Shown: in pieces, positions 1-64,000 of the stretch
Position numbering within the stretch: position 1 is the first letter of the stretch
How the letters are laid out: every line of letters begins with the position of its first letter
DNA from: Alistipes sp.
Lineage (GTDB): Bacteria; Bacteroidota; Bacteroidia; Bacteroidales; Rikenellaceae
Assembly: GCA_017520545.1 (NCBI GenBank)
Contig: JAFXFM010000013.1
Coordinates: forward strand, 1 to 64,000
Direction of reading: 5' to 3'
DNA length: 64,000 nucleotides
Notes under the pieces: model-generated
What the model saw: only the letters and a program-made list of their open reading frames with translations
The model's database searches: none
Told to the model about the DNA's origin: nothing
Program-made: the position numbers and the translations under genes

Positions 1-1
1 A

Positions 2-2932
2 ATCAACGCTGCTACTGTTCGCGAGTTCACCGAATTCACCTACGAGGCTAACACCAACGACAGCGAGGATGTATTCATCATCGACAGCAAGGAGGCTCTC
101 ATCGAGTTCGCTCGCATTGCTTCGGTATTCTATCCACGCACCAGGGCGCAGGTTACCGCTACTATCGATATGAGCGGCTACGACTGGAAGCCAATCGAGG
201 GCTTCGGCGCTTACGAGTTCGATGGTGGTAGCAATGAAGAGTGCTCAATCAATGGTTTGAACGCTCCTTTGTTCGGCACTACAAGCGCAACTATCCAGAA
301 TGTGAAGTTGACAGATGTTGCCATCACTTTAGAAAATCCTTCGGGTAGCAAAGGTGCTTTGGTGTGCCTTATGAGTGGTGGCTCGATTAACAATTGCGAG
401 GTTGCCGGTACTCTTTCGGTTAGCGACCCTACCAATACTTACGCCTTTGGTGGTGTTGTCGGATATGCTACAGGCGCGGCAACCATCTCGCACGTAGTGA
501 ATCGCTGTGCTGTATCGGTTGATATTTCGAACAACCAAGAGGTATATATTGGCGGAGTGTTAGGTAGAACAGCACAACCGTTAAGCATAACCTATTGCGA
601 CAACCACGGTGCCCTGACTCTCACGGGTGAGAACACTGCGGGTGTCCGCATCGGTGGTATCATTGGCTACATTTCGTCTGGCGGTACAACTACTGCCGAA
701 TATTTGAATAATCACGCAGTTTTGACAACTACCCACAAGGCTGGTGGGGACGCTCACATTGGAGGAATCTTTGGCTCGATATTCGCTAAATCTTCGATTG
801 AGAACAGTTACAACAAACCGGGTGCCAACCTAAGTGTATATGGTGTTCCGGGAGATACTTCGATTGGCGGTATTGCAGGATATGGCTCATCGGCATTAGA
901 TATCGACACCTGCGAGAATAGTGGTAATATCTCTTTCTCTTATGAGGCTACGACACAGACTATGATTGGTGGAATCTACGGATTCAACAACTCATCCGGC
1001 GCCAAGACCATTAAGAATGTTACCAACCACGGCTCAATCACTGTTGAGGGTTCGAATACTCACCACATTCGTACCGGAGGCGTTATAGGTTATAGCAATT
1101 CCAATACAACATTGGAGAATTTGACCAACAACGGTGCTATAAATGTTTCTGCCTCTTCGAAAGCCGGATTCTGCGGAGGTGTTATTGCATATTCAGGATC
1201 AAATACCGGAACAAACATCATAAATAATGGTACAGTTACCTATTCGGGAACTGCACAAGAGGAGCAGTTGCGATTTGGCGGTTGCATAGCGTATGCTTCG
1301 GGAGGTTCATACAAAACTATGAAGAATAACGCAACAGCCACTTTGACACTTACCGGTACTTCAGCCAAGAGTGTTATCTATGCAGGTGGTGTTGTAGGTC
1401 AGAATACATCGGAGATAGATGGAGGCGAGAACCACGCAACGATTTCGTTTGAAGGATCTTCGGTTAAGTCATATCAAGCAGGCGGTGTTGTTGGCAATTC
1501 TACCAAGAGCATAAAAAATTCTAAAAACTTTGGTGCTATAACCTTCGGCGGAACAGCTGGCACAATGTATTATGCGGGCGGTGTTGTTGGCTCGACTACC
1601 AACACTTTGACTTCGCTGACAAATAATGGCTCTGTAACTTTCAATGGTACTGCCGTTGAGAATCACAATGTTGGCGGTGTTGTAGGTAGAGCCGTATGTA
1701 CTGCCCTCACCACATTGGAGAATAAGGCCACTGTTACCTTCGCAGGACAGACTACAACCGGAACAAAGCCGGAGTATTCAGATGACACTTGTACTAGTTT
1801 TGGCGGTGTTGTAGGCGTGGTTATGGGTACAGCCAATGCACTCTGCGAGGTGAGCGGATTGACAAATATCGGAGTAGCGACAATAGGCGCACTAAACAAA
1901 GGACTGAAAACAGGATATAGTAACCTCGGCGGTGTTATCGGTTACGCTATATATTGCAACCTCGATAATTGCGACAATACTGCAACCGAATTTAAGCAAG
2001 AGGCTACTGCTACAATCTATAAACTCGAATATGGCTCAAACAAGCACGGAGTTTACATCGGTGGCGTAGCAGGTTATTGTAAGGAGATGGGTACAATCGA
2101 GAACTGCGACAATAGCGCAACCTTAAATCTTAATGCTAATAACGCTATCCACCACTATATAGGAGGTCTCTTTGGTCTAGTTGAAACATCTTCAACAACA
2201 ACATCTGTTGAGGTTTCGAATTGTAGCAATAGCGGTAATTTTGCACCGGGTGCTACCTTTACTACAAAGCGTTTCCGTCTTGGTGGCGTTGCAGGTACTA
2301 ACACAAATGTAAACTATACACAGTGCAGCAACAGTGGTACTATATCATACACTCCGGGTACAGTCCTTGCAAATCAGTTCTACTGCGGTGGACTTTTTGG
2401 TATACTGTCAGCAGGAGGTGCGACCTCTTGTTTCAACACAGGAGATATCACTCTCGGTAAAAACACCACAACCAGCGGTGCTGCTACATACATTGGAGGT
2501 CTTGTGGGCTCTAATTCCGGAAACTGCAAAGATAGCCACTCCCTCTGCGATATAACAATCGACGGGGAGTGGGTGAATACCGGTGCTCGTATTGGAGGTG
2601 CTGTTGGCACTACATCAAAACCACTCGACAATGTTACCGTATTCTGCAACATTACTGCCATAGGTCGTAGTGGAAAGGTTGGTATGGTTGAGGGTAAGGC
2701 TTATGCCGAGGATTCAAAGGCTGCAAACTGTAAGATTGGTGGCAGTCTTGTGTTTGCAAAGGTTGACGGAGGTGTTGATGCAAATGGAGATAACCAAATT
2801 CTCGACGATCCGGGCAAAATGACTGCCGAGAACTGGTTTAACTACATCTATCTTGATGCTGTAACCGAGGAGGTTGCAACAGCCGATGGTTGTTCGTTGC
2901 TCACAGAGAAACCAGCAGTTCCAGCAAACTAA
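2..2932 (+). CDS. Giant GLUG-repeat surface protein (5' end outside window)
   Basis: The reading frame is open from base 2 to the stop at 2930-2932, so the gene begins upstream and only its last 976 codons are seen. The protein is built almost wholly of repeats of about 40-60 residues. Each has a core such as IGGVVGY followed by a segment like NCxNxGxI, the pattern of GLUG-type beta-helix repeats in bacterial adhesins. The start of the visible part (IDSKEALIEFARIA, then IDMSGYDWKPIEGF) matches the corresponding region of the 1,864-residue protein at 34712-40306, and both end in a cysteine and glycine-containing segment (IGGSL near the end, then DGCSLL). The two are therefore paralogues, and a lipoprotein signal is expected upstream of the window. 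A surface-exposed adhesin or structural role is inferred from the family. The ligand is unknown. Confidence 0.85.
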   Translation: MNAATVREFTEFTYEANTNDSEDVFIIDSKEALIEFARIASVFYPRTRAQVTATIDMSGYDWKPIEGFGAYEFDGGSNEECSINGLNAPLFGTTSATIQNVKLTDVAITLENPSGSKGALVCLMSGGSINNCEVAGTLSVSDPTNTYAFGGVVGYATGAATISHVVNRCAVSVDISNNQEVYIGGVLGRTAQPLSITYCDNHGALTLTGENTAGVRIGGIIGYISSGGTTTAEYLNNHAVLTTTHKAGGDAHIGGIFGSIFAKSSIENSYNKPGANLSVYGVPGDTSIGGIAGYGSSALDIDTCENSGNISFSYEATTQTMIGGIYGFNNSSGAKTIKNVTNHGSITVEGSNTHHIRTGGVIGYSNSNTTLENLTNNGAINVSASSKAGFCGGVIAYSGSNTGTNIINNGTVTYSGTAQEEQLRFGGCIAYASGGSYKTMKNNATATLTLTGTSAKSVIYAGGVVGQNTSEIDGGENHATISFEGSSVKSYQAGGVVGNSTKSIKNSKNFGAITFGGTAGTMYYAGGVVGSTTNTLTSLTNNGSVTFNGTAVENHNVGGVVGRAVCTALTTLENKATVTFAGQTTTGTKPEYSDDTCTSFGGVVGVVMGTANALCEVSGLTNIGVATIGALNKGLKTGYSNLGGVIGYAIYCNLDNCDNTATEFKQEATATIYKLEYGSNKHGVYIGGVAGYCKEMGTIENCDNSATLNLNANNAIHHYIGGLFGLVETSSTTTSVEVSNCSNSGNFAPGATFTTKRFRLGGVAGTNTNVNYTQCSNSGTISYTPGTVLANQFYCGGLFGILSAGGATSCFNTGDITLGKNTTTSGAATYIGGLVGSNSGNCKDSHSLCDITIDGEWVNTGARIGGAVGTTSKPLDNVTVFCNITAIGRSGKVGMVEGKAYAEDSKAANCKIGGSLVFAKVDGGVDANGDNQILDDPGKMTAENWFNYIYLDAVTEEVATADGCSLLTEKPAVPAN

Positions 2933-2968
2933 TTAACAGAATAGTGAAACGTTAAAAGATTGAAGACT

Positions 2969-3103
2969 ATGAAAAAGACAGTTTTGAGCTATTCTGCTCC
3001 ACAGATTGATATTTTTGAGGTTGTAGCCGAGCGTGGCTACATCGTAAGCACAGGAACGTCGCTTCCGGGCTTCACCGGCGAGGAAGACGATTTGATTTAC
3101 TAA
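2969..3103 (+). CDS. Small 44-residue peptide, unknown function
   Basis: An ATG at 2969 opens 44 codons ending in TAA at 3101-3103, 36 bases after the giant repeat gene and directly before a strong terminator, so it is probably the last gene of that operon. The N-terminus is MKKTVLSYSAPQIDIFEVV and the C-terminus is acidic (GEEDDLIY). There is no hydrophobic signal sequence, no transmembrane segment and no cysteine. From memory, short genes with a basic start, a Y/P segment and an acidic tail are frequent beside large surface-protein genes in Bacteroidales, usually annotated only as hypothetical. I do not recognise a function. A short exported or RiPP-like peptide is possible, but no processing enzyme is nearby. 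Confidence 0.6.
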   Translation: MKKTVLSYSAPQIDIFEVVAERGYIVSTGTSLPGFTGEEDDLIY

Positions 3104-3139
3104 AAAATTTGCGGGGCCTTCGGGCTCCGCAAATTTTTT
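3102..3139 (+). terminator. Intrinsic terminator after the giant repeat gene
   Basis: The GC stem GCGGGGCC/GGCTCCGC closes on a TTCG tetraloop. It is extended by an A-run and AAATTT/AAATTT pairing and followed by six Ts. It starts at the stop codon of the small peptide gene. Confidence 0.9.
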
Positions 3140-3388
3140 AACCATTAGCCATTGACCTTTTTATTAAGAATTGAGAATTTCCTATTACGTCATTCCGAAG
3201 GAGCGTAGCGACTGTGGGAATCTTACACGTTCTGTTTTTCGCACGAGCGATTTATGTCGTCGGACTTTCATCTCTCCATTTTGTGTTTTAACCCCACTTT
3301 TGGGGCTTTTCCTCCTTGCGGCTCGGAAAAATGCAAACAAATTTGCTTTTTTCTCTCGCTCCGCATCGTCGGTTCCGTTTATTTTTCA
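3140..3388. other. Intergenic stretch without a recognisable gene
   Basis: About 250 bases lie between the terminator and the uppP promoter. The stretch contains a fragment around 3191-3220 (CATTCCGAAGGAGCGTAGCG) of a kind that, from memory, recurs between genes in Bacteroidales genomes. The small open frames here are not supported by codon bias. No RNA gene was recognised. Confidence 0.5.
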
Positions 3389-3396
3389 TACCTTTG
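3389..3396 (+). promoter_or_regulatory. Promoter -7 box of uppP
   Basis: TACCTTTG matches the Bacteroidota -7 consensus TAnnTTTG, 27 bases before the ATG at 3424. No clear TTTG -33 box is seen at the usual spacing. Confidence 0.55.
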
Positions 3397-3423
3397 TACG
3401 AAATTTTGAATTATTGTGCAGAT

Positions 3424-4221
3424 ATGGAAGAGTTGAATCTAATAGAGGCGATAGTCCTCGGTTTAGTGCAGGGTCTGACCGAATTTTTGCCGGTGTCGAG
3501 TAGCGGACATCTCCAGCTGGCAAAGGAGTTGATGGGCGTGGAGTTGCCCGAAAATCTAACTTTTGACGTAACACTTCACGCAGCTACGGTGTTGAGTACT
3601 ATAGTTGTGTTGTGGCACGAGATATGGCGAATACTTAAAGGTACATTCGTATTCTCAGGCAAGATTAACGATGAGCAGGCCTATGTCCTGAAACTTATTA
3701 TCTCGATGATTCCGATAGGTATTGTCGGCTTCTGCTTCAAGGATTATATCGACAAGGTGTCGGATAATATCCTCTTGGTAGGAGTGATGTTGCTCTGCAC
3801 ATCGGCTTTACTCACCTTCGCATATAAGGCAAAACAACGCAAGAAGGAGACAATTTCGTATCGCGATGCATTGATAATAGGTATTGCGCAGGCGTGCGCG
3901 ACATTGCCCGGACTTTCGCGCTCGGGTACGACTATCGCTACGGGCTTGTTGCTCGGAAATAAGAAGGAGTCGGTGGCGCAGTTCTCGTTCCTGATGGTGC
4001 TGGCACCAATTTTAGGCGAGGCTTTGCTCGAAGTCGTTAAGGGCGAATTTGGTGGCGGCGTGGAGTTGTTGCCACTTGTAGCGGGATTCGTAACGGCATT
4101 TGTTACGGGCGCATTGGCTTGTAAGTTTATGCTCGAAATTGTGAAGCGTGGAAAACTTATCTGGTTTGCTATCTACTGCGCTATTGTGGGTGTGATAACA
4201 ATTGCAACACAGCTTCTGTAA
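3424..4221 (+). CDS. uppP: Undecaprenyl-diphosphatase
   Basis: This is an integral membrane enzyme of 265 residues that dephosphorylates undecaprenyl pyrophosphate to recycle the lipid carrier for peptidoglycan and surface glycans. It shows the BacA/UppP signatures: the N-terminal [20 protein letters not shown] with SGHL, and the second motif [10 protein letters not shown] in the middle, with several hydrophobic segments. The ATG at 3424 gives the usual family N-terminus ([10 protein letters not shown]). The frame is open further upstream to 3316, but that part lies across the promoter and looks non-coding. The truB start codon follows immediately (ATG at 4223), so the two are probably co-transcribed. 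Confidence 0.95.
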
Positions 4222-4222
4222 T

Positions 4223-4933
4223 ATGGAATTGAAAGATATGAACCTCAAAGAGGAGGGCTATATCGCGGTTATCGACAAACCGCTCGAATGGACCTCTTCG
4301 GATGTGGTGCGAAAGATAAAGTTCCGTCTGAATAAGATGGGATTTCGAAAAATTAAGGTCGGACACGCGGGTACGCTCGACCCATTGGCTACGGGAATTT
4401 TGTTGGTGTGCATAGGTAAGGCGACCAAGCAGGTCGATGCTTTGCAGGCCGAGCGCAAGGAGTATGTGGCGGAGTTGATGCTCGGAGCCACAACTCCGAG
4501 TTACGATATGGAGCACCCTGTGGATAGGACCTATCCTACGGAACACATCACCCGCGAGAAGGTCGAAGCGGCATTGCTCTCGCTTACGGGCGAGCGCTTG
4601 CAAGCACCGCCAATCTACTCGGCAAAGAAGGTCGAGGGGCTGCGTGCCTACGAGTTGGCACGAGCCGGCGAGCAGGTGGAGTTGCGCAAGGCGTTGATAA
4701 CCATCTATTCGATAACGCTCGAGGAGTACGATATGCCGAAGGTGCGTATCAGGGTGGAGTGCAGCAAGGGTACATATATCCGTTCGTTGGCACAGGAGAT
4801 TGGCGAGGCTTTGGAGAGCGGAGCCTATCTTACATCGTTGCGACGCACCCGAAATGGTAAATTTTCGGAGACTGATGCTATCTCTTTGGACGATTTTTTG
4901 AAAAAGTTACCTATTGACGAAACAAAAGAGTAA
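4223..4933 (+). CDS. truB: tRNA pseudouridine(55) synthase
   Basis: This enzyme of 236 residues isomerises U55 in the T-loop of tRNAs to pseudouridine. The TruB motif with the catalytic aspartate is present (GHAGTLDPLATGIL, Asp in TLDP), as are the later motifs PPIYSAKKVEGLRAYELAR and the tRNA-binding region CSKGTYIRSLA. The ATG at 4223 comes just after the uppP stop. An in-frame ATG at 4238 and one at 4202 inside uppP are alternatives. No Shine-Dalgarno decides between them. It probably lies in the same transcript as uppP. Confidence 0.95.
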   Translation: MELKDMNLKEEGYIAVIDKPLEWTSSDVVRKIKFRLNKMGFRKIKVGHAGTLDPLATGILLVCIGKATKQVDALQAERKEYVAELMLGATTPSYDMEHPVDRTYPTEHITREKVEAALLSLTGERLQAPPIYSAKKVEGLRAYELARAGEQVELRKALITIYSITLEEYDMPKVRIRVECSKGTYIRSLAQEIGEALESGAYLTSLRRTRNGKFSETDAISLDDFLKKLPIDETKE

Positions 4934-5014
4934 TTTTTTCGTAGTATTTACGATTGTTGTGCATTTGTTTGCACGAAAATCAATTTGTAGAGGGTAAAAC
5001 TTTTATAAAATTAT

Positions 5015-6064
5015 ATGAAACTATCACACTATGACTTCGATTTCAATCCGGATTTGATTGCCAAATATCCGGAGATAAATCGTGATGATGCTCGATTGCT
5101 GGTCGTTCACCGCGACACAGGCGAAGTCGAGCATAAATTGTTTAAAGACATTATCGAGTACTTCGAGGAGGGCGACACCTTCGTCCTTAATGACACAAAG
5201 GTGTTTCCGGCGCGACTCTATGGCAACAAGGAGAAGACCGGTGCTGAGATTGAGGTATTCTTGCTTCGCGAGTTGAACCGCGAGCTGAAGTTGTGGGACG
5301 TCTTGGTTGATCCTGCGCGTAAAATCCGTATTGGTAATAAGTTGTACTTTGGCGAGGACGATATTCTCGGTGCCGAGGTTATCGACAATACCACTTCGCG
5401 CGGCCGTACCCTTCGTTTCCTCTACGATGGTCCGTACGAGGAGTTCAAGGAGGTGCTCTTCCGCTTGGGCGAGACTCCGCTCCCATCGTGGGTGCGCGAG
5501 AAGGTTGAGCCCGAGGATGCCGAGAACTATCAGACAATTTTTGCCGAGAAGGAGGGCGCGGTGGTTGCACCTACGGCAGGTATGCACTTCTCGAAGCATT
5601 TGTTGAAACGAATGGAGATTTTCGGCATCGAAAAGACCTTCGTTACTCTGCACGCCGGCTTGGGCAACTTCCGTACTGTTGATGTGGAGGATTTGTCGAA
5701 GCATAAGGTTGATTCCGAGCAGTTCATCGTAACGCCGGAGAGTGCCGAGGTTATCAACAAGGCAAAGCGCGAGAATCACAAGGTTGTGGCTATCGGTACT
5801 ACCGTTATGCGTACGCTCGAAACTGTTGTTTCAACTCACGGAATGGTTACACCGCAGGAGGGTTGGACCAACAAGTTTATATTCGCTCCGTACGACTTCA
5901 CCGTGGCAGATGCGATGGTTTCGAACCTTCACACTCCTGGTTCAACACAGTTGATGATGGTGGCTGCATTTGGTGGTTACAATACTATTATGGACGCCTA
6001 CAAAATTGCAGTTGAGGAGGGGTATCGCTTCGGAACATACGGAGATGCGATGCTGATTCTCTAA
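5015..6064 (+). CDS. queA: S-adenosylmethionine:tRNA ribosyltransferase-isomerase
   Basis: The enzyme of 349 residues transfers the ribosyl part of SAM to preQ1-modified tRNA to make epoxyqueuosine. It shows the family's starting region ([18 protein letters not shown]), the conserved [12 protein letters not shown], the [10 protein letters not shown] segment, [14 protein letters not shown] and the C-terminal YGDAMLIL. Length and both ends agree with the family. The intergenic region before it (4934-5014) holds a weak hairpin (GTGCA/TGCAC near 4960-4974). I see no preQ1 riboswitch. Confidence 0.97.
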
Positions 6065-6112
6065 AAAAAATAATTCGAAAAACCTGTTTGTAAAACATAA
6101 AAACCAAAAGCG

Positions 6113-6922
6113 ATGGCGAACAACAAGATATTGTACATTTGTCAGCAGATAATGCCTTATCTCCCCGAGAACGAGGAGTCGAGCTTGTGCCGACAGCTTT
6201 CGCAAGCTATGCAGGAGCGTGGTAATGAGATTCGAACATTTATGCCTCGCTACGGCTGTGTAAATGAACGCCGCAACCAACTTCACGAGGTGATACGACT
6301 CTCGGGTATGAACCTTATTATCAACGATGACGACCATCAGTTGATAATCAAGGTGTCGTCGATTCCTTCGGCTCGTATTCAGATATATTTTATCGACAAC
6401 GACGACTTTTTCTCACGTAAGGCGGCACTCACCAGTGAGGAGGGTAAGGAGTTCGAGGACAACGATGCGCGAATGATGTTCTTTGCACGTGGCGTGCTCG
6501 AAACGGTTAAGAAGTTGCAGTGGAGACCAAGTGTGGTGCATTGCCACGGCTGGTTCTCGGCTATTGCTCCTATCTATCTGCGCAATATGTTCAAGGACGA
6601 TCCTCTTCTTTGCGATGCGAAGATTGTGGTGTCGCTCTACGAGGATAAGTTCTCCACTCCGCTCAATGCGGAACTCGGCGAGAAACTCGTAAATGAGGGT
6701 GTACCGCAGGAGGAAGTTGCAAAAATGGAGGATACTTCATACGAAAATCTGATGCGTTTCGTTATAGAAAATGTCGATGGCGTGGTTGCCGGTTCGGAGA
6801 AAGCCGACAAGGCTTTGCTCGACTTTGCACGCGAGAGCGGCAAGAAGGTGCTCGACTACCACTCGCCAGAGGAGGATGGATTTTTTGATAACTATGACCG
6901 TTTCTATGAGGAACTATTCTAA
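6113..6922 (+). CDS. Truncated GT5 (glycogen/starch synthase-like) protein
   Basis: The 269 residues correspond only to the N-terminal Rossmann half of a GT5 glycogen synthase; the nucleotide-sugar-binding C-terminal half is absent. The N-terminal KxGGL loop that contacts ADP-glucose in true synthases is replaced by PYLPENEES. A conserved WRPSVVHCHGW segment remains (the DVVHAHDW region of the family). Short proteins of this kind occur upstream of DUF4270 lipoproteins in Bacteroidales and are usually annotated as glycogen synthase, but the missing elements argue against normal synthase activity. The stop at 6920-6922 overlaps the next gene by 17 bases, so the two are translationally linked. 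Confidence 0.8.
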   Translation: MANNKILYICQQIMPYLPENEESSLCRQLSQAMQERGNEIRTFMPRYGCVNERRNQLHEVIRLSGMNLIINDDDHQLIIKVSSIPSARIQIYFIDNDDFFSRKAALTSEEGKEFEDNDARMMFFARGVLETVKKLQWRPSVVHCHGWFSAIAPIYLRNMFKDDPLLCDAKIVVSLYEDKFSTPLNAELGEKLVNEGVPQEEVAKMEDTSYENLMRFVIENVDGVVAGSEKADKALLDFARESGKKVLDYHSPEEDGFFDNYDRFYEELF

Positions 6923-8594
6923 CGGATTTTGTAGAACCATATCGCTAATGCTCGTTGCTGTTGCGGCGCTCGCCTTCGTGGGCTGCTCGATGACTGCGGA
7001 CGATACTCTCGGCTCAAATATGATGCCCGAGCAGCAGGTTATGGTTATGCGCCATCTGAAATTCAAGGGAAATACAGTTGTTCGTTATAACCCTGAAACG
7101 GAGAAAAACGAGGAGAAAGATGCTTCGCTCGAAGGCAAAAACTTCCTCGAAACACGCCTCTATCGTACCGATTCGCTCCTTTCGTCGAATGTGGGAAAGG
7201 GCTATATCGGTGTACGTCGTAGCGATACGCTCGGTCTGCGTACTGCGGGCTTTGCTTCGACTATACTATATATGAATGCGATAGACGAGGCGAATGGTTT
7301 TGGCTACAAACCAATCTTCGATACGATGAAGTTGGTACTCTCCATCAAAAACTATGGCGGCGATACACTCGTACCAATCCGCTACAAGGTTTACGAGTTG
7401 AAGAAACCGTTGGCGGAGAATGTGTTGAAGTACGATGAAAAACGAGATAAGGATTCGATAGCGTACATCAATTGCGATTTGAGTGCAGTCTATGATGAGT
7501 CGAAGCCTATTTTCGAGTTTACATTCCCGAAGAGCGAGTTGAAAGAGGGTCCTTCGACTTTGATGATTCCGATGGAGAATACAGAGTACTCTTGGGATTA
7601 CGCTCGTCGATTGATGCTTATTCCGGACAACTACGCCGCTGCTGATAGCGATTGGGACGGCTATGGTCGTACCGACGTAGAGTGCTACACCGACGACAAA
7701 AAGTGGGTGGAGAAGTTCTATGGTTTGTATATCAAGCCGGACGTGGCGAATACGCCGCAGAATCTTCGTGGCGCGATGTATGAATTGGACCTTTCGGCTT
7801 CGGGTGTGATGTTGCAGGGTAGAAGTCGCAATCCGCAGGATCCTTCGATGATTAAGGATACGGTGGGTATGTACTACTACTTCTATGATAAGGAGTCAAA
7901 GTACAACACTTCGGTCAATAAAGTTGAACACGACTATACGCAGGGCCTTTCGGGTACACCGTTGCTCGGAAGCGTGGAGATGGACTGCTCGAAGTCGCGT
8001 GAGGAGCGCACTCGTCTCTCTACCGGATATGTCGAGGGTTTGGGTGGTCCGGCAACCGAGATATACCTTACTGATGACTTTTTGAAGGAGTTGGTGGCGC
8101 TCGAAACCACCGAGCAGGGTGAGTTCTCGCGAATGGGTGTCAATCAGTGTCTGCTTACGATATATGTGGCAGGAGCTGACTACGATTGGAACGTAACGCA
8201 GAGTCGCGCCGAGCAATTGACACCGCTCTTGAATAGTTCGTTTACCCGTTTGGGTACATATTTGAACTACAATACACTCTCGCCGATTATAGATTATGAT
8301 TACGTATATGAGAATACCTACGATACGGATATCAACTACAACGGATACCTCGATCGTAGTCGTGGTTGCTACATTATGAATATCACGGCTCATATTCAGA
8401 AGCTGTTTAATACTATTCGTCAGGACGACGGCACATACGATGTTACCAAGGCCGACGAGAAGTTTCGTAGTTTGTATGTTGGAGCGGAGGCGTCGGCTCC
8501 ATATGCGCTCACCGAGAGTGTATTGCAGGGGCAGGACGACGGCAGTAATGATGCTCCGATACAGATTGATTTGACATATACATTGGTAAAGTAG
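6906..8594 (+). CDS. DUF4270 family lipoprotein
   Basis: The product is an exported lipoprotein of 562 residues. A hydrophobic signal (SLMLVAVAALAFVGC) ends in a lipobox with the cysteine at about residue 27, followed by the typical SMTADDTLGSNMMP. The body matches the pattern of DUF4270 proteins, which are common in Bacteroidota and of unknown function: RLYRTDSLL, repeated jelly-roll-like beta segments, and ITAHIQKLFN near the end. The ATG at 6906 is chosen because it gives the signal peptide directly. The frame is open to 6771, but that part overlaps the preceding gene and encodes an implausible Arg-rich segment. It is probably anchored in the outer or inner membrane facing the periplasm or surface. 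Confidence 0.85.
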   Translation: MRNYSNGFCRTISLMLVAVAALAFVGCSMTADDTLGSNMMPEQQVMVMRHLKFKGNTVVRYNPETEKNEEKDASLEGKNFLETRLYRTDSLLSSNVGKGYIGVRRSDTLGLRTAGFASTILYMNAIDEANGFGYKPIFDTMKLVLSIKNYGGDTLVPIRYKVYELKKPLAENVLKYDEKRDKDSIAYINCDLSAVYDESKPIFEFTFPKSELKEGPSTLMIPMENTEYSWDYARRLMLIPDNYAAADSDWDGYGRTDVECYTDDKKWVEKFYGLYIKPDVANTPQNLRGAMYELDLSASGVMLQGRSRNPQDPSMIKDTVGMYYYFYDKESKYNTSVNKVEHDYTQGLSGTPLLGSVEMDCSKSREERTRLSTGYVEGLGGPATEIYLTDDFLKELVALETTEQGEFSRMGVNQCLLTIYVAGADYDWNVTQSRAEQLTPLLNSSFTRLGTYLNYNTLSPIIDYDYVYENTYDTDINYNGYLDRSRGCYIMNITAHIQKLFNTIRQDDGTYDVTKADEKFRSLYVGAEASAPYALTESVLQGQDDGSNDAPIQIDLTYTLVK

Positions 8595-8649
8595 TTTACA
8601 CGCACACCACGAGGGGGTGTACGGTGTTGAAAAGATATTTAAACAAAAG

Positions 8650-10950
8650 ATGCAAGAGAATTTAGTAATTGTAGAGTCCCCCGCGAAGGCGAAGACCATC
8701 GAGAAGTTTCTGGGCAAGGAGTTTGTCGTAAAATCGAGTTTTGGTCATATCCGCGACCTTCCGAAGAAGGAACTCAGCATTGATATCGAAAGTGGGTTTG
8801 TTCCCACATACGAGATACCAAAAGAGAAGAGCAAACTTGTAGCCGATTTATCGAAGGCGGCAGCATCGGCGAAGACCGTTTGGTTGGCAAGCGATGAGGA
8901 TCGCGAGGGAGAGGCTATTGCCTGGCACTTGACCGAGGTATTGGGTTTGTCGTTGGAGAATACCAAGCGAATTGTATTTCACGAAATTACCAAGAATGCG
9001 ATTTTGCACGCTATCGAGCACCCGCGCAAGGTAGATATGAATCTTGTAAATGCGCAGCAGGCTCGTCGCGTTTTGGATCGTATCGTAGGCTTTGAGTTAT
9101 CGCCGATTTTGTGGAAGAAGGTGCGTCCGGCACTCTCGGCAGGTCGTGTGCAGAGTGTGGCGGTACGATTGATTGTGGAGCGCGAGCGCGAGATTATAAA
9201 CTTTAAAGACACATCGTCGTATCGTGTTGTTGCGCAGTTCTATCCTGCGGGCGATACCTCGAAAACGCTGTTCAAGGCGGAGTACTCGGAGCGTTTCGCT
9301 ACGAAGGAGGAGGCTTTGGCTATGTTGGAGCGTTGCAAAACGGCAACTTTCACGGTCGAGGGCAGCGAGATGAAGCCATCGAAGCGCTATCCTGCACCTC
9401 CATTTACCACTTCGACTTTGCAGCAGGAGGCAGGTCGTAAGTTCTCGATGTCGGTGTCGCAGACTATGTCTGTAGCGCAGAAGTTGTACGAGCGAGGTTT
9501 GATTACCTATATGCGTACCGACTCGGTAAATCTCTCAGACTTGGCTCTCAATGCCTGCAAGAAGGAGATTTGCGAGATGTTCGGCGAGAAGTATTCGGCT
9601 CGTCGCAACTACACCACAAGTAGCAAGGGTGCACAGGAGGCTCACGAGGCTATCCGTCCTACCTACATAAACAACCATACGATTGAGGGCACAGCTGCCG
9701 AAAAACGACTCTACGAGTTGATTTGGAAGCGTACCGTTGCCTCGCAAATGGTGGCTGCCGATATCAATCGAACAACCATTACAATCGATATGTCGGGAAG
9801 TGCCGAGAAGTTTGTCGCAACGGGTGAGGTTGTTACCTTCGACGGATTCTTGCACCTCTACTCCGAGTCGCACGATGAGGAGCCGACAGAGCAGAGCGAA
9901 GGTGCTATCTTGCCGGCTCTGGCAGATGGTACGCCGCTTTTGGCACAGACAATTACCGCCACCGAGCGACACGCTGTTCCGCCTATGCGTTTTAGCGAGC
10001 CACTGCTCGTAAAGCGATTGGAGGAGTTGGGCATCGGTCGCCCTTCGACCTACGCCCCTACCATCTCGACAATCATCACTCGTGGCTACGTAGAGAAGAG
10101 TAATAAGCCGGCGCAGAAACGTCCTTATACGCTCCTTGCGTTGAAGGGCTCGAATATCACGGAGAAGGTCGCCTTGGAGAACTTTGGCGCAGAGAAGAGT
10201 CGTTTGGCTCCAACCGATATCGGTATGGTTGTGAACGACTACTTAGAGCAGAATTTCGGTATTGTTATGGACTATAACTTCACTGCCAAGGTGGAGAAGG
10301 AGTTCGACCGTATTGCTGACGGAGAGCAGGGCTGGAATACTATGATTGGTGAGTTCTATGACTCGTTCCATTTGCTCGTTGATAAGGCGATTACCACACA
10401 GGTAGAGAAGAATACACAGGTGCGAGTGCTTGGTGTAGATCCACAGTCGGGACACCTTGTAAAGGCTCGTATTGGTCGCTTCGGACCTATGGTTGAGATA
10501 GAGAGCAACGACGGCGAGAAACCTCGTTTTGCATCGCTCAAAAAGGGACAACTCATCGAGGCTATTTCCCTCGAAGAGGCGTTGTCGCTCTTCGCTTTGC
10601 CACGCACGCTCGGCAAGTACGAGGAGCAGGACGTTATTGTCGGCATAGGCAAGTTCGGTTCGTATGTCCGCTATGGCAACAATTTCGCATCGTTGGCAAA
10701 GTCCGACGATCCATACAATTTGACTTACGAGCGTGCATTGGAGTTGATAGAGTCGCAGAAGAGGAGTGCTACGGCAGCTGCTACACCTATTAAGACCTTT
10801 GCCGAGGATGCCGATATGGCGGTCAAAAATGGTCGCTATGGCGCCTATATCGCTTACAAGGGCAAGAACTATCGTATTCCACGTGGCAAGAAGGCTGATT
10901 TGCTTACCTATGCAGAGTGTCTAAATATCGTAAATACAACAAAAAAATAG
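8650..10950 (+). CDS. topA: DNA topoisomerase I
   Basis: A type IA topoisomerase of 766 residues that relaxes negative supercoils. The TOPRIM domain is at the N-terminus (VIVESPAKAKTIEKFLG, later SDEDREGEAIAWHL with the metal-binding acidic residues). The active-site tyrosine lies in GLITYMRTDSVNLS at about residue 300. The C-terminal third carries topoisomerase C-terminal repeat modules (RIGRFGPMVEI, GIGKFGSYVRYG, NGRYGAYIAYKG) in place of the zinc fingers of E. coli TopA, as is usual in this phylum. The ATG at 8650 gives MQENLVIVESPAK. The open frame from 8617 adds 11 unlikely residues. Confidence 0.97.
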   Translation: MQENLVIVESPAKAKTIEKFLGKEFVVKSSFGHIRDLPKKELSIDIESGFVPTYEIPKEKSKLVADLSKAAASAKTVWLASDEDREGEAIAWHLTEVLGLSLENTKRIVFHEITKNAILHAIEHPRKVDMNLVNAQQARRVLDRIVGFELSPILWKKVRPALSAGRVQSVAVRLIVEREREIINFKDTSSYRVVAQFYPAGDTSKTLFKAEYSERFATKEEALAMLERCKTATFTVEGSEMKPSKRYPAPPFTTSTLQQEAGRKFSMSVSQTMSVAQKLYERGLITYMRTDSVNLSDLALNACKKEICEMFGEKYSARRNYTTSSKGAQEAHEAIRPTYINNHTIEGTAAEKRLYELIWKRTVASQMVAADINRTTITIDMSGSAEKFVATGEVVTFDGFLHLYSESHDEEPTEQSEGAILPALADGTPLLAQTITATERHAVPPMRFSEPLLVKRLEELGIGRPSTYAPTISTIITRGYVEKSNKPAQKRPYTLLALKGSNITEKVALENFGAEKSRLAPTDIGMVVNDYLEQNFGIVMDYNFTAKVEKEFDRIADGEQGWNTMIGEFYDSFHLLVDKAITTQVEKNTQVRVLGVDPQSGHLVKARIGRFGPMVEIESNDGEKPRFASLKKGQLIEAISLEEALSLFALPRTLGKYEEQDVIVGIGKFGSYVRYGNNFASLAKSDDPYNLTYERALELIESQKRSATAAATPIKTFAEDADMAVKNGRYGAYIAYKGKNYRIPRGKKADLLTYAECLNIVNTTKK

Positions 10951-10956
10951 AGAAAA

Positions 10957-12132
10957 ATGAAGAGATTTATCACTGTATTATTCGTGTGTGTAGCCGTTGT
11001 CGTATCGGCTTCGGCTCAAGAGGGCTATAAGTTTACAGATGGTAAGCTTGTTAAGACTACTTCGGTAAAGAATCAGTTCCGCAGCGGTACTTGCTGGTGT
11101 TTCTCGGCGTTGTCGTTCTTGGAGAACGAGATTATGCGTGCCGGCGGCGAGGAGATGGATTTGTCGGAGATGTGGATTGTTCGCAATATCTACTTCGAGA
11201 AGGCGGTGAAGTATGTTCGTCTGCACGGACACCTCAATATGGCTGTCGGTGGAGCATTCCACGACGTAACCAAGGGTATCGAGAAGTATGGTATCGTACC
11301 ACAAGAGGTCTACGAGGGCTTGAACTACGGAACGGATAAGCCTGTATTTGGCGAGATTGATGCCATTTTGAAGGCGTATGTCGAGGCTGTGGTAAAGAAC
11401 AAAAATCGCAAACTCTCCACAGCGTGGAAAGATGGTCTGAATGCCATTCTCGACACCTATTTTGGCAAGATGCCCGAGAAATTCACTTGGAAGGGTAAGG
11501 AGTATACTCCGCACTCGTTTGCTGAGTCGTTGCCTATTAAGATGTCGGACTATGTGTTCGTAACCTCATATACCCACCACCCATTCTACGAGCAGTATAT
11601 CGTGGAGGTGCCCGATAACTGGATGTGGGAGACGGCGTACAATGTACCACTTGGCGAGTTGATGCAGATTGTGGATAACGCACTTGCTAACGACTATTCG
11701 GTAGGCTGGGCAGCCGACGTTTCGGAGAAGGGCTTCCATCGCACCAAGGCGATAGGTGTCATTCCGGAGGATAATATCGAGAGTATGAGTGGTACTGAGG
11801 CGGAGCGTTGGGGACGCCTTTCGGAGCAGGAGCGTGCACGAGAGCTGTATAGTTTTGATAAGCCTGTGCAAGAGAAGAAAATCACGCAGGAGATGCGTCA
11901 GGAGGCGTTCGACAACTACGAAAATACCGATGATCACGGTATGGTTATTATTGGTACGGCAACCGACCAGAAAGGCAATCCATTCTACAAGGTAAAGAAC
12001 TCGTGGGATGTACGTCCTCCATACGATGGCTACTACTACTTCTCGCGTCCATACGTCGAGTACAAGACGATGGAGATTATGGTAAATAAGAATGCCATAC
12101 CAAAGGCTATTCGCAAGAAAATGGGGTTATAA
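10957..12132 (+). CDS. Exported C1-family cysteine peptidase (PepC/bleomycin hydrolase-like)
   Basis: A peptidase of 391 residues with a cleavable signal peptide (first 20 residues ending SASA/Q). The papain-fold active site is visible: cysteine 46 in FRSGTCWCFSALSFLENE, the histidine in DDHGMVIIG near residue 328, and the asparagine in YKVKNSWD. The arrangement resembles aminopeptidase C/bleomycin hydrolase, but the protein is exported, unlike cytosolic PepC. It starts six bases after topA, so it can be read from the same transcript, and it is followed by hairpins at 12131-12373. A role in periplasmic peptide breakdown is inferred. Confidence 0.88.
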   Translation: MKRFITVLFVCVAVVVSASAQEGYKFTDGKLVKTTSVKNQFRSGTCWCFSALSFLENEIMRAGGEEMDLSEMWIVRNIYFEKAVKYVRLHGHLNMAVGGAFHDVTKGIEKYGIVPQEVYEGLNYGTDKPVFGEIDAILKAYVEAVVKNKNRKLSTAWKDGLNAILDTYFGKMPEKFTWKGKEYTPHSFAESLPIKMSDYVFVTSYTHHPFYEQYIVEVPDNWMWETAYNVPLGELMQIVDNALANDYSVGWAADVSEKGFHRTKAIGVIPEDNIESMSGTEAERWGRLSEQERARELYSFDKPVQEKKITQEMRQEAFDNYENTDDHGMVIIGTATDQKGNPFYKVKNSWDVRPPYDGYYYFSRPYVEYKTMEIMVNKNAIPKAIRKKMGL

Positions 12133-12253
12133 AATCGTTCTGATTGGCTATTTTTGCACCTTACTTGCGTCGTAAATGCTCACATACGCCCAAGTATGCT
12201 GCGCTTTCCGCCACTGTGTAACGCACAAAAATAGCCTAATCATTTACGATTTT
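12131..12253. repeat. Nested inverted-repeat intergenic element, copy A
   Basis: The outer arms (12131-12157 and 12223-12253) are imperfect inverted copies: AAAATCGT, then ATTGGCTATTTTTGC, answered by GCACAAAAATAGCCTAAT and ACGATTTT. At the centre lies a small palindrome CATAC-GCCCAA-GTATG at 12183-12198. The same core occurs at 29952-29967, and a variant at 20756-20770. It lies between convergent genes. It may act as a two-way terminator or be a small mobile or regulatory repeat. Confidence 0.6.
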
Positions 12254-12262
12254 AAAGTAGGG

Positions 12263-12284
12263 GAGGTTGCTGAAAAGTAACCTC
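12263..12284 (+). terminator. Hairpin, probable terminator of the C1 peptidase gene
   Basis: GAGGTTGCT and AGTAACCTC form a stem with a GAAA loop, followed by a T-rich stretch (TTATTATG). It is weaker than a classical terminator. Confidence 0.5.
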
Positions 12285-12341
12285 TTATTATGTCTCCTTT
12301 CAATGCCATTTTATCTTACAAAACATACGACTAACAGCAAT

Positions 12342-12373
12342 AAAAAATCGTGGCAAAACTGCCACGATTTTTT
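12342..12373. terminator. Bidirectional terminator between convergent genes
   Basis: A perfect 14-base stem, AAAAAATCGTGGCA with TGCCACGATTTTTT, closes on an AAAC loop. It works for both directions and sits just behind the GH2 gene on the - strand. Confidence 0.9.
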
Positions 12374-12390
12374 GCTGTCCCACGACTTTT

Positions 12391-15090
12391 CTATCTCTGC
12401 TCGCCGAACTCCGTTTGTTGCTTTTCGACCTCTTTGAGTCGCTCGGTATTCGCTGCGCTTATCGCCTTTTCGCGCTCAATGTCTGCATCGCTCTTTGCCG
12501 AAGCAGCCGAGAATGACGAGTCTGAGCCCGTAGGCAACTTCGCAGCCTCACTCTCCTTGTAAATCAACTTCTGCGTTGTAGGCTTGCTCTCAAATTCGAG
12601 AACGCCGCTGATAGGCATTTGCTGACCTTCGAAGAGAACCGATGCAGTGATGCGAATTTTGCCGGCTTTCAATGTTGATTGAACGAGGATAGGCGCTGTT
12701 CCCCACTTTACAGGTGCAGGGTTTGCCAACTCGCCGGCACCACCGAGAATACGACCTTCGCCCTCGATGTGGAACTTGATGTAATAGTTGTTCAATCGCT
12801 TGATGTTGCCTTCGCGGTCGGTTATAGCGGCCACTACGGTAGTAAAATCGGAACCGTTAGCTTCAAGGCTGTTACCTTCGTTGTCGAGCCACAACATAAC
12901 CTTCGAAGGGCGACGTGCAGGGCACACCTTATGTGTAGCGACAACCTCACCATTGATCAAACCCTCCGCAAGGAGATATACATCCTTCTGTCGTTTTTTC
13001 CAACTCAACGCCTTGTCGTCCATAAAGTTGTATACGTCCTTGAAGGTTATAATCGGTGAAGGCATACCTGCTTGCTCCTTAGGCTTGCGGTAGGTCCAAG
13101 TTTTACCGTTGGCATTGTAGGTCAGACGCACCTCGTCGCAGTTCGAATATACCGTTACGTCCTTTGGCGAGAATGGAGTCATCTCGTGTGCAATATAGAC
13201 CATAGGTCCCGTTTCGTATAGACGGTTCTCCTGCTTTACCGGCGGACGCTGTGCCATAAACATATAATAAGAGTATTTTGGCTGACGGAACACGTCTGCA
13301 AGACCTCCGTAGAATGGGTCAGGGTGATAGCCACGTTGGTGGTCGAACGAGTGCCACAAGCAACCTCCGATATGCGAATTTGAGAGTCGGTACAATACAT
13401 CGTAGCAGGTGCATTGGTAGGCAGGTTTTGCATAGTGTTCTGCTTGAACCAACATAGGAACCTCTCCCCAATTGCGAGCCACACGACTTGGCGAGTTGTG
13501 AGAGTTCCAATCATCGACATTGTCGCCCCATTCACGTGTGAAGTATGTTACATCGTCGCGTATAGCAAATTTTGGCTTCGAGTAGGTTGAACCCTCGCCC
13601 TCGGCAGGGTGGGCAAACTGAATAGGATAGACAATTGCAGATGCCGTACGCGCCTGCATATCATAGGCTGAGTAGGCGCCTTTGTAAGGGTACTCCTCGT
13701 TTATGTAGTGGTAGGCGTTCTCTGCAAACGATGCAGGGAAGCGAGTCTCGTTCAGCGTAGGTTCCCAGAACCACAACGAAGGGTGGTTGCGATCACGGCG
13801 AACAAGGTTGCGTATATCGCTATATACCGATTGTTCAAATAGTGGATCTTTATTCCAGAATTGCCAGCCCGGAACGTTGTCAATTACAAAGAGTCCCAGC
13901 TCGTCGCACGCATCCATAAATGCCGGGTCTTGCGGGCAGTGTGCATTGCGAATTACACGCAGACCGAGGTCGCGCAACTTCTTTGCATCGCGCCAATGTG
14001 CCGAGTTGGCTACGGCGTTGCCTACAACGGCAAAATCCTGATGGCGATTTGCTCCAATCAACGGTTCATCGTAGTGCTTGCCGTTGAGGAAGAAACCCTC
14101 TTTGCCCTTGAACTCTATCGAGCGAATACCGATGCGGCGACGGTAACCATCAACCACCTTGCCTTTCTGGTCGAGAACTCGTACGTAGAGATTGTATAGG
14201 GTAGGGGTGTCGGGTGTCCAGAGTTGTGGCTTCGCAACAGAGATTTTGCGCTCGAAACTTGCCGCTGTACCACTCTTTACGATAATACGGCTCTTTGCCT
14301 TCGTTACCAAATTGCCTTCGATGGTCTGAACTTCGTAAGCCAATGTACCCTTGAACGGAGCCTTATCCGCATTGCGGATGTGTGTTTTGAGAATTACATC
14401 TGCCGATGCTTCACTAACATTGTCGAATGCTACGAAAAGACCTCCACCGGCTTTTACGTTCTCGTAGTTAGGGTCGGTGATAAAGACGTTGTTGTGCGCC
14501 ACCAGCCAACAATCACGATAGATGCCTCCAAAGTAGGTGTAGTCCAATACTCGCTGTGCCTTGCCCGGAGGATAGCTCTTGTCGTCGCTATTATCTGCCC
14601 ATACGGCTACGATATTCTCGCCCGACCAATTTACCACCTCGGTAATGTCCACTACTACGGGCAGATAACCGCCAAAATGCTCGACAAGTTGCTTGCCATT
14701 CACGAATACCTTACTTTTGCCCATAATTGCCTCGAAGTGCAGGAATAGCTTTTTGCCTTCGAGCGCTTTGTCCAACTCGAAGTGCTTGCGATACCATACT
14801 ACACCTTGGTAGTTGATGCAACCACTCGCCTCGGTAGGCAGATATTCGGTGCCGTGTGGTAACGATACGACGCTCCACTTCGAGTCATCGAAGGTAATAG
14901 CCTCGGCATTTGCCACCTCGCCTTTGTGGTAACGCCACGCCGGATTCATCGAAAAGACCTCACGTGGGGAGTCATCAATGGCGTAGAAACCTGCGGTCGA
15001 AAATTGCGGTTGATACTCTGCTCTCACATTTGCAAATGGTGCAAGGAGAGCAAAAAACAAAATCGGTAAAATTTTAGTTGTTCTCATCAT
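12391..15090 (-). CDS. Exported glycoside hydrolase family 2 protein
   Basis: 899 residues with a signal peptide (MMRTTKILPILFFALLAPFA). The order is a jelly-roll sugar-binding domain (WYRKHFELDKALEGKKLFLHF), an immunoglobulin-like domain, and the TIM barrel with the GH2 marks: IGANRHQDFAVVGNA, the acid/base glutamate in EPTLNETRFP and the nucleophile glutamate in YFTREWGDN. A further Ig-like module follows, then a charged, probably coiled-coil tail of about 50 residues (IEREKAISAANTERLKEVEK) that is unusual. The substrate is not predictable; beta-galactosidase-like activity is one option. It follows the MmcQ gene by 16 bases and probably shares its promoter. Confidence 0.9.
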   Translation of the reverse strand: MMRTTKILPILFFALLAPFANVRAEYQPQFSTAGFYAIDDSPREVFSMNPAWRYHKGEVANAEAITFDDSKWSVVSLPHGTEYLPTEASGCINYQGVVWYRKHFELDKALEGKKLFLHFEAIMGKSKVFVNGKQLVEHFGGYLPVVVDITEVVNWSGENIVAVWADNSDDKSYPPGKAQRVLDYTYFGGIYRDCWLVAHNNVFITDPNYENVKAGGGLFVAFDNVSEASADVILKTHIRNADKAPFKGTLAYEVQTIEGNLVTKAKSRIIVKSGTAASFERKISVAKPQLWTPDTPTLYNLYVRVLDQKGKVVDGYRRRIGIRSIEFKGKEGFFLNGKHYDEPLIGANRHQDFAVVGNAVANSAHWRDAKKLRDLGLRVIRNAHCPQDPAFMDACDELGLFVIDNVPGWQFWNKDPLFEQSVYSDIRNLVRRDRNHPSLWFWEPTLNETRFPASFAENAYHYINEEYPYKGAYSAYDMQARTASAIVYPIQFAHPAEGEGSTYSKPKFAIRDDVTYFTREWGDNVDDWNSHNSPSRVARNWGEVPMLVQAEHYAKPAYQCTCYDVLYRLSNSHIGGCLWHSFDHQRGYHPDPFYGGLADVFRQPKYSYYMFMAQRPPVKQENRLYETGPMVYIAHEMTPFSPKDVTVYSNCDEVRLTYNANGKTWTYRKPKEQAGMPSPIITFKDVYNFMDDKALSWKKRQKDVYLLAEGLINGEVVATHKVCPARRPSKVMLWLDNEGNSLEANGSDFTTVVAAITDREGNIKRLNNYYIKFHIEGEGRILGGAGELANPAPVKWGTAPILVQSTLKAGKIRITASVLFEGQQMPISGVLEFESKPTTQKLIYKESEAAKLPTGSDSSFSAASAKSDADIEREKAISAANTERLKEVEKQQTEFGEQR

Positions 15091-15106
15091 ATTAAGTTAT
15101 TTGGTT

Positions 15107-15505
15107 CTATTCTATTGTCTCGGCATCTTCGATTTGCGCTTCACGTGCAACTGCCATAATCTCTTCGCGTAATGCCTTTGGGGTAACGTTCTCGCGAATT
15201 ACGGTGAGGTATGAGTGGCGAATTTCGCGCTCTACCACCTCGCGAGGTAACTGCTCGAAGTAGATGTCGTTCCAATGCTTTTTATTGAAATGCCAAGCCG
15301 GCGTGATAGCCGAGAGGTAGTTGTCGCGTAAAGCTATTGCGCGGTCGGGATTGCATTTCACCGCAATACGCTCGGCATACTCCAAAACGCAGCAAAGAAA
15401 CATCTTGCCACCAACCTTATAGACTACCGTGTCGTCGCCAAAGGGCTGACACTCCTCGACGAGAGGTAGCGAAACGATGTATTCTCGCAAATCGATAATA
15501 TCCAT
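15107..15505 (-). CDS. MmcQ/YjbR family protein
   Basis: 132 residues of the MmcQ/YjbR family (DUF419), a small CyaY-like fold thought to bind DNA. Family features are the N-terminal LREYIVSLPLVEECQPFGDDTVVYKVGGKMF, the CNPDRAIALRDNY segment and TPAWHFNKKHWNDIYF. The ATG at 15505 lies only four bases from the end of a good -7 box, so the mRNA is probably leaderless. A frame extension to 15520 would start inside the promoter. The biological role is not established. Confidence 0.88.
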   Translation of the reverse strand: MDIIDLREYIVSLPLVEECQPFGDDTVVYKVGGKMFLCCVLEYAERIAVKCNPDRAIALRDNYLSAITPAWHFNKKHWNDIYFEQLPREVVEREIRHSYLTVIRENVTPKALREEIMAVAREAQIEDAETIE

Positions 15506-15509
15506 AACC

Positions 15510-15540
15510 CAAAGGTACAAAAAAAACGGAAAACGACAAA
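15510..15540 (-). promoter_or_regulatory. Promoter of the MmcQ-GH2 transcription unit
   Basis: Read on the - strand, TTTG (15537-15540), 19 bases, then TACCTTTG (15510-15517) is a full Bacteroidota promoter. The -7 box ends four bases before the ATG at 15505. The -33 box lies in the loop of the terminator at 15522-15554. Confidence 0.75.
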
Positions 15541-15554
15541 GGTTTTCCGTTTTT
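15522..15554 (-). terminator. Terminator of the TPR gene
   Basis: AAAAACGGAAAAC pairs with GTTTTCCGTTTTT around a GACAAAG loop, 20 bases after the TPR gene stop. It overlaps the promoter of the next gene. Confidence 0.8.
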
Positions 15555-15574
15555 GTTTGTAAGGTGTGCGATTA

Positions 15575-16546
15575 CTACTTCTTCAATAGATCTGCCAAAG
15601 CCTTCTTTGCAGCCTCAACGTTCTTACCTGCGGTAACCTTCTTCAAGGCAGCCACAGCCTTTTCGCGGAGGAACTCGTTCTTGTTGCCGGTAGCGTTGTA
15701 CTGTACGTTGTAAGCAGCTCCTACATAGTAGTAGATAGCACTGCGCTCCTCGTCGGTAGTCTGTGCAGCAACAGCAGCCTCCTCCGATGCGATAACCTTG
15801 GCGTAGTCGCGCTTTGCGTAGTAAGCCTCGATGCGGAGCTTCTCTGCCAAAGCAGGGCTTGTAGCCTGCAACTTGTCGGCCATAGCGATAATTCCGTCCT
15901 GATCGCCCTCTTTCTGTAAGGTCGCAACCTTGTTGTTGGTGTAGAGAGCCTTGTTGGTCTGTGCCTTTGCGATTTGCTCAGCATACTTCTCGGCAGGCAT
16001 AGCGCAAACCTTTTCGTAGATTGCGATACCCTCCTCGTATTTGCCCAACTCGCAGTAGCAAGTAGCAAGGTTTACCGCCATATCGGCGTTACGAGGGTTA
16101 GCTGCATAACCCTTCTCGAATACCTCGGCAGCCTTTGCCCAATCCTTTGCATTGAACGCCTCGGCACCCTGAACCTGATAAACCTTTGCAAGAACGTGGT
16201 TTGCTCTCTGCTGTGCAGATGTGTTACCATACAACTCTGCAGTGTTGGCAGCCTTTGTCAAATACTCGATAGCCTTCTCGTAGTTCTTCTGCGATGCAGC
16301 CGAAACACCAACGCCCTGATAGCAAGCAGGGAGGTACTTCTTTGCAGTTGCTACGCAGTTCAATACTGCATTGTCCTGTGAGGTGGCGCCCTTCTCGATA
16401 ACGTTCTCGAGGAGAGTGATTGCTGTGTTGAAATCCTTTTTATTAACAGCAGCAGCAGCCTCGTTGAATTTTGCGATAACTTCGTCCTGTGCCGAAGCCA
16501 TACCTACGGCGAGGAGCGCAAACATAGTAACGAATAACTTTCTCAT
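15575..16546 (-). CDS. Exported tetratricopeptide-repeat protein
   Basis: 323 residues with a signal peptide (MRKLFVTMFALLAVGMASAQ, cut before DEV). Several TPR helices pairs follow, for example FNEAAAAVNKKDFNTAITLLE, ASQKNYEKAIEYLTKAA and ATCYCELGKYEEGIAIYEK with the preceding NPRNADMA. It probably serves as a periplasmic protein-interaction scaffold. The ATG at 16546 is chosen because it starts the signal peptide; the open frame to 16621 runs through the promoter. No enzyme domain is seen. Confidence 0.85.
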   Translation of the reverse strand: MRKLFVTMFALLAVGMASAQDEVIAKFNEAAAAVNKKDFNTAITLLENVIEKGATSQDNAVLNCVATAKKYLPACYQGVGVSAASQKNYEKAIEYLTKAANTAELYGNTSAQQRANHVLAKVYQVQGAEAFNAKDWAKAAEVFEKGYAANPRNADMAVNLATCYCELGKYEEGIAIYEKVCAMPAEKYAEQIAKAQTNKALYTNNKVATLQKEGDQDGIIAMADKLQATSPALAEKLRIEAYYAKRDYAKVIASEEAAVAAQTTDEERSAIYYYVGAAYNVQYNATGNKNEFLREKAVAALKKVTAGKNVEAAKKALADLLKK

Positions 16547-16590
16547 AATTTTATACTTTTTTTGTTTTTGAAAATGCCTTTTACAACCTG

Positions 16591-16622
16591 CAAAGGTAAA
16601 AAACTTATCGGAGTTTTGCAAA
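16591..16622 (-). promoter_or_regulatory. Promoter of the TPR gene
   Basis: Read on the - strand, TTTG (16619-16622), 20 bases and TACCTTTG (16591-16598) match the Bacteroidota consensus. It overlaps the 3' end of tadA. Confidence 0.75.
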
Positions 16623-17051
16623 AAAATCGGTCATAAGTCTTTCGCACTCTTCTCGAAGAATACCTGATGATACAACGGTGCGAGGGTGCAGGATATTGTC
16701 CGAAATGGTAGAAAACCCTCTTTTTGAGTCGGCTGCGCCATATACGATGCGCCCGATTTGGCTCCACGCCAAGGCTCCTGCGCACATCGGACAAGGCTCG
16801 ACGGTTACATATAGGGTGCAATCGTTGAGGTATTTTCCCCCGATGGTCGAAGCGGCTGCAGTTATCGCTTGCAACTCGGCGTGTGCGGTAACATCGGTCA
16901 ATGTCTCTACCAAATTGTGCCCCCGACCGACGATGCGACCGCCCGCTACAATAATGGCTCCGATGGGTACTTCGTCGGCTTCGAGTGCGAGTTTTGCCTC
17001 TTCTATCGCCAAACGCATATATTTTTCATCTTTTTCGCGCAATTCTTCCAT
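16605..17051 (-). CDS. tadA: tRNA-specific adenosine deaminase
   Basis: 148 residues of the cytidine/deoxycytidylate deaminase fold, converting A34 to inosine in tRNA-Arg(ACG). The zinc site is complete: histidine and glutamate in VTAHAELQAITAA and two cysteines in VEPCPMCAGALAWSQI. The motif RIVYGAADSKRGF follows. MEELREKDEKYMRLAIEEA is the natural start (17051). The frame continues to 17093 through the promoter. It is divergent from aspS. Confidence 0.93.
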   Translation of the reverse strand: MEELREKDEKYMRLAIEEAKLALEADEVPIGAIIVAGGRIVGRGHNLVETLTDVTAHAELQAITAAASTIGGKYLNDCTLYVTVEPCPMCAGALAWSQIGRIVYGAADSKRGFSTISDNILHPRTVVSSGILREECERLMTDFFAKLR

Positions 17052-17059
17052 ATTTTTTG

Positions 17060-17067
17060 TAACTTTG
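17060..17067 (+). promoter_or_regulatory. Promoter -7 box of aspS
   Basis: TAACTTTG lies 43 bases before the aspS ATG. No convincing -33 box is seen. Confidence 0.5.
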
Positions 17068-17082
17068 TGAGTTATTTGATGG

Positions 17083-17090
17083 CAAAGATA
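17083..17090 (-). promoter_or_regulatory. Promoter -7 box of tadA
   Basis: On the - strand TATCTTTG lies 31 bases before the tadA ATG at 17051. The two divergent transcripts overlap. Confidence 0.55.
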
Positions 17091-17110
17091 CAAAAATTAT
17101 ATACAAAACT

Positions 17111-18865
17111 ATGTACAGAAGTAATACTTGTGGTGAGCTACGTGCCACAAATGTCGGACAGACAGTAACATTAGCCGGTTGGGTACAGAAGGTACGCAAC
17201 CTTGGAGCGATGACCTTTATCGATTTGCGCGACCGTTACGGAATTACACAGATTGTTGTTGAGGAGCACTCGGACGAGGCGACAAAGGCCGAGGCTGCAA
17301 AGCTCGGTCGTGAGTGTGTAGTTCAGGTTGTGGGCCGTGTTATAGAGCGCGAGTCGAAGAATGCAAAGATGCCTACGGGTGATATCGAGGTTGTTGCCGA
17401 GAAGATAAATATCTTGAATCAGGCGGTGATACCACCGTTTACCATTGAGGAGAATTCGGATGGTGGTGATGATCTCCGTATGAAGTATCGCTACCTTGAC
17501 CTTCGTCGTCCACCATTGCAGCGAAATATGATTCTTCGCCATAAGATGGCGCAAGAGATTCGCAAGTTCCTCGACTCGGAGGGATTCTTGGAGATTGAGA
17601 CTCCATACCTTATCAAATCTACTCCGGAGGGCGCTCGCGACTTCGTTGTTCCTTCGCGTATGAATCCTAACGAGTTCTACGCTTTGCCGCAGTCGCCACA
17701 GACCTTGAAACAGTTGCTTATGGTGTCGGGTTACGACCGTTACTTCCAGATTGTACGCTGCTTCCGTGATGAGGATTTGCGTGCTGACCGTCAGCCTGAA
17801 TTTACTCAGATTGACTGCGAGATGTCATTCGTAGAGCAGGAGGATATTCTCGAAATTTTCGAGCGTTGGGCAAAGCATATGTTCAAGAGTGTTTTGGATA
17901 TCGACTTTGCGGAGCCATTTCGTCGTATGCCTTGGAGCGAGGCTATGGAGAAGTATGGCTCGGATAAGCCCGATTTGCGTTTCGGAATGGAGTTTTCCGA
18001 TATTACCGATTTGGCACACGGCCACAACTTTTCGGTATTTGATGATGCCGAGTATGTGGTAGGTTTTGCCGCTACGGGCTGTGCTACATATACCCGCAAG
18101 CAGATAGACGCATTGACCGACTACGTTAAGCGTCCGCAGGTTGGTGCCAAAGGATTGGTGTGGATTCGCGTTGAGGAGGGCGGTATCAAATCTTCTATTG
18201 ATAAGTTCTTCTCGCCGGAGGAGTTGAAGGCTATCGCCGAGCGTTTGGGCGCAAAGGCCGGCGATTTGTGCTTGATTCTTTGCGGTAAAAAATATAAGGC
18301 TCTTACACAGTTGTGTGCACTCCGTTTGGAGGTTGCCGAGCAGTTGGGCTTGCGCGATCCGAAGAAGTTTGCTCCACTGTGGGTTGTCGATTTCCCAATG
18401 TTCGAGTGGGACGACGAAACGGAGCGTTTCTACGCAAAACACCATCCATTCACTTCGCCAAAGCCGGAGGATATCGATAAGTTGGAGAGCGATCCGGGTG
18501 CAGTGCGTGCTAATGCTTACGACTTTGTATGTAACGGTACCGAGATTGGTGGCGGTTCGATTCGTATCCACGATCCGAAGTTGCAGTCGCTCATCTTCAA
18601 GTGCTTGGGCTTTACTCCTGAGCAGGTAGAGGCACAGTTCGGCTTCCTTATCAACGCCTTCCGCTATGGTGCGCCACCGCACGGAGGTTTGGCATTCGGA
18701 TTCGATCGTCTTTGCTCGTTGTTTGGTGGCGTCGATTCGATTCGCGACTTTATCGCCTTCCCGAAGAATAATGCGGGACGCGACGTTATGCTCGATGGTC
18801 CATCGCCAATCGACGCAGCGCAGTTGGAGGAGTTGTACCTCTCACTCGTGCCATTCGAGAAGTAA
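17111..18865 (+). CDS. aspS: Aspartyl-tRNA synthetase
   Basis: 584 residues, the length of bacterial-type AspRS. The N-terminal OB-fold anticodon domain ([22 protein letters not shown]) is followed by class II motifs 1 and 2 ([38 protein letters not shown]), the GAD insertion domain (roughly residues 290-410) and motif 3 (GLAFGFDRL). It charges tRNA-Asp in the cytosol. The ATG at 17111 gives the usual [11 protein letters not shown] start. Confidence 0.97.
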
Positions 18866-18881
18866 AAGACGTGATATGTCC

Positions 18882-18918
18882 GAAGGTATTACTCCGCGCT
18901 GGGTGGGGTAGTACCTTC
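18882..18918 (+). other. Strong hairpin without U-tract after aspS
   Basis: A 14-base stem with two G-U pairs (18882-18895 with 18905-18918) closes on a nine-base loop. No run of Ts follows on either strand, so it is not a standard intrinsic terminator. It could protect the aspS mRNA end or affect the gene downstream. Confidence 0.55.
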
Positions 18919-18961
18919 ATTCATACAAAACGATATAATAAATTTGAGAAACAGCCAAAAT

Positions 18962-19978
18962 ATGAGAAAGATAGCCTCTATACTCCTTATGTTGTTTGTT
19001 GTTGTGGTGTCGGTTGAAGCGCAAGAGCAGAAACCCGAGCGTCGCCAGACTCGTCAGGAGTATGTCGAGAAGTACAAATCGATTGCTATTGCGCATATGA
19101 AGCGTTACGGCATACCTGCAAGTATTACGATGGCACAGGGAATTTTGGAGTCGGATAGCGGCAACAGCCCTCTGTCGCGCAGCTCGAACAATCACTTCGG
19201 CATCAAGTGCAAGAAGCACTGGACGGGTGATAGAGTCTATCACGACGACGATGCGAAGGGTGAATGTTTTCGCGCATATCCCTCTGTCGAGGCTTCATAC
19301 GAGGATCACGCCAAATTCTTGGACGAGTCGCCTCGCTACGACTCGCTGTTTGCCTACCCGTCGGACGACTATCGCCGTTGGGCACGAGGCTTAAAGGCTG
19401 CGGGCTATGCTACTGCACCTGACTATGCCGATCGCCTGATAAGCATTATCGAGTCGATGAAGTTGTACCTTCTCGACCGTCCTGCCGAAGCGCAAACTGA
19501 AAAGAAGAGCGACGACAAGGCTAACGAGGTTATCAAAGAGAGCGCCTCAAAGGTGGAGGTAGATGCTCGAAACGTTGTTGCCGTTTCGGACGAGCAAGTC
19601 AATCCCAACGACTTCCGTGTAACGGTGAATTCGCACAAGGGTTATGGTGTATATCGCTCGAATCAGATCTCGTATATAGTGGCGAAAGAGGGCGATACGA
19701 TAGAGTCTATCGGCAAGGTGTTCGATATTACGCCCTCATTGTTGCGTCAATTTAACGACCTCGGCAAGGTGGATAAAATCGACAAGGGCGATATCATCTA
19801 TATCGAGCCGAAAAAGGAGGCGTGGCTTGGCGATATGATGCAGCACGAGGTGAAGATGGGCGAAAATCTCTACATCATTTCGCAACGTTACGGTATTCGT
19901 TTGCGTTCGCTCGAAAAACTCAACAAATTGACCGATGACGAGGCTGTCAAAGCCGGTGATATTATCAGGCTGAAGTAG
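18962..19978 (+). CDS. Exported glucosaminidase with LysM domains
   Basis: 338 residues. A signal peptide (MRKIASILLMLFVVVVSVEA) precedes a FlgJ-like mannosyl-glycoprotein endo-beta-N-acetylglucosaminidase domain (about residues 40-165: YGIPASITMAQGILESDSGN with the catalytic glutamate, then SSNNHFGIKCKKHW and YEDHAKFL). A linker and two LysM modules follow (ISYIVAKEGDTIESIGKVF and HEVKMGENLYIISQRYGI). It cuts peptidoglycan, probably in the periplasm during wall remodelling. The ATG at 18962 is favoured over one at 18944. Confidence 0.93.
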   Translation: MRKIASILLMLFVVVVSVEAQEQKPERRQTRQEYVEKYKSIAIAHMKRYGIPASITMAQGILESDSGNSPLSRSSNNHFGIKCKKHWTGDRVYHDDDAKGECFRAYPSVEASYEDHAKFLDESPRYDSLFAYPSDDYRRWARGLKAAGYATAPDYADRLISIIESMKLYLLDRPAEAQTEKKSDDKANEVIKESASKVEVDARNVVAVSDEQVNPNDFRVTVNSHKGYGVYRSNQISYIVAKEGDTIESIGKVFDITPSLLRQFNDLGKVDKIDKGDIIYIEPKKEAWLGDMMQHEVKMGENLYIISQRYGIRLRSLEKLNKLTDDEAVKAGDIIRLK

Positions 19979-20037
19979 TAAGAGGGCGTGGCGAAAAGAA
20001 AAATTCGAAGAGTGATAAATTAAAAACAGATAAAGCT

Positions 20038-20718
20038 ATGGTAGAACTTCGTGAGAAGATATTGTCGGCAATTATCGATAAGTCATCGCTTAAACAGCGT
20101 GTGTTCGATAATACATTTGCCGTTTTTGGCGAGTTGAAAGATACTCTGTTGGAGATGGCGTCCGAAATTGACGATGCGTTGGACGGAAAACTCGACCGCC
20201 GTGTGCGTATCGAGTATCGTGATAGAGGTAAGTTCGAGGCGCAACTTCAAATCGCATCGGACCTTCTTATTGTGCGTATGCACACCGATATTTTCAACTT
20301 CGATTCGGACCATATCATCTGGCAAAACGACTATGTAAAGAGCGATAAGGCAAACTCCTATTGCGGTATAATCGACATCTACGACTTCCTCTCCGACTCG
20401 TTCAAATTCAATCGTTCGGCAGATGAAGGTTATCTGATTGGCCGTATCTTTATCAACCGCGAGAAGATGTTTTTCGTGGAGGGCAAGCGTCAGACGTTGG
20501 TGCGTGCAATGAGTTTCGGCAAAGAGGCTATCTCGCGCGAAAATCTTATTACGGTGCTCGAAACGGCGATTAATTATGCACTCAATTTCGACCTCCTGAC
20601 ACCGCCATACGACGCGAACAAGCGAGTAACCGTAGAGCAGTTCAATACCAAGATGGATAACTCGAAATTTATCACCGGTAAGAGACTCGATTACGACTTT
20701 AAAGTCGATGATATTTAG
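20038..20718 (+). CDS. Conserved hypothetical protein, cytosolic
   Basis: 226 residues, no signal peptide and no membrane segment. The start is MVELREKILSAIIDKSSLKQ, and the mid part is beta-rich and charged (RVRIEYRDRGKFEAQLQIA, DIFNFDSDHIIWQNDYVKSD). I know proteins like this only as unnamed Bacteroidales hypotheticals and see no catalytic motif. It follows the glucosaminidase gene by 59 bases in the same direction and may share its transcript. Confidence 0.75.
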   Translation: MVELREKILSAIIDKSSLKQRVFDNTFAVFGELKDTLLEMASEIDDALDGKLDRRVRIEYRDRGKFEAQLQIASDLLIVRMHTDIFNFDSDHIIWQNDYVKSDKANSYCGIIDIYDFLSDSFKFNRSADEGYLIGRIFINREKMFFVEGKRQTLVRAMSFGKEAISRENLITVLETAINYALNFDLLTPPYDANKRVTVEQFNTKMDNSKFITGKRLDYDFKVDDI

Positions 20719-20723
20719 CACTC

Positions 20724-20803
20724 TTTTTAGCCTCTTTTATCCATTTTCCTCGTTACATAGTCCCACTATGCGACTCGAAAAACGGATAAAAATAGAGTTA
20801 AAA
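20724..20803. repeat. Nested inverted-repeat intergenic element, copy B
   Basis: TTTTATCC (20735-20742) and GGATAAAA (20784-20791) form the outer stem, with further A/T-rich pairing outside. The centre is CATAG-TCCCA-CTATG at 20756-20770. The layout is the same as at 12131-12253 and 29907-30013, but here the element lies between two genes in the same direction. Confidence 0.55.
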
Positions 20804-20823
20804 TAGTTGCTAAATAAAATACG

Positions 20824-22950
20824 ATGAGATATATGAAAAAAGTAATTCTTCTGGCAGTAGCGATAATATACGCTACTGTCATTGCATACGGCTCCACCGT
20901 CGAGTATAAGGATATTGCCAAATGTCGCGCGGCAAATGGTGCGATATACGGCGTGCGTTCAATGGCTGATGGCGAGCATTTTACAGTTATCAATGGAACG
21001 AAAATAGTACGATGTAGTTACGCCGACCGAGCCGACAGCCTTGTACTTTTCGAGGGCAATGTTCGCATAGGCTCGTACGCCTTTTCGAAGGACGAGAGGC
21101 AAATTTTGTTCTCCGATGCGAGGAGCGTGAAGCCAATCTATCGTCATTCGGCAATGGCGGATTACTACCTCTCGGAGGTGTGTGGCGTGGCCAAGAAGGC
21201 GTTGTCGCAGGTGCGTGATGTGGAGTTTATGCCAGACGGAAAATCACTTGTTTACGCCAAAGGAAATAATCTATACATCTACGATATAGCTACCGGCGTG
21301 TCAAAGGCTATAACAACCGATGGTGCGTGGAATAGAGTTATCAATGGTACAAGCGATTGGGTGTATGAGGAGGAGTATGGCTTTACGAAGGCGTATGCCG
21401 TATCGGCAGATGGGGCGAAGATTGCCTATTTGCGCTTCGACGAGAGCGCAGTACCAACATTCGAGATGATGCGCTATGACGACCGCCTCTACAACAAGGC
21501 GTATTCGTTTAAGTACCCGAAGGCTGGCGATAAAAATTCGGTCGTTACGCTCCACCTATACGACGTTGCAACGGGTAGGGTAGAGCAGGTGCCTACGGGA
21601 GAGAATAGCGACCAATATATCTTCAATTTGGTGTGGACACCATCCGGAAAGTTGTCCTTCTATCGTGTCAATCGCTTGCAAAACCACTTCGAGGTGCTGT
21701 TGCGTGAGGAGAGTGGTGAGGTGCGTACGATTTACGAGGAGAAGAGTCCAACCTACGTCGAACGTCCGTCGGCTGCAAATATACGATTCATCGACAATGA
21801 AAAATTTGTTGTGAGCGAGGAGACTACGGCGGGCTACAACCATCTCTATCTTCACAGTGTCAAGAGAGGTCGTTTGAACGCCATTACTTCGGGTAAGTGG
21901 GAGGTTACATCGGTTGTGGGCGTGGCGAAAAATCGCATCTACTACCTCTCGACCGAACGCTCGCCATTGAGTCGCGACCTCTACTCGATAGGGCTGAATG
22001 GCAAAGGCAAAAAACTGCACACTGCGGCTGAGGCATTCTATTCGGTGCAACCATCGGTGGGTGTACGCTACTATATACTTACAGCATCAACGGCTGATGT
22101 GCCGAATGTTGTAACTGTGCATCACGCTTCGGGCAAGGTGGTCGATACGTTGATTGATAGCCGTGCCAAGGTTGCCGCGTGTGGCAAGTGGGCAAAGCGC
22201 GAATTTAAAAAGTTTGTTACCGAGCGTGGCGATACGCTAAACTACTATATTCAGTTTCCGTTTGGCTTCGATAAGGCGAAAAAGTACCCCGTATTGATGA
22301 CGCAGTATTCGGGTCCGGGCTCGCAGTCGGTGCGTAATCGCTGGTCGCTCGATTGGGAGGATGCGCTGCCTCACGATGGCTATATCGTAGCGTGCTGTGA
22401 TGGTCGTGGCACAGGTTTTAGGGGCGAAAAGTTTAAGAAATGCACCTATGCCGACCTCGGTCGCAAGGAGGTCGAGGACCAAATCTCGTTTGCCCGTTTC
22501 CTCGCCAAGCAGGAGTTTGTCGATGCCGAGCGAATAGGCATTTATGGCTGGTCGTATGGAGGTTTTATGGCTCTGAACTGTGCGTTGCACGGCGAGGGGT
22601 TGTTCCGTATGGCTATTGCTGTGGCACCTGTAACGTCGTGGCGATATTACGACACAATCTACACCGAGATATATAATGGTCTGCCACAAGAGAACCCGAG
22701 GGGTTACGACGACAACTCGCCACTCTCGCACGCCGAGAAGTTGGCAGAGCGCACGCGACTCTTGATAATTCACGGTACGGCAGATGATAATGTCCATTTC
22801 CAGAACTCGATGGAGATGTGTCGCCGCCTGAACGCCGCTGGCAAGCAGTATGATATGATGGTCTATCCCGACCAAAATCACTCTATGCGCCCTACGGCTA
22901 CGACCTTGGTGCGGCAGAAGATGATAGACTACACGATGGAGAATCTGTAA
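20824..22950 (+). CDS. Exported prolyl dipeptidyl peptidase (DPP-IV family, S9)
   Basis: 708 residues. A signal peptide (KKVILLAVAIIYATVIAYG) is followed by an eight-bladed propeller region with the DPP-IV glutamate motif SDWVYEEEYG, then the alpha/beta-hydrolase domain. The catalytic triad is visible: serine in GIYGWSYGGFMAL, aspartate in HGTADDNVHFQ and histidine in YPDQNHSM. It removes X-Pro dipeptides from peptides in the periplasm. The start at 20824 (MRYMKKV) or 20833 (MKKV) cannot be decided. The upstream element at 20724-20803 separates it from the previous gene. Confidence 0.95.
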   Translation: MRYMKKVILLAVAIIYATVIAYGSTVEYKDIAKCRAANGAIYGVRSMADGEHFTVINGTKIVRCSYADRADSLVLFEGNVRIGSYAFSKDERQILFSDARSVKPIYRHSAMADYYLSEVCGVAKKALSQVRDVEFMPDGKSLVYAKGNNLYIYDIATGVSKAITTDGAWNRVINGTSDWVYEEEYGFTKAYAVSADGAKIAYLRFDESAVPTFEMMRYDDRLYNKAYSFKYPKAGDKNSVVTLHLYDVATGRVEQVPTGENSDQYIFNLVWTPSGKLSFYRVNRLQNHFEVLLREESGEVRTIYEEKSPTYVERPSAANIRFIDNEKFVVSEETTAGYNHLYLHSVKRGRLNAITSGKWEVTSVVGVAKNRIYYLSTERSPLSRDLYSIGLNGKGKKLHTAAEAFYSVQPSVGVRYYILTASTADVPNVVTVHHASGKVVDTLIDSRAKVAACGKWAKREFKKFVTERGDTLNYYIQFPFGFDKAKKYPVLMTQYSGPGSQSVRNRWSLDWEDALPHDGYIVACCDGRGTGFRGEKFKKCTYADLGRKEVEDQISFARFLAKQEFVDAERIGIYGWSYGGFMALNCALHGEGLFRMAIAVAPVTSWRYYDTIYTEIYNGLPQENPRGYDDNSPLSHAEKLAERTRLLIIHGTADDNVHFQNSMEMCRRLNAAGKQYDMMVYPDQNHSMRPTATTLVRQKMIDYTMENL

Positions 22951-22968
22951 AGGTACACCTTCTATAAT

Positions 22969-23005
22969 ATATGGGGCCTCCTTTTGTGGAAGCCCCATAT
23001 TTTTG
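22969..23005. terminator. Bidirectional terminator between convergent genes
   Basis: ATATGGGGCCTCC pairs with GGAAGCCCCATAT (one mismatch) around a TTTTGT loop and is followed by Ts. It serves the DPP-IV gene and the phosphatase gene on the other strand. Confidence 0.85.
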
Positions 23006-23018
23006 CCATATAGCCCAA

Positions 23019-24335
23019 CTATTTGCGGAACGAAGCTGCGCGGTCGTTTAGGTATTTGCGGACGTCTTCCCACTTGTAGAACGGAGCAGTTTCGCTTGCA
23101 ATAGGGAGCGTTACGTCGTTCTCGTTGTGGAGTATACGCATCAGCACATCGCCACTCTTCTTGTGGCGGTAGAATACAAACTGAATGTTCGATGCCATCG
23201 AGATAAATTGATGACTGCGCCAAATCTCTGCCAACTTATCCACATCCGAATAGTCGCAATCCATACGAATTTCGTTAAAATTGGCAGTTGCAAGCAGACC
23301 GAGCAGATAGTAGTCGTGTCCGAAGCGGAGGTCTGCCGAAGCGTTGTTCTTGCCCGCTATGGCAAGGTCGGCATACTTAACGAAATCATCAACAAGCAGA
23401 TACATTGTTGCGAAGTAGCGATTTGAGTCCTTCAACGAAGTGCCGGCATAGACGCAGAAGAGTCGGTAGTTTTCGTACTTGTAGATGGCGTGGCGCTCTG
23501 CCGGTGTAAAAATCTCATCGATGAACGAGCGATCGTGCCAACCGAGGTTTTGCATAAATGCCAAACGCTTGTAGATGGAGGAGATTAGTTGAATTTTGTT
23601 CTCGCCGATATGAGCGCATATGGGCTCTATATCGGTGAACAATGCGTTCGCTACGTGCGAGAAGTCCTGCTTTGCGACCCATATATCCAAAATTTCGTTC
23701 CAATCGTGATGAAGTTTGTGGCGGATATTGTGGTGGTACTCGCTTGCGAGCGGTCCGGTAGGACGAATCATCTTCTGGTCGCCTTCCGATGCAACAAGAC
23801 GTGTTTCGATGAGTGGCTCGCACTCTTTGAGTGATTCGTTGAATGCTGCCATACTCAAAATACAACGAGAATAGGTCGATGAACGCGAACTAATGATTGC
23901 GCCACGCCTGAATATCGGTCTGAAACGCTCGTACATACGGCGTGCAATCGCCTTGTGCTGCTCGGCTCCGGCAGTTGTGAGCTCACCGAAACGTCCCTCT
24001 TGTGTTGCGTGGATATTGTCGATAATAGCCTTCGCCTCCTTGCCTTTGGCGGTTAAAAGAGCATTCTCCTCGGCAAATTTGAAAGCCTTTACCAACTCGG
24101 CAGTGTACTTTGCACTTGCCTCGCAACGTGAGCCGTGACGACCATAGTGCGAGATATAGAACGGCTCGTAGCCCTTTGGCGCTTCGGCGATAGGCTTTGC
24201 GTAGAGTGCACCTGCATAAACCGAGTGTGTGGAAACAGCCAAGTGCGGATGGGCATCAATCTCCTCACGCGATGTCTGTGCGAATGCGATAGTAGCAATG
24301 CACAATGCCCATAGAATCAGTAAAAATCTCTTCAT
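23019..24335 (-). CDS. Exported histidine acid phosphatase (phytase/MINPP-like)
   Basis: 438 residues with a signal peptide (MKRFLLILWALCIATIAFAQ). The clade-2 histidine phosphatase signature is visible: the nucleophile histidine in SHYGRHGSRCEASAKYT and, near residue 320, the proton-donor pair HD in LRFGHDYYLLGLL. Enzymes of this group dephosphorylate inositol polyphosphates or other phosphate esters in the periplasm. The family's HAE motif of MINPP proteins is not present, so phytase activity is not assured. It is the third gene of an apparent feoB operon (13 bases after the Cys-rich peptide gene). The start at 24335 fits the signal peptide. Confidence 0.85.
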   Translation of the reverse strand: MKRFLLILWALCIATIAFAQTSREEIDAHPHLAVSTHSVYAGALYAKPIAEAPKGYEPFYISHYGRHGSRCEASAKYTAELVKAFKFAEENALLTAKGKEAKAIIDNIHATQEGRFGELTTAGAEQHKAIARRMYERFRPIFRRGAIISSRSSTYSRCILSMAAFNESLKECEPLIETRLVASEGDQKMIRPTGPLASEYHHNIRHKLHHDWNEILDIWVAKQDFSHVANALFTDIEPICAHIGENKIQLISSIYKRLAFMQNLGWHDRSFIDEIFTPAERHAIYKYENYRLFCVYAGTSLKDSNRYFATMYLLVDDFVKYADLAIAGKNNASADLRFGHDYYLLGLLATANFNEIRMDCDYSDVDKLAEIWRSHQFISMASNIQFVFYRHKKSGDVLMRILHNENDVTLPIASETAPFYKWEDVRKYLNDRAASFRK

Positions 24336-24348
24336 CTTTTTATAGTTT

Positions 24349-24504
24349 TTAATTAGTTTTTTGTCTTTGCTTGTTGAAAGCACATCTCTTCTCACAGCTT
24401 TCGCATTGCGAAGTGGGGCAGACAATACGTCGTATGCACCACGCAAATGCCACCGTAAATGCTACTGCAATAATCACCCACGCCAAAATCTCGTGCCACT
24501 CCAT
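24349..24504 (-). CDS. FeoB-associated Cys-rich membrane protein
   Basis: 51 residues: a single transmembrane helix (ILAWVIIAVAFTVAFAW) and a short tail with four clustered cysteines (CPTSQCESCEKRC). This is the form of the small FeoB-associated Cys-rich proteins found after feoB in many bacteria. It starts three bases after the feoB stop. It may bind iron or help FeoB assemble; the family function is not well established. Confidence 0.88.
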   Translation of the reverse strand: MEWHEILAWVIIAVAFTVAFAWCIRRIVCPTSQCESCEKRCAFNKQRQKTN

Positions 24505-24507
24505 ACG

Positions 24508-26571
24508 CTAAACAAATAAAAGTGCAATGCGGTATACTACAAATGCGCACACCCACGCTACTGCAATGGTGTATAGGGCAGAGGCGACTGCCCATTTCCA
24601 CCCGCTCTCCGACCCAATGGCTACTATGGTAGCGACGCAAGGGAGGTAGAGTAGTGAGAATACCAGCAGAGCCAGTGCCGAAGGGGTGGTGAAGTCGCCA
24701 CTCTTTTTCAAATTCTCGGTAAGTTGCACAGAGCTATCCTCTGCATCGTTATCGCTGTAAAGCACACCAAGTGTACTCACCATAAGCTCCTTGCCTGCGA
24801 TGCCCGATAGGAGCGAAACATTCGCCTTCCAGTCCAACCCCAGTGGGTCGAATGCCGGTTCGCAGAAATGGCCGATATTGCCGATATAGGATTGTTCAAT
24901 GCTCTTCGCTTTGCTCATTTCACCCTCCTGACGAGGGAAGTAGCCGAGAGCCCATACGATAATCGAAGCGACAAGAACCATTCCCCACATCTTTTTAATA
25001 TATTGGTAGCATCGTAGCCACATATGCGATAGAGTAGCCTTGGCGGTAGGTATGCGATATGGCGGCAGCTCCATAACAAATGGTGTTTCGTCCTCCTTGA
25101 ATAAGAACTTGCGCAGAAGTAGTGCCGTTATCATCGCCACGACAATACCGAGAAGATAGAGCCCGAGCATTATGAGCGAGGAGTGAGCAGCGAAGAAGGT
25201 ACCGATAAGGATAATATATATCGGCAAACGCCCGCTACACGACATAAACGGAATTATAAATATGGTGATGAGTCGGCTGCTACGACTCTCTATTATGCGA
25301 GTGGACATTATTGCAGGTACGTTGCAACCAAATCCCATAATAAGCGGAATAAACGACTTGCCGTGCAGACCTATCTTGTGCATAAACCTATCCATAATGA
25401 ACGATGCGCGTGCCAAATAGCCCGAATCCTCCATAAACGATATGAATAGATAGAGTATCATAATGTTCGGCAGGAATACGATGACACTGCCAACGCCTCC
25501 GATTACACCATCGCAAATCAAATCTTTGAGCGCACCATCGGGCAGCCACTCGTTGAAAGCGTCGCTCGCCAAGCCTACCAACTGCTCGATCCACGCGTGC
25601 GGATAGGCTCCAAGGCTGAATGTACAGTAGAACATCAACCAAGCAACGAGAATGAAAATAGCGTAGCCGAGTACAGAGTGGGTTACTATCTGGTCTATTG
25701 TGTGCGATATGTTTTCGAGTCGTGCCTCACCTTTTGTAAGGGTTTCGCGCAATGCACCGGCAATAAAACCTCGTTTCTGGTTCGCCATTGTGGTACGAAT
25801 ATCCTCCGATGCACCGAGGTCGGAACGTAGGTGCTCCTGCTCCTTCTCGCAGATGTGTTGCCACTCCGCAAAGTGTGGACATAGGGATACCATTTTTACA
25901 ATCTCCTCGTCGCCTTCGAGCATCTTCATCGCAAAGTAACGTGGTGGAAAGCACTTCGGCAACTCTTCGCGGTGCTTTCGCATCTCCTTGTTGAGCGCAA
26001 TAAGGCTCTCCTCAACCACACCTTGATAGATGTGGATATGGCGAACGCGATTGTCCCTATTTTCATACATTGCAACGATTGTATCGAGCAGCTCCTCGAT
26101 GCCTTTGCCGCTACGACCGTCTACGGGCAACATCGGCACTCCCATCATCTTTCCCAGGAGGTCGTGGTCGAGTACGGAACCATTGCGCTCCAGCTCGTCG
26201 TACATACTCAATGCCACTACTACACGCTGACTCATATCGATAAGTTCGGTTGTTAGATAGAGGCTGCGTTCGAGATTCGATGCGCAGATGAGATTTAGCA
26301 CAATATCGGGCGTATGCTCGACGAGGTGGTTTCTTACGTACGACTCTGTTGGTGTATTTGCCGATAGTGCATTTGTGCCGGGCAGGTCGGTAATGGTTAT
26401 GTTGTAACCCTTGTGGTTGCACGACGCACTCTGTGCCTCGACCGTAACGCCGCCGTAGTTGCCTACGTGTTCGTGCTCGCCCGTTATACGATTGTAGAGC
26501 GAGGTTTTGCCACTATTTGGGTTGCCTATTATGACAACGGAGATGCGTTCTTTATTGTTATCCACTACCAT
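24508..26571 (-). CDS. feoB: Ferrous iron transporter B
   Basis: 687 residues: an N-terminal G domain (G1 GNPNSGKTS, G2 GGVTVE, G3 DLPGTNAL), a helical domain, then a polytopic membrane domain with two Gate regions (GFGCNVPAIMSTR; LSGIAGKELMVSTLGVLY). It imports Fe2+ (some Bacteroidota homologues move Mn2+) across the inner membrane. The G4 position reads LSMYDELE, where guanine-binding NxxD is expected; the Asn is Ser here (codon AGT). No FeoA domain is fused and no feoA is next to it. The ATG at 26571 lies eight bases after a -7 box. The Cys-rich peptide and the phosphatase follow as an operon. Confidence 0.95.
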   Translation of the reverse strand: MVVDNNKERISVVIIGNPNSGKTSLYNRITGEHEHVGNYGGVTVEAQSASCNHKGYNITITDLPGTNALSANTPTESYVRNHLVEHTPDIVLNLICASNLERSLYLTTELIDMSQRVVVALSMYDELERNGSVLDHDLLGKMMGVPMLPVDGRSGKGIEELLDTIVAMYENRDNRVRHIHIYQGVVEESLIALNKEMRKHREELPKCFPPRYFAMKMLEGDEEIVKMVSLCPHFAEWQHICEKEQEHLRSDLGASEDIRTTMANQKRGFIAGALRETLTKGEARLENISHTIDQIVTHSVLGYAIFILVAWLMFYCTFSLGAYPHAWIEQLVGLASDAFNEWLPDGALKDLICDGVIGGVGSVIVFLPNIMILYLFISFMEDSGYLARASFIMDRFMHKIGLHGKSFIPLIMGFGCNVPAIMSTRIIESRSSRLITIFIIPFMSCSGRLPIYIILIGTFFAAHSSLIMLGLYLLGIVVAMITALLLRKFLFKEDETPFVMELPPYRIPTAKATLSHMWLRCYQYIKKMWGMVLVASIIVWALGYFPRQEGEMSKAKSIEQSYIGNIGHFCEPAFDPLGLDWKANVSLLSGIAGKELMVSTLGVLYSDNDAEDSSVQLTENLKKSGDFTTPSALALLVFSLLYLPCVATIVAIGSESGWKWAVASALYTIAVAWVCAFVVYRIALLFV

Positions 26572-26579
26572 ATATGCGA

Positions 26580-26587
26580 CAAAGGTA
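26580..26587 (-). promoter_or_regulatory. Promoter -7 box of feoB
   Basis: On the - strand TACCTTTG ends eight bases before the feoB ATG, which implies a very short or absent leader. No good -33 box was seen. Confidence 0.6.
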
Positions 26588-26640
26588 CGAAAAAATATCA
26601 TTTTTTCATACCTCTGTCAAAACAAATCAATTCGAGTCGG

Positions 26641-27048
26641 TTATCTCCACTTCTCAATTTTAGCCTTCAATACCTCCTTCTCGCAGTAGCCGACCTGTTG
26701 ATCTACGACTTTGCCATTCTTGATGATGAAGATGGCAGGAATGCCCGAAATGCCAAACTTGTTAGTGAGCTCTGCGTTCTCATCGACGTTGCACTTGCCG
26801 ATAGCAACCTTACCAGCATACTCGGTAGCCAAAGCCTCGATGTGTGGGCCAAGGGCGCGGCAAGGAGGACACCAAGGAGCCCAGAAATCTAACATTAGCA
26901 ACTCGTGCTGCTTGGTGAGGGCCTGGTAGTTGTCGTTGGTAACTTTTATTACTGCGCTCTGCTCGTTACTCTCAGGAGTTGAAGCATAAGCCTGAGTTGT
27001 AAACGTTACGGCAAGAATCAATGCCAATACGGATAGTAATTTTTTCAT
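26641..27048 (-). CDS. Exported thioredoxin-like protein
   Basis: 135 residues with a signal peptide (MKKLLSVLALILAVTFTTQAYA) and a thioredoxin fold carrying the active site DFWAPWCPPCRALGP and the cis-proline loop GISGIPAIFII. The CPPC centre differs from the CGPC of cytosolic thioredoxin and is common in periplasmic oxidoreductases. It probably reduces or exchanges disulphides in the periplasm. It has its own promoter and lies 69 bases before feoB. Confidence 0.92.
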   Translation of the reverse strand: MKKLLSVLALILAVTFTTQAYASTPESNEQSAVIKVTNDNYQALTKQHELLMLDFWAPWCPPCRALGPHIEALATEYAGKVAIGKCNVDENAELTNKFGISGIPAIFIIKNGKVVDQQVGYCEKEVLKAKIEKWR

Positions 27049-27089
27049 AACATCTCAATTTTTTATGGTTTTACACAATGTTTGATTCA

Positions 27090-27097
27090 CAAATATA
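27090..27097 (-). promoter_or_regulatory. Promoter -7 box of the thioredoxin gene
   Basis: TATATTTG on the - strand, 41 bases before the ATG at 27048. Confidence 0.5.
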
Positions 27098-27201
27098 CTC
27101 TTTTTTCTCGAAAAACGAATATGATTCCGAAACTATTGTGTAAAAAGTGTGTTGGTAGTAGAAATATGACGAAAAATTGTCGTAATCCCAAAAGTTTTTG
27201 T

Positions 27202-27209
27202 TATTTTTG
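27202..27209 (+). promoter_or_regulatory. Promoter -7 box of valS
   Basis: TATTTTTG with a TTG at 27177-27179 (22 bases upstream), 61 bases before the valS ATG. The region 27098-27201 holds nothing else recognisable. Confidence 0.55.
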
Positions 27210-27270
27210 CAGTTTGGAATCTATACCATCGTAATTTCAAAGAAATTAAAAGAGATAAAAATATAGAACT

Positions 27271-29898
27271 ATGGCAATTGCAGACAAGTATTTACCGCAA
27301 GAGATTGAGTCGAAGTGGTACGACTACTGGATTGAAAAGAATCTTTTCCACTCGGAGCCGGATGCTCGCGAGCCCTACACTATCGTTATTCCGCCACCAA
27401 ACGTTACGGGTATGTTGCATATGGGACATATGCTCAACAATACCTTACAGGACGTGTTGGTGCGCCGTGCGCGTATGCTCGGCAAGAACGCTTGCTGGGT
27501 ACCGGGTACCGACCACGCTTCGATTGCTACCGAGGCGAAGGTTGTAGCAAAGTTGAAGGCTGAGGGTATCGATAAATCGACCCTTACACGCGAGGAGTTC
27601 CTTGCTCACGCTTGGGAGTGGAAGGAGAAGCACGGTGGCATCATCTTGAAGCAGTTGCGTAAGTTGGGCGCATCGTGCGATTGGGATCGTACCTGCTTTA
27701 CGATGGACCCAGAGCGTACCGAGAGTGTGATTTCGGTATTCTGCGACCTCTACCGCAAGGGCAAAATCTACCGAGGTGTGCGTATGGTGCATTGGGACCC
27801 ATCGGCAAAGACCGCTTTGTCGGACGAGGAGGTTATATATAAGGAGTCGCAGGGCAAACTATACTACTTGCGTTATAAGTTGGAGGGTTCGGACCGCAAT
27901 ATCATCGTTGCTACAACCCGTCCAGAGACCATCTTGGGCGATACCGCAGTCTGCCTCAATCCGAACGACCCTCGCTATGCCGATGTTCCGGAGGGTGCGC
28001 GTGTAATTGTGCCACTCGTAGGCCGTTCGATTCCGATTATCCGCGATGAGTATGTAGATATCGAGTTCGGTACGGGTGCGTTGAAAGTTACCCCTGCGCA
28101 CGACGTGAATGACTATATGTTGGGCGAGAAATATGGACTCGAAACCATCGATATATTCAACGATGATGGTACTATCAACGACAAAGTTGGTATGTATGTT
28201 GGCGTGGATCGTTTCGACTGCCGCAAGCAGATTGAGAAGGATTTACAAAATGCCGACTTGCTCGAAAAGACCGAGGCTTATACCAATAATGTAGGCTACT
28301 CGGAGCGTACGGGTGTGGCTATCGAGCCAAAGTTGTCGATGCAGTGGTTTATGTCGATGAAGGAGATTGCCGAGCCTGCCACAAAGGCGGTCTTGGAGGA
28401 TATTATCCGCTTCGTACCGGAGAAGTATAAGAATACCTATCGCCACTGGATGGAGAATATCAAAGATTGGTGTATCTCGCGTCAGTTGTGGTGGGGACAG
28501 CGTATACCTGCCTACTACCTTCCAAAGGGTGGTTATGTCGTAGCTGAGACAGCCGAGAAGGCGTTGGCATTGGCGCAAGAGAAGACGGGCGATGCATCGC
28601 TTACGTTGGCAGATTTGCGTCAGGACGATGACGTGCTCGATACTTGGTTCTCGTCGTGGTTGTGGCCAATTTCGGTATTCGACGGTATTCGCAACCCCGA
28701 TAACGAGCAGATTAAGTACTACTATCCAACCAATGATCTCGTAACAGGTCCGGATATCATCTTCTTCTGGGTGGCACGTATGATTATGGCGGGATATGAG
28801 TATCGTGGTGAGAAGCCATTCGGAAATGTATATTTCACCGGTATCGTTCGCGATAAAATTGGCCGTAAGATGTCGAAGCAGTTGGGTAACTCGCCGGATC
28901 CACTCGATTTGATTGCCGAGTATGGAGCTGACGGTGTGCGTGTTGCTATGATGCTCTGTTCGTCGGCCGGTAACGATTTGATGTTCGACAACGCTCTCTG
29001 CGAGCAGGGTCGTAACTTCGGAAATAAAATTTGGAATGCATATCGCCTAATCAACGGCTGGCAGGTAGATGCCTCGTTAGTACAGAGCGACTGCTCGAAA
29101 CAGGCTGTGGCGTGGTTTACAAACCGCTTTAATGCAGCGTTGGCAGAGATTGAGGAGGATTTCAATAATTACCGTATCTCCGAGGCGTTGATGGTGGCAT
29201 ATAAGCTCTTCTGGGACGATTTCAGTGGCTGGTATTTGGAGATGATAAAGCCGGCGTACGGCTCGCCTTGCGACGCTGCGACTATGGAGGCTACAAAGAA
29301 GATGTTTGAGCAGTTGATGCTCCTCTTGCACCCATTTATGCCATTCGTAACCGAGGAGATTTGGCAGGATTTGGCTGAGCGCAAGGAGGGTGAGTCTATC
29401 TGTGTTGCTGCAATGCCAAAGGCGCAGGCGACTGACGAGGTGGCACTGGCACGCTTTGCTCTCGCACAGGAGGTTGTTTCGGCTGTGCGTAATATCCGCA
29501 AGCAGAAGAATCTTCCGCAGAAGGAGGCCTTGGAGTTGAAGGTTGTTCGCGACGAGAACTATCCTGCCGAGTATGAGGCTGTTATTGCAAAGATGGCAAA
29601 CCTCTCGGCGGTAACTTTTGTAACCGAGAAAAACCCTATGGACGCAGCCTTTATCGTCAAGACTACGCAGTATTTTGTTCCTATGGGAGACAATATCGAC
29701 AAGGAGGCGGAGATTGCCAAATTGGAGAAGGATCTTGCATATCAGCAGGGTTTCCTCGCAACCGTAATGAAGAAGCTCTCTAACGAGCGTTTCGTGTCGT
29801 CTGCACCGCAGAAGGTTGTCGAGACCGAGTATGCGAAGAAGCGTGATGCGGAGGCGAAGATTGCAGCCATCGAGGCTCAGCTTCAGGCTCTAAAATAA
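27271..29898 (+). CDS. valS: Valyl-tRNA synthetase
   Basis: 875 residues, class I synthetase. The HIGH-type motif is [15 protein letters not shown], the editing domain CP1 follows ([17 protein letters not shown]), then the KMSKS-type motif [16 protein letters not shown], the anticodon-binding domain, and a C-terminal coiled coil (about residues 805-875, ending [18 protein letters not shown]) typical of ValRS. It charges tRNA-Val in the cytosol. The start at 27271 gives the usual [17 protein letters not shown]. Confidence 0.97.
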
Positions 29899-29906
29899 AA
29901 ATTGTT

Positions 29907-30013
29907 TTTAAGGGGCATTTGCTTCCTTGTCTTCAAAAAATGAGATGGTTACATACACCCAAGTATGCTCCCATCTCATTTTTCTTTGACAGCGTTGCAA
30001 CTACCTCCTTAAA
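29907..30013. repeat. Nested inverted-repeat intergenic element, copy C
   Basis: Outer TTTAAGG/CCTTAAA (29907-29913, 30007-30013), middle stem ATGAGATGG/CCATCTCAT, core CATAC-ACCCAA-GTATG at 29952-29967. The core with flanks differs from copy A (12183-12198) only in one loop base. It lies between convergent genes. Confidence 0.6.
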
Positions 30014-30068
30014 TTCCAATTTTTTGGGGAAAATGCTCTGAAATGAAAATCATGAAAAACTAATGACT

Positions 30069-30107
30069 AAAAAAATGGTCGTTTCGCAAAGAAACGACCA
30101 TTTTTTT
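30069..30107. terminator. Bidirectional terminator between valS and the nuclease operon
   Basis: A perfect 17-base stem with A/T ends (AAAAAAATGGTCGTTTC with its complement) closes on GCAAA. The T-runs point in both directions. Confidence 0.92.
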
Positions 30108-30906
30108 ACTCTCCAAAGTACTTGTTTAGTAGGTGAGCCAAGCGGTAACCCGCGTGGCGTAATTGGGTGTCAATCACCTCTTTTGATAGCTCGATGGTGT
30201 CATCGCGTAGGTCGGCTGTGCCGTCATTCGGATTCCACTGATGGATAACATTGGTTATGCGCATACACTCATTTGCCCATTCGTGGTGGTTGCCTTTGCA
30301 GGTCTTTTTTATCTTGCCTTTCGAGTATGTGTCGAGTTCGGCTGCAAGTTCTGCCGGCTCCTTATCCCATCCATAGATATGTTCGGGCATAGAGTCGTAG
30401 AAGCCGTGGAATGAGCCCATTGGTTGTCCTTTGAGTACGACTTTCGGTTTTGCATCATCGCGGCCGTTGATGTATTTGCAGTGCGAAGGGCAGTGCATAT
30501 CGCCCACAAAGTGCAAGACTGCACGGATATTGAATACGACTGCCGAGTCGGTCAGCTCCTTGTAGTTTTCGAGGTTGTAGGTCACCAAGTCGAGTCCACG
30601 CATCGTGTCGCCATTTTTAATCTTGTGAGCTACGTTTGGGTCGTGGCGGAACTTTGAGTCGTAATAGTATGAGTGCCAACTATTTGTGAAACGATAAGGC
30701 GATTTCTTGCCGCGATTGTAGTCCATCCATAGCGCATCTTTTGTGATGTCGTACGGCATATATTTTGCGACATTCTCTTTCGCCTTTTCGGTCATATGCC
30801 GTTTGGCTATCTCTACTATGGTGCGGTGTCCAAGTTTGTTCCACGCCTGTGCGTTATACGAAACAAATAGGAGCGCAGCAACTGTGATTACAAAGAATCT
30901 CTTCAT
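30106..30906 (-). CDS. Exported S1/P1 nuclease (second of a tandem pair)
   Basis: 266 residues with a signal peptide ending NAQA. The mature protein would begin with tryptophan (WNKLGHRTIVEIAKRHM), as required in S1/P1 nucleases, where the N-terminal amino group and Trp take part in zinc binding. Further metal ligands are in MDYNR, VLHFVGDMHCPSHC and HHEWANE. These enzymes degrade single-stranded DNA and RNA. It is a paralogue of the gene just upstream (30915-31697), eight bases away. The cell location is periplasmic or outside. Confidence 0.92.
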   Translation of the reverse strand: MKRFFVITVAALLFVSYNAQAWNKLGHRTIVEIAKRHMTEKAKENVAKYMPYDITKDALWMDYNRGKKSPYRFTNSWHSYYYDSKFRHDPNVAHKIKNGDTMRGLDLVTYNLENYKELTDSAVVFNIRAVLHFVGDMHCPSHCKYINGRDDAKPKVVLKGQPMGSFHGFYDSMPEHIYGWDKEPAELAAELDTYSKGKIKKTCKGNHHEWANECMRITNVIHQWNPNDGTADLRDDTIELSKEVIDTQLRHAGYRLAHLLNKYFGE

Positions 30907-30914
30907 TGTGTTGG

Positions 30915-31697
30915 TTATTTATGGTCAAAATACTTGTTGAGCAGATATGCAAGGCGGTATCCCGCATTGCGCATCTGCACATTTACAAGGTCGCGCGAGA
31001 GTTCTATTGTATTGGGGTCGAGTACCTCGCGGTTGTGCGGATTCCACTTGTATATAATAGCGTTCATCTTGCCAATCTCGTTTGCCCAATCGTGAAAATC
31101 TCCTCTCTGTATCCGCTTTATGTCCCCCTTTTTAGCATTATCTATCTCGGCAGCAATCTCAACGCACGATTTGTTTGGGTGAAGCATATCCGGAATATAG
31201 TCGTATAGACTGTGGAACGTCTTCAATTTCTTGCCATTCAGTTCGCAAGGCCAGAAACAACGTGGTCCGGGTACATACGAGTGGGTAGGGCAGTGCATAT
31301 CGCCTGCAAAGTGAATCAGGCAACGTACATTCATTACCACTGCCGAGTCGGTTAGCTTCTCCAATCTTGTGAGATTGTAGTCCGAAACCTTCATAGCAAG
31401 TATGACATCGCCCTTGTAAAGGCGAGGGTTCATATTGTACTCGTAGTTTTCATCGACGTTGTAGACGTGCCACGAGGTTGTGTAGGCAATCTCCTTGTCG
31501 TGGCGGTGGTAGTCCATCCACGAGCCGTCTGCGGTAATGTCGTGCGGCATATATTTGGCGAGATTTCTCTTGGTTTGCTCGGTGATATGACGCTTTGCAA
31601 CCTCGATAATCACCTCGTGGCCCAACTTTCCCCACGCATACGCACTGCTTGTGTAGGCAACTATACTTATTATTAAAATGGTTAGAATACGTTTCAT
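30915..31697 (-). CDS. Exported S1/P1 nuclease (first of a tandem pair)
   Basis: 260 residues, signal peptide ending SAYA, mature start WGKLGHEVIIEVAKRHI, metal ligands in SWMDYHRH, LIHFAGDMHCPTHS and FHDWANE. It shares the layout of the following paralogue. An inserted cysteine-containing loop (PGPRCFWPCEL) distinguishes it, so the two may differ in substrate. It lies nine bases after deoD. Confidence 0.92.
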   Translation of the reverse strand: MKRILTILIISIVAYTSSAYAWGKLGHEVIIEVAKRHITEQTKRNLAKYMPHDITADGSWMDYHRHDKEIAYTTSWHVYNVDENYEYNMNPRLYKGDVILAMKVSDYNLTRLEKLTDSAVVMNVRCLIHFAGDMHCPTHSYVPGPRCFWPCELNGKKLKTFHSLYDYIPDMLHPNKSCVEIAAEIDNAKKGDIKRIQRGDFHDWANEIGKMNAIIYKWNPHNREVLDPNTIELSRDLVNVQMRNAGYRLAYLLNKYFDHK

Positions 31698-31706
31698 TCT
31701 CTTCGT

Positions 31707-32420
31707 CTAGATTATCTCAAATGCTATCTCCATCATATCGGTAAAGGTCTTTTCGCGCTGTTCAGCAGTGGTCTCCTCGTGGGTTACGAGCGAATCGGAG
31801 ATGGTGCAGATGCAGAGAGCCTGATTGCCACTGCGTGCAGCGTTCATATAGAGCGCCGAAGCCTCCATCTCGACTGCCAATACACCCATCTTTTGCCACT
31901 GCTTCCACGCCTCGGGATTGTCGTTGTAGAATATCTCCGATGCGAGGATATTTCCTACTGCATAGTTTACGCCCATAGCCTTCGCCTTCTCCACAGCTGC
32001 ACTCAACATCTCGTAGTCGGCAATAGGGGCGTATGTGCCTGGAAGATTGTACTGCGCTGCAAAATTGGAGTTGTCGCAAGCACCTTGTGCAATCACAATA
32101 TCGCCAATGTGTAAATTGGGTTGATATGCACCCGCCGAACCTGTGCGAATAATGCGTTTTACGCCGTAAAAGTTGAATAACTCGAAGGTGTAGATGCCTA
32201 TTGACGAAATGCCCATTCCGTGGCCCATTACCGACACCTCCTTGCCTTTGTAAGTACCCGTATAGCAGTACATTCCGCGCACTTGATTGACGAGTTTGGG
32301 ATTTTCGAGGTAACGCTCTGCCATAAACTTTGCACGTAGCGGATCACCCGCCATAATTACGCGGTCGGCTATCTCGCCACGCTTTGCTCCGATATGAGGA
32401 GTTGGTGTTAAATCTGCCAT
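31707..32420 (-). CDS. deoD: Purine-nucleoside phosphorylase, DeoD type
   Basis: 237 residues of the hexameric DeoD type, cleaving purine nucleosides with phosphate to base and (deoxy)ribose-1-phosphate in the cytosol. Motifs: IADRVIMAGDPLRAKFMAE, the phosphate loop IIRTGSAGAYQ, the substrate-binding VEMEASALY and the catalytic Asp in TISDSLVT. It is the second gene of the operon galM-deoD-nuclease-nuclease, with gaps of 8-10 bases, which fits nucleoside salvage. Confidence 0.95.
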   Translation of the reverse strand: MADLTPTPHIGAKRGEIADRVIMAGDPLRAKFMAERYLENPKLVNQVRGMYCYTGTYKGKEVSVMGHGMGISSIGIYTFELFNFYGVKRIIRTGSAGAYQPNLHIGDIVIAQGACDNSNFAAQYNLPGTYAPIADYEMLSAAVEKAKAMGVNYAVGNILASEIFYNDNPEAWKQWQKMGVLAVEMEASALYMNAARSGNQALCICTISDSLVTHEETTAEQREKTFTDMMEIAFEII

Positions 32421-32430
32421 AACTATCTAA

Positions 32431-33552
32431 TTATTTTGCATAAAATTTATAAATACAAGTGTGCTTGTAGGTCTCACCCGGCTTCAAAACTACGCTTGGG
32501 AACGACGGCTGATTTGGCGCATCGGGATAGCGCTGTGTTTCGAGAGCAATAGCTCCGCGATAGAGGATAGGTTTGCCGTACTTGTTGTTGTACGAGCCAT
32601 TGAAGAAGTTGCCGCAGTAGAACTGAATAGCAACTTGGTCGCTCCATACCTCCATACCGCGACCGCTGTTTGGTGAATACACCTCGGCGACCTTTATTAC
32701 CTCTCCATTATCCTCGCGGTCGATAATCCAGTTGTGGTCGTATCCGGCACCGGCTTTGAGTTGTGGGTGGTCAGCACCTACTCGCTCACCAATGGCGTGA
32801 GGGGCGCGGAAGTCGAACGGTGTGCCCTCAACCTCCATAATCTCACCCGTAGGGATAAGGAGTTCGTTTACCGGGGTAATCGCCTTACTGTTGATTGTCA
32901 AAACGTGATCAAGAATTGTGCCCTCGCCATCGCCTTCGAGGTTGAAGAATGAGTGGTGCGAGAGGTTGAGTACGGTGTTGGCGTCGGTTGTTGCCTCGTA
33001 GGTAACCTTGAACTCGTTCTTCTGGGTAAGGGTGTAGGTCATCAAAATTGTGCGGTTTGCAGGGAAACCGTCCTGACCATCGGGTAGGGTGGTTTTGAAT
33101 ACGATTTCGTTCTCCTTTTGTGAGAATACGTCCCAGACGATGCAGTCGATGCCGAGTGTGCCACCGTGCAGAGTCTGTCCATTGTTGTTTTGCGGAAGCG
33201 AGTACTCTTTGCCGTCGAGTGTGAACTTGCCGTTGGCGATGCGGTTTGCAACGGGGCCTACGGCTGCTCCGAGATAACGCTCACCCGTGTTATTGATGTA
33301 GCGGTTGATGTTCTCGTAGCCAATCTCTACGTCGGCATACTTACCATAGCGGTCGAGTGTCCACAACGAGATTACGCGTGCTCCGTAGTTGGTAACCTGC
33401 ATCACGAGCGTTCCTCCGCGCAGGGTGTAGAGCGATACCGACTTGCCATTTACGGCTGTTTCGAAGTCTGCTTTGTTGAGAAGCTGTATTCCTTGGTCAT
33501 CTCCGCAAGATACAGCAATAAGAAGTGCTAAAACTGCAAATACCTTTTTCAT
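32431..33552 (-). CDS. galM: Aldose 1-epimerase lipoprotein
   Basis: 373 residues. A short lipoprotein signal (MKKVFAVLALLIAVSC, lipid on Cys16) precedes a complete GalM beta-sandwich: GPVANRIANGKF, TLHGGTLG, the catalytic histidine in LSHHSFFNL, GYDHNWI, and the catalytic glutamate in IALETQRYPDAPNQ. It interconverts alpha and beta anomers of sugars, here outside the cytosol. It is the promoter-proximal gene of the nuclease/phosphorylase operon, an unusual partnership that suggests the sugar part of nucleosides or a host glycan is also used. Confidence 0.93.
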   Translation of the reverse strand: MKKVFAVLALLIAVSCGDDQGIQLLNKADFETAVNGKSVSLYTLRGGTLVMQVTNYGARVISLWTLDRYGKYADVEIGYENINRYINNTGERYLGAAVGPVANRIANGKFTLDGKEYSLPQNNNGQTLHGGTLGIDCIVWDVFSQKENEIVFKTTLPDGQDGFPANRTILMTYTLTQKNEFKVTYEATTDANTVLNLSHHSFFNLEGDGEGTILDHVLTINSKAITPVNELLIPTGEIMEVEGTPFDFRAPHAIGERVGADHPQLKAGAGYDHNWIIDREDNGEVIKVAEVYSPNSGRGMEVWSDQVAIQFYCGNFFNGSYNNKYGKPILYRGAIALETQRYPDAPNQPSFPSVVLKPGETYKHTCIYKFYAK

Positions 33553-33582
33553 CTTTTGTCTGTTTTTATAGGTTTATCTTCA

Positions 33583-33613
33583 CAAAGATATTAATTTTTG
33601 TAAAAAAGTGCAA
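33583..33613 (-). promoter_or_regulatory. Promoter of the galM-deoD-nuclease operon
   Basis: On the - strand TTG (33611-33613), 20 bases, TATCTTTG (33583-33590); the galM ATG follows 30 bases on. Confidence 0.7.
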
Positions 33614-33632
33614 TTGTTTCGTCTAAAATTGT

Positions 33633-33640
33633 TATCTTCG
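33633..33640 (+). promoter_or_regulatory. Possible -7 box of ung
   Basis: TATCTTCG differs from the consensus in one base. It is 32 bases before the GTG start and divergent from the galM promoter. Confidence 0.4.
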
Positions 33641-33672
33641 CTCTCGCTACAAAAACAAAACATATAAGAGCC

Positions 33673-34335
33673 GTGAATGTTCGTATAGCTGAAGATTGGA
33701 AGGAGTTGCTCCAAGAGGAGTTTGATAAACCCTATTTTGCCGAGTTGGTCGATTTTGTAAAGTCGGAGTACGCCACAACGCAGGTCTTTCCTGCGGCGCG
33801 GAATATCTTCCGGGCCTTCGATAAATGCCCACTCGAAACGCTGAAAGTGGTGATTATCGGACAAGATCCATATCACGGTGATGGTCAGGCAAATGGCTTG
33901 TGTTTTTCGGTCGATGACGGAGTCGATTTTCCGCCATCATTGCGCAATATCTTCAAGGAAGTTTCCGATGATATGGGAACCTCGATTCCGTTGAGTGGAA
34001 ATCTCGATAGGTGGGCCGAGCAGGGCGTGTTGATGTTGAATGCGGTTTTGACCGTGAGGGCCCACGAGGCAGCCTCCCACGCAGGACGAGGTTGGGAGCG
34101 ATTTACGGATGCGGTGGTGCGCCTTATTGCCGAGAGAAAAATGGGGGTGGTATATATGCTGTGGGGAAGCTATGCTCAGAAGAAGGGGGCGATAGTCGAT
34201 ACTACGCAAAATCTTGTGCTTAAAGCAGTTCACCCATCGCCACTCTCTGTATACAGAGGTTTCTTCGGTTCTCGACACTTCTCGAAGGCAAATGCCTATC
34301 TCGCAAAGCAGGGAAAGAGACCGATAGAGTGGTAA
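33673..34335 (+). CDS. ung: Uracil-DNA glycosylase
   Basis: 220 residues of family 1 UDG, removing uracil from DNA. The water-activating aspartate is in IIGQDPYHGDGQANGL, the uracil-binding region in PPSLRNIFKE, and the minor-groove loop HPSPLSVYRGFFGSRHFS is intact. Translation begins at a GTG (33673); no in-frame ATG lies close to it. Monocistronic, divergent from galM. Confidence 0.97.
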   Translation: MNVRIAEDWKELLQEEFDKPYFAELVDFVKSEYATTQVFPAARNIFRAFDKCPLETLKVVIIGQDPYHGDGQANGLCFSVDDGVDFPPSLRNIFKEVSDDMGTSIPLSGNLDRWAEQGVLMLNAVLTVRAHEAASHAGRGWERFTDAVVRLIAERKMGVVYMLWGSYAQKKGAIVDTTQNLVLKAVHPSPLSVYRGFFGSRHFSKANAYLAKQGKRPIEW

Positions 34336-34378
34336 AAATCAGATATACGATTTTTTGCAAAAAAAATGTGAAGTCTGG

Positions 34379-34408
34379 TTGTTTATATGAAAAAAATGTG
34401 TACCTTTG
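34379..34408 (+). promoter_or_regulatory. Promoter of the giant GLUG/SusCD operon
   Basis: TTG (34379-34381), 19 bases and TACCTTTG (34401-34408) form a textbook Bacteroidota promoter, 43 bases after the ung stop. Confidence 0.75.
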
Positions 34409-34711
34409 TGTCACCGAATGAAACTATAATGAGCCACGTGGAATGGACGCATTGTATGTGGTGAAACCTTAAAATAATGATTGTACGATAATTATGAGGA
34501 CTTGCAACTGTGTATAAGTCCGGTAGATGGTGAAGATTGGTCGCCTCGCTTAGTGTAGCGAAGCGAAAAATCTTTTTGTTTTTCTGCGTACGCGCGTATT
34601 GCTCGCACGTGAGGAGATTTGATGGGACGAACGACGGAAGTGAGGCGAAAACACAAACAACAAACAAAATATATCAAACAAACAATTACAAACTTTTTAA
34701 AAACTATTAGC
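34409..34711 (+). promoter_or_regulatory. Long 5' leader with hairpins before the giant gene
   Basis: About 300 untranslated bases separate promoter and GTG start. Hairpins visible are GGACTT/AAGTCC (34498-34521) and TCGCT/AGCGA (34546-34561). The second is followed by AAAAATCTTTTTG, which resembles a weak intrinsic terminator, so attenuation is possible. No known riboswitch was recognised. An in-frame ATG at 34622 could start translation earlier, but the residues it adds are charged and precede the real lipoprotein signal. Confidence 0.5.
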
Positions 34712-37700
34712 GTGAAAAATTTTACTAAACTTTTGATGTCGGTGGTTCTGCTTACGGCGGCAGCTTGTACGCAGGACTTGACAGATGACCAGGCTCCGGT
34801 TATCTCGGAGAATGGTGGTGGAAGTGGCGAAGTAAAAACGCTGCAAGTTTCGATGCCAACTTCAACACGTACGGAGTTGGGCGAAAAGGTTGATGGAAAG
34901 TATCCTGTATCGTGGTCCGAGACCGATGTTCTTGCTGTTAATGGCAAGCCGACAACCGGTATCCACATTGATGAGGCTGCTCCAAACGTTGCAGTGTTCG
35001 ACTTGCCGCAGGGAATTACGATTCCGTTCCACATTGTTTACCCTTATCAGGGTGAAAATGTAGCGGTTGAGGCTAACAGCGGAAAGTATCCGGTTGTGTT
35101 CTCTGCCGAGCAGCAGCACACCGAGGGCTCGTTTGCGCCAAACAGCGCACCGATGTATGCTTGGACAAGCGGTTTTGAGGACATCCATATGGAGCACCTC
35201 GCAACAGCTCTTCGTTTTGCAATCAAGGCGAAGGCGGGTCAGACCGTAGATTTGAAGTATATTTCGGTTTCGACCACCGATGCTGCACCAATCGCAGGTG
35301 TATTCGATGTTTACTGCACCGATAAGGACGAGGTAGCTGCAGGTACACTCGAGGCTCGTAAGAACACCTATCCAACAGTGTTCTACAACTTCGAGAATGA
35401 TAGCTATAAGCTTTCGTCCGACAAGGAGGATGTCTTCTATATCGCAGTTCCAAAGGGTGAGTACACAACTTTCGAGGTTAATTTCGTTGAACAGTCGGGT
35501 AGAGTCTATACTGAGACCTTCGACGCTTCGGGCGACAGACAGCTGCTCGGTGGTAAGGTTCGCGAGTTCCCTTCGGTTGTATTCGACCTCGATGAGTGTA
35601 GTAAGATGCTCCTCATCGGAACCGATGTTGATATGCAGACCTTGGCAAATGAGGTTAAGGCTGGCACTTTCAACGGCAAGTACGATGGTGCGCTCCTCGT
35701 TTCGGATATCGATATGACCGGTAAGGCGTGGGAGCCGCTCGATGGTTTCTCGTCATTGTTTGAGGGTCGTGGTTTCTCGATCAAGGGCTTGTCGAAACCT
35801 CTCTTTGGCGAGAACGTAGTTGGTACAATCTCGAACGTAAAGGTTGAGGGTAATATCGTAGAGGAGAAGTACGGTAGGGTTGGTCTTATCGCTCGTTCGC
35901 TTACAGTAGAGGGCGATAAGGTTGGTACAATGTTTAACTGTGCCGCAACAGGATCTATTGAGTATAAGAATACTACTCTTGCAATTACCAATGATTACAA
36001 GTTAATCAATATCGGAGGTGTTGTCGGAGGTGTTTATGGTGGTAAGGTTTCGCTTAATGAGAGTGATGTTGATGTTACCATCACTACCATCGCGGGAGCT
36101 GAGGGCAAGACCAAGGAGTTCTATTCGAGCATTGGTGGTGTCGTAGGTTATGCTTGTGCCGATGGTGATAAACTCCCTGTTGTGGTTGAGAATGTTAGCA
36201 ATGGAACAATCGTTTGGAACGACAATTCGAAGAGTGAGAAGGCTTTCCCATACATCGGAGGTGTTGCAGGTTATGTTGCTGACGGAGCTTTCGAAAGCAA
36301 TGTAAATGTAGGTGAATTGACCATTGATGAGCCTATGCTCGACCTCGATTGGGGTGGTGTTATTGGAGCATCGAATGTTTCGGTTGTAAATTGCGAGAAC
36401 AAGGGTTTGCTCGCTATTAATCACGAGTCCACTCGTTCAAACATCGGTGGCGTGGTTGGTAGATTAGAGGCCAATTCGATTGTGAATTGTGTGAATAGCG
36501 GTAAACTTATGTTCGATGAGAACTTCTTTGTTAAGGAGAAGAGTAATATCGGTGGTGTGGTTGCTTACGCTGTTAAGGGCACTAAAGAGATTAAGGAGTG
36601 TTCGAACTCAGGCTCAATTGAGTACTTGGGTTCGTGCTACTATCAGGATAGAACTACCATCAACGGTAACGCAAATATCGTAATCGGTGGTGTTATCGGT
36701 ACATCGTGGTCGGAGTTGGTTAGTGAGTGTCATAACCAGCAGTCCGCAGTGCTTCGTATCGTAGGTAAGATTGCCGGTAACGGTGATATCAAGAACAACA
36801 AGGCTACAATCGACAAGAATACCGCTATTGCGGGTGTGATTGGTGTTCGCGCCGGAAAACAGGCTACATTGGGTACTGCCGGTACGGTTAAGACTCAGAA
36901 CTGTAGCAATATGGGTAATGTAAACTTTGAGTGGCAGTACTGCGGTGCAGCATACGTGTTCAACTCGGCTTGTATTGGTATATTCGAGTCTGATTATATC
37001 TCGGATTGTAAGAATAGCGGTTCGGTAAATGTTAAGGCGAACGTTTCGACCGATACATTCAACCACCCAACAACAGGAACACTCGTTGTATTTATCTCAG
37101 GTATGTTTGGTTACATCAGCGACCACTGCGACCAGATTTACAACTGTGAGAATGCAGGCTGGGTAACCGTTTCGGGTTCGAGCAGCCGTATGATGTGGGT
37201 TTCGGGCTTGCTCGGTACTGCCGAGAGTGGTGTTAATATCAAGTTTAACAATTGCGGTAACACGGGTAATATCCTCGTAAACGACGACGTGAATGTTCGT
37301 AACGTTTATGTAGGTGGTATCTTGGCAAACACACTCGATATTAAGTTGCAGTATCCAAACTGCTACAACTCTGGTAGTGTTGAGTCGAAGGCTAACTGTA
37401 CTGCCGAGACTTATATTGGTTCGATCTTCGGCCAATCGACAGGCTCTGATACAGGTGCAGGTACCGAGGGTATCCGCAATACAGGTCGTGTAACGTTCTC
37501 AGGTTCGGCAGCTTTGGCTTACGTAGGTGGCTACTGCGGTCTTTACAAGGAGGGTAAGCACACCGTAGAGTTTGATAACGCTTCGACAGGAGTTGTTGAG
37601 TATAAGGGTAACGCATCGTTCTGCGCATTCGTAGGCGGTATCGCTGGTTTGGGTGGTTCAATTACTACCAATTCATTGACATCGTCGCAGGGTGTTGTTA

Positions 37701-40306
37701 CCGAGATTAAGTCGTTCAACGCCAACGAAGGTGGTGCGTTCGAGAAGGGTATGACCAACAACGGTAACGTAACAATCTACGGATATGCTAAGAAGGTTTA
37801 CGTTTCGGGTGGTTTTGGTTATATCACCAGCAAGAATAATGGTATTAGCGGCTTGACCAACAATGGTACTATCGAGGTACCGGATATGAGTAACGCTAAG
37901 AACCTTCCGGAGAGCATTCACATTGGTGGTGTGTTCGGATATGCTACTATGAATACGGCTTATCCTACAACTGAGGGTGCTATTACCGAGGCAAAGGCTA
38001 TCTCGGATTGCCACAATACAGGTGATATTATATATAAAGGTATGGCAACCGATGGAGCATATATCGGCGGTGTTGCCGGTTGGACTTCAAAGGCAGCTCT
38101 TTGGAACTGTACCAACAATGGTAAGATAACCTCGGCAGGTCACGCCGGAAATACTTGTCCTCGTTTCAACGAAGCAACGGAGAAAGCTACGGCTAACAAC
38201 TGGCGTAACATTATGACTCACGATATCGCAGTTGGTGGTATCGTAGGTGAGACCGATTTCGATATGGTAAATTGCGAGAACATAGGTGAGATATCTCACG
38301 AGTGTTTGCTCAACCCATTGCGTGTTGATTACCTCGGCGAACTTGCAACTTCGCGTTTCGACGTTGGTGGTATCGCAGGTCGTGTATTCACTCCACAGGA
38401 GAATACTCTTGCTTATATCTGCTCCTTTGGCGGTTTGACCAATAAGGGTAAGGTTACCATCTTGGGTACACCTGCTTCGACCAATAACTCGCCATCTGCA
38501 GATATGGGTGATGCCAATGCATACCAGTGGACTGACGTCGATGATAACGACCGTCAAAACCGTCGTTTGTTCGTACGTGTAAATGCTGCGGGTCTCTTTG
38601 GTCGTATGATGGACCTCTCGAAGATGCCGGGTACGACTATGAAGGAGACAACCTACAAGTTGTCGGGCTGTACAAACGAGGCTGCTGTATCGGTTCCTAA
38701 TGCCGGTGGTGCAAAGTGTTTGAGCCTTGCCGGTGGTATTGCCGATGTATTGGTAAGTAACTTGGAGTGTACAGCAGTGGAAAACAAGGGTAATATCTCG
38801 GTTGATGGTGCAGGTGTTGGTACTGTAATCGATGGTGCACAGATGATGCATACATTCTTTATCAATATGGGTGGTATCGTTGCTACTCACTTCGACTACC
38901 GTTTGTTCGGTAACTTGGAGGGCGACTTCTCGAAGTATAAGCACTATGCTATCTTCACTAATTGTAACAACTCGGGTAATATCCACTATGGCGAGGTTGC
39001 TGCTTCGGTATACCAGATTGCCGGTGGTATTGTAGGTCAGGCACTCCACTGTGCAGCAGACCGTTGCACAAATATCGGTTTGGAAGGCTACTCGGGTGGT
39101 AAGTGGTATAAGAGCCAGTTGCAGTTGCAATTCTACAACTGTAAGAATAGCGGTGATATCGAGTATCGTTCAACTGCTATGTCATTGACCTACAACTACA
39201 ACTATGCAGGTGGAATCCTTGGTAGTGCAAATATGGGCCACAACGGTTTTACACAGCACTATGGTAATATCAATGTGTGGGCTGAGCACTGTACAAACAC
39301 AGGTTCGATTCAGTGGGATCGTAGCAATGGTGTGGTATCATCTAACAGCGGTTATGCTAACACAGCAGTAGGTGGTATCATCGGTCAGTACACCGGAGGT
39401 ATCGGTCACTCTACAAATAGCGATACTGCAGTAGGTGGAAACCTCGGTACTCGCGAGAATGCTTGTAATGCTACAATCAAATCTTGTAAGAACTCGGGAC
39501 GTATCCACGGTTTCTCAGGTATGTTGGGCGGTATTATCGGCTGCGGTAGCTGGTATGTTAAAATTACCGGTACCGAGGATGATCCAACCATCAACACAGG
39601 TGATATCGTAGTTATGCGCGAGGGCGGTTCGGAGACTGAGAAGGGACGAGTTGTAACCAGCGGTCGTTATGGTCAGAAGTATATGTATGCGGGAGGTATC
39701 GCAGGTATCTTGCGTGAGTACACCAGCGCGGTTTATGCCGTTGGAAGTGCGAAGGCCACGGATAACAATGCATATCCAAACTATATGCCGGAGCATATGT
39801 ACTGCCGCGTTGAGTACGCTGTAAATGAGGGTGCCGTAGGTTCTACCGGTTATGCAGGTGGTATCGCAGGCTACTACTGGTCGGCAGTTGAGCCTTCGAA
39901 GCGTGATGGAGCCGAGATACAACACCGTGGTGGTATGCAGTGGTGTCGCAATACGGGTGATATTTACGCATTGGAGGGTGCAACAACCAACGTTGGTGCT
40001 ATCGTAGGTATGCCTCGTATGTTTGTCTACACATCGAACACCAACAACGATGTAGCTAAGTACTTGTCGGAGGGTATGAACACCGACAACCAGTGGCCAA
40101 TCGGTGTTAAGGATTGTTACGTTGGTGGTAGCATCTTGCGTGGAGCAGTTACTGAGTTGAAGGTTGATGCAAACAACTATCAAAATGCAATATATGGCGA
40201 GGCGTGGAATTCTGATAGCTTTGTGTCTATCTCAGACGATGGCGATTTCGATGGTTGTACACCGTATGTAGCGCCAGCTCCGGAGCAACCAACTCCAGGC
40301 CTATAA
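34712..40306 (+). CDS. Giant GLUG-repeat surface lipoprotein with fimbrillin-like N-terminus
   Basis: 1,864 residues. From the GTG at 34712 it has a lipoprotein signal (KNFTKLLMSVVLLTAAAC, lipid on the Cys before TQDL). Residues of about 30-300 resemble fimbrillin-like domains (STRTEL, then YPVSWSETDVLAVNG and an IPFHIVYPYQ segment). After a linker (SKMLLIGTDVDMQTLANEV) come more than twenty repeats with the core IGGVVGY or VGGIAG and NCxNxGxI, the GLUG-like beta-helix pattern. The C-terminal segment matches the paralogue at the left edge. It is expected to be a long surface fibre or adhesin. It heads an operon with SusC/SusD; ligand and export details are unknown. Alternative starts are 34619 (TTG) and 34622 (ATG). 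Confidence 0.88.
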   Translation: MKNFTKLLMSVVLLTAAACTQDLTDDQAPVISENGGGSGEVKTLQVSMPTSTRTELGEKVDGKYPVSWSETDVLAVNGKPTTGIHIDEAAPNVAVFDLPQGITIPFHIVYPYQGENVAVEANSGKYPVVFSAEQQHTEGSFAPNSAPMYAWTSGFEDIHMEHLATALRFAIKAKAGQTVDLKYISVSTTDAAPIAGVFDVYCTDKDEVAAGTLEARKNTYPTVFYNFENDSYKLSSDKEDVFYIAVPKGEYTTFEVNFVEQSGRVYTETFDASGDRQLLGGKVREFPSVVFDLDECSKMLLIGTDVDMQTLANEVKAGTFNGKYDGALLVSDIDMTGKAWEPLDGFSSLFEGRGFSIKGLSKPLFGENVVGTISNVKVEGNIVEEKYGRVGLIARSLTVEGDKVGTMFNCAATGSIEYKNTTLAITNDYKLINIGGVVGGVYGGKVSLNESDVDVTITTIAGAEGKTKEFYSSIGGVVGYACADGDKLPVVVENVSNGTIVWNDNSKSEKAFPYIGGVAGYVADGAFESNVNVGELTIDEPMLDLDWGGVIGASNVSVVNCENKGLLAINHESTRSNIGGVVGRLEANSIVNCVNSGKLMFDENFFVKEKSNIGGVVAYAVKGTKEIKECSNSGSIEYLGSCYYQDRTTINGNANIVIGGVIGTSWSELVSECHNQQSAVLRIVGKIAGNGDIKNNKATIDKNTAIAGVIGVRAGKQATLGTAGTVKTQNCSNMGNVNFEWQYCGAAYVFNSACIGIFESDYISDCKNSGSVNVKANVSTDTFNHPTTGTLVVFISGMFGYISDHCDQIYNCENAGWVTVSGSSSRMMWVSGLLGTAESGVNIKFNNCGNTGNILVNDDVNVRNVYVGGILANTLDIKLQYPNCYNSGSVESKANCTAETYIGSIFGQSTGSDTGAGTEGIRNTGRVTFSGSAALAYVGGYCGLYKEGKHTVEFDNASTGVVEYKGNASFCAFVGGIAGLGGSITTNSLTSSQGVVTEIKSFNANEGGAFEKGMTNNGNVTIYGYAKKVYVSGGFGYITSKNNGISGLTNNGTIEVPDMSNAKNLPESIHIGGVFGYATMNTAYPTTEGAITEAKAISDCHNTGDIIYKGMATDGAYIGGVAGWTSKAALWNCTNNGKITSAGHAGNTCPRFNEATEKATANNWRNIMTHDIAVGGIVGETDFDMVNCENIGEISHECLLNPLRVDYLGELATSRFDVGGIAGRVFTPQENTLAYICSFGGLTNKGKVTILGTPASTNNSPSADMGDANAYQWTDVDDNDRQNRRLFVRVNAAGLFGRMMDLSKMPGTTMKETTYKLSGCTNEAAVSVPNAGGAKCLSLAGGIADVLVSNLECTAVENKGNISVDGAGVGTVIDGAQMMHTFFINMGGIVATHFDYRLFGNLEGDFSKYKHYAIFTNCNNSGNIHYGEVAASVYQIAGGIVGQALHCAADRCTNIGLEGYSGGKWYKSQLQLQFYNCKNSGDIEYRSTAMSLTYNYNYAGGILGSANMGHNGFTQHYGNINVWAEHCTNTGSIQWDRSNGVVSSNSGYANTAVGGIIGQYTGGIGHSTNSDTAVGGNLGTRENACNATIKSCKNSGRIHGFSGMLGGIIGCGSWYVKITGTEDDPTINTGDIVVMREGGSETEKGRVVTSGRYGQKYMYAGGIAGILREYTSAVYAVGSAKATDNNAYPNYMPEHMYCRVEYAVNEGAVGSTGYAGGIAGYYWSAVEPSKRDGAEIQHRGGMQWCRNTGDIYALEGATTNVGAIVGMPRMFVYTSNTNNDVAKYLSEGMNTDNQWPIGVKDCYVGGSILRGAVTELKVDANNYQNAIYGEAWNSDSFVSISDDGDFDGCTPYVAPAPEQPTPGL

Positions 40307-40348
40307 CCAGCAAAACGAAAATAATTGATAAATAAAAAAATAAAACAC

Positions 40349-41254
40349 ATGTTTAAGATGAAATCATTACTTTGCATTGTGGCAATATTCTCGCTTGCGC
40401 TGGTATCGTGTACAGAGCGCATTCCCGAGAAGGATATGCCGAATGTTGATAACGGTGTCATCACTATGGTCAAGGCGACTGTGGAGCCCCTCACTTTGAA
40501 GGGCGCCACAGGAACCGGAAACTACAAGTGGAACGAGACACACTCTATCGGTATCTACGGCACAACCGAGGGTGAGAATGAGTGCTATCTCCCTGTAAAG
40601 TCAACAATCGGTGACAATGAGGCGTATTTCTTCGGAAATTCGGTGGGTGGCGATATGACCATCTATATGCCTTATGTAAGTGCGGGCAGCCCCGCTGCTC
40701 TTGATGGTCGCGTAGTCGTTCCGGCACAGCAGAAATACTATGCCGATGCATTCGACCATTTGATGTACAACTCGACATTCCTTGCCAATGTGGATTCGGA
40801 GAATGTAACATTCGACTACCACACGGGTCTTTTGAAGGTTGAGTTGAAGTACGACATTACAAACATTACCCGAGTATCGGTTTTGGTTGGTAATGTTACT
40901 GCTGATGGTGGTTACACCGACAATTGTGTTGGTGATCTTGCTGTCGAAGCTGATGTTGAAGAGTATCTCGTAAATGGTGGCAGTCAGGCAACCGTAACAG
41001 GTTTCCCAGAGGGCTTTAGCACCACCAAAGAAGAGCCGCAGATCGTATGGTTTGCACTTGCTCCGGGAATTTACGAGAACTTTGTCGTAGAGATTCAGAG
41101 TGCCGATATGACTATCTCGACCCCGGTAAGAGGTCCATTCGCAATTGAGAAGTGCGCTATCGCGGAGAAGTCTTGTGTGGCAGAGGAGCAGAAGTACGAC
41201 AACGGCATCGACGACTTCTGGGGTGAGAATGGTCAATTCAACCCCAAGAATTAA
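40349..41254 (+). CDS. Fimbrillin-like lipoprotein
   Basis: 301 residues with a lipoprotein signal (MKSLLCIVAIFSLALVSC). The body shows fimbrillin/Mfa-like character: YKWNETHSIGIYGTTEGE, a MTIYMPYVSAG segment, then DYHTGLLKVELKYD. It resembles the N-terminal part of the giant protein before it. It may be a pilus-like subunit or a surface accessory. The start at 40349 (MFKMKSLL) or 40358 (MKSLL) is equally plausible. The gap to the previous gene is 42 bases. Confidence 0.78.
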   Translation: MFKMKSLLCIVAIFSLALVSCTERIPEKDMPNVDNGVITMVKATVEPLTLKGATGTGNYKWNETHSIGIYGTTEGENECYLPVKSTIGDNEAYFFGNSVGGDMTIYMPYVSAGSPAALDGRVVVPAQQKYYADAFDHLMYNSTFLANVDSENVTFDYHTGLLKVELKYDITNITRVSVLVGNVTADGGYTDNCVGDLAVEADVEEYLVNGGSQATVTGFPEGFSTTKEEPQIVWFALAPGIYENFVVEIQSADMTISTPVRGPFAIEKCAIAEKSCVAEEQKYDNGIDDFWGENGQFNPKN

Positions 41255-41293
41255 GAGTAAATGAAGTGTTTGATTGTTAAAAGAAAGAGAGAT

Positions 41294-41950
41294 ATGAAAA
41301 AGACTTATTTACTCGTTATAATGGCTGCCGTATTTGCTATTTGCAGCTGTACAAAAGTGGAGTATATTGAGGTTACAGGCCAAGTACTTGCTGTGAAGGA
41401 GGTACCCGTGGCTGCTGGTTCGTTCCAGTTGCCAATTACTGTGGAGAACACCAATAGACTCGTGTGGAAGGTGCGCCCAATACATAGTTGGTTGCACGTT
41501 GATGATTCTGATTGGAAGCAGAATGCTTACAATGTAACTGTTCGCTACGATTCGAATGAGTCGTCGATGAATAGTCGTAACTTTGCTCGTGTAGGACATC
41601 TCGTAATCGAGACCTACGACGGCTTCGTGGCTGATACTGTTGTTGTTAAGCAGCGTGGTATCACTCCATCGATGAAGTTGGAGAATGTTACGGTCGAGGC
41701 TTTGGAGACCAAATGCTTGATTCCATTCAACACCAACCTTACCGACGCTTGTCGTCCGGGTATTACCTTCTCGGCCGATGCGGATTGGGTTAGCGGTATT
41801 GAGTATCTCGGCAATGGTAAGGAGTTGGAGGTCGGCTTCACTGCAAACGATGGCATTAAGCGTACAGCAAATGTTACTGTATTGTTCGTAGATGCTTGGG
41901 GCGATGAGTATAAAGCAGAATGTGTACTAACTCAAAAAGGACTTGAATAA
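41294..41950 (+). CDS. BACON-domain lipoprotein
   Basis: 218 residues, lipoprotein signal (YLLVIMAAVFAICSC). Two Ig-like modules with BACON features follow: LVWKVRPIHSWLHVDD and the C-terminal DWVSGIEYLGNGKELEVGF with TVLFVDAWGDEYKAECVLTQ, each ending in a beta strand. BACON domains usually support binding of carbohydrate or mucin at the cell surface. The stop overlaps the next start (TAATG), so translation is coupled. Start chosen at 41294; an in-frame ATG at 41261 lacks a signal sequence. Confidence 0.8.
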   Translation: MKKTYLLVIMAAVFAICSCTKVEYIEVTGQVLAVKEVPVAAGSFQLPITVENTNRLVWKVRPIHSWLHVDDSDWKQNAYNVTVRYDSNESSMNSRNFARVGHLVIETYDGFVADTVVVKQRGITPSMKLENVTVEALETKCLIPFNTNLTDACRPGITFSADADWVSGIEYLGNGKELEVGFTANDGIKRTANVTVLFVDAWGDEYKAECVLTQKGLE

Positions 41951-43005
41951 TGAAAAAGATACTTTACACACTATTTGCAGTGTCGCTCCTCGCAGTGGGT
42001 TGTACCAAGGAGGTAGGTGTATCGCGTGATCACGATATCAATGCGGAGGTTACCGATATGCAGACCAAGATGGAACTTGCGACACTCTATTTAAATCTCA
42101 CCGAGGCGGGAGATGTAAACTTGGATAAGTTGGCACTCTACCTCACCGAGAAAGCCGCAGATATTGCTATGTTTGTTGCGCCAAAGACTGTTGGTACAAC
42201 ATCGCAGCGCGACTTTATGGATTGGTTCAATAGGTATGCTAATGAGAACAATTTGGAATCGTTGGTAGCAATCAACGATGACAATCGTTTGGTTATGGCT
42301 GCACTCGTAAAGGAGGGCGTAAATATCGAAGATGTTTATACCGTTCAGCAGGGTGTGAGCCTTAACAACGCAGTTCTCCACTTCAAGGCTAACGGCATTC
42401 ACTTCGTAGTTACAGAGTTGTTGCCAGCCAAGAATGCTATTCCGGAGGATTGGTCTGCACAGATTGATGCAATGCTTACAAACAAGAAGCAGGTGCCTTT
42501 TGTTTACGAGCCTGATAACCTCGCTGCGCGTAAGACAGAGCTTAGTTATATCATTAAGCAGACTGTTGATAACAAGGCGTATTTGAAGGACGCTAATTGG
42601 TATTTCGCTATCAATACGAATGCCGAGTCGCACCTCGATATGGTGAAGTATGAGAGGGATTTCTATCGTCAGGATTGCTACGAAGCACCTGCCGACCCCG
42701 AGTTCTATTGGGAGGACTTCCTCGCAACCGAGCATAAGTACTTCTCAATTGAGGAGTTGATTTCGGCAGACGATATCTACTTCAACGTAAGCAATTTGTT
42801 GATGTACTACAACTTGGTTGATGGCAACTCGGTACATCACTCGGTTTACACACCATCGAGCACAGATGGATCGCGTGCTAACAATGTCTTTGCAACAGAC
42901 GAGTGCTGGAATATGTTCCAAACATTCGACTTCGATGCATCGATAATCGCAGATACGGGTTTGGCGCACTATCCAATTATTGTTACACTTAAAAGTGAGG
43001 AATAG
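41950..43005 (+). CDS. Lipoprotein of unknown function, degenerate EEP-like
   Basis: 351 residues, lipoprotein signal (MKKILYTLFAVSLLAVGC). No domain is certain. The layout resembles the endonuclease/exonuclease/phosphatase fold: DIAMFVAPKTVG, a strand LHFKANGIHFVVTELLPAK where that fold has its HL motif, a mid segment WYFAINTNAESHLDM and a C-terminal LAHYPIIVTLK like the final SDHYPV motif. The catalytic acidic residue of that motif is replaced by Ala, so if the match is real the protein is probably a binding protein, not an enzyme. It lies directly before susC, so a surface-complex role is inferred. Confidence 0.6.
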   Translation: MKKILYTLFAVSLLAVGCTKEVGVSRDHDINAEVTDMQTKMELATLYLNLTEAGDVNLDKLALYLTEKAADIAMFVAPKTVGTTSQRDFMDWFNRYANENNLESLVAINDDNRLVMAALVKEGVNIEDVYTVQQGVSLNNAVLHFKANGIHFVVTELLPAKNAIPEDWSAQIDAMLTNKKQVPFVYEPDNLAARKTELSYIIKQTVDNKAYLKDANWYFAINTNAESHLDMVKYERDFYRQDCYEAPADPEFYWEDFLATEHKYFSIEELISADDIYFNVSNLLMYYNLVDGNSVHHSVYTPSSTDGSRANNVFATDECWNMFQTFDFDASIIADTGLAHYPIIVTLKSEE

Positions 43006-43008
43006 CAG

Positions 43009-46000
43009 ATGAAACGCATAATTAACAGTGTGATTTACGCATCGTTCTGCATCGTGGCCCTGCTGTTCGCCCAGACAGCAATGGCGCAGAAGGCGCGTAC
43101 GATATCGGGACAGGTATTTGATAGTACCGGTCAGCCAATGATTGGCGCAACCGTTGTCGTAGTAGGAAATGCAGGTGTCGGTACAACAACCGATATGCAG
43201 GGTAAATATAAAATTAAGGCTACACCGGATGATCAGCTTTCGTTCTCGTTCCTCGGTTATGTCGAGGTTACCGAGCGCGTGGGTACCCGTACCTCGATCA
43301 ACATCGTGTTGCAGCAGGAGAATGTGAACATTAACGAGGTCGTGGTCATTGGTTATGGTACTCAGCAGAAGAGCGACTTGACCGGTGCCGTTACATCGGT
43401 GAATATGGAGGACTTGGCAAATACTGCCGTAGCATCGGTTGATGAGGCGTTGCAGGGTCGTTTGGCCGGTGTCGAGATTATGACAACCGATGGTGAGCCG
43501 GGTTCGGCTGCTTCGATTCGAGTTCGTGGTTCGCGTTCTATCGCAGCATCGAATGAGCCACTTATCGTGGTTGATGGTGTTATGGACGCGGTATCGAGCT
43601 TTGCCGATATCGATCCGGCTGAAATTAAGAATGTAACAGTGTTGAAGGATGCATCGTCTACGGCTATCTACGGTTCGCGTGGAGCCAATGGTGTAATCCT
43701 CGTAACTACCCACGAGGCTAAGGCCAATAAGCTCAATGTAACCTTCAAGGCTACATTCCAGCTTTCGGAGTTGCCACGCGAGTTGGATATGATGAATGCT
43801 GCAGAGTTTGCACAGTATCGTAACGACTACTTCGTCAATAGTAGTGGTACTTATCGTTTGCAGGCGCGTTCGTCGGACTACAACAAGTATCAGAACCCTG
43901 CAATCTATGGTGAGGGTACCGATTGGCTTGGTGTAATGACACGTAAGGCATTCTCGCACAACTACTTTCTTTCGTTGGCAGGTGGTAGCAAGAGCACCAA
44001 GGTTTACTTCTCGTTGGGTTACAACGACCGTCAGGGTATTGTAATCAATTCGGGTCAGACCCAGTTGAGCACTCGTTTGAAGCTCGACCACACAGCGTTT
44101 AAGTGGTTGAAACTCGGTGTTAATGCGACCTATTCGATACGTGAGCAGGATAAGGCGAACAACAACATCTCGGGTACAGGTGCAACAGCGGTAACCAACC
44201 TCAACCCAATGCAGGATCCAACTTCGATTTGGAACATCTTGGGTGATAATGGTACCAATGGTGGTTCGATCTACGACTCTCCATATTTGAAGGCGTTGAA
44301 CCTCACCAACATCTATGACCGTGCAATTTTGACACTCACTCCGTATGTCGAATTGACTTTGGCAAAGGGTTTGAAGTTGAAGTCGCAGTTCTCTTACACA
44401 TTGACACAGACTCACAACTTTACCTATTCGCCATCGACAATGCCAGTGGCAGAGCGTTACCGTTATGGAGGTTCTGCAACCCGTACCGATAGTGAGACTT
44501 TCAACTTGTTGAGCGAGACTACCTTGTCGTACAAGAAGACCATTAAGAAGAAGCATAAGATTGACGTAGTGGGTGCTTTCACTGCACAGAACACTCGCAA
44601 CAACTACCTCAACATCAATGGTCGTGGTTACCTTGACGATAATGTAACATACTACAATATGGACGCTATCGTGGATAAGCGATGCCTCAATTCGAGCTCT
44701 TCTTCGTGGATGTTGCAGCGTTATTCGGTATTGGCTCGTGCCAACTATTCGTATGGCGGTCGCTACCACTTCACTTTGACAGCTCGTGGCGATGCTGCGT
44801 CGAACTTTGCACGTGGACACCAGTGGGCATTCTTCCCAGCAGGTGCGTTCAAGTGGACTATCAGCAACGAGAAGTTTATGAAGGGTGCGAAGTCGTGGTT
44901 GTCTGACCTCTCGATCCGACTCAGTGGTGGTCGTTCGGGTAACGACTCGGTAGGACGTTATGTTTCGCAGATGTTGCTCTCGACAAACCAGAGCGGTTGG
45001 TTGTTTGGCGACTCTTACGAGGCTGCGTTCTATCCAAACCGTATCAACAACCCTGATTTGACTTGGGAGAAGACCGATTCGTTCAACCTCGGTATCGACT
45101 TCTCGATTTTGAAGGATCGAATCACAATGTCGTTGGAGGGTTATATGGCCTATACTAAGGCCCTCCTCTACAATATGCAGAATGCAACTGTAACAGGTTT
45201 CGGTACGCGTATTGCCAACATTGGTAGCACCGAGAATAAGGGTGTTGAGTTCTCGTTCACATCGCGTAACATTTCGCGTCGTAACTTCCAGTGGACTACA
45301 AACTTGACCGTAGCACACAACTCGTCGAAAGTTACCGATATCGCAACTGCATACGGATACGTTTCGACATATAGTGCCGGCGGTTATATGATTTACGGTT
45401 ATGCCGAGGGCTATCCTGCAAACTCGTTGTGGGGCTTCCAGTATGAGGGTGTATGGCACACACAGGACGAGCTCGATCAGAATAAGCAGACCAAGACATA
45501 TGTTAGCTCGGTTCGTAGCCGCGGTTATGCACGTTACGCCGACATCAACCACGATGGCGTGTTGAATGACAAGGACCGTATCTACCTCGGTTCGGCAGAC
45601 CCTATCGTATATGGAGGTTTCAACAACACCTTCAAGATTATAAAGAACTTGTCGTTGGGTGTTTACTTCACATATAGCATCGGAGGTCGTATGTACAACG
45701 TAATGGAGTTCACTACAATGCGTGGTAATGCAACTTCGAACAAGGATCGTCGTATGTTGGGAGCTTGGCACGCAAGTCGTAACCCATTCTCGAACATTCC
45801 GGGTGCGTATATGACAGATAGCTATGGTAGCGATTTGTTCATCTACGATGCTTCGTACTTGCGTTTGCAGAACGTAAACTTGAGCTATCGTTTCGACTTG
45901 CGAAAGAAGACTCGTTACTTGCGTGACATCTCTTTGACTGCGTCGGTTAATAACGTAGCACTCCTTACAAAGTTCCCTGGATATGACCCAGATGCAGTAA

Positions 46001-46077
46001 GCGGTGGTCGTCGTATCGATACAGGTCGTTATCCAAAGAACCGTAACTATTCACTTGCAATTCAAATTCGCTACTAA
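43009..46077 (+). CDS. susC: SusC/RagA family TonB-dependent outer membrane transporter
   Basis: 1,022 residues. A signal peptide (ending TAMAQ) precedes the carboxypeptidase-D regulatory-like domain (ISGQVFDSTGQPMIGATVVV), the TonB-box region (INEVVVIGYGTQQKSDLTGAV), the plug (GSRSIAASNEPLIVVDGV, then LKDASSTAIYGSRGANGVI) and the 22-strand barrel ending in YSLAIQIRY. It forms the energised importer that SusD lids. The imported ligand is unknown, as no enzyme in the operon hints at a glycan. The gap to susD is two bases. Confidence 0.96.
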   Translation: MKRIINSVIYASFCIVALLFAQTAMAQKARTISGQVFDSTGQPMIGATVVVVGNAGVGTTTDMQGKYKIKATPDDQLSFSFLGYVEVTERVGTRTSINIVLQQENVNINEVVVIGYGTQQKSDLTGAVTSVNMEDLANTAVASVDEALQGRLAGVEIMTTDGEPGSAASIRVRGSRSIAASNEPLIVVDGVMDAVSSFADIDPAEIKNVTVLKDASSTAIYGSRGANGVILVTTHEAKANKLNVTFKATFQLSELPRELDMMNAAEFAQYRNDYFVNSSGTYRLQARSSDYNKYQNPAIYGEGTDWLGVMTRKAFSHNYFLSLAGGSKSTKVYFSLGYNDRQGIVINSGQTQLSTRLKLDHTAFKWLKLGVNATYSIREQDKANNNISGTGATAVTNLNPMQDPTSIWNILGDNGTNGGSIYDSPYLKALNLTNIYDRAILTLTPYVELTLAKGLKLKSQFSYTLTQTHNFTYSPSTMPVAERYRYGGSATRTDSETFNLLSETTLSYKKTIKKKHKIDVVGAFTAQNTRNNYLNINGRGYLDDNVTYYNMDAIVDKRCLNSSSSSWMLQRYSVLARANYSYGGRYHFTLTARGDAASNFARGHQWAFFPAGAFKWTISNEKFMKGAKSWLSDLSIRLSGGRSGNDSVGRYVSQMLLSTNQSGWLFGDSYEAAFYPNRINNPDLTWEKTDSFNLGIDFSILKDRITMSLEGYMAYTKALLYNMQNATVTGFGTRIANIGSTENKGVEFSFTSRNISRRNFQWTTNLTVAHNSSKVTDIATAYGYVSTYSAGGYMIYGYAEGYPANSLWGFQYEGVWHTQDELDQNKQTKTYVSSVRSRGYARYADINHDGVLNDKDRIYLGSADPIVYGGFNNTFKIIKNLSLGVYFTYSIGGRMYNVMEFTTMRGNATSNKDRRMLGAWHASRNPFSNIPGAYMTDSYGSDLFIYDASYLRLQNVNLSYRFDLRKKTRYLRDISLTASVNNVALLTKFPGYDPDAVSGGRRIDTGRYPKNRNYSLAIQIRY

Positions 46078-46079
46078 TT

Positions 46080-47807
46080 ATGAAGAAGACAATTTTAATA
46101 ATACTTGCTGCTATTGCGTTAGTAGGTTGTACTCTTGAGGAGCAGTTGTACGATTCTGCACCGGAGACCTACTATCAGACAGTGCCACAGTGTCAGACGG
46201 GTCTTAATGGTTGCTATCTTCCATTGAAGAGCCTCTACGCTAACGGCGACTATTTTGAGGTGTGTGAGGTAGCAGCCGATTTGATCTATCACAATTCGGA
46301 CTCATACTATGATGGTATGTGCCACTACACACAGTCTATTCCTCGCTTTGGTGCCAACATCTGGAATCAGGGATATTCAGGTGTTATGCGCTGTAACGCT
46401 ATGTATGCAGCAATTGAGCGCTCTCCACTTACTGATGAGGAGAAGGCTCCGTTGTTGGCAGAGTGCGTTATTTTGCGTGCTTTCTACTACTACATCTTGA
46501 CTATTAACTTCGGAGACGTGCCTTACTATTTCGAGGAGGTTACCGATGCTAATAACGAGAGAATTTCGCAGATGCCACGTAAGCCGGCGAAGGAGCTTCG
46601 TAACGAGCTTATGGACCAGTTGGATTATTGGTTGCTCAAAAAGCAGGCGTTGCCAATGATTAAGACTTACGATCCGGCAAACCACTATCGTATTGGCGCA
46701 ATGGTAGGTCTTACCATCGCCGGTAAGTTGGCTATGTGGAACAAGCGTTTCGACAAGGCAATTGAGTTCTATAAGCCTATTGAGTTGGTTTATGGTAGCG
46801 TGGATGCCGAAGGCGTATATCGTGAGCGTGATGCCTTGATGGGCTACGATTTGAAGGATGTTCAGTTCCGCAATCGTTATACTCCGGAGTCGATTTTGGA
46901 GTTGCCTGGATATGCAAAGGATTATGGTTTGCGTGTTACTCAGCAGTTGGCATCGCGTTGTACTCCAATGCGTAGTTCATCACTCCAAGAGGGTGCTGTT
47001 GATGAGGCCGGTGATGAGTCGGTAGAGGAGGAGGGTATGGACTTCTCGCAGAAGGATGATATTTACGATGGTGTTCGTATTCCGGAGTTGGGAGTGAATG
47101 CCCGTACAACATCTCCTTATCGTCCAACCAACTATCTCTACAAGACTTTGTTGCCATACAATGCGCCAGATAAGCGTCGTGCTGTGTACGACCCTGCAAA
47201 ATGTTCTCCAACCGAGGTTGTAGAGATCGAAGGTGGAGCCGGCTGGTTGGCTTGGTGCTATAGGGGCTGGAAGGATGCAAAGATTGATATTGACGACCCT
47301 GCAAACCCTCCGGGAGGACACTTCTTCAACAATACAAAGACCTATGCAGGTCGTCCATATCTTGGTGATAAGTTCTGGTGTCCGGGTATGATTTACAACC
47401 AGGATGCGAACAACTTGAAGATTTTCCGCTTTGCCCACATCATTTTCGACTTGGCAGAGGCAAATATGCGCTGCGGTAATTGGGAGAAGGCATTCGACTA
47501 TCTCAATGCATCGAAGCAGCGTGCCGGCCGTCCTGATTTGAGTGGTGGTCATACTGACGAGGTGATGTTTATGAAAGAGTTGGAGGAGGAGTCTGGTCGT
47601 GAGTTGTTGGGTGAGTTTACTCGTCGTCACAACCTTGTTCGTTGGGGAATTTGGTACGACCGCGTTATAGAGGGCTCGGCAGGTAATGATATTGTAAGTT
47701 ACGTTAAGGAGGGTCCTTGCCGTGAGTACTATCCAATTCCAGACCAGCAGATTGTGCTCTCTAACTACAATTTGTCTAACCCTGAATATGATAAATACGG
47801 ATTATAA
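46080..47807 (+). CDS. susD: SusD/RagB family surface lipoprotein
   Basis: 575 residues, lipoprotein signal (MKKTILIILAAIALVGC). SusD traits are the N-terminal TGLNGCYLPLKSL, the TPR helices with CVILRAFYYYILTINFGDVPYYFEE, and the C-terminal ESGRELLGEFTRRHNLVRWG and REYYPIPDQQIVLS. It binds the substrate and delivers it to SusC at the surface. A stretch at about residues 300-330 (LQEGAVDEAGDESVEEEG) is an acidic insertion not typical of the family. The stop overlaps the next start (TAATG). Confidence 0.95.
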   Translation: MKKTILIILAAIALVGCTLEEQLYDSAPETYYQTVPQCQTGLNGCYLPLKSLYANGDYFEVCEVAADLIYHNSDSYYDGMCHYTQSIPRFGANIWNQGYSGVMRCNAMYAAIERSPLTDEEKAPLLAECVILRAFYYYILTINFGDVPYYFEEVTDANNERISQMPRKPAKELRNELMDQLDYWLLKKQALPMIKTYDPANHYRIGAMVGLTIAGKLAMWNKRFDKAIEFYKPIELVYGSVDAEGVYRERDALMGYDLKDVQFRNRYTPESILELPGYAKDYGLRVTQQLASRCTPMRSSSLQEGAVDEAGDESVEEEGMDFSQKDDIYDGVRIPELGVNARTTSPYRPTNYLYKTLLPYNAPDKRRAVYDPAKCSPTEVVEIEGGAGWLAWCYRGWKDAKIDIDDPANPPGGHFFNNTKTYAGRPYLGDKFWCPGMIYNQDANNLKIFRFAHIIFDLAEANMRCGNWEKAFDYLNASKQRAGRPDLSGGHTDEVMFMKELEEESGRELLGEFTRRHNLVRWGIWYDRVIEGSAGNDIVSYVKEGPCREYYPIPDQQIVLSNYNLSNPEYDKYGL

Positions 47808-48325
47808 TGAAAAAGATATTAGCAATACTTACGGTGCTGTTTGCTACAAGTGTAGCGACGTCGTGTGTTAAGCCGTACCAGTACACCGAGGAGTTGACAA
47901 TCGACAACTACGATTTGACTCTTAATAAGACTGCATCGAAAAAGGACGTAGATTTGTATAACGTCCACTATTTCCAGATTATTGCAACTGGTCCGTGGGA
48001 GGCAACTCTTACACAGAAGAATGAGGGTACTGTTTGGTGTTATTTGAACGAGTTCCATCGCGTAAAGAAGAAGGACGAAAAAGGCGAATACATCAAGGAC
48101 GAATATGGCCGCTACGAGTTCGATAAGGTGAATGTCGTTGAGGGCATAGAGGCTTTCCCGGGCGAGGGCGACAGATTTAAGGTCGTTAGAGGTAAGGCAG
48201 GTGTAACTTACTTACCAATGGAGTATGTTGATAACCAGGATAATGCTGCGCGTTATGCTATACTTCACGTACGCCGTTTGGATGTCGATTGCGAGAAATG
48301 GGTAAACATCACTCAAAATAAATAA
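47807..48325 (+). CDS. Small surface lipoprotein of the SusCD operon
   Basis: 172 residues, lipoprotein signal (ILTVLFATSVATSC). The rest is beta-rich (IIATGPWEATLTQKNEGTVWCYLNE, then ARYAILHVRRLDVDCEKWVNITQ) and looks like a single BACON-like module with an inserted charged loop (VKKKDEKGEYIKDEYG). It probably binds a ligand beside SusD. Function not established. Confidence 0.7.
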   Translation: MKKILAILTVLFATSVATSCVKPYQYTEELTIDNYDLTLNKTASKKDVDLYNVHYFQIIATGPWEATLTQKNEGTVWCYLNEFHRVKKKDEKGEYIKDEYGRYEFDKVNVVEGIEAFPGEGDRFKVVRGKAGVTYLPMEYVDNQDNAARYAILHVRRLDVDCEKWVNITQNK

Positions 48326-48334
48326 TTGGTGACT

Positions 48335-49036
48335 ATGAAGAAGATATTTGTAATGATATTGGCAGTTTCGGCATATTTGGCGTCGTGTACGTCGCCATAC
48401 TATCCGGAGTATCACCCAATTATTGCTTTGGGTGCAGAGACCAGCAATGTGGTTCTTGAGAGTGACGAGAATTTCTGCAAGTTGGCTATTATCTCGAACG
48501 TTGAGTACGATGCAACTATCATCTCGGGTTCGGAGTGGCTTTCGTTTGCCGATACCGAGGGCACAGTGCGTGTAGGTAGCGGTAACGAGCACGTAGAGTT
48601 CAAGCACTTGCAGAATAACAACAACAAGCGTGTAGCACGTTTGGTGCTTTCGGCAGGTGCTCGTCGCGACACTATTAATTTTAAGCAGAAGGGACGTTTC
48701 GAGGATTACCTCGCAATTCACGATGATGACAAGGTGCTCTTCTCTATGGAGAATGGCACTCGTATGCCAGTCTCTTGGGAGGGTGGTGAGATCTCGTTCC
48801 GCTTGCGCACAAGCTGTATGGACCACGAGTTGTCGGCTTGGACTTCGGACAAGACCGTTGTTAATGGTTTCAAGTTTGAGAATGGCGTATGTACATTCAA
48901 TGTTGCGGTTAATGACGAGTTGCAGCCTCGTATCATACCATTCCGCATCTTGTATGTAGATGGTTGGGGTGATACTCGAACTTTGGAGTTGTCTATCCGT
49001 CAGGAGTATAACCCTGATTTGGCAGATATTGAGTAA
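48335..49036 (+). CDS. BACON-domain lipoprotein, last gene of the SusCD operon
   Basis: 233 residues, lipoprotein signal (IFVMILAVSAYLASC). Two beta-sandwich modules: a first (YDATIISGSEWLSFADTEG, the BACON W-L pattern, then RVARLVLSAGARRDTINFKQ) and a second (MPVSWEGGEISFRLRTS, then RILYVDGWGDTRTLELSIRQ) resembling the end of the BACON protein at 41294-41950. It is probably a surface-glycan-binding partner. The start at 48335 is chosen over the TTG at 48326 by the signal sequence. Confidence 0.78.
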   Translation: MKKIFVMILAVSAYLASCTSPYYPEYHPIIALGAETSNVVLESDENFCKLAIISNVEYDATIISGSEWLSFADTEGTVRVGSGNEHVEFKHLQNNNNKRVARLVLSAGARRDTINFKQKGRFEDYLAIHDDDKVLFSMENGTRMPVSWEGGEISFRLRTSCMDHELSAWTSDKTVVNGFKFENGVCTFNVAVNDELQPRIIPFRILYVDGWGDTRTLELSIRQEYNPDLADIE

Positions 49037-49052
49037 TTGTCGTTAATTTGGC

Positions 49053-49091
49053 AAGGAGGTGTCGGAGCGATGTTCTGACACCTCCTTTTTT
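49053..49091 (+). terminator. Terminator of the SusCD operon
   Basis: AAGGAGGTGTC pairs with GACACCTCCTT around a 13-base loop and is followed by Ts, 17 bases after the last gene. Confidence 0.9.
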
Positions 49092-49213
49092 GTTATTTTT
49101 TGAGGGGGGGGGAGTGGTTTTTAGAGGCGTTATAGAAGTAATAGGTGTTAAGGTCGTTAGAGGATTGCCGGGGTTCAGCTCTCTGTACTCTGTACTCTGT
49201 TTTTGTTGCCAAA

Positions 49214-49245
49214 TTTGGGATTCTCGAAAGTTTTTATTACCTTTG
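49214..49245 (+). promoter_or_regulatory. Promoter of the LuxE-LicD-GT2 operon
   Basis: TTTG (49214-49217), 20 bases, TACCTTTG (49238-49245), then the GTG start four bases later; leaderless transcript likely. The region before it (49092-49213) carries a tract of nine Gs at 49104-49112 and a short direct repeat (CTCTGTACTCTGTACTCTGT). Confidence 0.78.
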
Positions 49246-49249
49246 TTAT

Positions 49250-50215
49250 GTGGGAGAGTGTGAATATATATTCTCGATAGCCTCGGAAGAGGAGTTTGCG
49301 CGCGAGGCTTTGCGGTTGTTTCGCTATCAGGCAGAGCGTTGCGAGCCGTATGCGGAGTATGTGCGATTGATAGGAGTTGAACCATCGCAAGTACAACGCG
49401 TAGAGGATATTCCGATGTTGCCAATCGGGATTTTTAAGTCGCACAAGGTCTATTGTGGCGAGTGTGAGCCGCAACAGATTTTTACATCGAGTGCTACGAC
49501 AGGTATGGTGCAGTCGCGACACTATGTGGCGGATATAGCGCTCTACGAAAAGGCGTTTACGGAGGCGTTTCGACACTTCTACGGCAATGAGAGCGAGTGC
49601 AGTATCTATGCGTTGTTGCCGTCGTATCTCGAACGCGAGGGGTCGTCGTTGGTCTATATGGCAGAGCGACTGATTGCGGCGAGTGGTGGAGGTGGCTTCT
49701 ACCTGAATGACTACGAGAAGTTGTTGGACGATATGTCGCGCGACCCGAATCCGAAGATTCTGCTCGGTGTAACCTACGCCTTGCTCGATTTGGCAGAGAA
49801 CTTTGCTCCGCATCTCGAAAATACGGTCGTAATGGAGACGGGCGGTATGAAGGGACGACGCAAGGAGCTGCCGAAGGCGGAGCTGCACAAGATGCTCTGC
49901 TCGGCGTTCGGAGTGGAGCGCATACATTCGGAGTATGGTATGGCAGAGTTGTTGTCGCAGGCATACTCCTTTGGCGAGGGCTTGTTCCGTACACCACGCT
50001 GGATGAGGGTGCTGGTGCGCGATGTGAACAATCCGTTTGCACGCCTTGCCTCGGGACGTCGAGGCGGTTTGGATATTATAGATTTGGCAAATCAATTCTC
50101 GTGTGCATTTATCGCCACCGAGGATATGGGAATACGCTACGACGACGGTTCGTTCCGCATCGAAGGACGTATTTCGCAAAGCGATATTAGAGGCTGCAAT
50201 TTGTTGGTGCAGTAG
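49250..50215 (+). CDS. LuxE-like acyl-protein synthetase/acyltransferase
   Basis: 321 residues. Matches the LuxE acyl-protein synthetase pattern: DIPMLPIGIFKSHKVY near residue 60, then TSSATTGMVQSRHYV (the nucleotide-binding loop), METGGMKGRRKELPKAEL and HSEYGMAELLSQAYSF. Such enzymes activate a carboxylic acid as an acyl-adenylate. In surface-polysaccharide loci they may add acyl or amino-acyl groups. The GTG at 49250 is chosen because the promoter ends just before it; upstream in-frame codons (from 49145) lie across that promoter. It is followed by LicD and GT2 genes as one operon. Confidence 0.85.
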   Translation: MGECEYIFSIASEEEFAREALRLFRYQAERCEPYAEYVRLIGVEPSQVQRVEDIPMLPIGIFKSHKVYCGECEPQQIFTSSATTGMVQSRHYVADIALYEKAFTEAFRHFYGNESECSIYALLPSYLEREGSSLVYMAERLIAASGGGGFYLNDYEKLLDDMSRDPNPKILLGVTYALLDLAENFAPHLENTVVMETGGMKGRRKELPKAELHKMLCSAFGVERIHSEYGMAELLSQAYSFGEGLFRTPRWMRVLVRDVNNPFARLASGRRGGLDIIDLANQFSCAFIATEDMGIRYDDGSFRIEGRISQSDIRGCNLLVQ

Positions 50216-50221
50216 GGTAGT

Positions 50222-51067
50222 ATGAAGTACGCAAAAGAGGATTTACAAAGGCTCCACGAGGAGTTGTATCGTACGCTGGCAGAGGTTATTCGTGTCTGCG
50301 AAGTGTGCGACATACCCTATTTCATCCAAGGAGGCTCGGCAATAGGCGCTTTGTATAACAAGGGCATAGTACCCTGGGACGACGATATTGATGTGGGTAT
50401 GACGCGCGAAAATTATGAGCGATTTCTGCGTGAAGCCCCTGCGCATCTCTCACCCGACTACTTCTTGGAGTGGTTTGGCACCGAGCCGAACACACCGTTC
50501 TACTTTGCAAAGGTTAAGCGTAATAATACCCTCTTTGTGGAGGAGATTTGGCGTAATATGGAGATTCATCACGGCATATTTGTCGATATCTTCCCATACG
50601 ACCGTATTCCGGATAACGGCTTATTGGAGCGTATGCATCGCTTTTGGGCTAAGTTCTGGATAAACTGCTTTATGGGCAAGGCGATATGGTTGTGGCGTTA
50701 CTGCGGACGATGCGAGATTGATGCTCCGTTGCCAAAGTCGTGGTTGAGCTGCTTGGCTATCCGTGTGGTGGTGTCGGTGATGTCGCGCGAGGCGATATAT
50801 CGCAAGATGAATCGTGTACTTGGGCGCTACAATCGTTGCAACACGAAGTATGTAAATATCGTGCGTATGCCGAAGGATCAGATTGCGCGTGCCGATATCG
50901 AGAATACCGTGAATATGGAGTTTGGAGGAATGATGGTGAAGGCTCCGCGAAATATCGAGGTCTATTTGCGCCACCACTATCCAAATCTTCGTCCCGTATT
51001 GCCCGAAGAAGAACAGATAAATCATACACCTTATAAGTTGTCATTTAATACTAAAAACGAGCTATGA
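50222..51067 (+). CDS. LicD family transferase
   Basis: 281 residues. Signature of LicD/fukutin-type nucleotidyltransferase-fold proteins: YFIQGGSAIGALYNKGIVPWDDDIDVGMTRENYERFL, with the catalytic aspartates in DDDID. Members transfer phosphocholine or sugar-phosphate groups to cell-surface glycans. The gap to the previous gene is six bases, and the 3' end overlaps the GT2 gene by four bases (ATGA). The acceptor is unknown. Confidence 0.9.
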   Translation: MKYAKEDLQRLHEELYRTLAEVIRVCEVCDIPYFIQGGSAIGALYNKGIVPWDDDIDVGMTRENYERFLREAPAHLSPDYFLEWFGTEPNTPFYFAKVKRNNTLFVEEIWRNMEIHHGIFVDIFPYDRIPDNGLLERMHRFWAKFWINCFMGKAIWLWRYCGRCEIDAPLPKSWLSCLAIRVVVSVMSREAIYRKMNRVLGRYNRCNTKYVNIVRMPKDQIARADIENTVNMEFGGMMVKAPRNIEVYLRHHYPNLRPVLPEEEQINHTPYKLSFNTKNEL

Positions 51068-52134
51068 AAAGACTTTCGATAATAATTCCGGCCTACAATA
51101 TGGAGGCCTACCTTCCGCAATGTGTGGATTCGATAATTCGCACCACTTCGCGTACGGCGTTGGAGATTGTTATTGTGAATGACGGTAGCGACGATAAGAC
51201 GCTAAAAATAGCGCAGCAATATGCCCAGAGATTTCCGGACACAGTGCGAGTGATAGATAAGTCGAATGGCAACTATGGCTCGGCGATAAATGCCGCGCTG
51301 ACGATTGTACAAGGTGAGTACGTGAAAATTTTGGACGCAGACGACAGGTTTGAAGGCTCGCTTATTGCCACATTTTTGACCTTCTTGCAGAAGATGAATG
51401 GTGTGGATATGGTTGTTACGCCGTTTATCGAGGTGGATAAGTATCGCGAGCGTAAGGTTAAGTACAACATATATGGTCGTAAGGTGTACGAAACGGGTAG
51501 GGTGTACGATGCCGACACGGTGTTTGCTGATGGCGAAATACGATTCTTTATGATGCACGGTGTATGCTATCGTACCGCATTGTTGCGAGAGATGCGCTAT
51601 CACCAGAGCGAGGGTATCTCCTATACCGATCAGGAGTGGGTGTTCTACCCATTATTCAACGTTCAAACTATTGCCTTTGCCGACATTCCGCTCTATCGCT
51701 ACAATGCGGTGCGCGAGGGCAGAACAATGGACGATAAGGTGCTTATGAACAGCCTTCCGCAGTTGGTAACCGTTACAGAGCGTATCGCTTTACACTTTGT
51801 GAATGAGGCGGAGGGCAACTACTCGGAGGAGCGCATTGCCTTCTTGCGCAACTACGTTGCCGACCGTATCAGAATTATATTGCGCAAGTATCTGCTTGTG
51901 ATGAACGATGCCGATTTTGCGCAGTCGGACTTTATAACCGTATATGCACAGATGATGCAGTTGCTCGACCTGTGCCAGATAGAGAACTTTACCGTGCCGG
52001 TGAATAATCTCTTGAAGGTCGATTTGTTCGAGTATTGGCGCCAGCAACATAGCCGATACACACCGTTTAAGCGACAGGCTCTCTATCTTGCAGACAGAGC
52101 AATGTCGGCTATTCACGCCTTAATTTTCAGGTAA
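51064..52134 (+). CDS. Family 2 glycosyltransferase
   Basis: 356 residues, no signal peptide. GT-A fold: LSIIIPAYNMEAYLPQCVDSI, nucleotide-binding VIVNDGSDDKT, and the metal-binding ILDADDRFEG. The C-terminal part is helical. It probably adds a sugar to a lipid-linked or surface glycan together with the LicD protein and the acyl-synthetase. Donor and acceptor cannot be told. Confidence 0.92.
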   Translation: MKRLSIIIPAYNMEAYLPQCVDSIIRTTSRTALEIVIVNDGSDDKTLKIAQQYAQRFPDTVRVIDKSNGNYGSAINAALTIVQGEYVKILDADDRFEGSLIATFLTFLQKMNGVDMVVTPFIEVDKYRERKVKYNIYGRKVYETGRVYDADTVFADGEIRFFMMHGVCYRTALLREMRYHQSEGISYTDQEWVFYPLFNVQTIAFADIPLYRYNAVREGRTMDDKVLMNSLPQLVTVTERIALHFVNEAEGNYSEERIAFLRNYVADRIRIILRKYLLVMNDADFAQSDFITVYAQMMQLLDLCQIENFTVPVNNLLKVDLFEYWRQQHSRYTPFKRQALYLADRAMSAIHALIFR

Positions 52135-52202
52135 TTTTTAGTGCGGGAGATAAATCTCGTGTAAAAATTATCTGAAAACTACTTTGGCAAAGAAAAAATT
52201 TG

Positions 52203-52210
52203 TATCTTTG
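52203..52210 (+). promoter_or_regulatory. Promoter -7 box of the vitamin B12 operon
   Basis: TATCTTTG lies 45 bases before the cobalamin riboswitch; TTTG at 52184-52187 is a possible -33 box at short spacing. Confidence 0.6.
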
Positions 52211-52254
52211 CCCCATACGAGGAGCCTTTACGGACCTATGCCGACGACGGAACA

Positions 52255-52434
52255 CGGTCGGTGCGTTACGAAAGGTGAAAAGGGAATCCGGTGCGAATCC
52301 GGGACAGTACCTGCTGCTGTAAGTTCCTGCCCCATAGGTGTATATGAGACGCCAGAGGGGAGATAAGGCACTCTTTGCCACTGATCTTTTTCGATTGGGA
52401 AGGCGCCTTGCGGAACAAGTCAGAAGACCTACCT
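52255..52434 (+). ncRNA. Cobalamin riboswitch
   Basis: Conserved pieces are in the right order: GGTGAAAAGGGAATCCGGTG, CGAATCCGGGACAG, the CTGCTGCTGTAA core, the B12 box GCCACTG (52377-52383) and the closing CAAGTCAGAAGACCTACC. The outer P1 stem can form between GGTCGGT (52256-52262) and ACCTACC (about 52428-52434) with one mismatch. A short hairpin AACTCG/CGAGTT (52453-52472) lies between it and the start codon at 52490 and could control translation. Vitamin B12 would shut off the downstream uptake genes. Confidence 0.95.
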
Positions 52435-52489
52435 CAAATTTTTTTGTTAATCAACTCGCAGGCAATCGAGTTCTAACACTTACATTTTT

Positions 52490-53377
52490 ATGTCCAAAAT
52501 TTTTAAGATTGCACTTATTGCAACCCTATTTGCAGTAGTTGGGTGTGCGCAGTTTGATGGTGTCGCAGACGGTAAAGACGATGCCAAGTCGAATGAGTTG
52601 GAGTATGAGGTGGTGGAGTTTCTTCCTGCGCCCGGTCAGTTTGTGAACGAGGGCTACGAGGCTGCCACTATGGCGGAGGCGTGTGCCTATGCCGAGGAGC
52701 GAATGAAAAGTCGCTACTATGTGTCGCTCGGTGGCTTTGGCGGATATATAGTTGTGAAGTTCAAGACTCCTATCCGCAACTCCGAGGGCGGCTACGATTT
52801 CGGCGTTTACGGCAACTCATTCAGCGGCAGTTCCGAGCCGGGCGTTGTCTGGGTGGCGCAAGATAGCAACGGCAATGGTGTGGCAGACGACGAGTGGTAC
52901 GAACTGCGTGGCTCGGAGAGTGGCAAGGCGAGGACTATACAAAACTACGCCATAACCTATTCGCGTACTGACGACGAGACAGAGATTGCGTGGCACGACA
53001 ACAAGGGCGAGAGTGGCATTATCGAGCGTAACTCGATGCATCGACAAGACTATTTTCCGGCGTGGGTAACCGATAGAGAATATACTCTTTCGGGTACGCT
53101 TCTGCCCGACAATGGCGAGTGGAGCGAGATAAATCAGGAGTGGATACTGCACGCCTTTGAGTGGGGCTATGCCGATAATTTTAGTACGATAGACCTTGCT
53201 GCTGACCGAGCAAACCGCTTTCGTATCCTCGATGCTCGCGATGCTACGGGCGAGGCGGTGATGTTGCCACATATCGACTTTGTGAAGGTACAGTCGGCAA
53301 CAAACGTTATTCATTCGGCTATCGGCGAGGCTTCGACCGAGGTGTGCGGTTTCGTATCATATAACAGTGTGGAGTAA
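52490..53377 (+). CDS. Lipoprotein of the cobalamin uptake operon
   Basis: 295 residues, lipoprotein signal (IFKIALIATLFAVVGC). The body is beta-rich (GGFGGYIVVKFKTPIRNSEG, DFGVYGNSFSGSSEPGVVWV) and resembles proteins annotated as cell-surface or PKD-like proteins in Bacteroidales B12 loci. It is first after the riboswitch and overlaps the BtuG-like gene (TAATG). It probably helps capture cobalamin at the surface; the binding role is inferred from context only. Confidence 0.75.
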   Translation: MSKIFKIALIATLFAVVGCAQFDGVADGKDDAKSNELEYEVVEFLPAPGQFVNEGYEAATMAEACAYAEERMKSRYYVSLGGFGGYIVVKFKTPIRNSEGGYDFGVYGNSFSGSSEPGVVWVAQDSNGNGVADDEWYELRGSESGKARTIQNYAITYSRTDDETEIAWHDNKGESGIIERNSMHRQDYFPAWVTDREYTLSGTLLPDNGEWSEINQEWILHAFEWGYADNFSTIDLAADRANRFRILDARDATGEAVMLPHIDFVKVQSATNVIHSAIGEASTEVCGFVSYNSVE

Positions 53378-54468
53378 TGCGTTGCCTACGCTACATAACC
53401 GTCGCTTTTGCGCTGTTGCTCTCCTCGTGTATGAGGTGGGAGTATGGCGAGCAGGAGCAGTTTAATATGCTTGGCGAGGGCGTTTTTATCACCAACGAGG
53501 GCAATTTTACCTATGGCGGAGCATCACTTTCGTACTATCAACCCCAAACCAAACATCTCGAAAACGAAGTTTTCTATCGTGCCAATGCTATGAAGTTGGG
53601 CGATGTGGCGCAATCTATGGTTGTGCGAAATGGTGTGGGTTGGGTTGTGGTGAATAATTCGCACGTACTCTTTGCTATCGATGTCGAAACTTTCCGCGAG
53701 GTGGGACGTATCACCGACCTGCCGTCGCCTCGCTATATCTGCTTTGCTTCGGACGATAAGGCATATATCTCGCAGATTGATAGCGACCGTATAATCATTG
53801 TAAATCCCAAGACCTTCGAGATTACTGGTGAGATTGTATGCCCGATGTCCACGCCTTACCGCACCGGCTCAACCGAGCAGATGGTCATTGTTGGCGACTA
53901 TCTTTTTGTTACCTGCTGGTCTTATCAAAAGCGGATTTTGAAAATTGATACCCGCACCGATGAGGTGGTTGATTATGTAGATATAGGAGTACAACCAAAG
54001 TCAATCGTCGCGGATAAAAACGGCAAACTTTGGGTAGTCAGCGATGGAGGCTACGAGGGTAATGTTATCGGATATGAAGCCGCAACTCTCTTCTGTATCG
54101 ACCCTACGACATTGGCGGTAGAGAGACGGTTTGAGCTTGGACTGAATAGTTCGGGTAACGCTACCCGTACTGCATCGCGTTTGAAAATCAACGATGAGGG
54201 AGATACTCTCTATTGGATAGATGGCGGAGTGTGGCGTATGGCGATTGATGCAGAGCATTTGCCTGTCGAGCCGTTTATAGCACCTATCGTGGGCGCAAGC
54301 CGCTCGTTGTACTACGCATTGGGTGTAGCACCCGACACCGAGGAGATATACGTGGGTGATGCACTCGACTATCAGCAACGCTCCGTGATATATCGCTACT
54401 CTGCGGAGGGCAAATTGTTGGATACCTTTACTGCTGGCGTTATTGCCGGTGATTTCTGTTGGAAATGA
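53377..54468 (+). CDS. btuG: BtuG-like beta-propeller surface lipoprotein
   Basis: 363 residues, lipoprotein signal (ITVAFALLLSSC, about residue 18). It consists of YncE-like propeller repeats (YICFASDDKAYISQIDSDRI, KTFEITGEIVCPMSTP, PKSIVADKNGKLWVVSDGG). The next gene is btuB and a cobalamin riboswitch precedes it, the known arrangement of BtuG, which binds B12 at the outside of BtuB in gut Bacteroides. The start ATG overlaps the previous stop, and the 3' end overlaps btuB by four bases. Confidence 0.85.
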   Translation: MRCLRYITVAFALLLSSCMRWEYGEQEQFNMLGEGVFITNEGNFTYGGASLSYYQPQTKHLENEVFYRANAMKLGDVAQSMVVRNGVGWVVVNNSHVLFAIDVETFREVGRITDLPSPRYICFASDDKAYISQIDSDRIIIVNPKTFEITGEIVCPMSTPYRTGSTEQMVIVGDYLFVTCWSYQKRILKIDTRTDEVVDYVDIGVQPKSIVADKNGKLWVVSDGGYEGNVIGYEAATLFCIDPTTLAVERRFELGLNSSGNATRTASRLKINDEGDTLYWIDGGVWRMAIDAEHLPVEPFIAPIVGASRSLYYALGVAPDTEEIYVGDALDYQQRSVIYRYSAEGKLLDTFTAGVIAGDFCWK

Positions 54469-56474
54469 TGCGTAGGGTACTTCTCATATTTGCGTTTTTG
54501 GTCGTTGCTTTGTCCGTTAGGGCAGAGGAGCGCGATTGGCTACGCAACGGTCTGGATATCCCCGACGTTACAGTTGTGTCGCGTCGTCCGATGCGCGATA
54601 TAGGCGTCGAGCAGACAAAAATAGACTCGGCAATGCTGCATCAGAATATCTCGCTTTCGATGGCGGATATACTCTCGTTCAACTCCTCGATATTTGTGAA
54701 GAATAGCGGTCGTGCAACTCTCTCTACCGTTTCGTTTAGAGGTACATCACCATCTCACACGCAGGTGCTGTGGAATGGTCTGCGCATCAACTCGCCAATG
54801 CTCGGAATGACCGACTTTTCGATGATACCCTCCTTCTTGGTCGATAAGGCAACACTTCTGCACGGCTCCTCCTCAATATCCGAGTCGGGTGGAGGTTTGG
54901 GTGGCGCAGTGAAACTTTCGACCGAGCCTATGGCGGAGGAGGGCTTTGGTCTGCACTTCGTTCAGGGTATCGGCTCGTTTTTAACCTTCGACGACTTCTT
55001 GCGACTCACCTACGGCAAAGGGCGCTGGTACACCTCAACGCGAGTGGTCTTTTCCACCTCGAAAAACAACTATCGCTACCGCAACTACGACAAGAAGGAG
55101 AATATCTACGACGACAATAAAAATATCGTGGGGCAGTACTACCCCGTAGAGCGCAATCGCAATGCGGCTTTCCGCGATACACATCTGCTGCAAGAGGTAT
55201 ATTATAGGACAAAAGGAGGCGATATACTATCGTTAAATGCGTGGTACACAAATTCTTATCGTGAACTCCCATTGCTGACTACCGACTACGGCTCGTCGCC
55301 CGAGTACGAAAATTATCAGCGAGAAAACTCCTTTCGAGGGGTTGTTGGCTACGACCATATACGTCGCAACTATCGTGTGGGTGCCAAGGTGGGTTATATC
55401 TATACGTGGCTGGGATACGACTACTCGTACAATAAGGTTGCTACGACCTGCTCGCGTAGCCGTGTAAATACGATTTACGCCTCGGTTGCGGGTAACTACT
55501 CCTTCGAGGAGGCGAAGGTGTTGCTGTCGGGCGATGTTACGTTGCACGAAAATTTTGTTCGCTCGTCGGATGGGGCAGTGGGGTATAATGCCAGCCGTGC
55601 CGAACTCTCGGCTGTGGTGTCGGCCCGTTGGCAACCTATTGATAGGTTTGGCTTGTCGGCAACTATGCGCGAGGAGATGTATGGCAAGCGGTGGACATTG
55701 CCGATACCCGTTGTGGCGGTTGAGGGTGTTGTGTCGAAAAAGGGTAATATAATGCTTCGAGCCTCTGCTTCGCGCAACCATCGCGCTCCGTCGCTCAACG
55801 ATTTGTACTTCCGTCCGGGAGGTAACCCTGATCTACGTAGCGAAACGGGTTGGAGTTATGATGCGGGTGTTTCGAGTGAGGTAGGCCGCAAAGATATCTA
55901 TAAACTAAAACTCTCGGCGTCGTGGTTCGAGTCGTGGATTGACGATTGGATTTTGTGGCTGCCAACAAACAAGGGTTTTTTCTCGCCACGCAACGTGAAA
56001 AAGGTCCACTCCTACGGCGTTGAGGCGCAAGCATCGCTCTCGGTGCGCTTGGCAAAGGATTGGCGGTTGGAGCTGAATGGTTCGGCAGCTTGGACCCCTT
56101 CGGTGAATGTGGGCGAGCCTATCTCGGCAGGCGATAATTCGATAGGCAAGCAGTTGCCTTATGTGCCACGCTTCTCGTCGTCGGTTACGGGACGATTGAT
56201 GTTCCGTTCGTGGTCGCTACTATACAAGTGGTGCCATTATAGCGAGCGATTTACGATGTCGAGCAACGATGTGTCGCTTACAGGCAAGCTGCCGCCATAC
56301 TTTATGAATAATATCGAGTTAGAGAAGCAGTTCGCGTTCCGTTGGGCGGACCTCTCGCTCAAAGGCGCAATCAATAACCTCTTCAACGAGAAGTACCTCT
56401 CGGAGCTCTCCCGCCCAATGCCTGGTATCAACTTCGAAATCTTTGTCGGCATCAGACCGAAGTGGGGGAAGTAA
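54465..56474 (+). CDS. btuB: TonB-dependent cobalamin receptor
   Basis: 669 residues with a signal peptide (LIFAFLVVALSVRA). The region DIPDVTVVSRRPM is the TonB-box neighbourhood; the plug (SMADILSFNSSIFVKNSG, TVSFRGTSPSHTQVLWNG, HGSSSISESGGGLGGAVKL) and a barrel follow, ending LSRPMPGINFEIFVGIRPKW. It imports vitamin B12 through the outer membrane with the BtuG-like protein. The ATG at 54465 or 54468 is possible; the frame is open from a TTG at 54459 too. The riboswitch at 52255-52434 should control it. Confidence 0.92.
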   Translation: MMRRVLLIFAFLVVALSVRAEERDWLRNGLDIPDVTVVSRRPMRDIGVEQTKIDSAMLHQNISLSMADILSFNSSIFVKNSGRATLSTVSFRGTSPSHTQVLWNGLRINSPMLGMTDFSMIPSFLVDKATLLHGSSSISESGGGLGGAVKLSTEPMAEEGFGLHFVQGIGSFLTFDDFLRLTYGKGRWYTSTRVVFSTSKNNYRYRNYDKKENIYDDNKNIVGQYYPVERNRNAAFRDTHLLQEVYYRTKGGDILSLNAWYTNSYRELPLLTTDYGSSPEYENYQRENSFRGVVGYDHIRRNYRVGAKVGYIYTWLGYDYSYNKVATTCSRSRVNTIYASVAGNYSFEEAKVLLSGDVTLHENFVRSSDGAVGYNASRAELSAVVSARWQPIDRFGLSATMREEMYGKRWTLPIPVVAVEGVVSKKGNIMLRASASRNHRAPSLNDLYFRPGGNPDLRSETGWSYDAGVSSEVGRKDIYKLKLSASWFESWIDDWILWLPTNKGFFSPRNVKKVHSYGVEAQASLSVRLAKDWRLELNGSAAWTPSVNVGEPISAGDNSIGKQLPYVPRFSSSVTGRLMFRSWSLLYKWCHYSERFTMSSNDVSLTGKLPPYFMNNIELEKQFAFRWADLSLKGAINNLFNEKYLSELSRPMPGINFEIFVGIRPKWGK

Positions 56475-56518
56475 TTAACGGAAAACGGAAAGAGATACAA
56501 TGGGCGAAATATGACCTA

Positions 56519-56536
56519 TGTGGCAAATTTGCCACA
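56519..56536. promoter_or_regulatory. Perfect 18-base palindrome after btuB
   Basis: TGTGGCAAATTTGCCACA is self-complementary and could be an operator or a weak terminator for btuB. A run of nine Cs (56551-56559) follows. The rest of 56475-56639 holds no gene. Confidence 0.4.
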
Positions 56537-56639
56537 TTCTCCTCATTATACCCCCCCCCACAAACAAGTTTGCGTGTCGTAGTATCAAAAACAAAAAGAT
56601 GCCGAATTTCTTCGACATCTCCTTGCTTCGCTAATTTTG

Positions 56640-56726
56640 CGGAAAGGGAGGGATTCGAACCCCCGGTACAGTTACCCGTACACCGCATTTCGAGTGCGGC
56701 CCGATCGACCACTCCGGCACCTTTCC
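56640..56726 (-). tRNA. tRNA-Ser (anticodon CGA)
   Basis: Read on the - strand: acceptor GGAAAGG paired with CCTTTCC, D arm, anticodon stem CCGCA/TGCGG with loop CTCGAAA (anticodon CGA, codon UCG), a long variable arm as in serine tRNAs, T arm with GGTTCGAATCC, discriminator G. No CCA is encoded. It decodes UCG, a codon used heavily by the genes around it. Confidence 0.95.
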
Positions 56727-56845
56727 AGTGCGTTTTGCGGTTGCAAATGTACGAATTTATTTTTTAATTCCAACTATTTCGCGCAATAATTTGCACTTTT
56801 TTTGTGTATTGTTCGATTAAAGTGTTTTTTCATAAATATAATTAT

Positions 56846-56853
56846 TACCTTTG
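56846..56853 (+). promoter_or_regulatory. Promoter -7 box of the low-complexity lipoprotein gene
   Basis: TACCTTTG, 59 bases before the ATG at 56913. Confidence 0.55.
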
Positions 56854-56912
56854 TGATAGACTAAATTAGGCATAATGCTCGTTTAATAGTTAAAAGGCAA
56901 TAGAGTATAACT

Positions 56913-58073
56913 ATGAAGAAGTTTGTGATAATAGCTATAATTGCAGTGCAGGCACTACTCGTTTCGGGTTGTGCTGCCGCGTGGCAGAATGTGGGATATT
57001 CGGACGATATGTACTCTATACACAACCAGATAGCTATCGCCGAGCGTCAAAAGGCGGAGGCTGAACTTGCCAAGGCGCAATACGAGGCGCAACAAGCGCA
57101 GTACGAGGCGGCTATGGCAAAGGCTAATGCCGAGGCCGCTAAGCAACAGGCAGAGGGCGCGGCTACGGGTGCGGCATACAATGTTTACGACTCTGTTTTG
57201 GCGGATACCTACGAGAGCGCATACGCTCGTCGTCTGTATGGTTTCTCGTCGCCAACCTATCGTATGCCGTCGTCGTACTACACTTGGCGCTACTCCGATG
57301 CGTTTGGATACGCATCGGCATACGACCCGGCATTCTATAATGTTATGGTTTCGGGCGATATGGTTTGGGTTGAGCCTAAGTATATAACTTCGATGTTCGG
57401 CACTTGGGGCGCTGCCGTAGTACCTTCGTACGGCTGGTACTATGGCTGGGGCAATCCATACAGATATTGGAGTAGTCCATACTATAGTTGGTACAACTAC
57501 AATTGGTATTACGGCTGGAATAGTTGTTATTATTGGGGCTGTTCGCACCCTTATTACCACTACTATCACCACCATCACCACTATCCGCACCGTCCGTCGT
57601 ATCATCGACCTCCACACCACAACCGTCCTCCATATGCCGGATCGGGAAGTGTAGGCAATACCGGACATCATCACAATCGTCCGGGGGCTACGGTGGGTCG
57701 TAATCCGGGAGCAACACGCCCTGTGGATAGAGTTGAGGGTGTACGTCCAACAACACCGAATCGTGGCGGTACAAAGCCTGTTGGAGGCACAACCATAACC
57801 ACTCCATCGGGCGGCAAGGCTGGCTCTACGCCGTATCGTGGAGGCTCGAAGCCAATATCGGGGACAACCGTAACCAAGCCTTCGAGCGGCAAAGTAAGTA
57901 CTACGCCATATCGTGGTAGTTCGAAATCTTCGTCGAGCAGTAGCAGCTCGTCGAGTAGTCGAGTTGGTTCATCGTCATATCGTTCCTCTTCCTCCTCATC
58001 GTCGTTCAGCGGCGGTGGAAGTGTAGGTGGTTCGCGTTCGATCTCGGTGGGCGGAAACTCGCGTGGCAGATAG
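56913..58073 (+). CDS. Low-complexity lipoprotein rich in Tyr, Trp, His, Gly and Ser
   Basis: 386 residues. Lipoprotein signal (IIAVQALLVSGC). Three zones follow. First, an Ala/Glu/Gln-rich coiled coil (about residues 40-85: AEAELAKAQYEAQQAQYEAA). Second, an aromatic zone of repeated YGW, YYG and YYSW with a histidine cluster (YYHHHHHYPHRPSYHR, about 175-220). Third, a Gly/Thr/Ser-rich tail with near repeats (GGTKPVGGTTITTPSGGKAG, GGSKPISGTTVTKPSSGKV) and Ser runs ending GGNSRGR. It resembles no enzyme; a structural or metal-binding surface protein is possible. The next gene, 25 bases on, encodes an OmpP1-like porin. Confidence 0.8.
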   Translation: MKKFVIIAIIAVQALLVSGCAAAWQNVGYSDDMYSIHNQIAIAERQKAEAELAKAQYEAQQAQYEAAMAKANAEAAKQQAEGAATGAAYNVYDSVLADTYESAYARRLYGFSSPTYRMPSSYYTWRYSDAFGYASAYDPAFYNVMVSGDMVWVEPKYITSMFGTWGAAVVPSYGWYYGWGNPYRYWSSPYYSWYNYNWYYGWNSCYYWGCSHPYYHYYHHHHHYPHRPSYHRPPHHNRPPYAGSGSVGNTGHHHNRPGATVGRNPGATRPVDRVEGVRPTTPNRGGTKPVGGTTITTPSGGKAGSTPYRGGSKPISGTTVTKPSSGKVSTTPYRGSSKSSSSSSSSSSSRVGSSSYRSSSSSSSFSGGGSVGGSRSISVGGNSRGR

Positions 58074-58098
58074 TTAAAAAAAGTAAAAACAGAGAGTT

Positions 58099-59748
58099 AT
58101 GAAAAGGTATATTTCAATTGTAGCGATACTTCTCGCATCGGCATTGTCGGTACAGGCGCAAAGTACATCGGGACTGCTCTTCAACAGAGATATTATTCCG
58201 GCGTCGTCGCTTGTATCTCTTTCGCAGCGAGAGTCGGTAGGTACTGCCCGTTCAATGGGTATTGGTGGGGCATTTACCTCGCTCGGAGCCGATATGGCAT
58301 CGTTTGGCTACAATCCTGCCGGTTTCGGAATGTATCAGCGTAACGAAATCTCGGTAACTATCGGTGCGGGTATTTCGCAGACCAAAAACTATAATGTATA
58401 TAGCTCGGGCGATAACACGATGTTTCGTATGACACTGAATAATGTCGGCGCATCGTTTAAGGTATATGAGGGTACGGGTAAACTTACGGCTGTAAATTTT
58501 GCCTTCGGCTACAATAAGACTGCGGACTACAATTACGATATGGTATATGCGGGACCTACCGCAGTATCGTCGCTTGCTGATGCCTTTGCCGATATTGCCA
58601 ATGCAAATGGCTTGGGAATAAATGCCGATGGCAAAATTACCGATAGTCGTGGCTACTTCGACTACGATATGAACCCATATTTTTGGGGTACGGTGATGGG
58701 TTATAAGGGCGGCTTGATAAACAAGGGCGCAAATGGTTGGTACCCCGACGAGATTGGACCAAATGCCGAGATGTCGCAGCATACGAACTTGCAGAGCAGG
58801 GGCTCGGCAGGTGAGTTCTCATTCGCTTTCGGATTTAATTTCAACAATATCGTCTATCTCGGTGCGTCGCTCGATGTGCAGAGTATTTCGCGTCAGCAGA
58901 GCATCTACTACGACGAGTATATCGGCTATGGTGCAGGTTTGAAGCCCGATGCTGCGGCTTATCCATATCAACTTCGCGATTTCACCTTTGCACAGAGTAT
59001 GTCGGTCAGTGGCTCGGGTGTCGGAGCGAAGTTTGGTATTGTTGTGCGTCCGATTGATGCACTGCGTATAGGCTTGGCGGTACACACTCCGTCTTACTAC
59101 TCGATGACGTATCGTTATTCGGCAGCACTTTCGTCGGTGGCAGAGAGTGCGGGCTCGAATCCGAATAATTGGAATGTTGTAAATGGCTATGTCTATGCCG
59201 ACGAATCGACACCGGTGCTTAAAGATTATGGCGACAGTCGTTGGACGTTCACCACTCCGACGCGATTGCTTGCAGGTATCTCGTATGCGATAGGTCAGTA
59301 TGCTATTATCTCGGCGGACTACCAATTTGATCTTTATCGTTCGCTGAAGTGGAATTATACCCCTGCCGATACGGGCTATACGAATGCAATTTTCCGCGAT
59401 AATTTGAAAAATACACACACCATTCGTGCCGGCATTGAGGCGAAACCGTTGCCTTGGTTGTCTTTGCGTGCAGGTGGAGGCTATCGCACCAGCCAACTCG
59501 TCAAGGATTTCGATATGGTTGCCTTCTCCGAGCCCGTTGCCGATAAAATGTGGTACGCCTCGGCAGGTTTGGGATTCCGCATAGGTCCCGTAACGTCGAT
59601 AGATGTGGCTTACCAATATCGCAATACCCACTATTCGGACTACTATACATTCTATACGAAATGGAGCGATATTCCGAGTGCAAGCCCGCTCTATGGCTTG
59701 GATATGATAAATCACAATATCGCTTTAACCTTTGCGTTCAGGTTTTAA
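58099..59748 (+). CDS. OmpP1/FadL family outer membrane protein
   Basis: 549 residues, signal peptide (MKRYISIVAILLASALSVQAQ). The N-terminal hatch-like region has RSMGIGGAFTSLGADMASFGYNPAG, the motif of OmpP1/FadL proteins; the rest consists of beta strands and ends in ALTFAFRF, an outer membrane barrel terminal. It transports hydrophobic compounds such as fatty acids across the outer membrane by analogy; the real ligand is unknown. Confidence 0.88.
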   Translation: MKRYISIVAILLASALSVQAQSTSGLLFNRDIIPASSLVSLSQRESVGTARSMGIGGAFTSLGADMASFGYNPAGFGMYQRNEISVTIGAGISQTKNYNVYSSGDNTMFRMTLNNVGASFKVYEGTGKLTAVNFAFGYNKTADYNYDMVYAGPTAVSSLADAFADIANANGLGINADGKITDSRGYFDYDMNPYFWGTVMGYKGGLINKGANGWYPDEIGPNAEMSQHTNLQSRGSAGEFSFAFGFNFNNIVYLGASLDVQSISRQQSIYYDEYIGYGAGLKPDAAAYPYQLRDFTFAQSMSVSGSGVGAKFGIVVRPIDALRIGLAVHTPSYYSMTYRYSAALSSVAESAGSNPNNWNVVNGYVYADESTPVLKDYGDSRWTFTTPTRLLAGISYAIGQYAIISADYQFDLYRSLKWNYTPADTGYTNAIFRDNLKNTHTIRAGIEAKPLPWLSLRAGGGYRTSQLVKDFDMVAFSEPVADKMWYASAGLGFRIGPVTSIDVAYQYRNTHYSDYYTFYTKWSDIPSASPLYGLDMINHNIALTFAFRF

Positions 59749-59852
59749 ATAGTGAGTAGTTAGGAGTTCCTGTCAGACTCTATTGAATCCGATCAATTCC
59801 TAAAAAATAGTTGTCGATTTAGACGATGGCTTTTGTTATATAACTTACAATG

Positions 59853-59895
59853 AAATAGAGTGTGTCTAAAAACAGTTTTTAGACACACTCTATTT
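59853..59895. terminator. Bidirectional terminator between convergent genes
   Basis: AAATAGAGTGTGTCTAAAA pairs perfectly with TTTTAGACACACTCTATTT around a small loop. The rest of 59749-59912 holds no gene. Confidence 0.88.
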
Positions 59896-59912
59896 ATATT
59901 CTCACTGTGTAG

Positions 59913-60872
59913 TTAGATTTTGTTCAGCGCATCGAAGCCCTTGCCATATACGCCCATTACCGAGCCGATTGTAATAAAAGCTTCGGGATCGACACTGCGA
60001 ACAACTTTCAGCACCATAGCCAAGTCGCGCTTACGACAAACGCACATCACAACCTTCGAGTTATCCTTCGAATACCAACCCGTTGCCTCGATTACCGTAG
60101 CACCACGCTTTGCCTCGTTGTTTATGGCATCGGCGATAGCCTTGTAGTCCTTGCCGACAATGAAAATCTGGCTCGACTGCTGGTTACCCGAGAGAATCAT
60201 ATCGACCGTATAGCTGAACACCGCAACCATAACATATCCGTAGATTACACCATCGATGCCGACCTCCGGCAAGAAGAGCGCCGAGCCGATAATTACGGCA
60301 TCGGTGTAGCGGATAAACTTACCATAGGAGATGGTATAGAACTTATTTACAATCATCACCACGATATCCGAACCTCCCGTAGAGCCACCCTGCTGGAAGC
60401 AGAGCGCAACACCAATACCCGAACAGATACCTCCAAGAATGGCGGAGAGTAGTCGATTTTTGAGGTTGAAGAGGTCTACAATCGTGCCGTTGGGTAGCTC
60501 CAAACCATCTCGTGCCGTGATAAGTTCCGCCACCCAACCCGTTGGTGTGGTGAACCATACCTGCAAGAAGTGCATAATAACGGACATTACCACAACGCAG
60601 TAGATTGTCTTTATACCGAAATTCCAACCGACGACAAAGCCTGCTATAACGAGAAGTACGGCGTTGATTATCAACACCATTGTACCTATTGATATTGCTC
60701 CGTTTGTAAGGTGATAGATAAGGAGCGAAAGACCGGTTGCGCCACCACCCGCAGCGTCTGCCGGCAATATGCAGCAGATCCAACCGAACGAGTAGAGGAA
60801 CATACCGAGCGCCATCAACGAGTACTCCTTGAAGATGGTGAATACACTTGGCTTGTTTATTGAAAGTTGCAT
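59913..60872 (-). CDS. YitT family membrane protein
   Basis: 319 residues of the YitT/DUF161 and DUF2179 type. Five or six hydrophobic segments (LMALGMFLYSFGWICCILPA, VLIINAVLLVIAGFVVGW, ILGGICSGIGVALCFQQGG) precede a cytosolic C-terminal domain (RGATVIEATGWYSKDNSKVVMCVCRK). Members are inner-membrane proteins of unknown substrate. Convergent with the OmpP1 gene. Confidence 0.9.
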   Translation of the reverse strand: MQLSINKPSVFTIFKEYSLMALGMFLYSFGWICCILPADAAGGGATGLSLLIYHLTNGAISIGTMVLIINAVLLVIAGFVVGWNFGIKTIYCVVVMSVIMHFLQVWFTTPTGWVAELITARDGLELPNGTIVDLFNLKNRLLSAILGGICSGIGVALCFQQGGSTGGSDIVVMIVNKFYTISYGKFIRYTDAVIIGSALFLPEVGIDGVIYGYVMVAVFSYTVDMILSGNQQSSQIFIVGKDYKAIADAINNEAKRGATVIEATGWYSKDNSKVVMCVCRKRDLAMVLKVVRSVDPEAFITIGSVMGVYGKGFDALNKI

Positions 60873-60906
60873 AACAAATAAACTCTATGAACTAATTCTG
60901 TGGGCG

Positions 60907-60914
60907 CAAAAATA
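60907..60914 (-). promoter_or_regulatory. Possible -7 box of the YitT gene
   Basis: TATTTTTG on the - strand, 34 bases before the ATG at 60872. Confidence 0.4.
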
Positions 60915-60957
60915 TAAAAAAATGCGTTATGGTATTCTCCGAGAGCAGAAATTTTGA

Positions 60958-61392
60958 CTATTTTCTTGTAAAAATAGTGCGGAATAGGGTGGTGTTGTAC
61001 TCCTCGAAGCCACATTTTTTGTACAAAGCGTGTGCCGCTTTACGCGAAGGGTTCGAGGTGAGGTAAAGTCTTTGCGCTCCAAGTGCCGCCGCCTCTTCCT
61101 TTGCCTTTTCGACGAGTGCCTGCCCGAGTCGCAATCCTCGTGCCGCCTCATCAACCACAACGTCCTCTATCCACGCCTTGCGACCTGTCGGGATATCGAC
61201 CACAACGAGTGAGAGCATACCCACAATTGCGCCCTCGTTTTCGGCGACAAAAAGATGCGTATTTGGGTTGCGCAACAACGCTTCAATCTGTTCGGTTGTA
61301 GGTATTTGCGCCGATGCAGATAGCTGTGGCAACAACCTCGCGAGAGCCTCTGCAAGAGCGGTAGAGTAATCCGTAACTCGGTAAATTTTCAT
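60958..61392 (-). CDS. GNAT family N-acetyltransferase
   Basis: 144 residues with the acetyl-CoA binding motif A (EDVVVDEAARGLRLGQALVEKA) and motif B (NPSRKAAHALYKKCGFEEY). The GNAT fold transfers acetyl groups to an amine; the substrate is unknown. MKIYRVTDYSTALAEAL at 61392 is the natural start; the frame is open to 61425 through the promoter. Confidence 0.9.
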   Translation of the reverse strand: MKIYRVTDYSTALAEALARLLPQLSASAQIPTTEQIEALLRNPNTHLFVAENEGAIVGMLSLVVVDIPTGRKAWIEDVVVDEAARGLRLGQALVEKAKEEAAALGAQRLYLTSNPSRKAAHALYKKCGFEEYNTTLFRTIFTRK

Positions 61393-61423
61393 TTCGCTAA
61401 ACAACCTATGGTTTGATTGGCGC

Positions 61424-61431
61424 AAAGATAG
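61424..61431 (-). promoter_or_regulatory. Promoter -7 box of the GNAT gene
   Basis: TATCTTTG on the - strand, 31 bases before the ATG at 61392. Confidence 0.5.
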
Positions 61432-61476
61432 TGAAAAGTTTTCCGTTTTACGCTTTTCGTTCTCCGTTTATTTTAT

Positions 61477-61484
61477 TATCTTTG
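61477..61484 (+). promoter_or_regulatory. Promoter -7 box of adk
   Basis: TATCTTTG, 28 bases before the adk ATG; divergent from the GNAT promoter. Confidence 0.6.
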
Positions 61485-61512
61485 CAAGTGTAAACAAAAA
61501 ACGCATACATAA

Positions 61513-62088
61513 ATGCTAAACATTGTACTTTTCGGTGCTCCGGGCTGTGGCAAGGGTACGCAGTCGGAACTTTTGGAGAAGCGTTTCTCGCTTCGCCACA
61601 TCTCAACAGGAAACATTATTCGTGAGCAGATTGCTGCAAAAACCGAACTCGGCTTGCAGATGCAGGCGTGTATCGAGCGTGGTGAGTTGGCTCCCGACCA
61701 ACTTGTTATTGATATGGTTGCCGACTATGTGGCAACGCATAATGAGGGTAAGGGTGTGATTTTCGACGGTTTCCCTCGCACAACGGCGCAGGCTGTGGCG
61801 TTCGACGAGATTCTCGCCAATCACGGACAGAAGGTTGCCGTAATGATAAATATGGAGGTTCCCGAGGAGGAACTCGTCAAGCGTATCTTGTTGCGTGGCA
61901 AGGATTCGGGACGTGCCGACGACCAGTCGGAGGAGATTATCCGCAACCGCATCGACGTCTACAATGCGCAGACCGCCGTTGTAGCGGACTTCTACCGTGC
62001 GCAAGGCAAGTTCGAGAGCGTCCCTTCGTTGGGCACTATTGAGGAGGTTGCCGAGCGAATCGGTAAGGTAGTTGAAACGTACTTATAA
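61513..62088 (+). CDS. adk: Adenylate kinase
   Basis: 191 residues, short form without the zinc-finger LID. The P-loop is GAPGCGKGTQ, followed by RHISTGNIIREQIA, the AMP-binding DGFPRTTAQA and RILLRGKDSGRADDQSEEIIRNR. It interconverts ATP, ADP and AMP. A standard ATG start at 61513. Confidence 0.96.
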   Translation: MLNIVLFGAPGCGKGTQSELLEKRFSLRHISTGNIIREQIAAKTELGLQMQACIERGELAPDQLVIDMVADYVATHNEGKGVIFDGFPRTTAQAVAFDEILANHGQKVAVMINMEVPEEELVKRILLRGKDSGRADDQSEEIIRNRIDVYNAQTAVVADFYRAQGKFESVPSLGTIEEVAERIGKVVETYL

Positions 62089-62112
62089 ACGGAAAACGGA
62101 ATTTTTAAATTT

Positions 62113-62140
62113 AGCTAATGGCTAATGGCCAATGGCTAAC
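62113..62140 (+). repeat. Heptanucleotide tandem repeat before thiL
   Basis: Four copies of a seven-base unit: GCTAATG, GCTAATG, GCCAATG, GCTAACG. It lies 10 bases before the preferred thiL start and inside the open frame that begins at 62118. A similar short piece (ATTAGCCATTG) is at 3144-3154. Confidence 0.7.
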
Positions 62141-62150
62141 GGCGAATTGT

Positions 62151-63188
62151 ATGGCAAAGGGCAGAACAGAGATTGCAGAGTTGGGAGAGTTCGGTTTGAT
62201 TGACCGCCTGACATCAAAATTTTCAAAAACCAACAAATCGACTATCTGTGGCGTTGGCGATGATGCTGCGGTGATTGAGGCGTCGAAGGATAAGGCAGTA
62301 GTCGTATCTACCGACTCGATGTTGGAGGGTATCGACTTCGACCTCACCTATTTTCCGCCAAAACACCTCGGCTACAAGGCTGTTACCAAGGGTATTAGCG
62401 ACGTCGTGGCGATGAACGCAGTGCCCGAGCAGATTACGCTCGCACTTGGCATCTCGTCGAAAATCTCGGTGGAGTTTTTGGACGACTTCTACGAGGGTGT
62501 GGAGTTTGCCTGCAAGGAGGCGGGCGTAGATTTAGTAGGCGGCGATACATCAGCTTCGCTGACGGGTTTGATAATCAATATCACCGCCATAGGACGTGCC
62601 AAAAAGAGTGAGATATCGTATCGCAGTGGCGCCAAGGAGCACGATTTGATATGTCTTACGGGCAACCTTGGAGCCTCGTATATGGGCTTGCGACTACTGG
62701 AGCGTGAACGCAGAGTTTTGCAGGGCTTGGGAGATGCCGTATCACCAAAGTTCGAGGGGTACGAATATCTCTTAGAGCGCTATCTGAAACCTCGTGCACG
62801 CTACGATATGGTAGAGTCGTTGCGCAAGGAGGGCATTGTGCCAACCTCGATGATTGATATCACAGACGGTCTTGCTTCGGAGGTGTTGCAGATTTGTAAG
62901 GCGTCGAAGTGTGGTGCGCGTATCTACTTGGAGCGTATGCCTTTGGCGAAGCAGACCACTGCATTGGCTGAGGAGATGAATATGGACCCTGTGGTTGCGG
63001 CATTGAATGGTGGCGAGGATTACGAATTGCTCTTTACCGTGCCTCTCGATATGCGTGAGAAGATTGTGAATTTGGGTTGCATTGATATAATCGGTCATAT
63101 CACAGCCGAGAGTACGGGAGCCTATCTCGTAACGCCGGACGGAAGTAATATAGGTCTGAAAGCACAAGGCTTTACCCCGAAGCAATAA
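62151..63188 (+). CDS. thiL: Thiamine-monophosphate kinase
   Basis: 345 residues. ThiL of the PurM fold phosphorylates thiamine monophosphate to the diphosphate cofactor. Conserved parts: the metal-binding GVGDDAAVIEAS, STDSMLEGIDFDL, DVVAMNAVPEQITLALG, DLVGGDTSASLTGLII, DITDGLASEVLQI and LNGGEDYELLFTV. The ATG at 62151 gives MAKGRTEIAELGEFGLI; the ATG at 62118 would add a stretch encoded by the heptamer repeat. No thiamine riboswitch is in front. Confidence 0.93.
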   Translation: MAKGRTEIAELGEFGLIDRLTSKFSKTNKSTICGVGDDAAVIEASKDKAVVVSTDSMLEGIDFDLTYFPPKHLGYKAVTKGISDVVAMNAVPEQITLALGISSKISVEFLDDFYEGVEFACKEAGVDLVGGDTSASLTGLIINITAIGRAKKSEISYRSGAKEHDLICLTGNLGASYMGLRLLERERRVLQGLGDAVSPKFEGYEYLLERYLKPRARYDMVESLRKEGIVPTSMIDITDGLASEVLQICKASKCGARIYLERMPLAKQTTALAEEMNMDPVVAALNGGEDYELLFTVPLDMREKIVNLGCIDIIGHITAESTGAYLVTPDGSNIGLKAQGFTPKQ

Positions 63189-63205
63189 CTTAAAACTATA
63201 TGATA

Positions 63206-64000
63206 ATGAAGAGAATCCTATTACTTCTCTCTGCGCTTGTCCTATGCGTGGAGGCATTTGCTGTGAATGGGTACGAGCTCCATTCGCCGAATGGTAAATT
63301 GAGCGTTACTATAACTGCCGAGCCGCAGTTGTCGTACCAGATTGAGTGTGGCAACGATTTGGTGTTGGCTCCATCGAAGATTGGTTTGAAAATTTATGAG
63401 GGTGCAGTGCTCGGCAATGGCGACAAGGTTAAGCGAGTGAAACGCACTACGGTAAATACCGAGATAGCTGCGCAAAACTACTTCCGCAACACCATAAAAG
63501 ACCACTATAATGCTCTGCGCATAGATTTTGCAAGGAACTACGCCGTGGAGTTTCGTGCCTACGATGAGGGTGTGGCTTATCGCTTTGTAACAAATTTTAA
63601 GAGCGATTTCGTACTCGAAAACGAGATTGCCGAGTTTGCCTTTGCGAAGGATTACAACGGATATTTTCCATATACCAATAAGACGGGTACGCGCAAGGAT
63701 AAGTATTTTACCTCGTTCGAGTCGAATTATCGCGTGGGCGAGTTGTCGCGCTTCGATAAGGAGAGCGTGGCGTTTGTTCCCGTAATTGTCGAGCACGACA
63801 ACTACGACGTCTGCATTTTGGAGGCGGACGTTGAACACTATCCGGGAATGTTCGTGTCGAACAGCAAGGGTGCAACGGCTCTCTATGGTGAATTTGCTCC
63901 GATGCCCGATAGGGTAGTAGAGGGTGGACACAACAAGTTGCAGGGAATAGTCGAAGGTCGCAAACCATATATCGTCGAGTGTAGGGCAAAGACCAATACT
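63206..64000 (+). CDS. Glycoside hydrolase family 97 protein (3' end outside window)
   Basis: The first 265 residues are seen. A signal peptide (MKRILLLLSALVLCVEAFA) is followed by the GH97 N-terminal beta-sandwich: YELHSPNGKLSVTITAEPQLSY, then APSKIGLKIYEG and FRAYDEGVAYRF, as in SusB-type alpha-glucosidases. The catalytic barrel lies beyond the window, so whether the enzyme is an inverting alpha-glucosidase or a retaining alpha-galactosidase cannot be told. An ATG at 63200 is an alternative start. It follows thiL by only a few bases. Confidence 0.88.
   Translation, partial: MKRILLLLSALVLCVEAFAVNGYELHSPNGKLSVTITAEPQLSYQIECGNDLVLAPSKIGLKIYEGAVLGNGDKVKRVKRTTVNTEIAAQNYFRNTIKDHYNALRIDFARNYAVEFRAYDEGVAYRFVTNFKSDFVLENEIAEFAFAKDYNGYFPYTNKTGTRKDKYFTSFESNYRVGELSRFDKESVAFVPVIVEHDNYDVCILEADVEHYPGMFVSNSKGATALYGEFAPMPDRVVEGGHNKLQGIVEGRKPYIVECRAKTNT

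Follow-up and report, generated by a model that had tools for sequence, protein, structure and literature searches.

The stretch of DNA analysed here, called the window in the following, comprises 64,000 nucleotides from Alistipes sp. (assembly GCA_017520545.1, contig JAFXFM010000013.1, positions 1 to 64,000). According to its open reading frame listing, eight co-directional genes follow each other on the forward strand from position 34712 to 49036 with gaps of −1 to about 42 bases, at the very place where the original prediction had put them. They encode a SusC/SusD pair and six further lipoproteins, here referred to as A, B, C, D, G and H, and are preceded by a structured leader and a small cluster on the opposite strand (Table 1).

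Table 1. Features of the SusC/SusD operon and its surroundings (positions in the window)
Feature	Position	Strand	Basis or remark
S1/P1 nucleases	30109-30906, 30918-31697	-	
Nucleoside phosphorylase	31710-32420	-	
Aldose epimerase lipoprotein	32434-33552	-	
Promoter -7 box TACCTTTG, Bacteroidota type	34401..34408	+	pattern scan; TAnnTTTG here in 11/11 leaders
Structured leader RNA	34409..34619 (model region 34427-34581)	+	fold and covariation, no Rfam match
Leader helix P1	34433-34462	+	
Possible 4-codon upstream ORF	34477..34491	+	speculative
Leader helix P2	34498-34521	+	
Leader helix P3, terminator-like	34532-34575	+	followed by U-run
Gene A, 1,864-residue lipoprotein	34712..40306	+	GLUG repeats, weakly fimbrillin-like head
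Gene B, lipoprotein related to A head	40358..41254	+	start could be 40349
Gene C, BACON-like lipoprotein	41261..41950	+	start could be 41294
Gene D, EEP-related lipoprotein	41950..43005	+	without catalytic residues
SusC, TonB-dependent transporter	43009..46077	+	
SusD lipoprotein	46080..47807	+	
Gene G, small BACON-like lipoprotein	47807..48325	+	
Gene H, BACON lipoprotein	48335..49036	+	N-terminal part of BACON-DUF5689 proteins of homologous loci
Intrinsic terminator, strong	49053..49087	+	hairpin at same place in 9/9 other loci examined

The bounds of the operon recur in related loci. The TAnnTTTG box is retained in all leaders, and 3' of H a hairpin is accompanied by a T-rich stretch in the window as well as in all nine other loci examined, a count made without shuffle control. 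A scan for sigma-70 promoters found 23 sites as compared to 25.5 in shuffled sequences, and this promoter type was dropped, as its sites were not above the shuffles. Of the good promoter and terminator that had been proposed, the terminator and the TAnnTTTG box thus stood, and the sigma-70 scan did not add to them. The gene 3' of the operon has its own box at 49238. These conserved bounds would fit a single transcript of the eight genes, beside which internal promoters may exist. Further downstream, the window holds LuxE-like, LicD-like and glycosyltransferase genes (49145-52134) and a cobalamin riboswitch (RF00174, 52243-52450, 73 bits) upstream of a gene run with a TonB-dependent receptor (54459-56474).

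The assignment of the central pair had been made correctly. SusC matched TIGR04056 with 802 bits and the plug domain PF07715 with an E-value of 3e-19, and SusD matched PF07980 (E 8e-15), with both PF07980 and PF14322 above their cut-offs. The operon thus encodes a SusC/RagA-family barrel with plug and an adjacent SusD-family lipoprotein, which together make up a predicted SusC/SusD importer, and SusD is the gene next to SusC in all ten related loci. In this family, SusD passes the ligand to SusC, and import is energised by TonB. A PDB search identified chain 8aa4 as the best solved relative of SusC (E 2e-141), which belongs to the dextran utilisome according to PMC7618045. The operon shares the SusC barrel, the SusD lid and surface lipoproteins with the levan and dextran utilisomes of Bacteroides thetaiotaomicron, but differs from them by its six extra lipoproteins, including the giant GLUG protein, and by the lack of a hydrolase in the operon. 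A match to RagA of Porphyromonas gingivalis was also obtained (E 2e-88). RagAB is a SusCD-type peptide importer that is not tied to a glycoside hydrolase; in contrast to it, no protease family was matched by the eight genes of the window in Pfam or NCBIfam. Association with the BAM complex was rejected, as only low-scoring BamK and BamP matches far below the cut-off were found.

Lipoboxes were seen in most of A, B, C, D, G, H and SusD, among them A and SusD, and all seven proteins are predicted to lie at the cell surface. Protein A was described in the original prediction as a GLUG lipoprotein of 1,864 residues; its size and lipobox were confirmed, whereas GLUG was found in the genome search (one 23-residue match, 22.7 bits, over the cut-off) but not in the hmmscan of the whole protein against Pfam at E≤1. 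Another GLUG protein of 920 residues (25.6 bits) is encoded at 170-2932 of the window. Of the fimbrillin-like character claimed for the A head and for B, only weak traces were recovered: the A head matched Mfa_like_1 in six of 11 orthologues (best E 0.0013), reaching 17.7 bits in the window with a cut-off of 27, and B did so in one of 12 (E 0.16). Profile comparison showed B and the A head to be alike over 228 columns (probability 95), and a PDB search with the B profile gave nothing usable. All three BACON-like lipoproteins could be recovered, C and H by Pfam just under the cut-off (E 9e-5 and 7e-4) and G by profile comparison (probability 96.8, 105 columns including the signal peptide). A combined profile of H and C hit residues 34-92 of a GH5 chain in the PDB (E 0.2), presumably its BACON domain.

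With a giant GLUG protein and a head that is weakly similar to fimbrillins, A might be a surface fibre of an adhesion organelle, and SusC/SusD would then serve for signalling or anchoring. The genome of the window contains 18 matches to the A head, A included, and such heads are thus used widely. However, the window protein A has no fimbrillin domain above the family cut-off by which a Type V (FimA/Mfa1) fimbria would be recognised, and no pilus-assembly protein was matched among the eight genes in Pfam or NCBIfam. A carries a lipobox, its order with SusC/SusD is conserved, and the homologous loci carry enzymes. An adhesion organelle is therefore regarded as highly improbable. The capture-and-uptake complex that had been suggested beside it is favoured by the evidence, which speaks for the organelle only faintly.

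The absence of a degrading enzyme, as claimed before, holds true for the operon itself; two S1/P1 nucleases lie upstream on the other strand. No glycoside hydrolase or lyase was matched by the eight genes in Pfam or NCBIfam, and the locus thus lacks the enzymes by which a polysaccharide utilization locus is defined. That normal Sus loci carry such enzymes proved a poor yardstick in this genome of 1.93 Mb, which has four PF07980 matches. A scan of ten of the proteins encoded around the other three SusD genes found two of the subtilase family (one cut by the end of the stretch) and one GDPD protein, but no glycoside hydrolase.

Gene D had been called a degenerate EEP-like lipoprotein, and this was borne out. 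D has no Pfam match at E≤1, and the comparison with EEP by hhalign gave a probability of 97.8 (E 1e-12, 270 columns); in the control comparison against B only the 25-residue signal peptide aligned (probability 85). Four residues, namely the Glu, the motif His, the GDxN Asp and the SDH Asp, are catalytic in EEP enzymes. In a count over all 11 orthologues with corrected coordinates, no D has the Glu, the motif His or the SDH Asp, and the GDxN Asp is missing from seven, among them that of the window, and present in L014, L015, L017 and L018. The active site of an EEP enzyme thus seems to be lost in D. The first Asn is kept in all 11 orthologues and the SDH His in ten, and together with the GDxN Asp in four of 11 this leaves room for D to retain some activity, which may be the case judging from these residues. 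Searches of the PDB with the D profile gave nothing usable, and one EEP of a homologous locus had no match there at E≤0.01. In the three of ten loci for which selection was computed, dN/dS of D ranged from 0.14 to 0.18, and genes B to H had values of 0.08 to 0.29 with dS up to 1.7. D thus looks like a former enzyme under purifying selection. A literature search found no paper that combines exonuclease phosphatase, SusD, polysaccharide utilization loci and BACON.

The operon is not restricted to a single strain. A SusD search of a genome contig collection identified ten loci (51-86% identical), all from metagenome-assembled genomes of Alistipes sp. or Rikenellaceae. Sheep, yak, water deer or water buffalo are named as host for six of them and none is named for four. 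C, D, SusC and SusD were matched in all ten, A, B and H in nine and G in eight, in the same order as far as the contigs reach. G had no match in L016, and the contig of L017 is cut at both sides. An order unique to this strain, which would have spoken against the proposed arrangement, is thus not what was found, as the order recurs in ten loci, with L016 lacking G. D was detected at E≤1e-10 in ten of 180 genomes of the genus, with one copy each; the D of L016 is 30% identical and not among these matches. L016 is the deepest orthologue, and its leader stretch (L107) has no leader match. The neighbourhood is partly shared, with UDG 5' of the operon in nine of ten leader stretches (none was seen in L105), LuxE 3' of it in L010, L013 and L014, and a further GLUG gene 3' of H in L009 and L018.

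More distant relatives carry enzymes. Eight loci with a related SusC were found, six of them in a single genome of the same genus (G002) and one each in G031 and G055. Counted on the operon strand with antisense ORFs set aside, DUF5689 proteins are encoded in all eight, an EEP protein in six and a metallophosphatase in three; the stretches examined of L077 and L078 showed no EEP. The EEP motifs are kept in four loci, L072, L073 (with two EEPs), L075 and L076, and the EEPs of L070 and L071 lack them, apart from the Glu in L070. In the tables of EEP motifs and charges, the D rows of L010 and L011 are missing, and C stands for H in L009. Pfam further matched GH3 (other strand), GH5, GH20, SASA and BNR-like genes as well as PHP, beta-lactamase-fold and DUF5107 genes. 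SusC of the window is about 45-49% identical to those of the seven homologous loci measured, with L070 compared over the C-terminal half only. L070 and L071 also resemble the window in their order of GLUG, GLUG, B, C, EEP-like, SusC, SusD, a small lipoprotein and a BACON protein. What distinguishes these EEP/DUF5689/BACON Sus loci (L070-L073, L075-L078) from the operon is that DUF5689 is kept, that EEP motifs are kept in four, that extra enzymes are present and that the leader was not found in them.

In a SusC tree, for which two long rows of the window's genome are the only root, the 11 window-type sequences form one clade (100/100) with L070 and L071 as sister (100/100), followed by L072 (95/89). 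H has 233 residues and aligns with the N-terminal part of the BACON-DUF5689 homologues, in which DUF5689 starts at residues 221-249. As H ends about where DUF5689 begins in the homologues, the operon looks like a stripped form, and on these alignments it is probably a derivative of the EEP/DUF5689 Sus loci. Loss of the EEP residues would have been under way by the time of the ancestor shared with L070 and L071, or would have happened separately, and DUF5689 would have been lost from H in the window clade.

The cluster upstream of the operon offers a lead to a possible ligand. The S1/P1 nucleases, which are presumably secreted, are found on the upstream side of the promoter at a distance of about 2.7 to 4.3 kb, next to a nucleoside phosphorylase and an aldose epimerase. 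It could be imagined that these nucleases cut DNA or RNA outside the cell, that D binds it, that SusC/SusD imports the oligonucleotides and that the sugars enter metabolism by way of the phosphorylase and the epimerase. Such scavenging would be in line with the 11 S1/P1 matches and the ten EEP matches over the cut-off plus one weak in the 1.9 Mb genome, with a SusC net charge of +15 to +22 in ten of 11 orthologues (+4 in L016), and with the phosphoesterases and DUF5689 proteins of the homologous loci. In Riemerella, natural transformation depends on a DUF5689 protein, for which DNA binding was only proposed (PMC8459023). However, in those homologous loci the net charge of SusC varies from +1 to +19, GH3, GH5, GH20, SASA and BNR-like genes occur as well, and DUF5689 and the EEP residues are the very parts that were lost from the operon. 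SusD is acidic, with net charges of −17 to −27 among the orthologues, which says little because two other SusD proteins of the genome that were checked are acidic, too.

The linkage of the cluster itself is loose. A nuclease-like ORF adjoins the phosphorylase in L099, L101, L102, L103, L104 and L107, as judged from the start of the protein and, for the contigs of L101 and L103, also shown by a search, but none was seen near it in L105, L106 and L108. A phosphorylase with paired nucleases is present in L125-L128, from genomes without D and the operon. Because of these, operon and cluster are not regarded as linked; the cluster was rejected as proof of the ligand and downgraded to a lead. Taken together, nucleic-acid scavenging by these components appears unlikely. 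Across the genus, 11 of 61 genomes have 8-15 S1/P1 nuclease matches and 15 of 61 have none. In the window's genome, an A-like head and an EEP domain are also combined in a single lipoprotein-like ORF of 555 residues (L141:3999-5663, G000:C3).

A more serious alternative, which is nevertheless held with less than even confidence, is that of a glycan Sus locus with hydrolases encoded elsewhere, in which D would bind glycan by means of the old enzyme fold. BACON and SusCD are common in glycan loci, the nearest solved SusC is a dextran transporter, and glycoside hydrolase and SASA genes lie near the homologous loci. On the other hand, nearness in SusC sequence does not tell the ligand, and the ten proteins beside the other SusD genes of the genome again yielded no glycoside hydrolase.

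Between the promoter box and gene A, a gap of about 300 bases is found, of which the first ~170 fold into three helices. Neither this leader nor the nuclease cluster or the enzyme-bearing homologous loci had been part of the original prediction. For B. thetaiotaomicron, long 5' untranslated regions that contain short ORFs have been described, as have small RNAs that target susC messages (PMC7366714 and PMC11697453). The fold of 34409-34590 was better than all 200 shuffles (z −2.99). Ten leaders were aligned, that of the window and nine others, and L107 was left out because it does not align; searched separately with the leader model, it gave no match either. In this alignment, 87.6% of the cells were paired versus 41-53% in slid controls, and 15 of 34 pairs had two-sided changes, a number reached by two of 500 shuffles (mean 9.6), although the slid control at −2 came near with 13 such pairs. 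The covariation score was reached by none of 500 shuffles, a test that kinship can inflate. Within a conserved stretch, all ten leaders have an ATG with an in-frame stop after three to four codons.

The leader model recovers its own ten leaders, as expected. Among 61 genomes of the genus it was clear in five, the same five that carry D, and in a sample of 295 genomes of the order, own genome included, only the own match was clear, with strict filters that may miss weak ones. The stretches examined from the homologous loci gave no match, some of them ending before the region 5' of the first gene is reached, and the whole genomes G002 and G031 gave none either. Some other hits are probably due to chance, namely a second one in the window's genome (G000:C3:146719-146824, 30.1 bits), one in G267 from another family (31.7 bits) and nine weak ones among 39 loci (E 0.0015-0.85). 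Rfam gave no match at E≤1 for 34300-34800, which sets the leader apart from the known cis-regulatory RNAs of that collection. It was found clearly only upstream of the operon and is new with respect to Rfam. With its terminator-like P3, the leader likely sets expression after initiation by attenuation. A far-reaching combination of all these elements, in which a nucleic-acid SusCD importer with an EEP nuclease turned binder is governed by a new attenuator RNA exclusive to the operon, perhaps with a 4-codon leader ORF, is considered quite unlikely.

Overall, the operon looks like an unusual variant of the known SusCD feeding system. From the comparison of genes and loci, it would best be explained as an enzyme-free SusC/SusD complex for capture and import from which the cutting step has been lost, and a probability of about 0.6 is given to this explanation. 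In such a complex, the GLUG fibre A, the EEP-derived D and the BACON proteins would catch a polymer or its fragments at the surface, SusD would hand the ligand to SusC for import with TonB energy, and cutting would be done by enzymes encoded elsewhere, one of which may still work together with the complex. As for the ligand, a (phospho)glycan is the leading candidate and still a tentative one, nucleic acid or another phosphodiester polymer is rather doubtful, a ligand of some other kind is less probable than that, and a peptide is the least expected.

The operon thus appears to be a Sus locus that was stripped of cutting and retained capture and import, together with a former enzyme under purifying selection. 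If it works by attenuation, the leader RNA would add a new element to the regulation of a Sus operon, its newness resting on the Rfam search. For the biology of these bacteria, the operon offers an example, open to experiment, of how a surface enzyme may have become a binder and how a consumer may feed on fragments that other proteins or other cells have cut.
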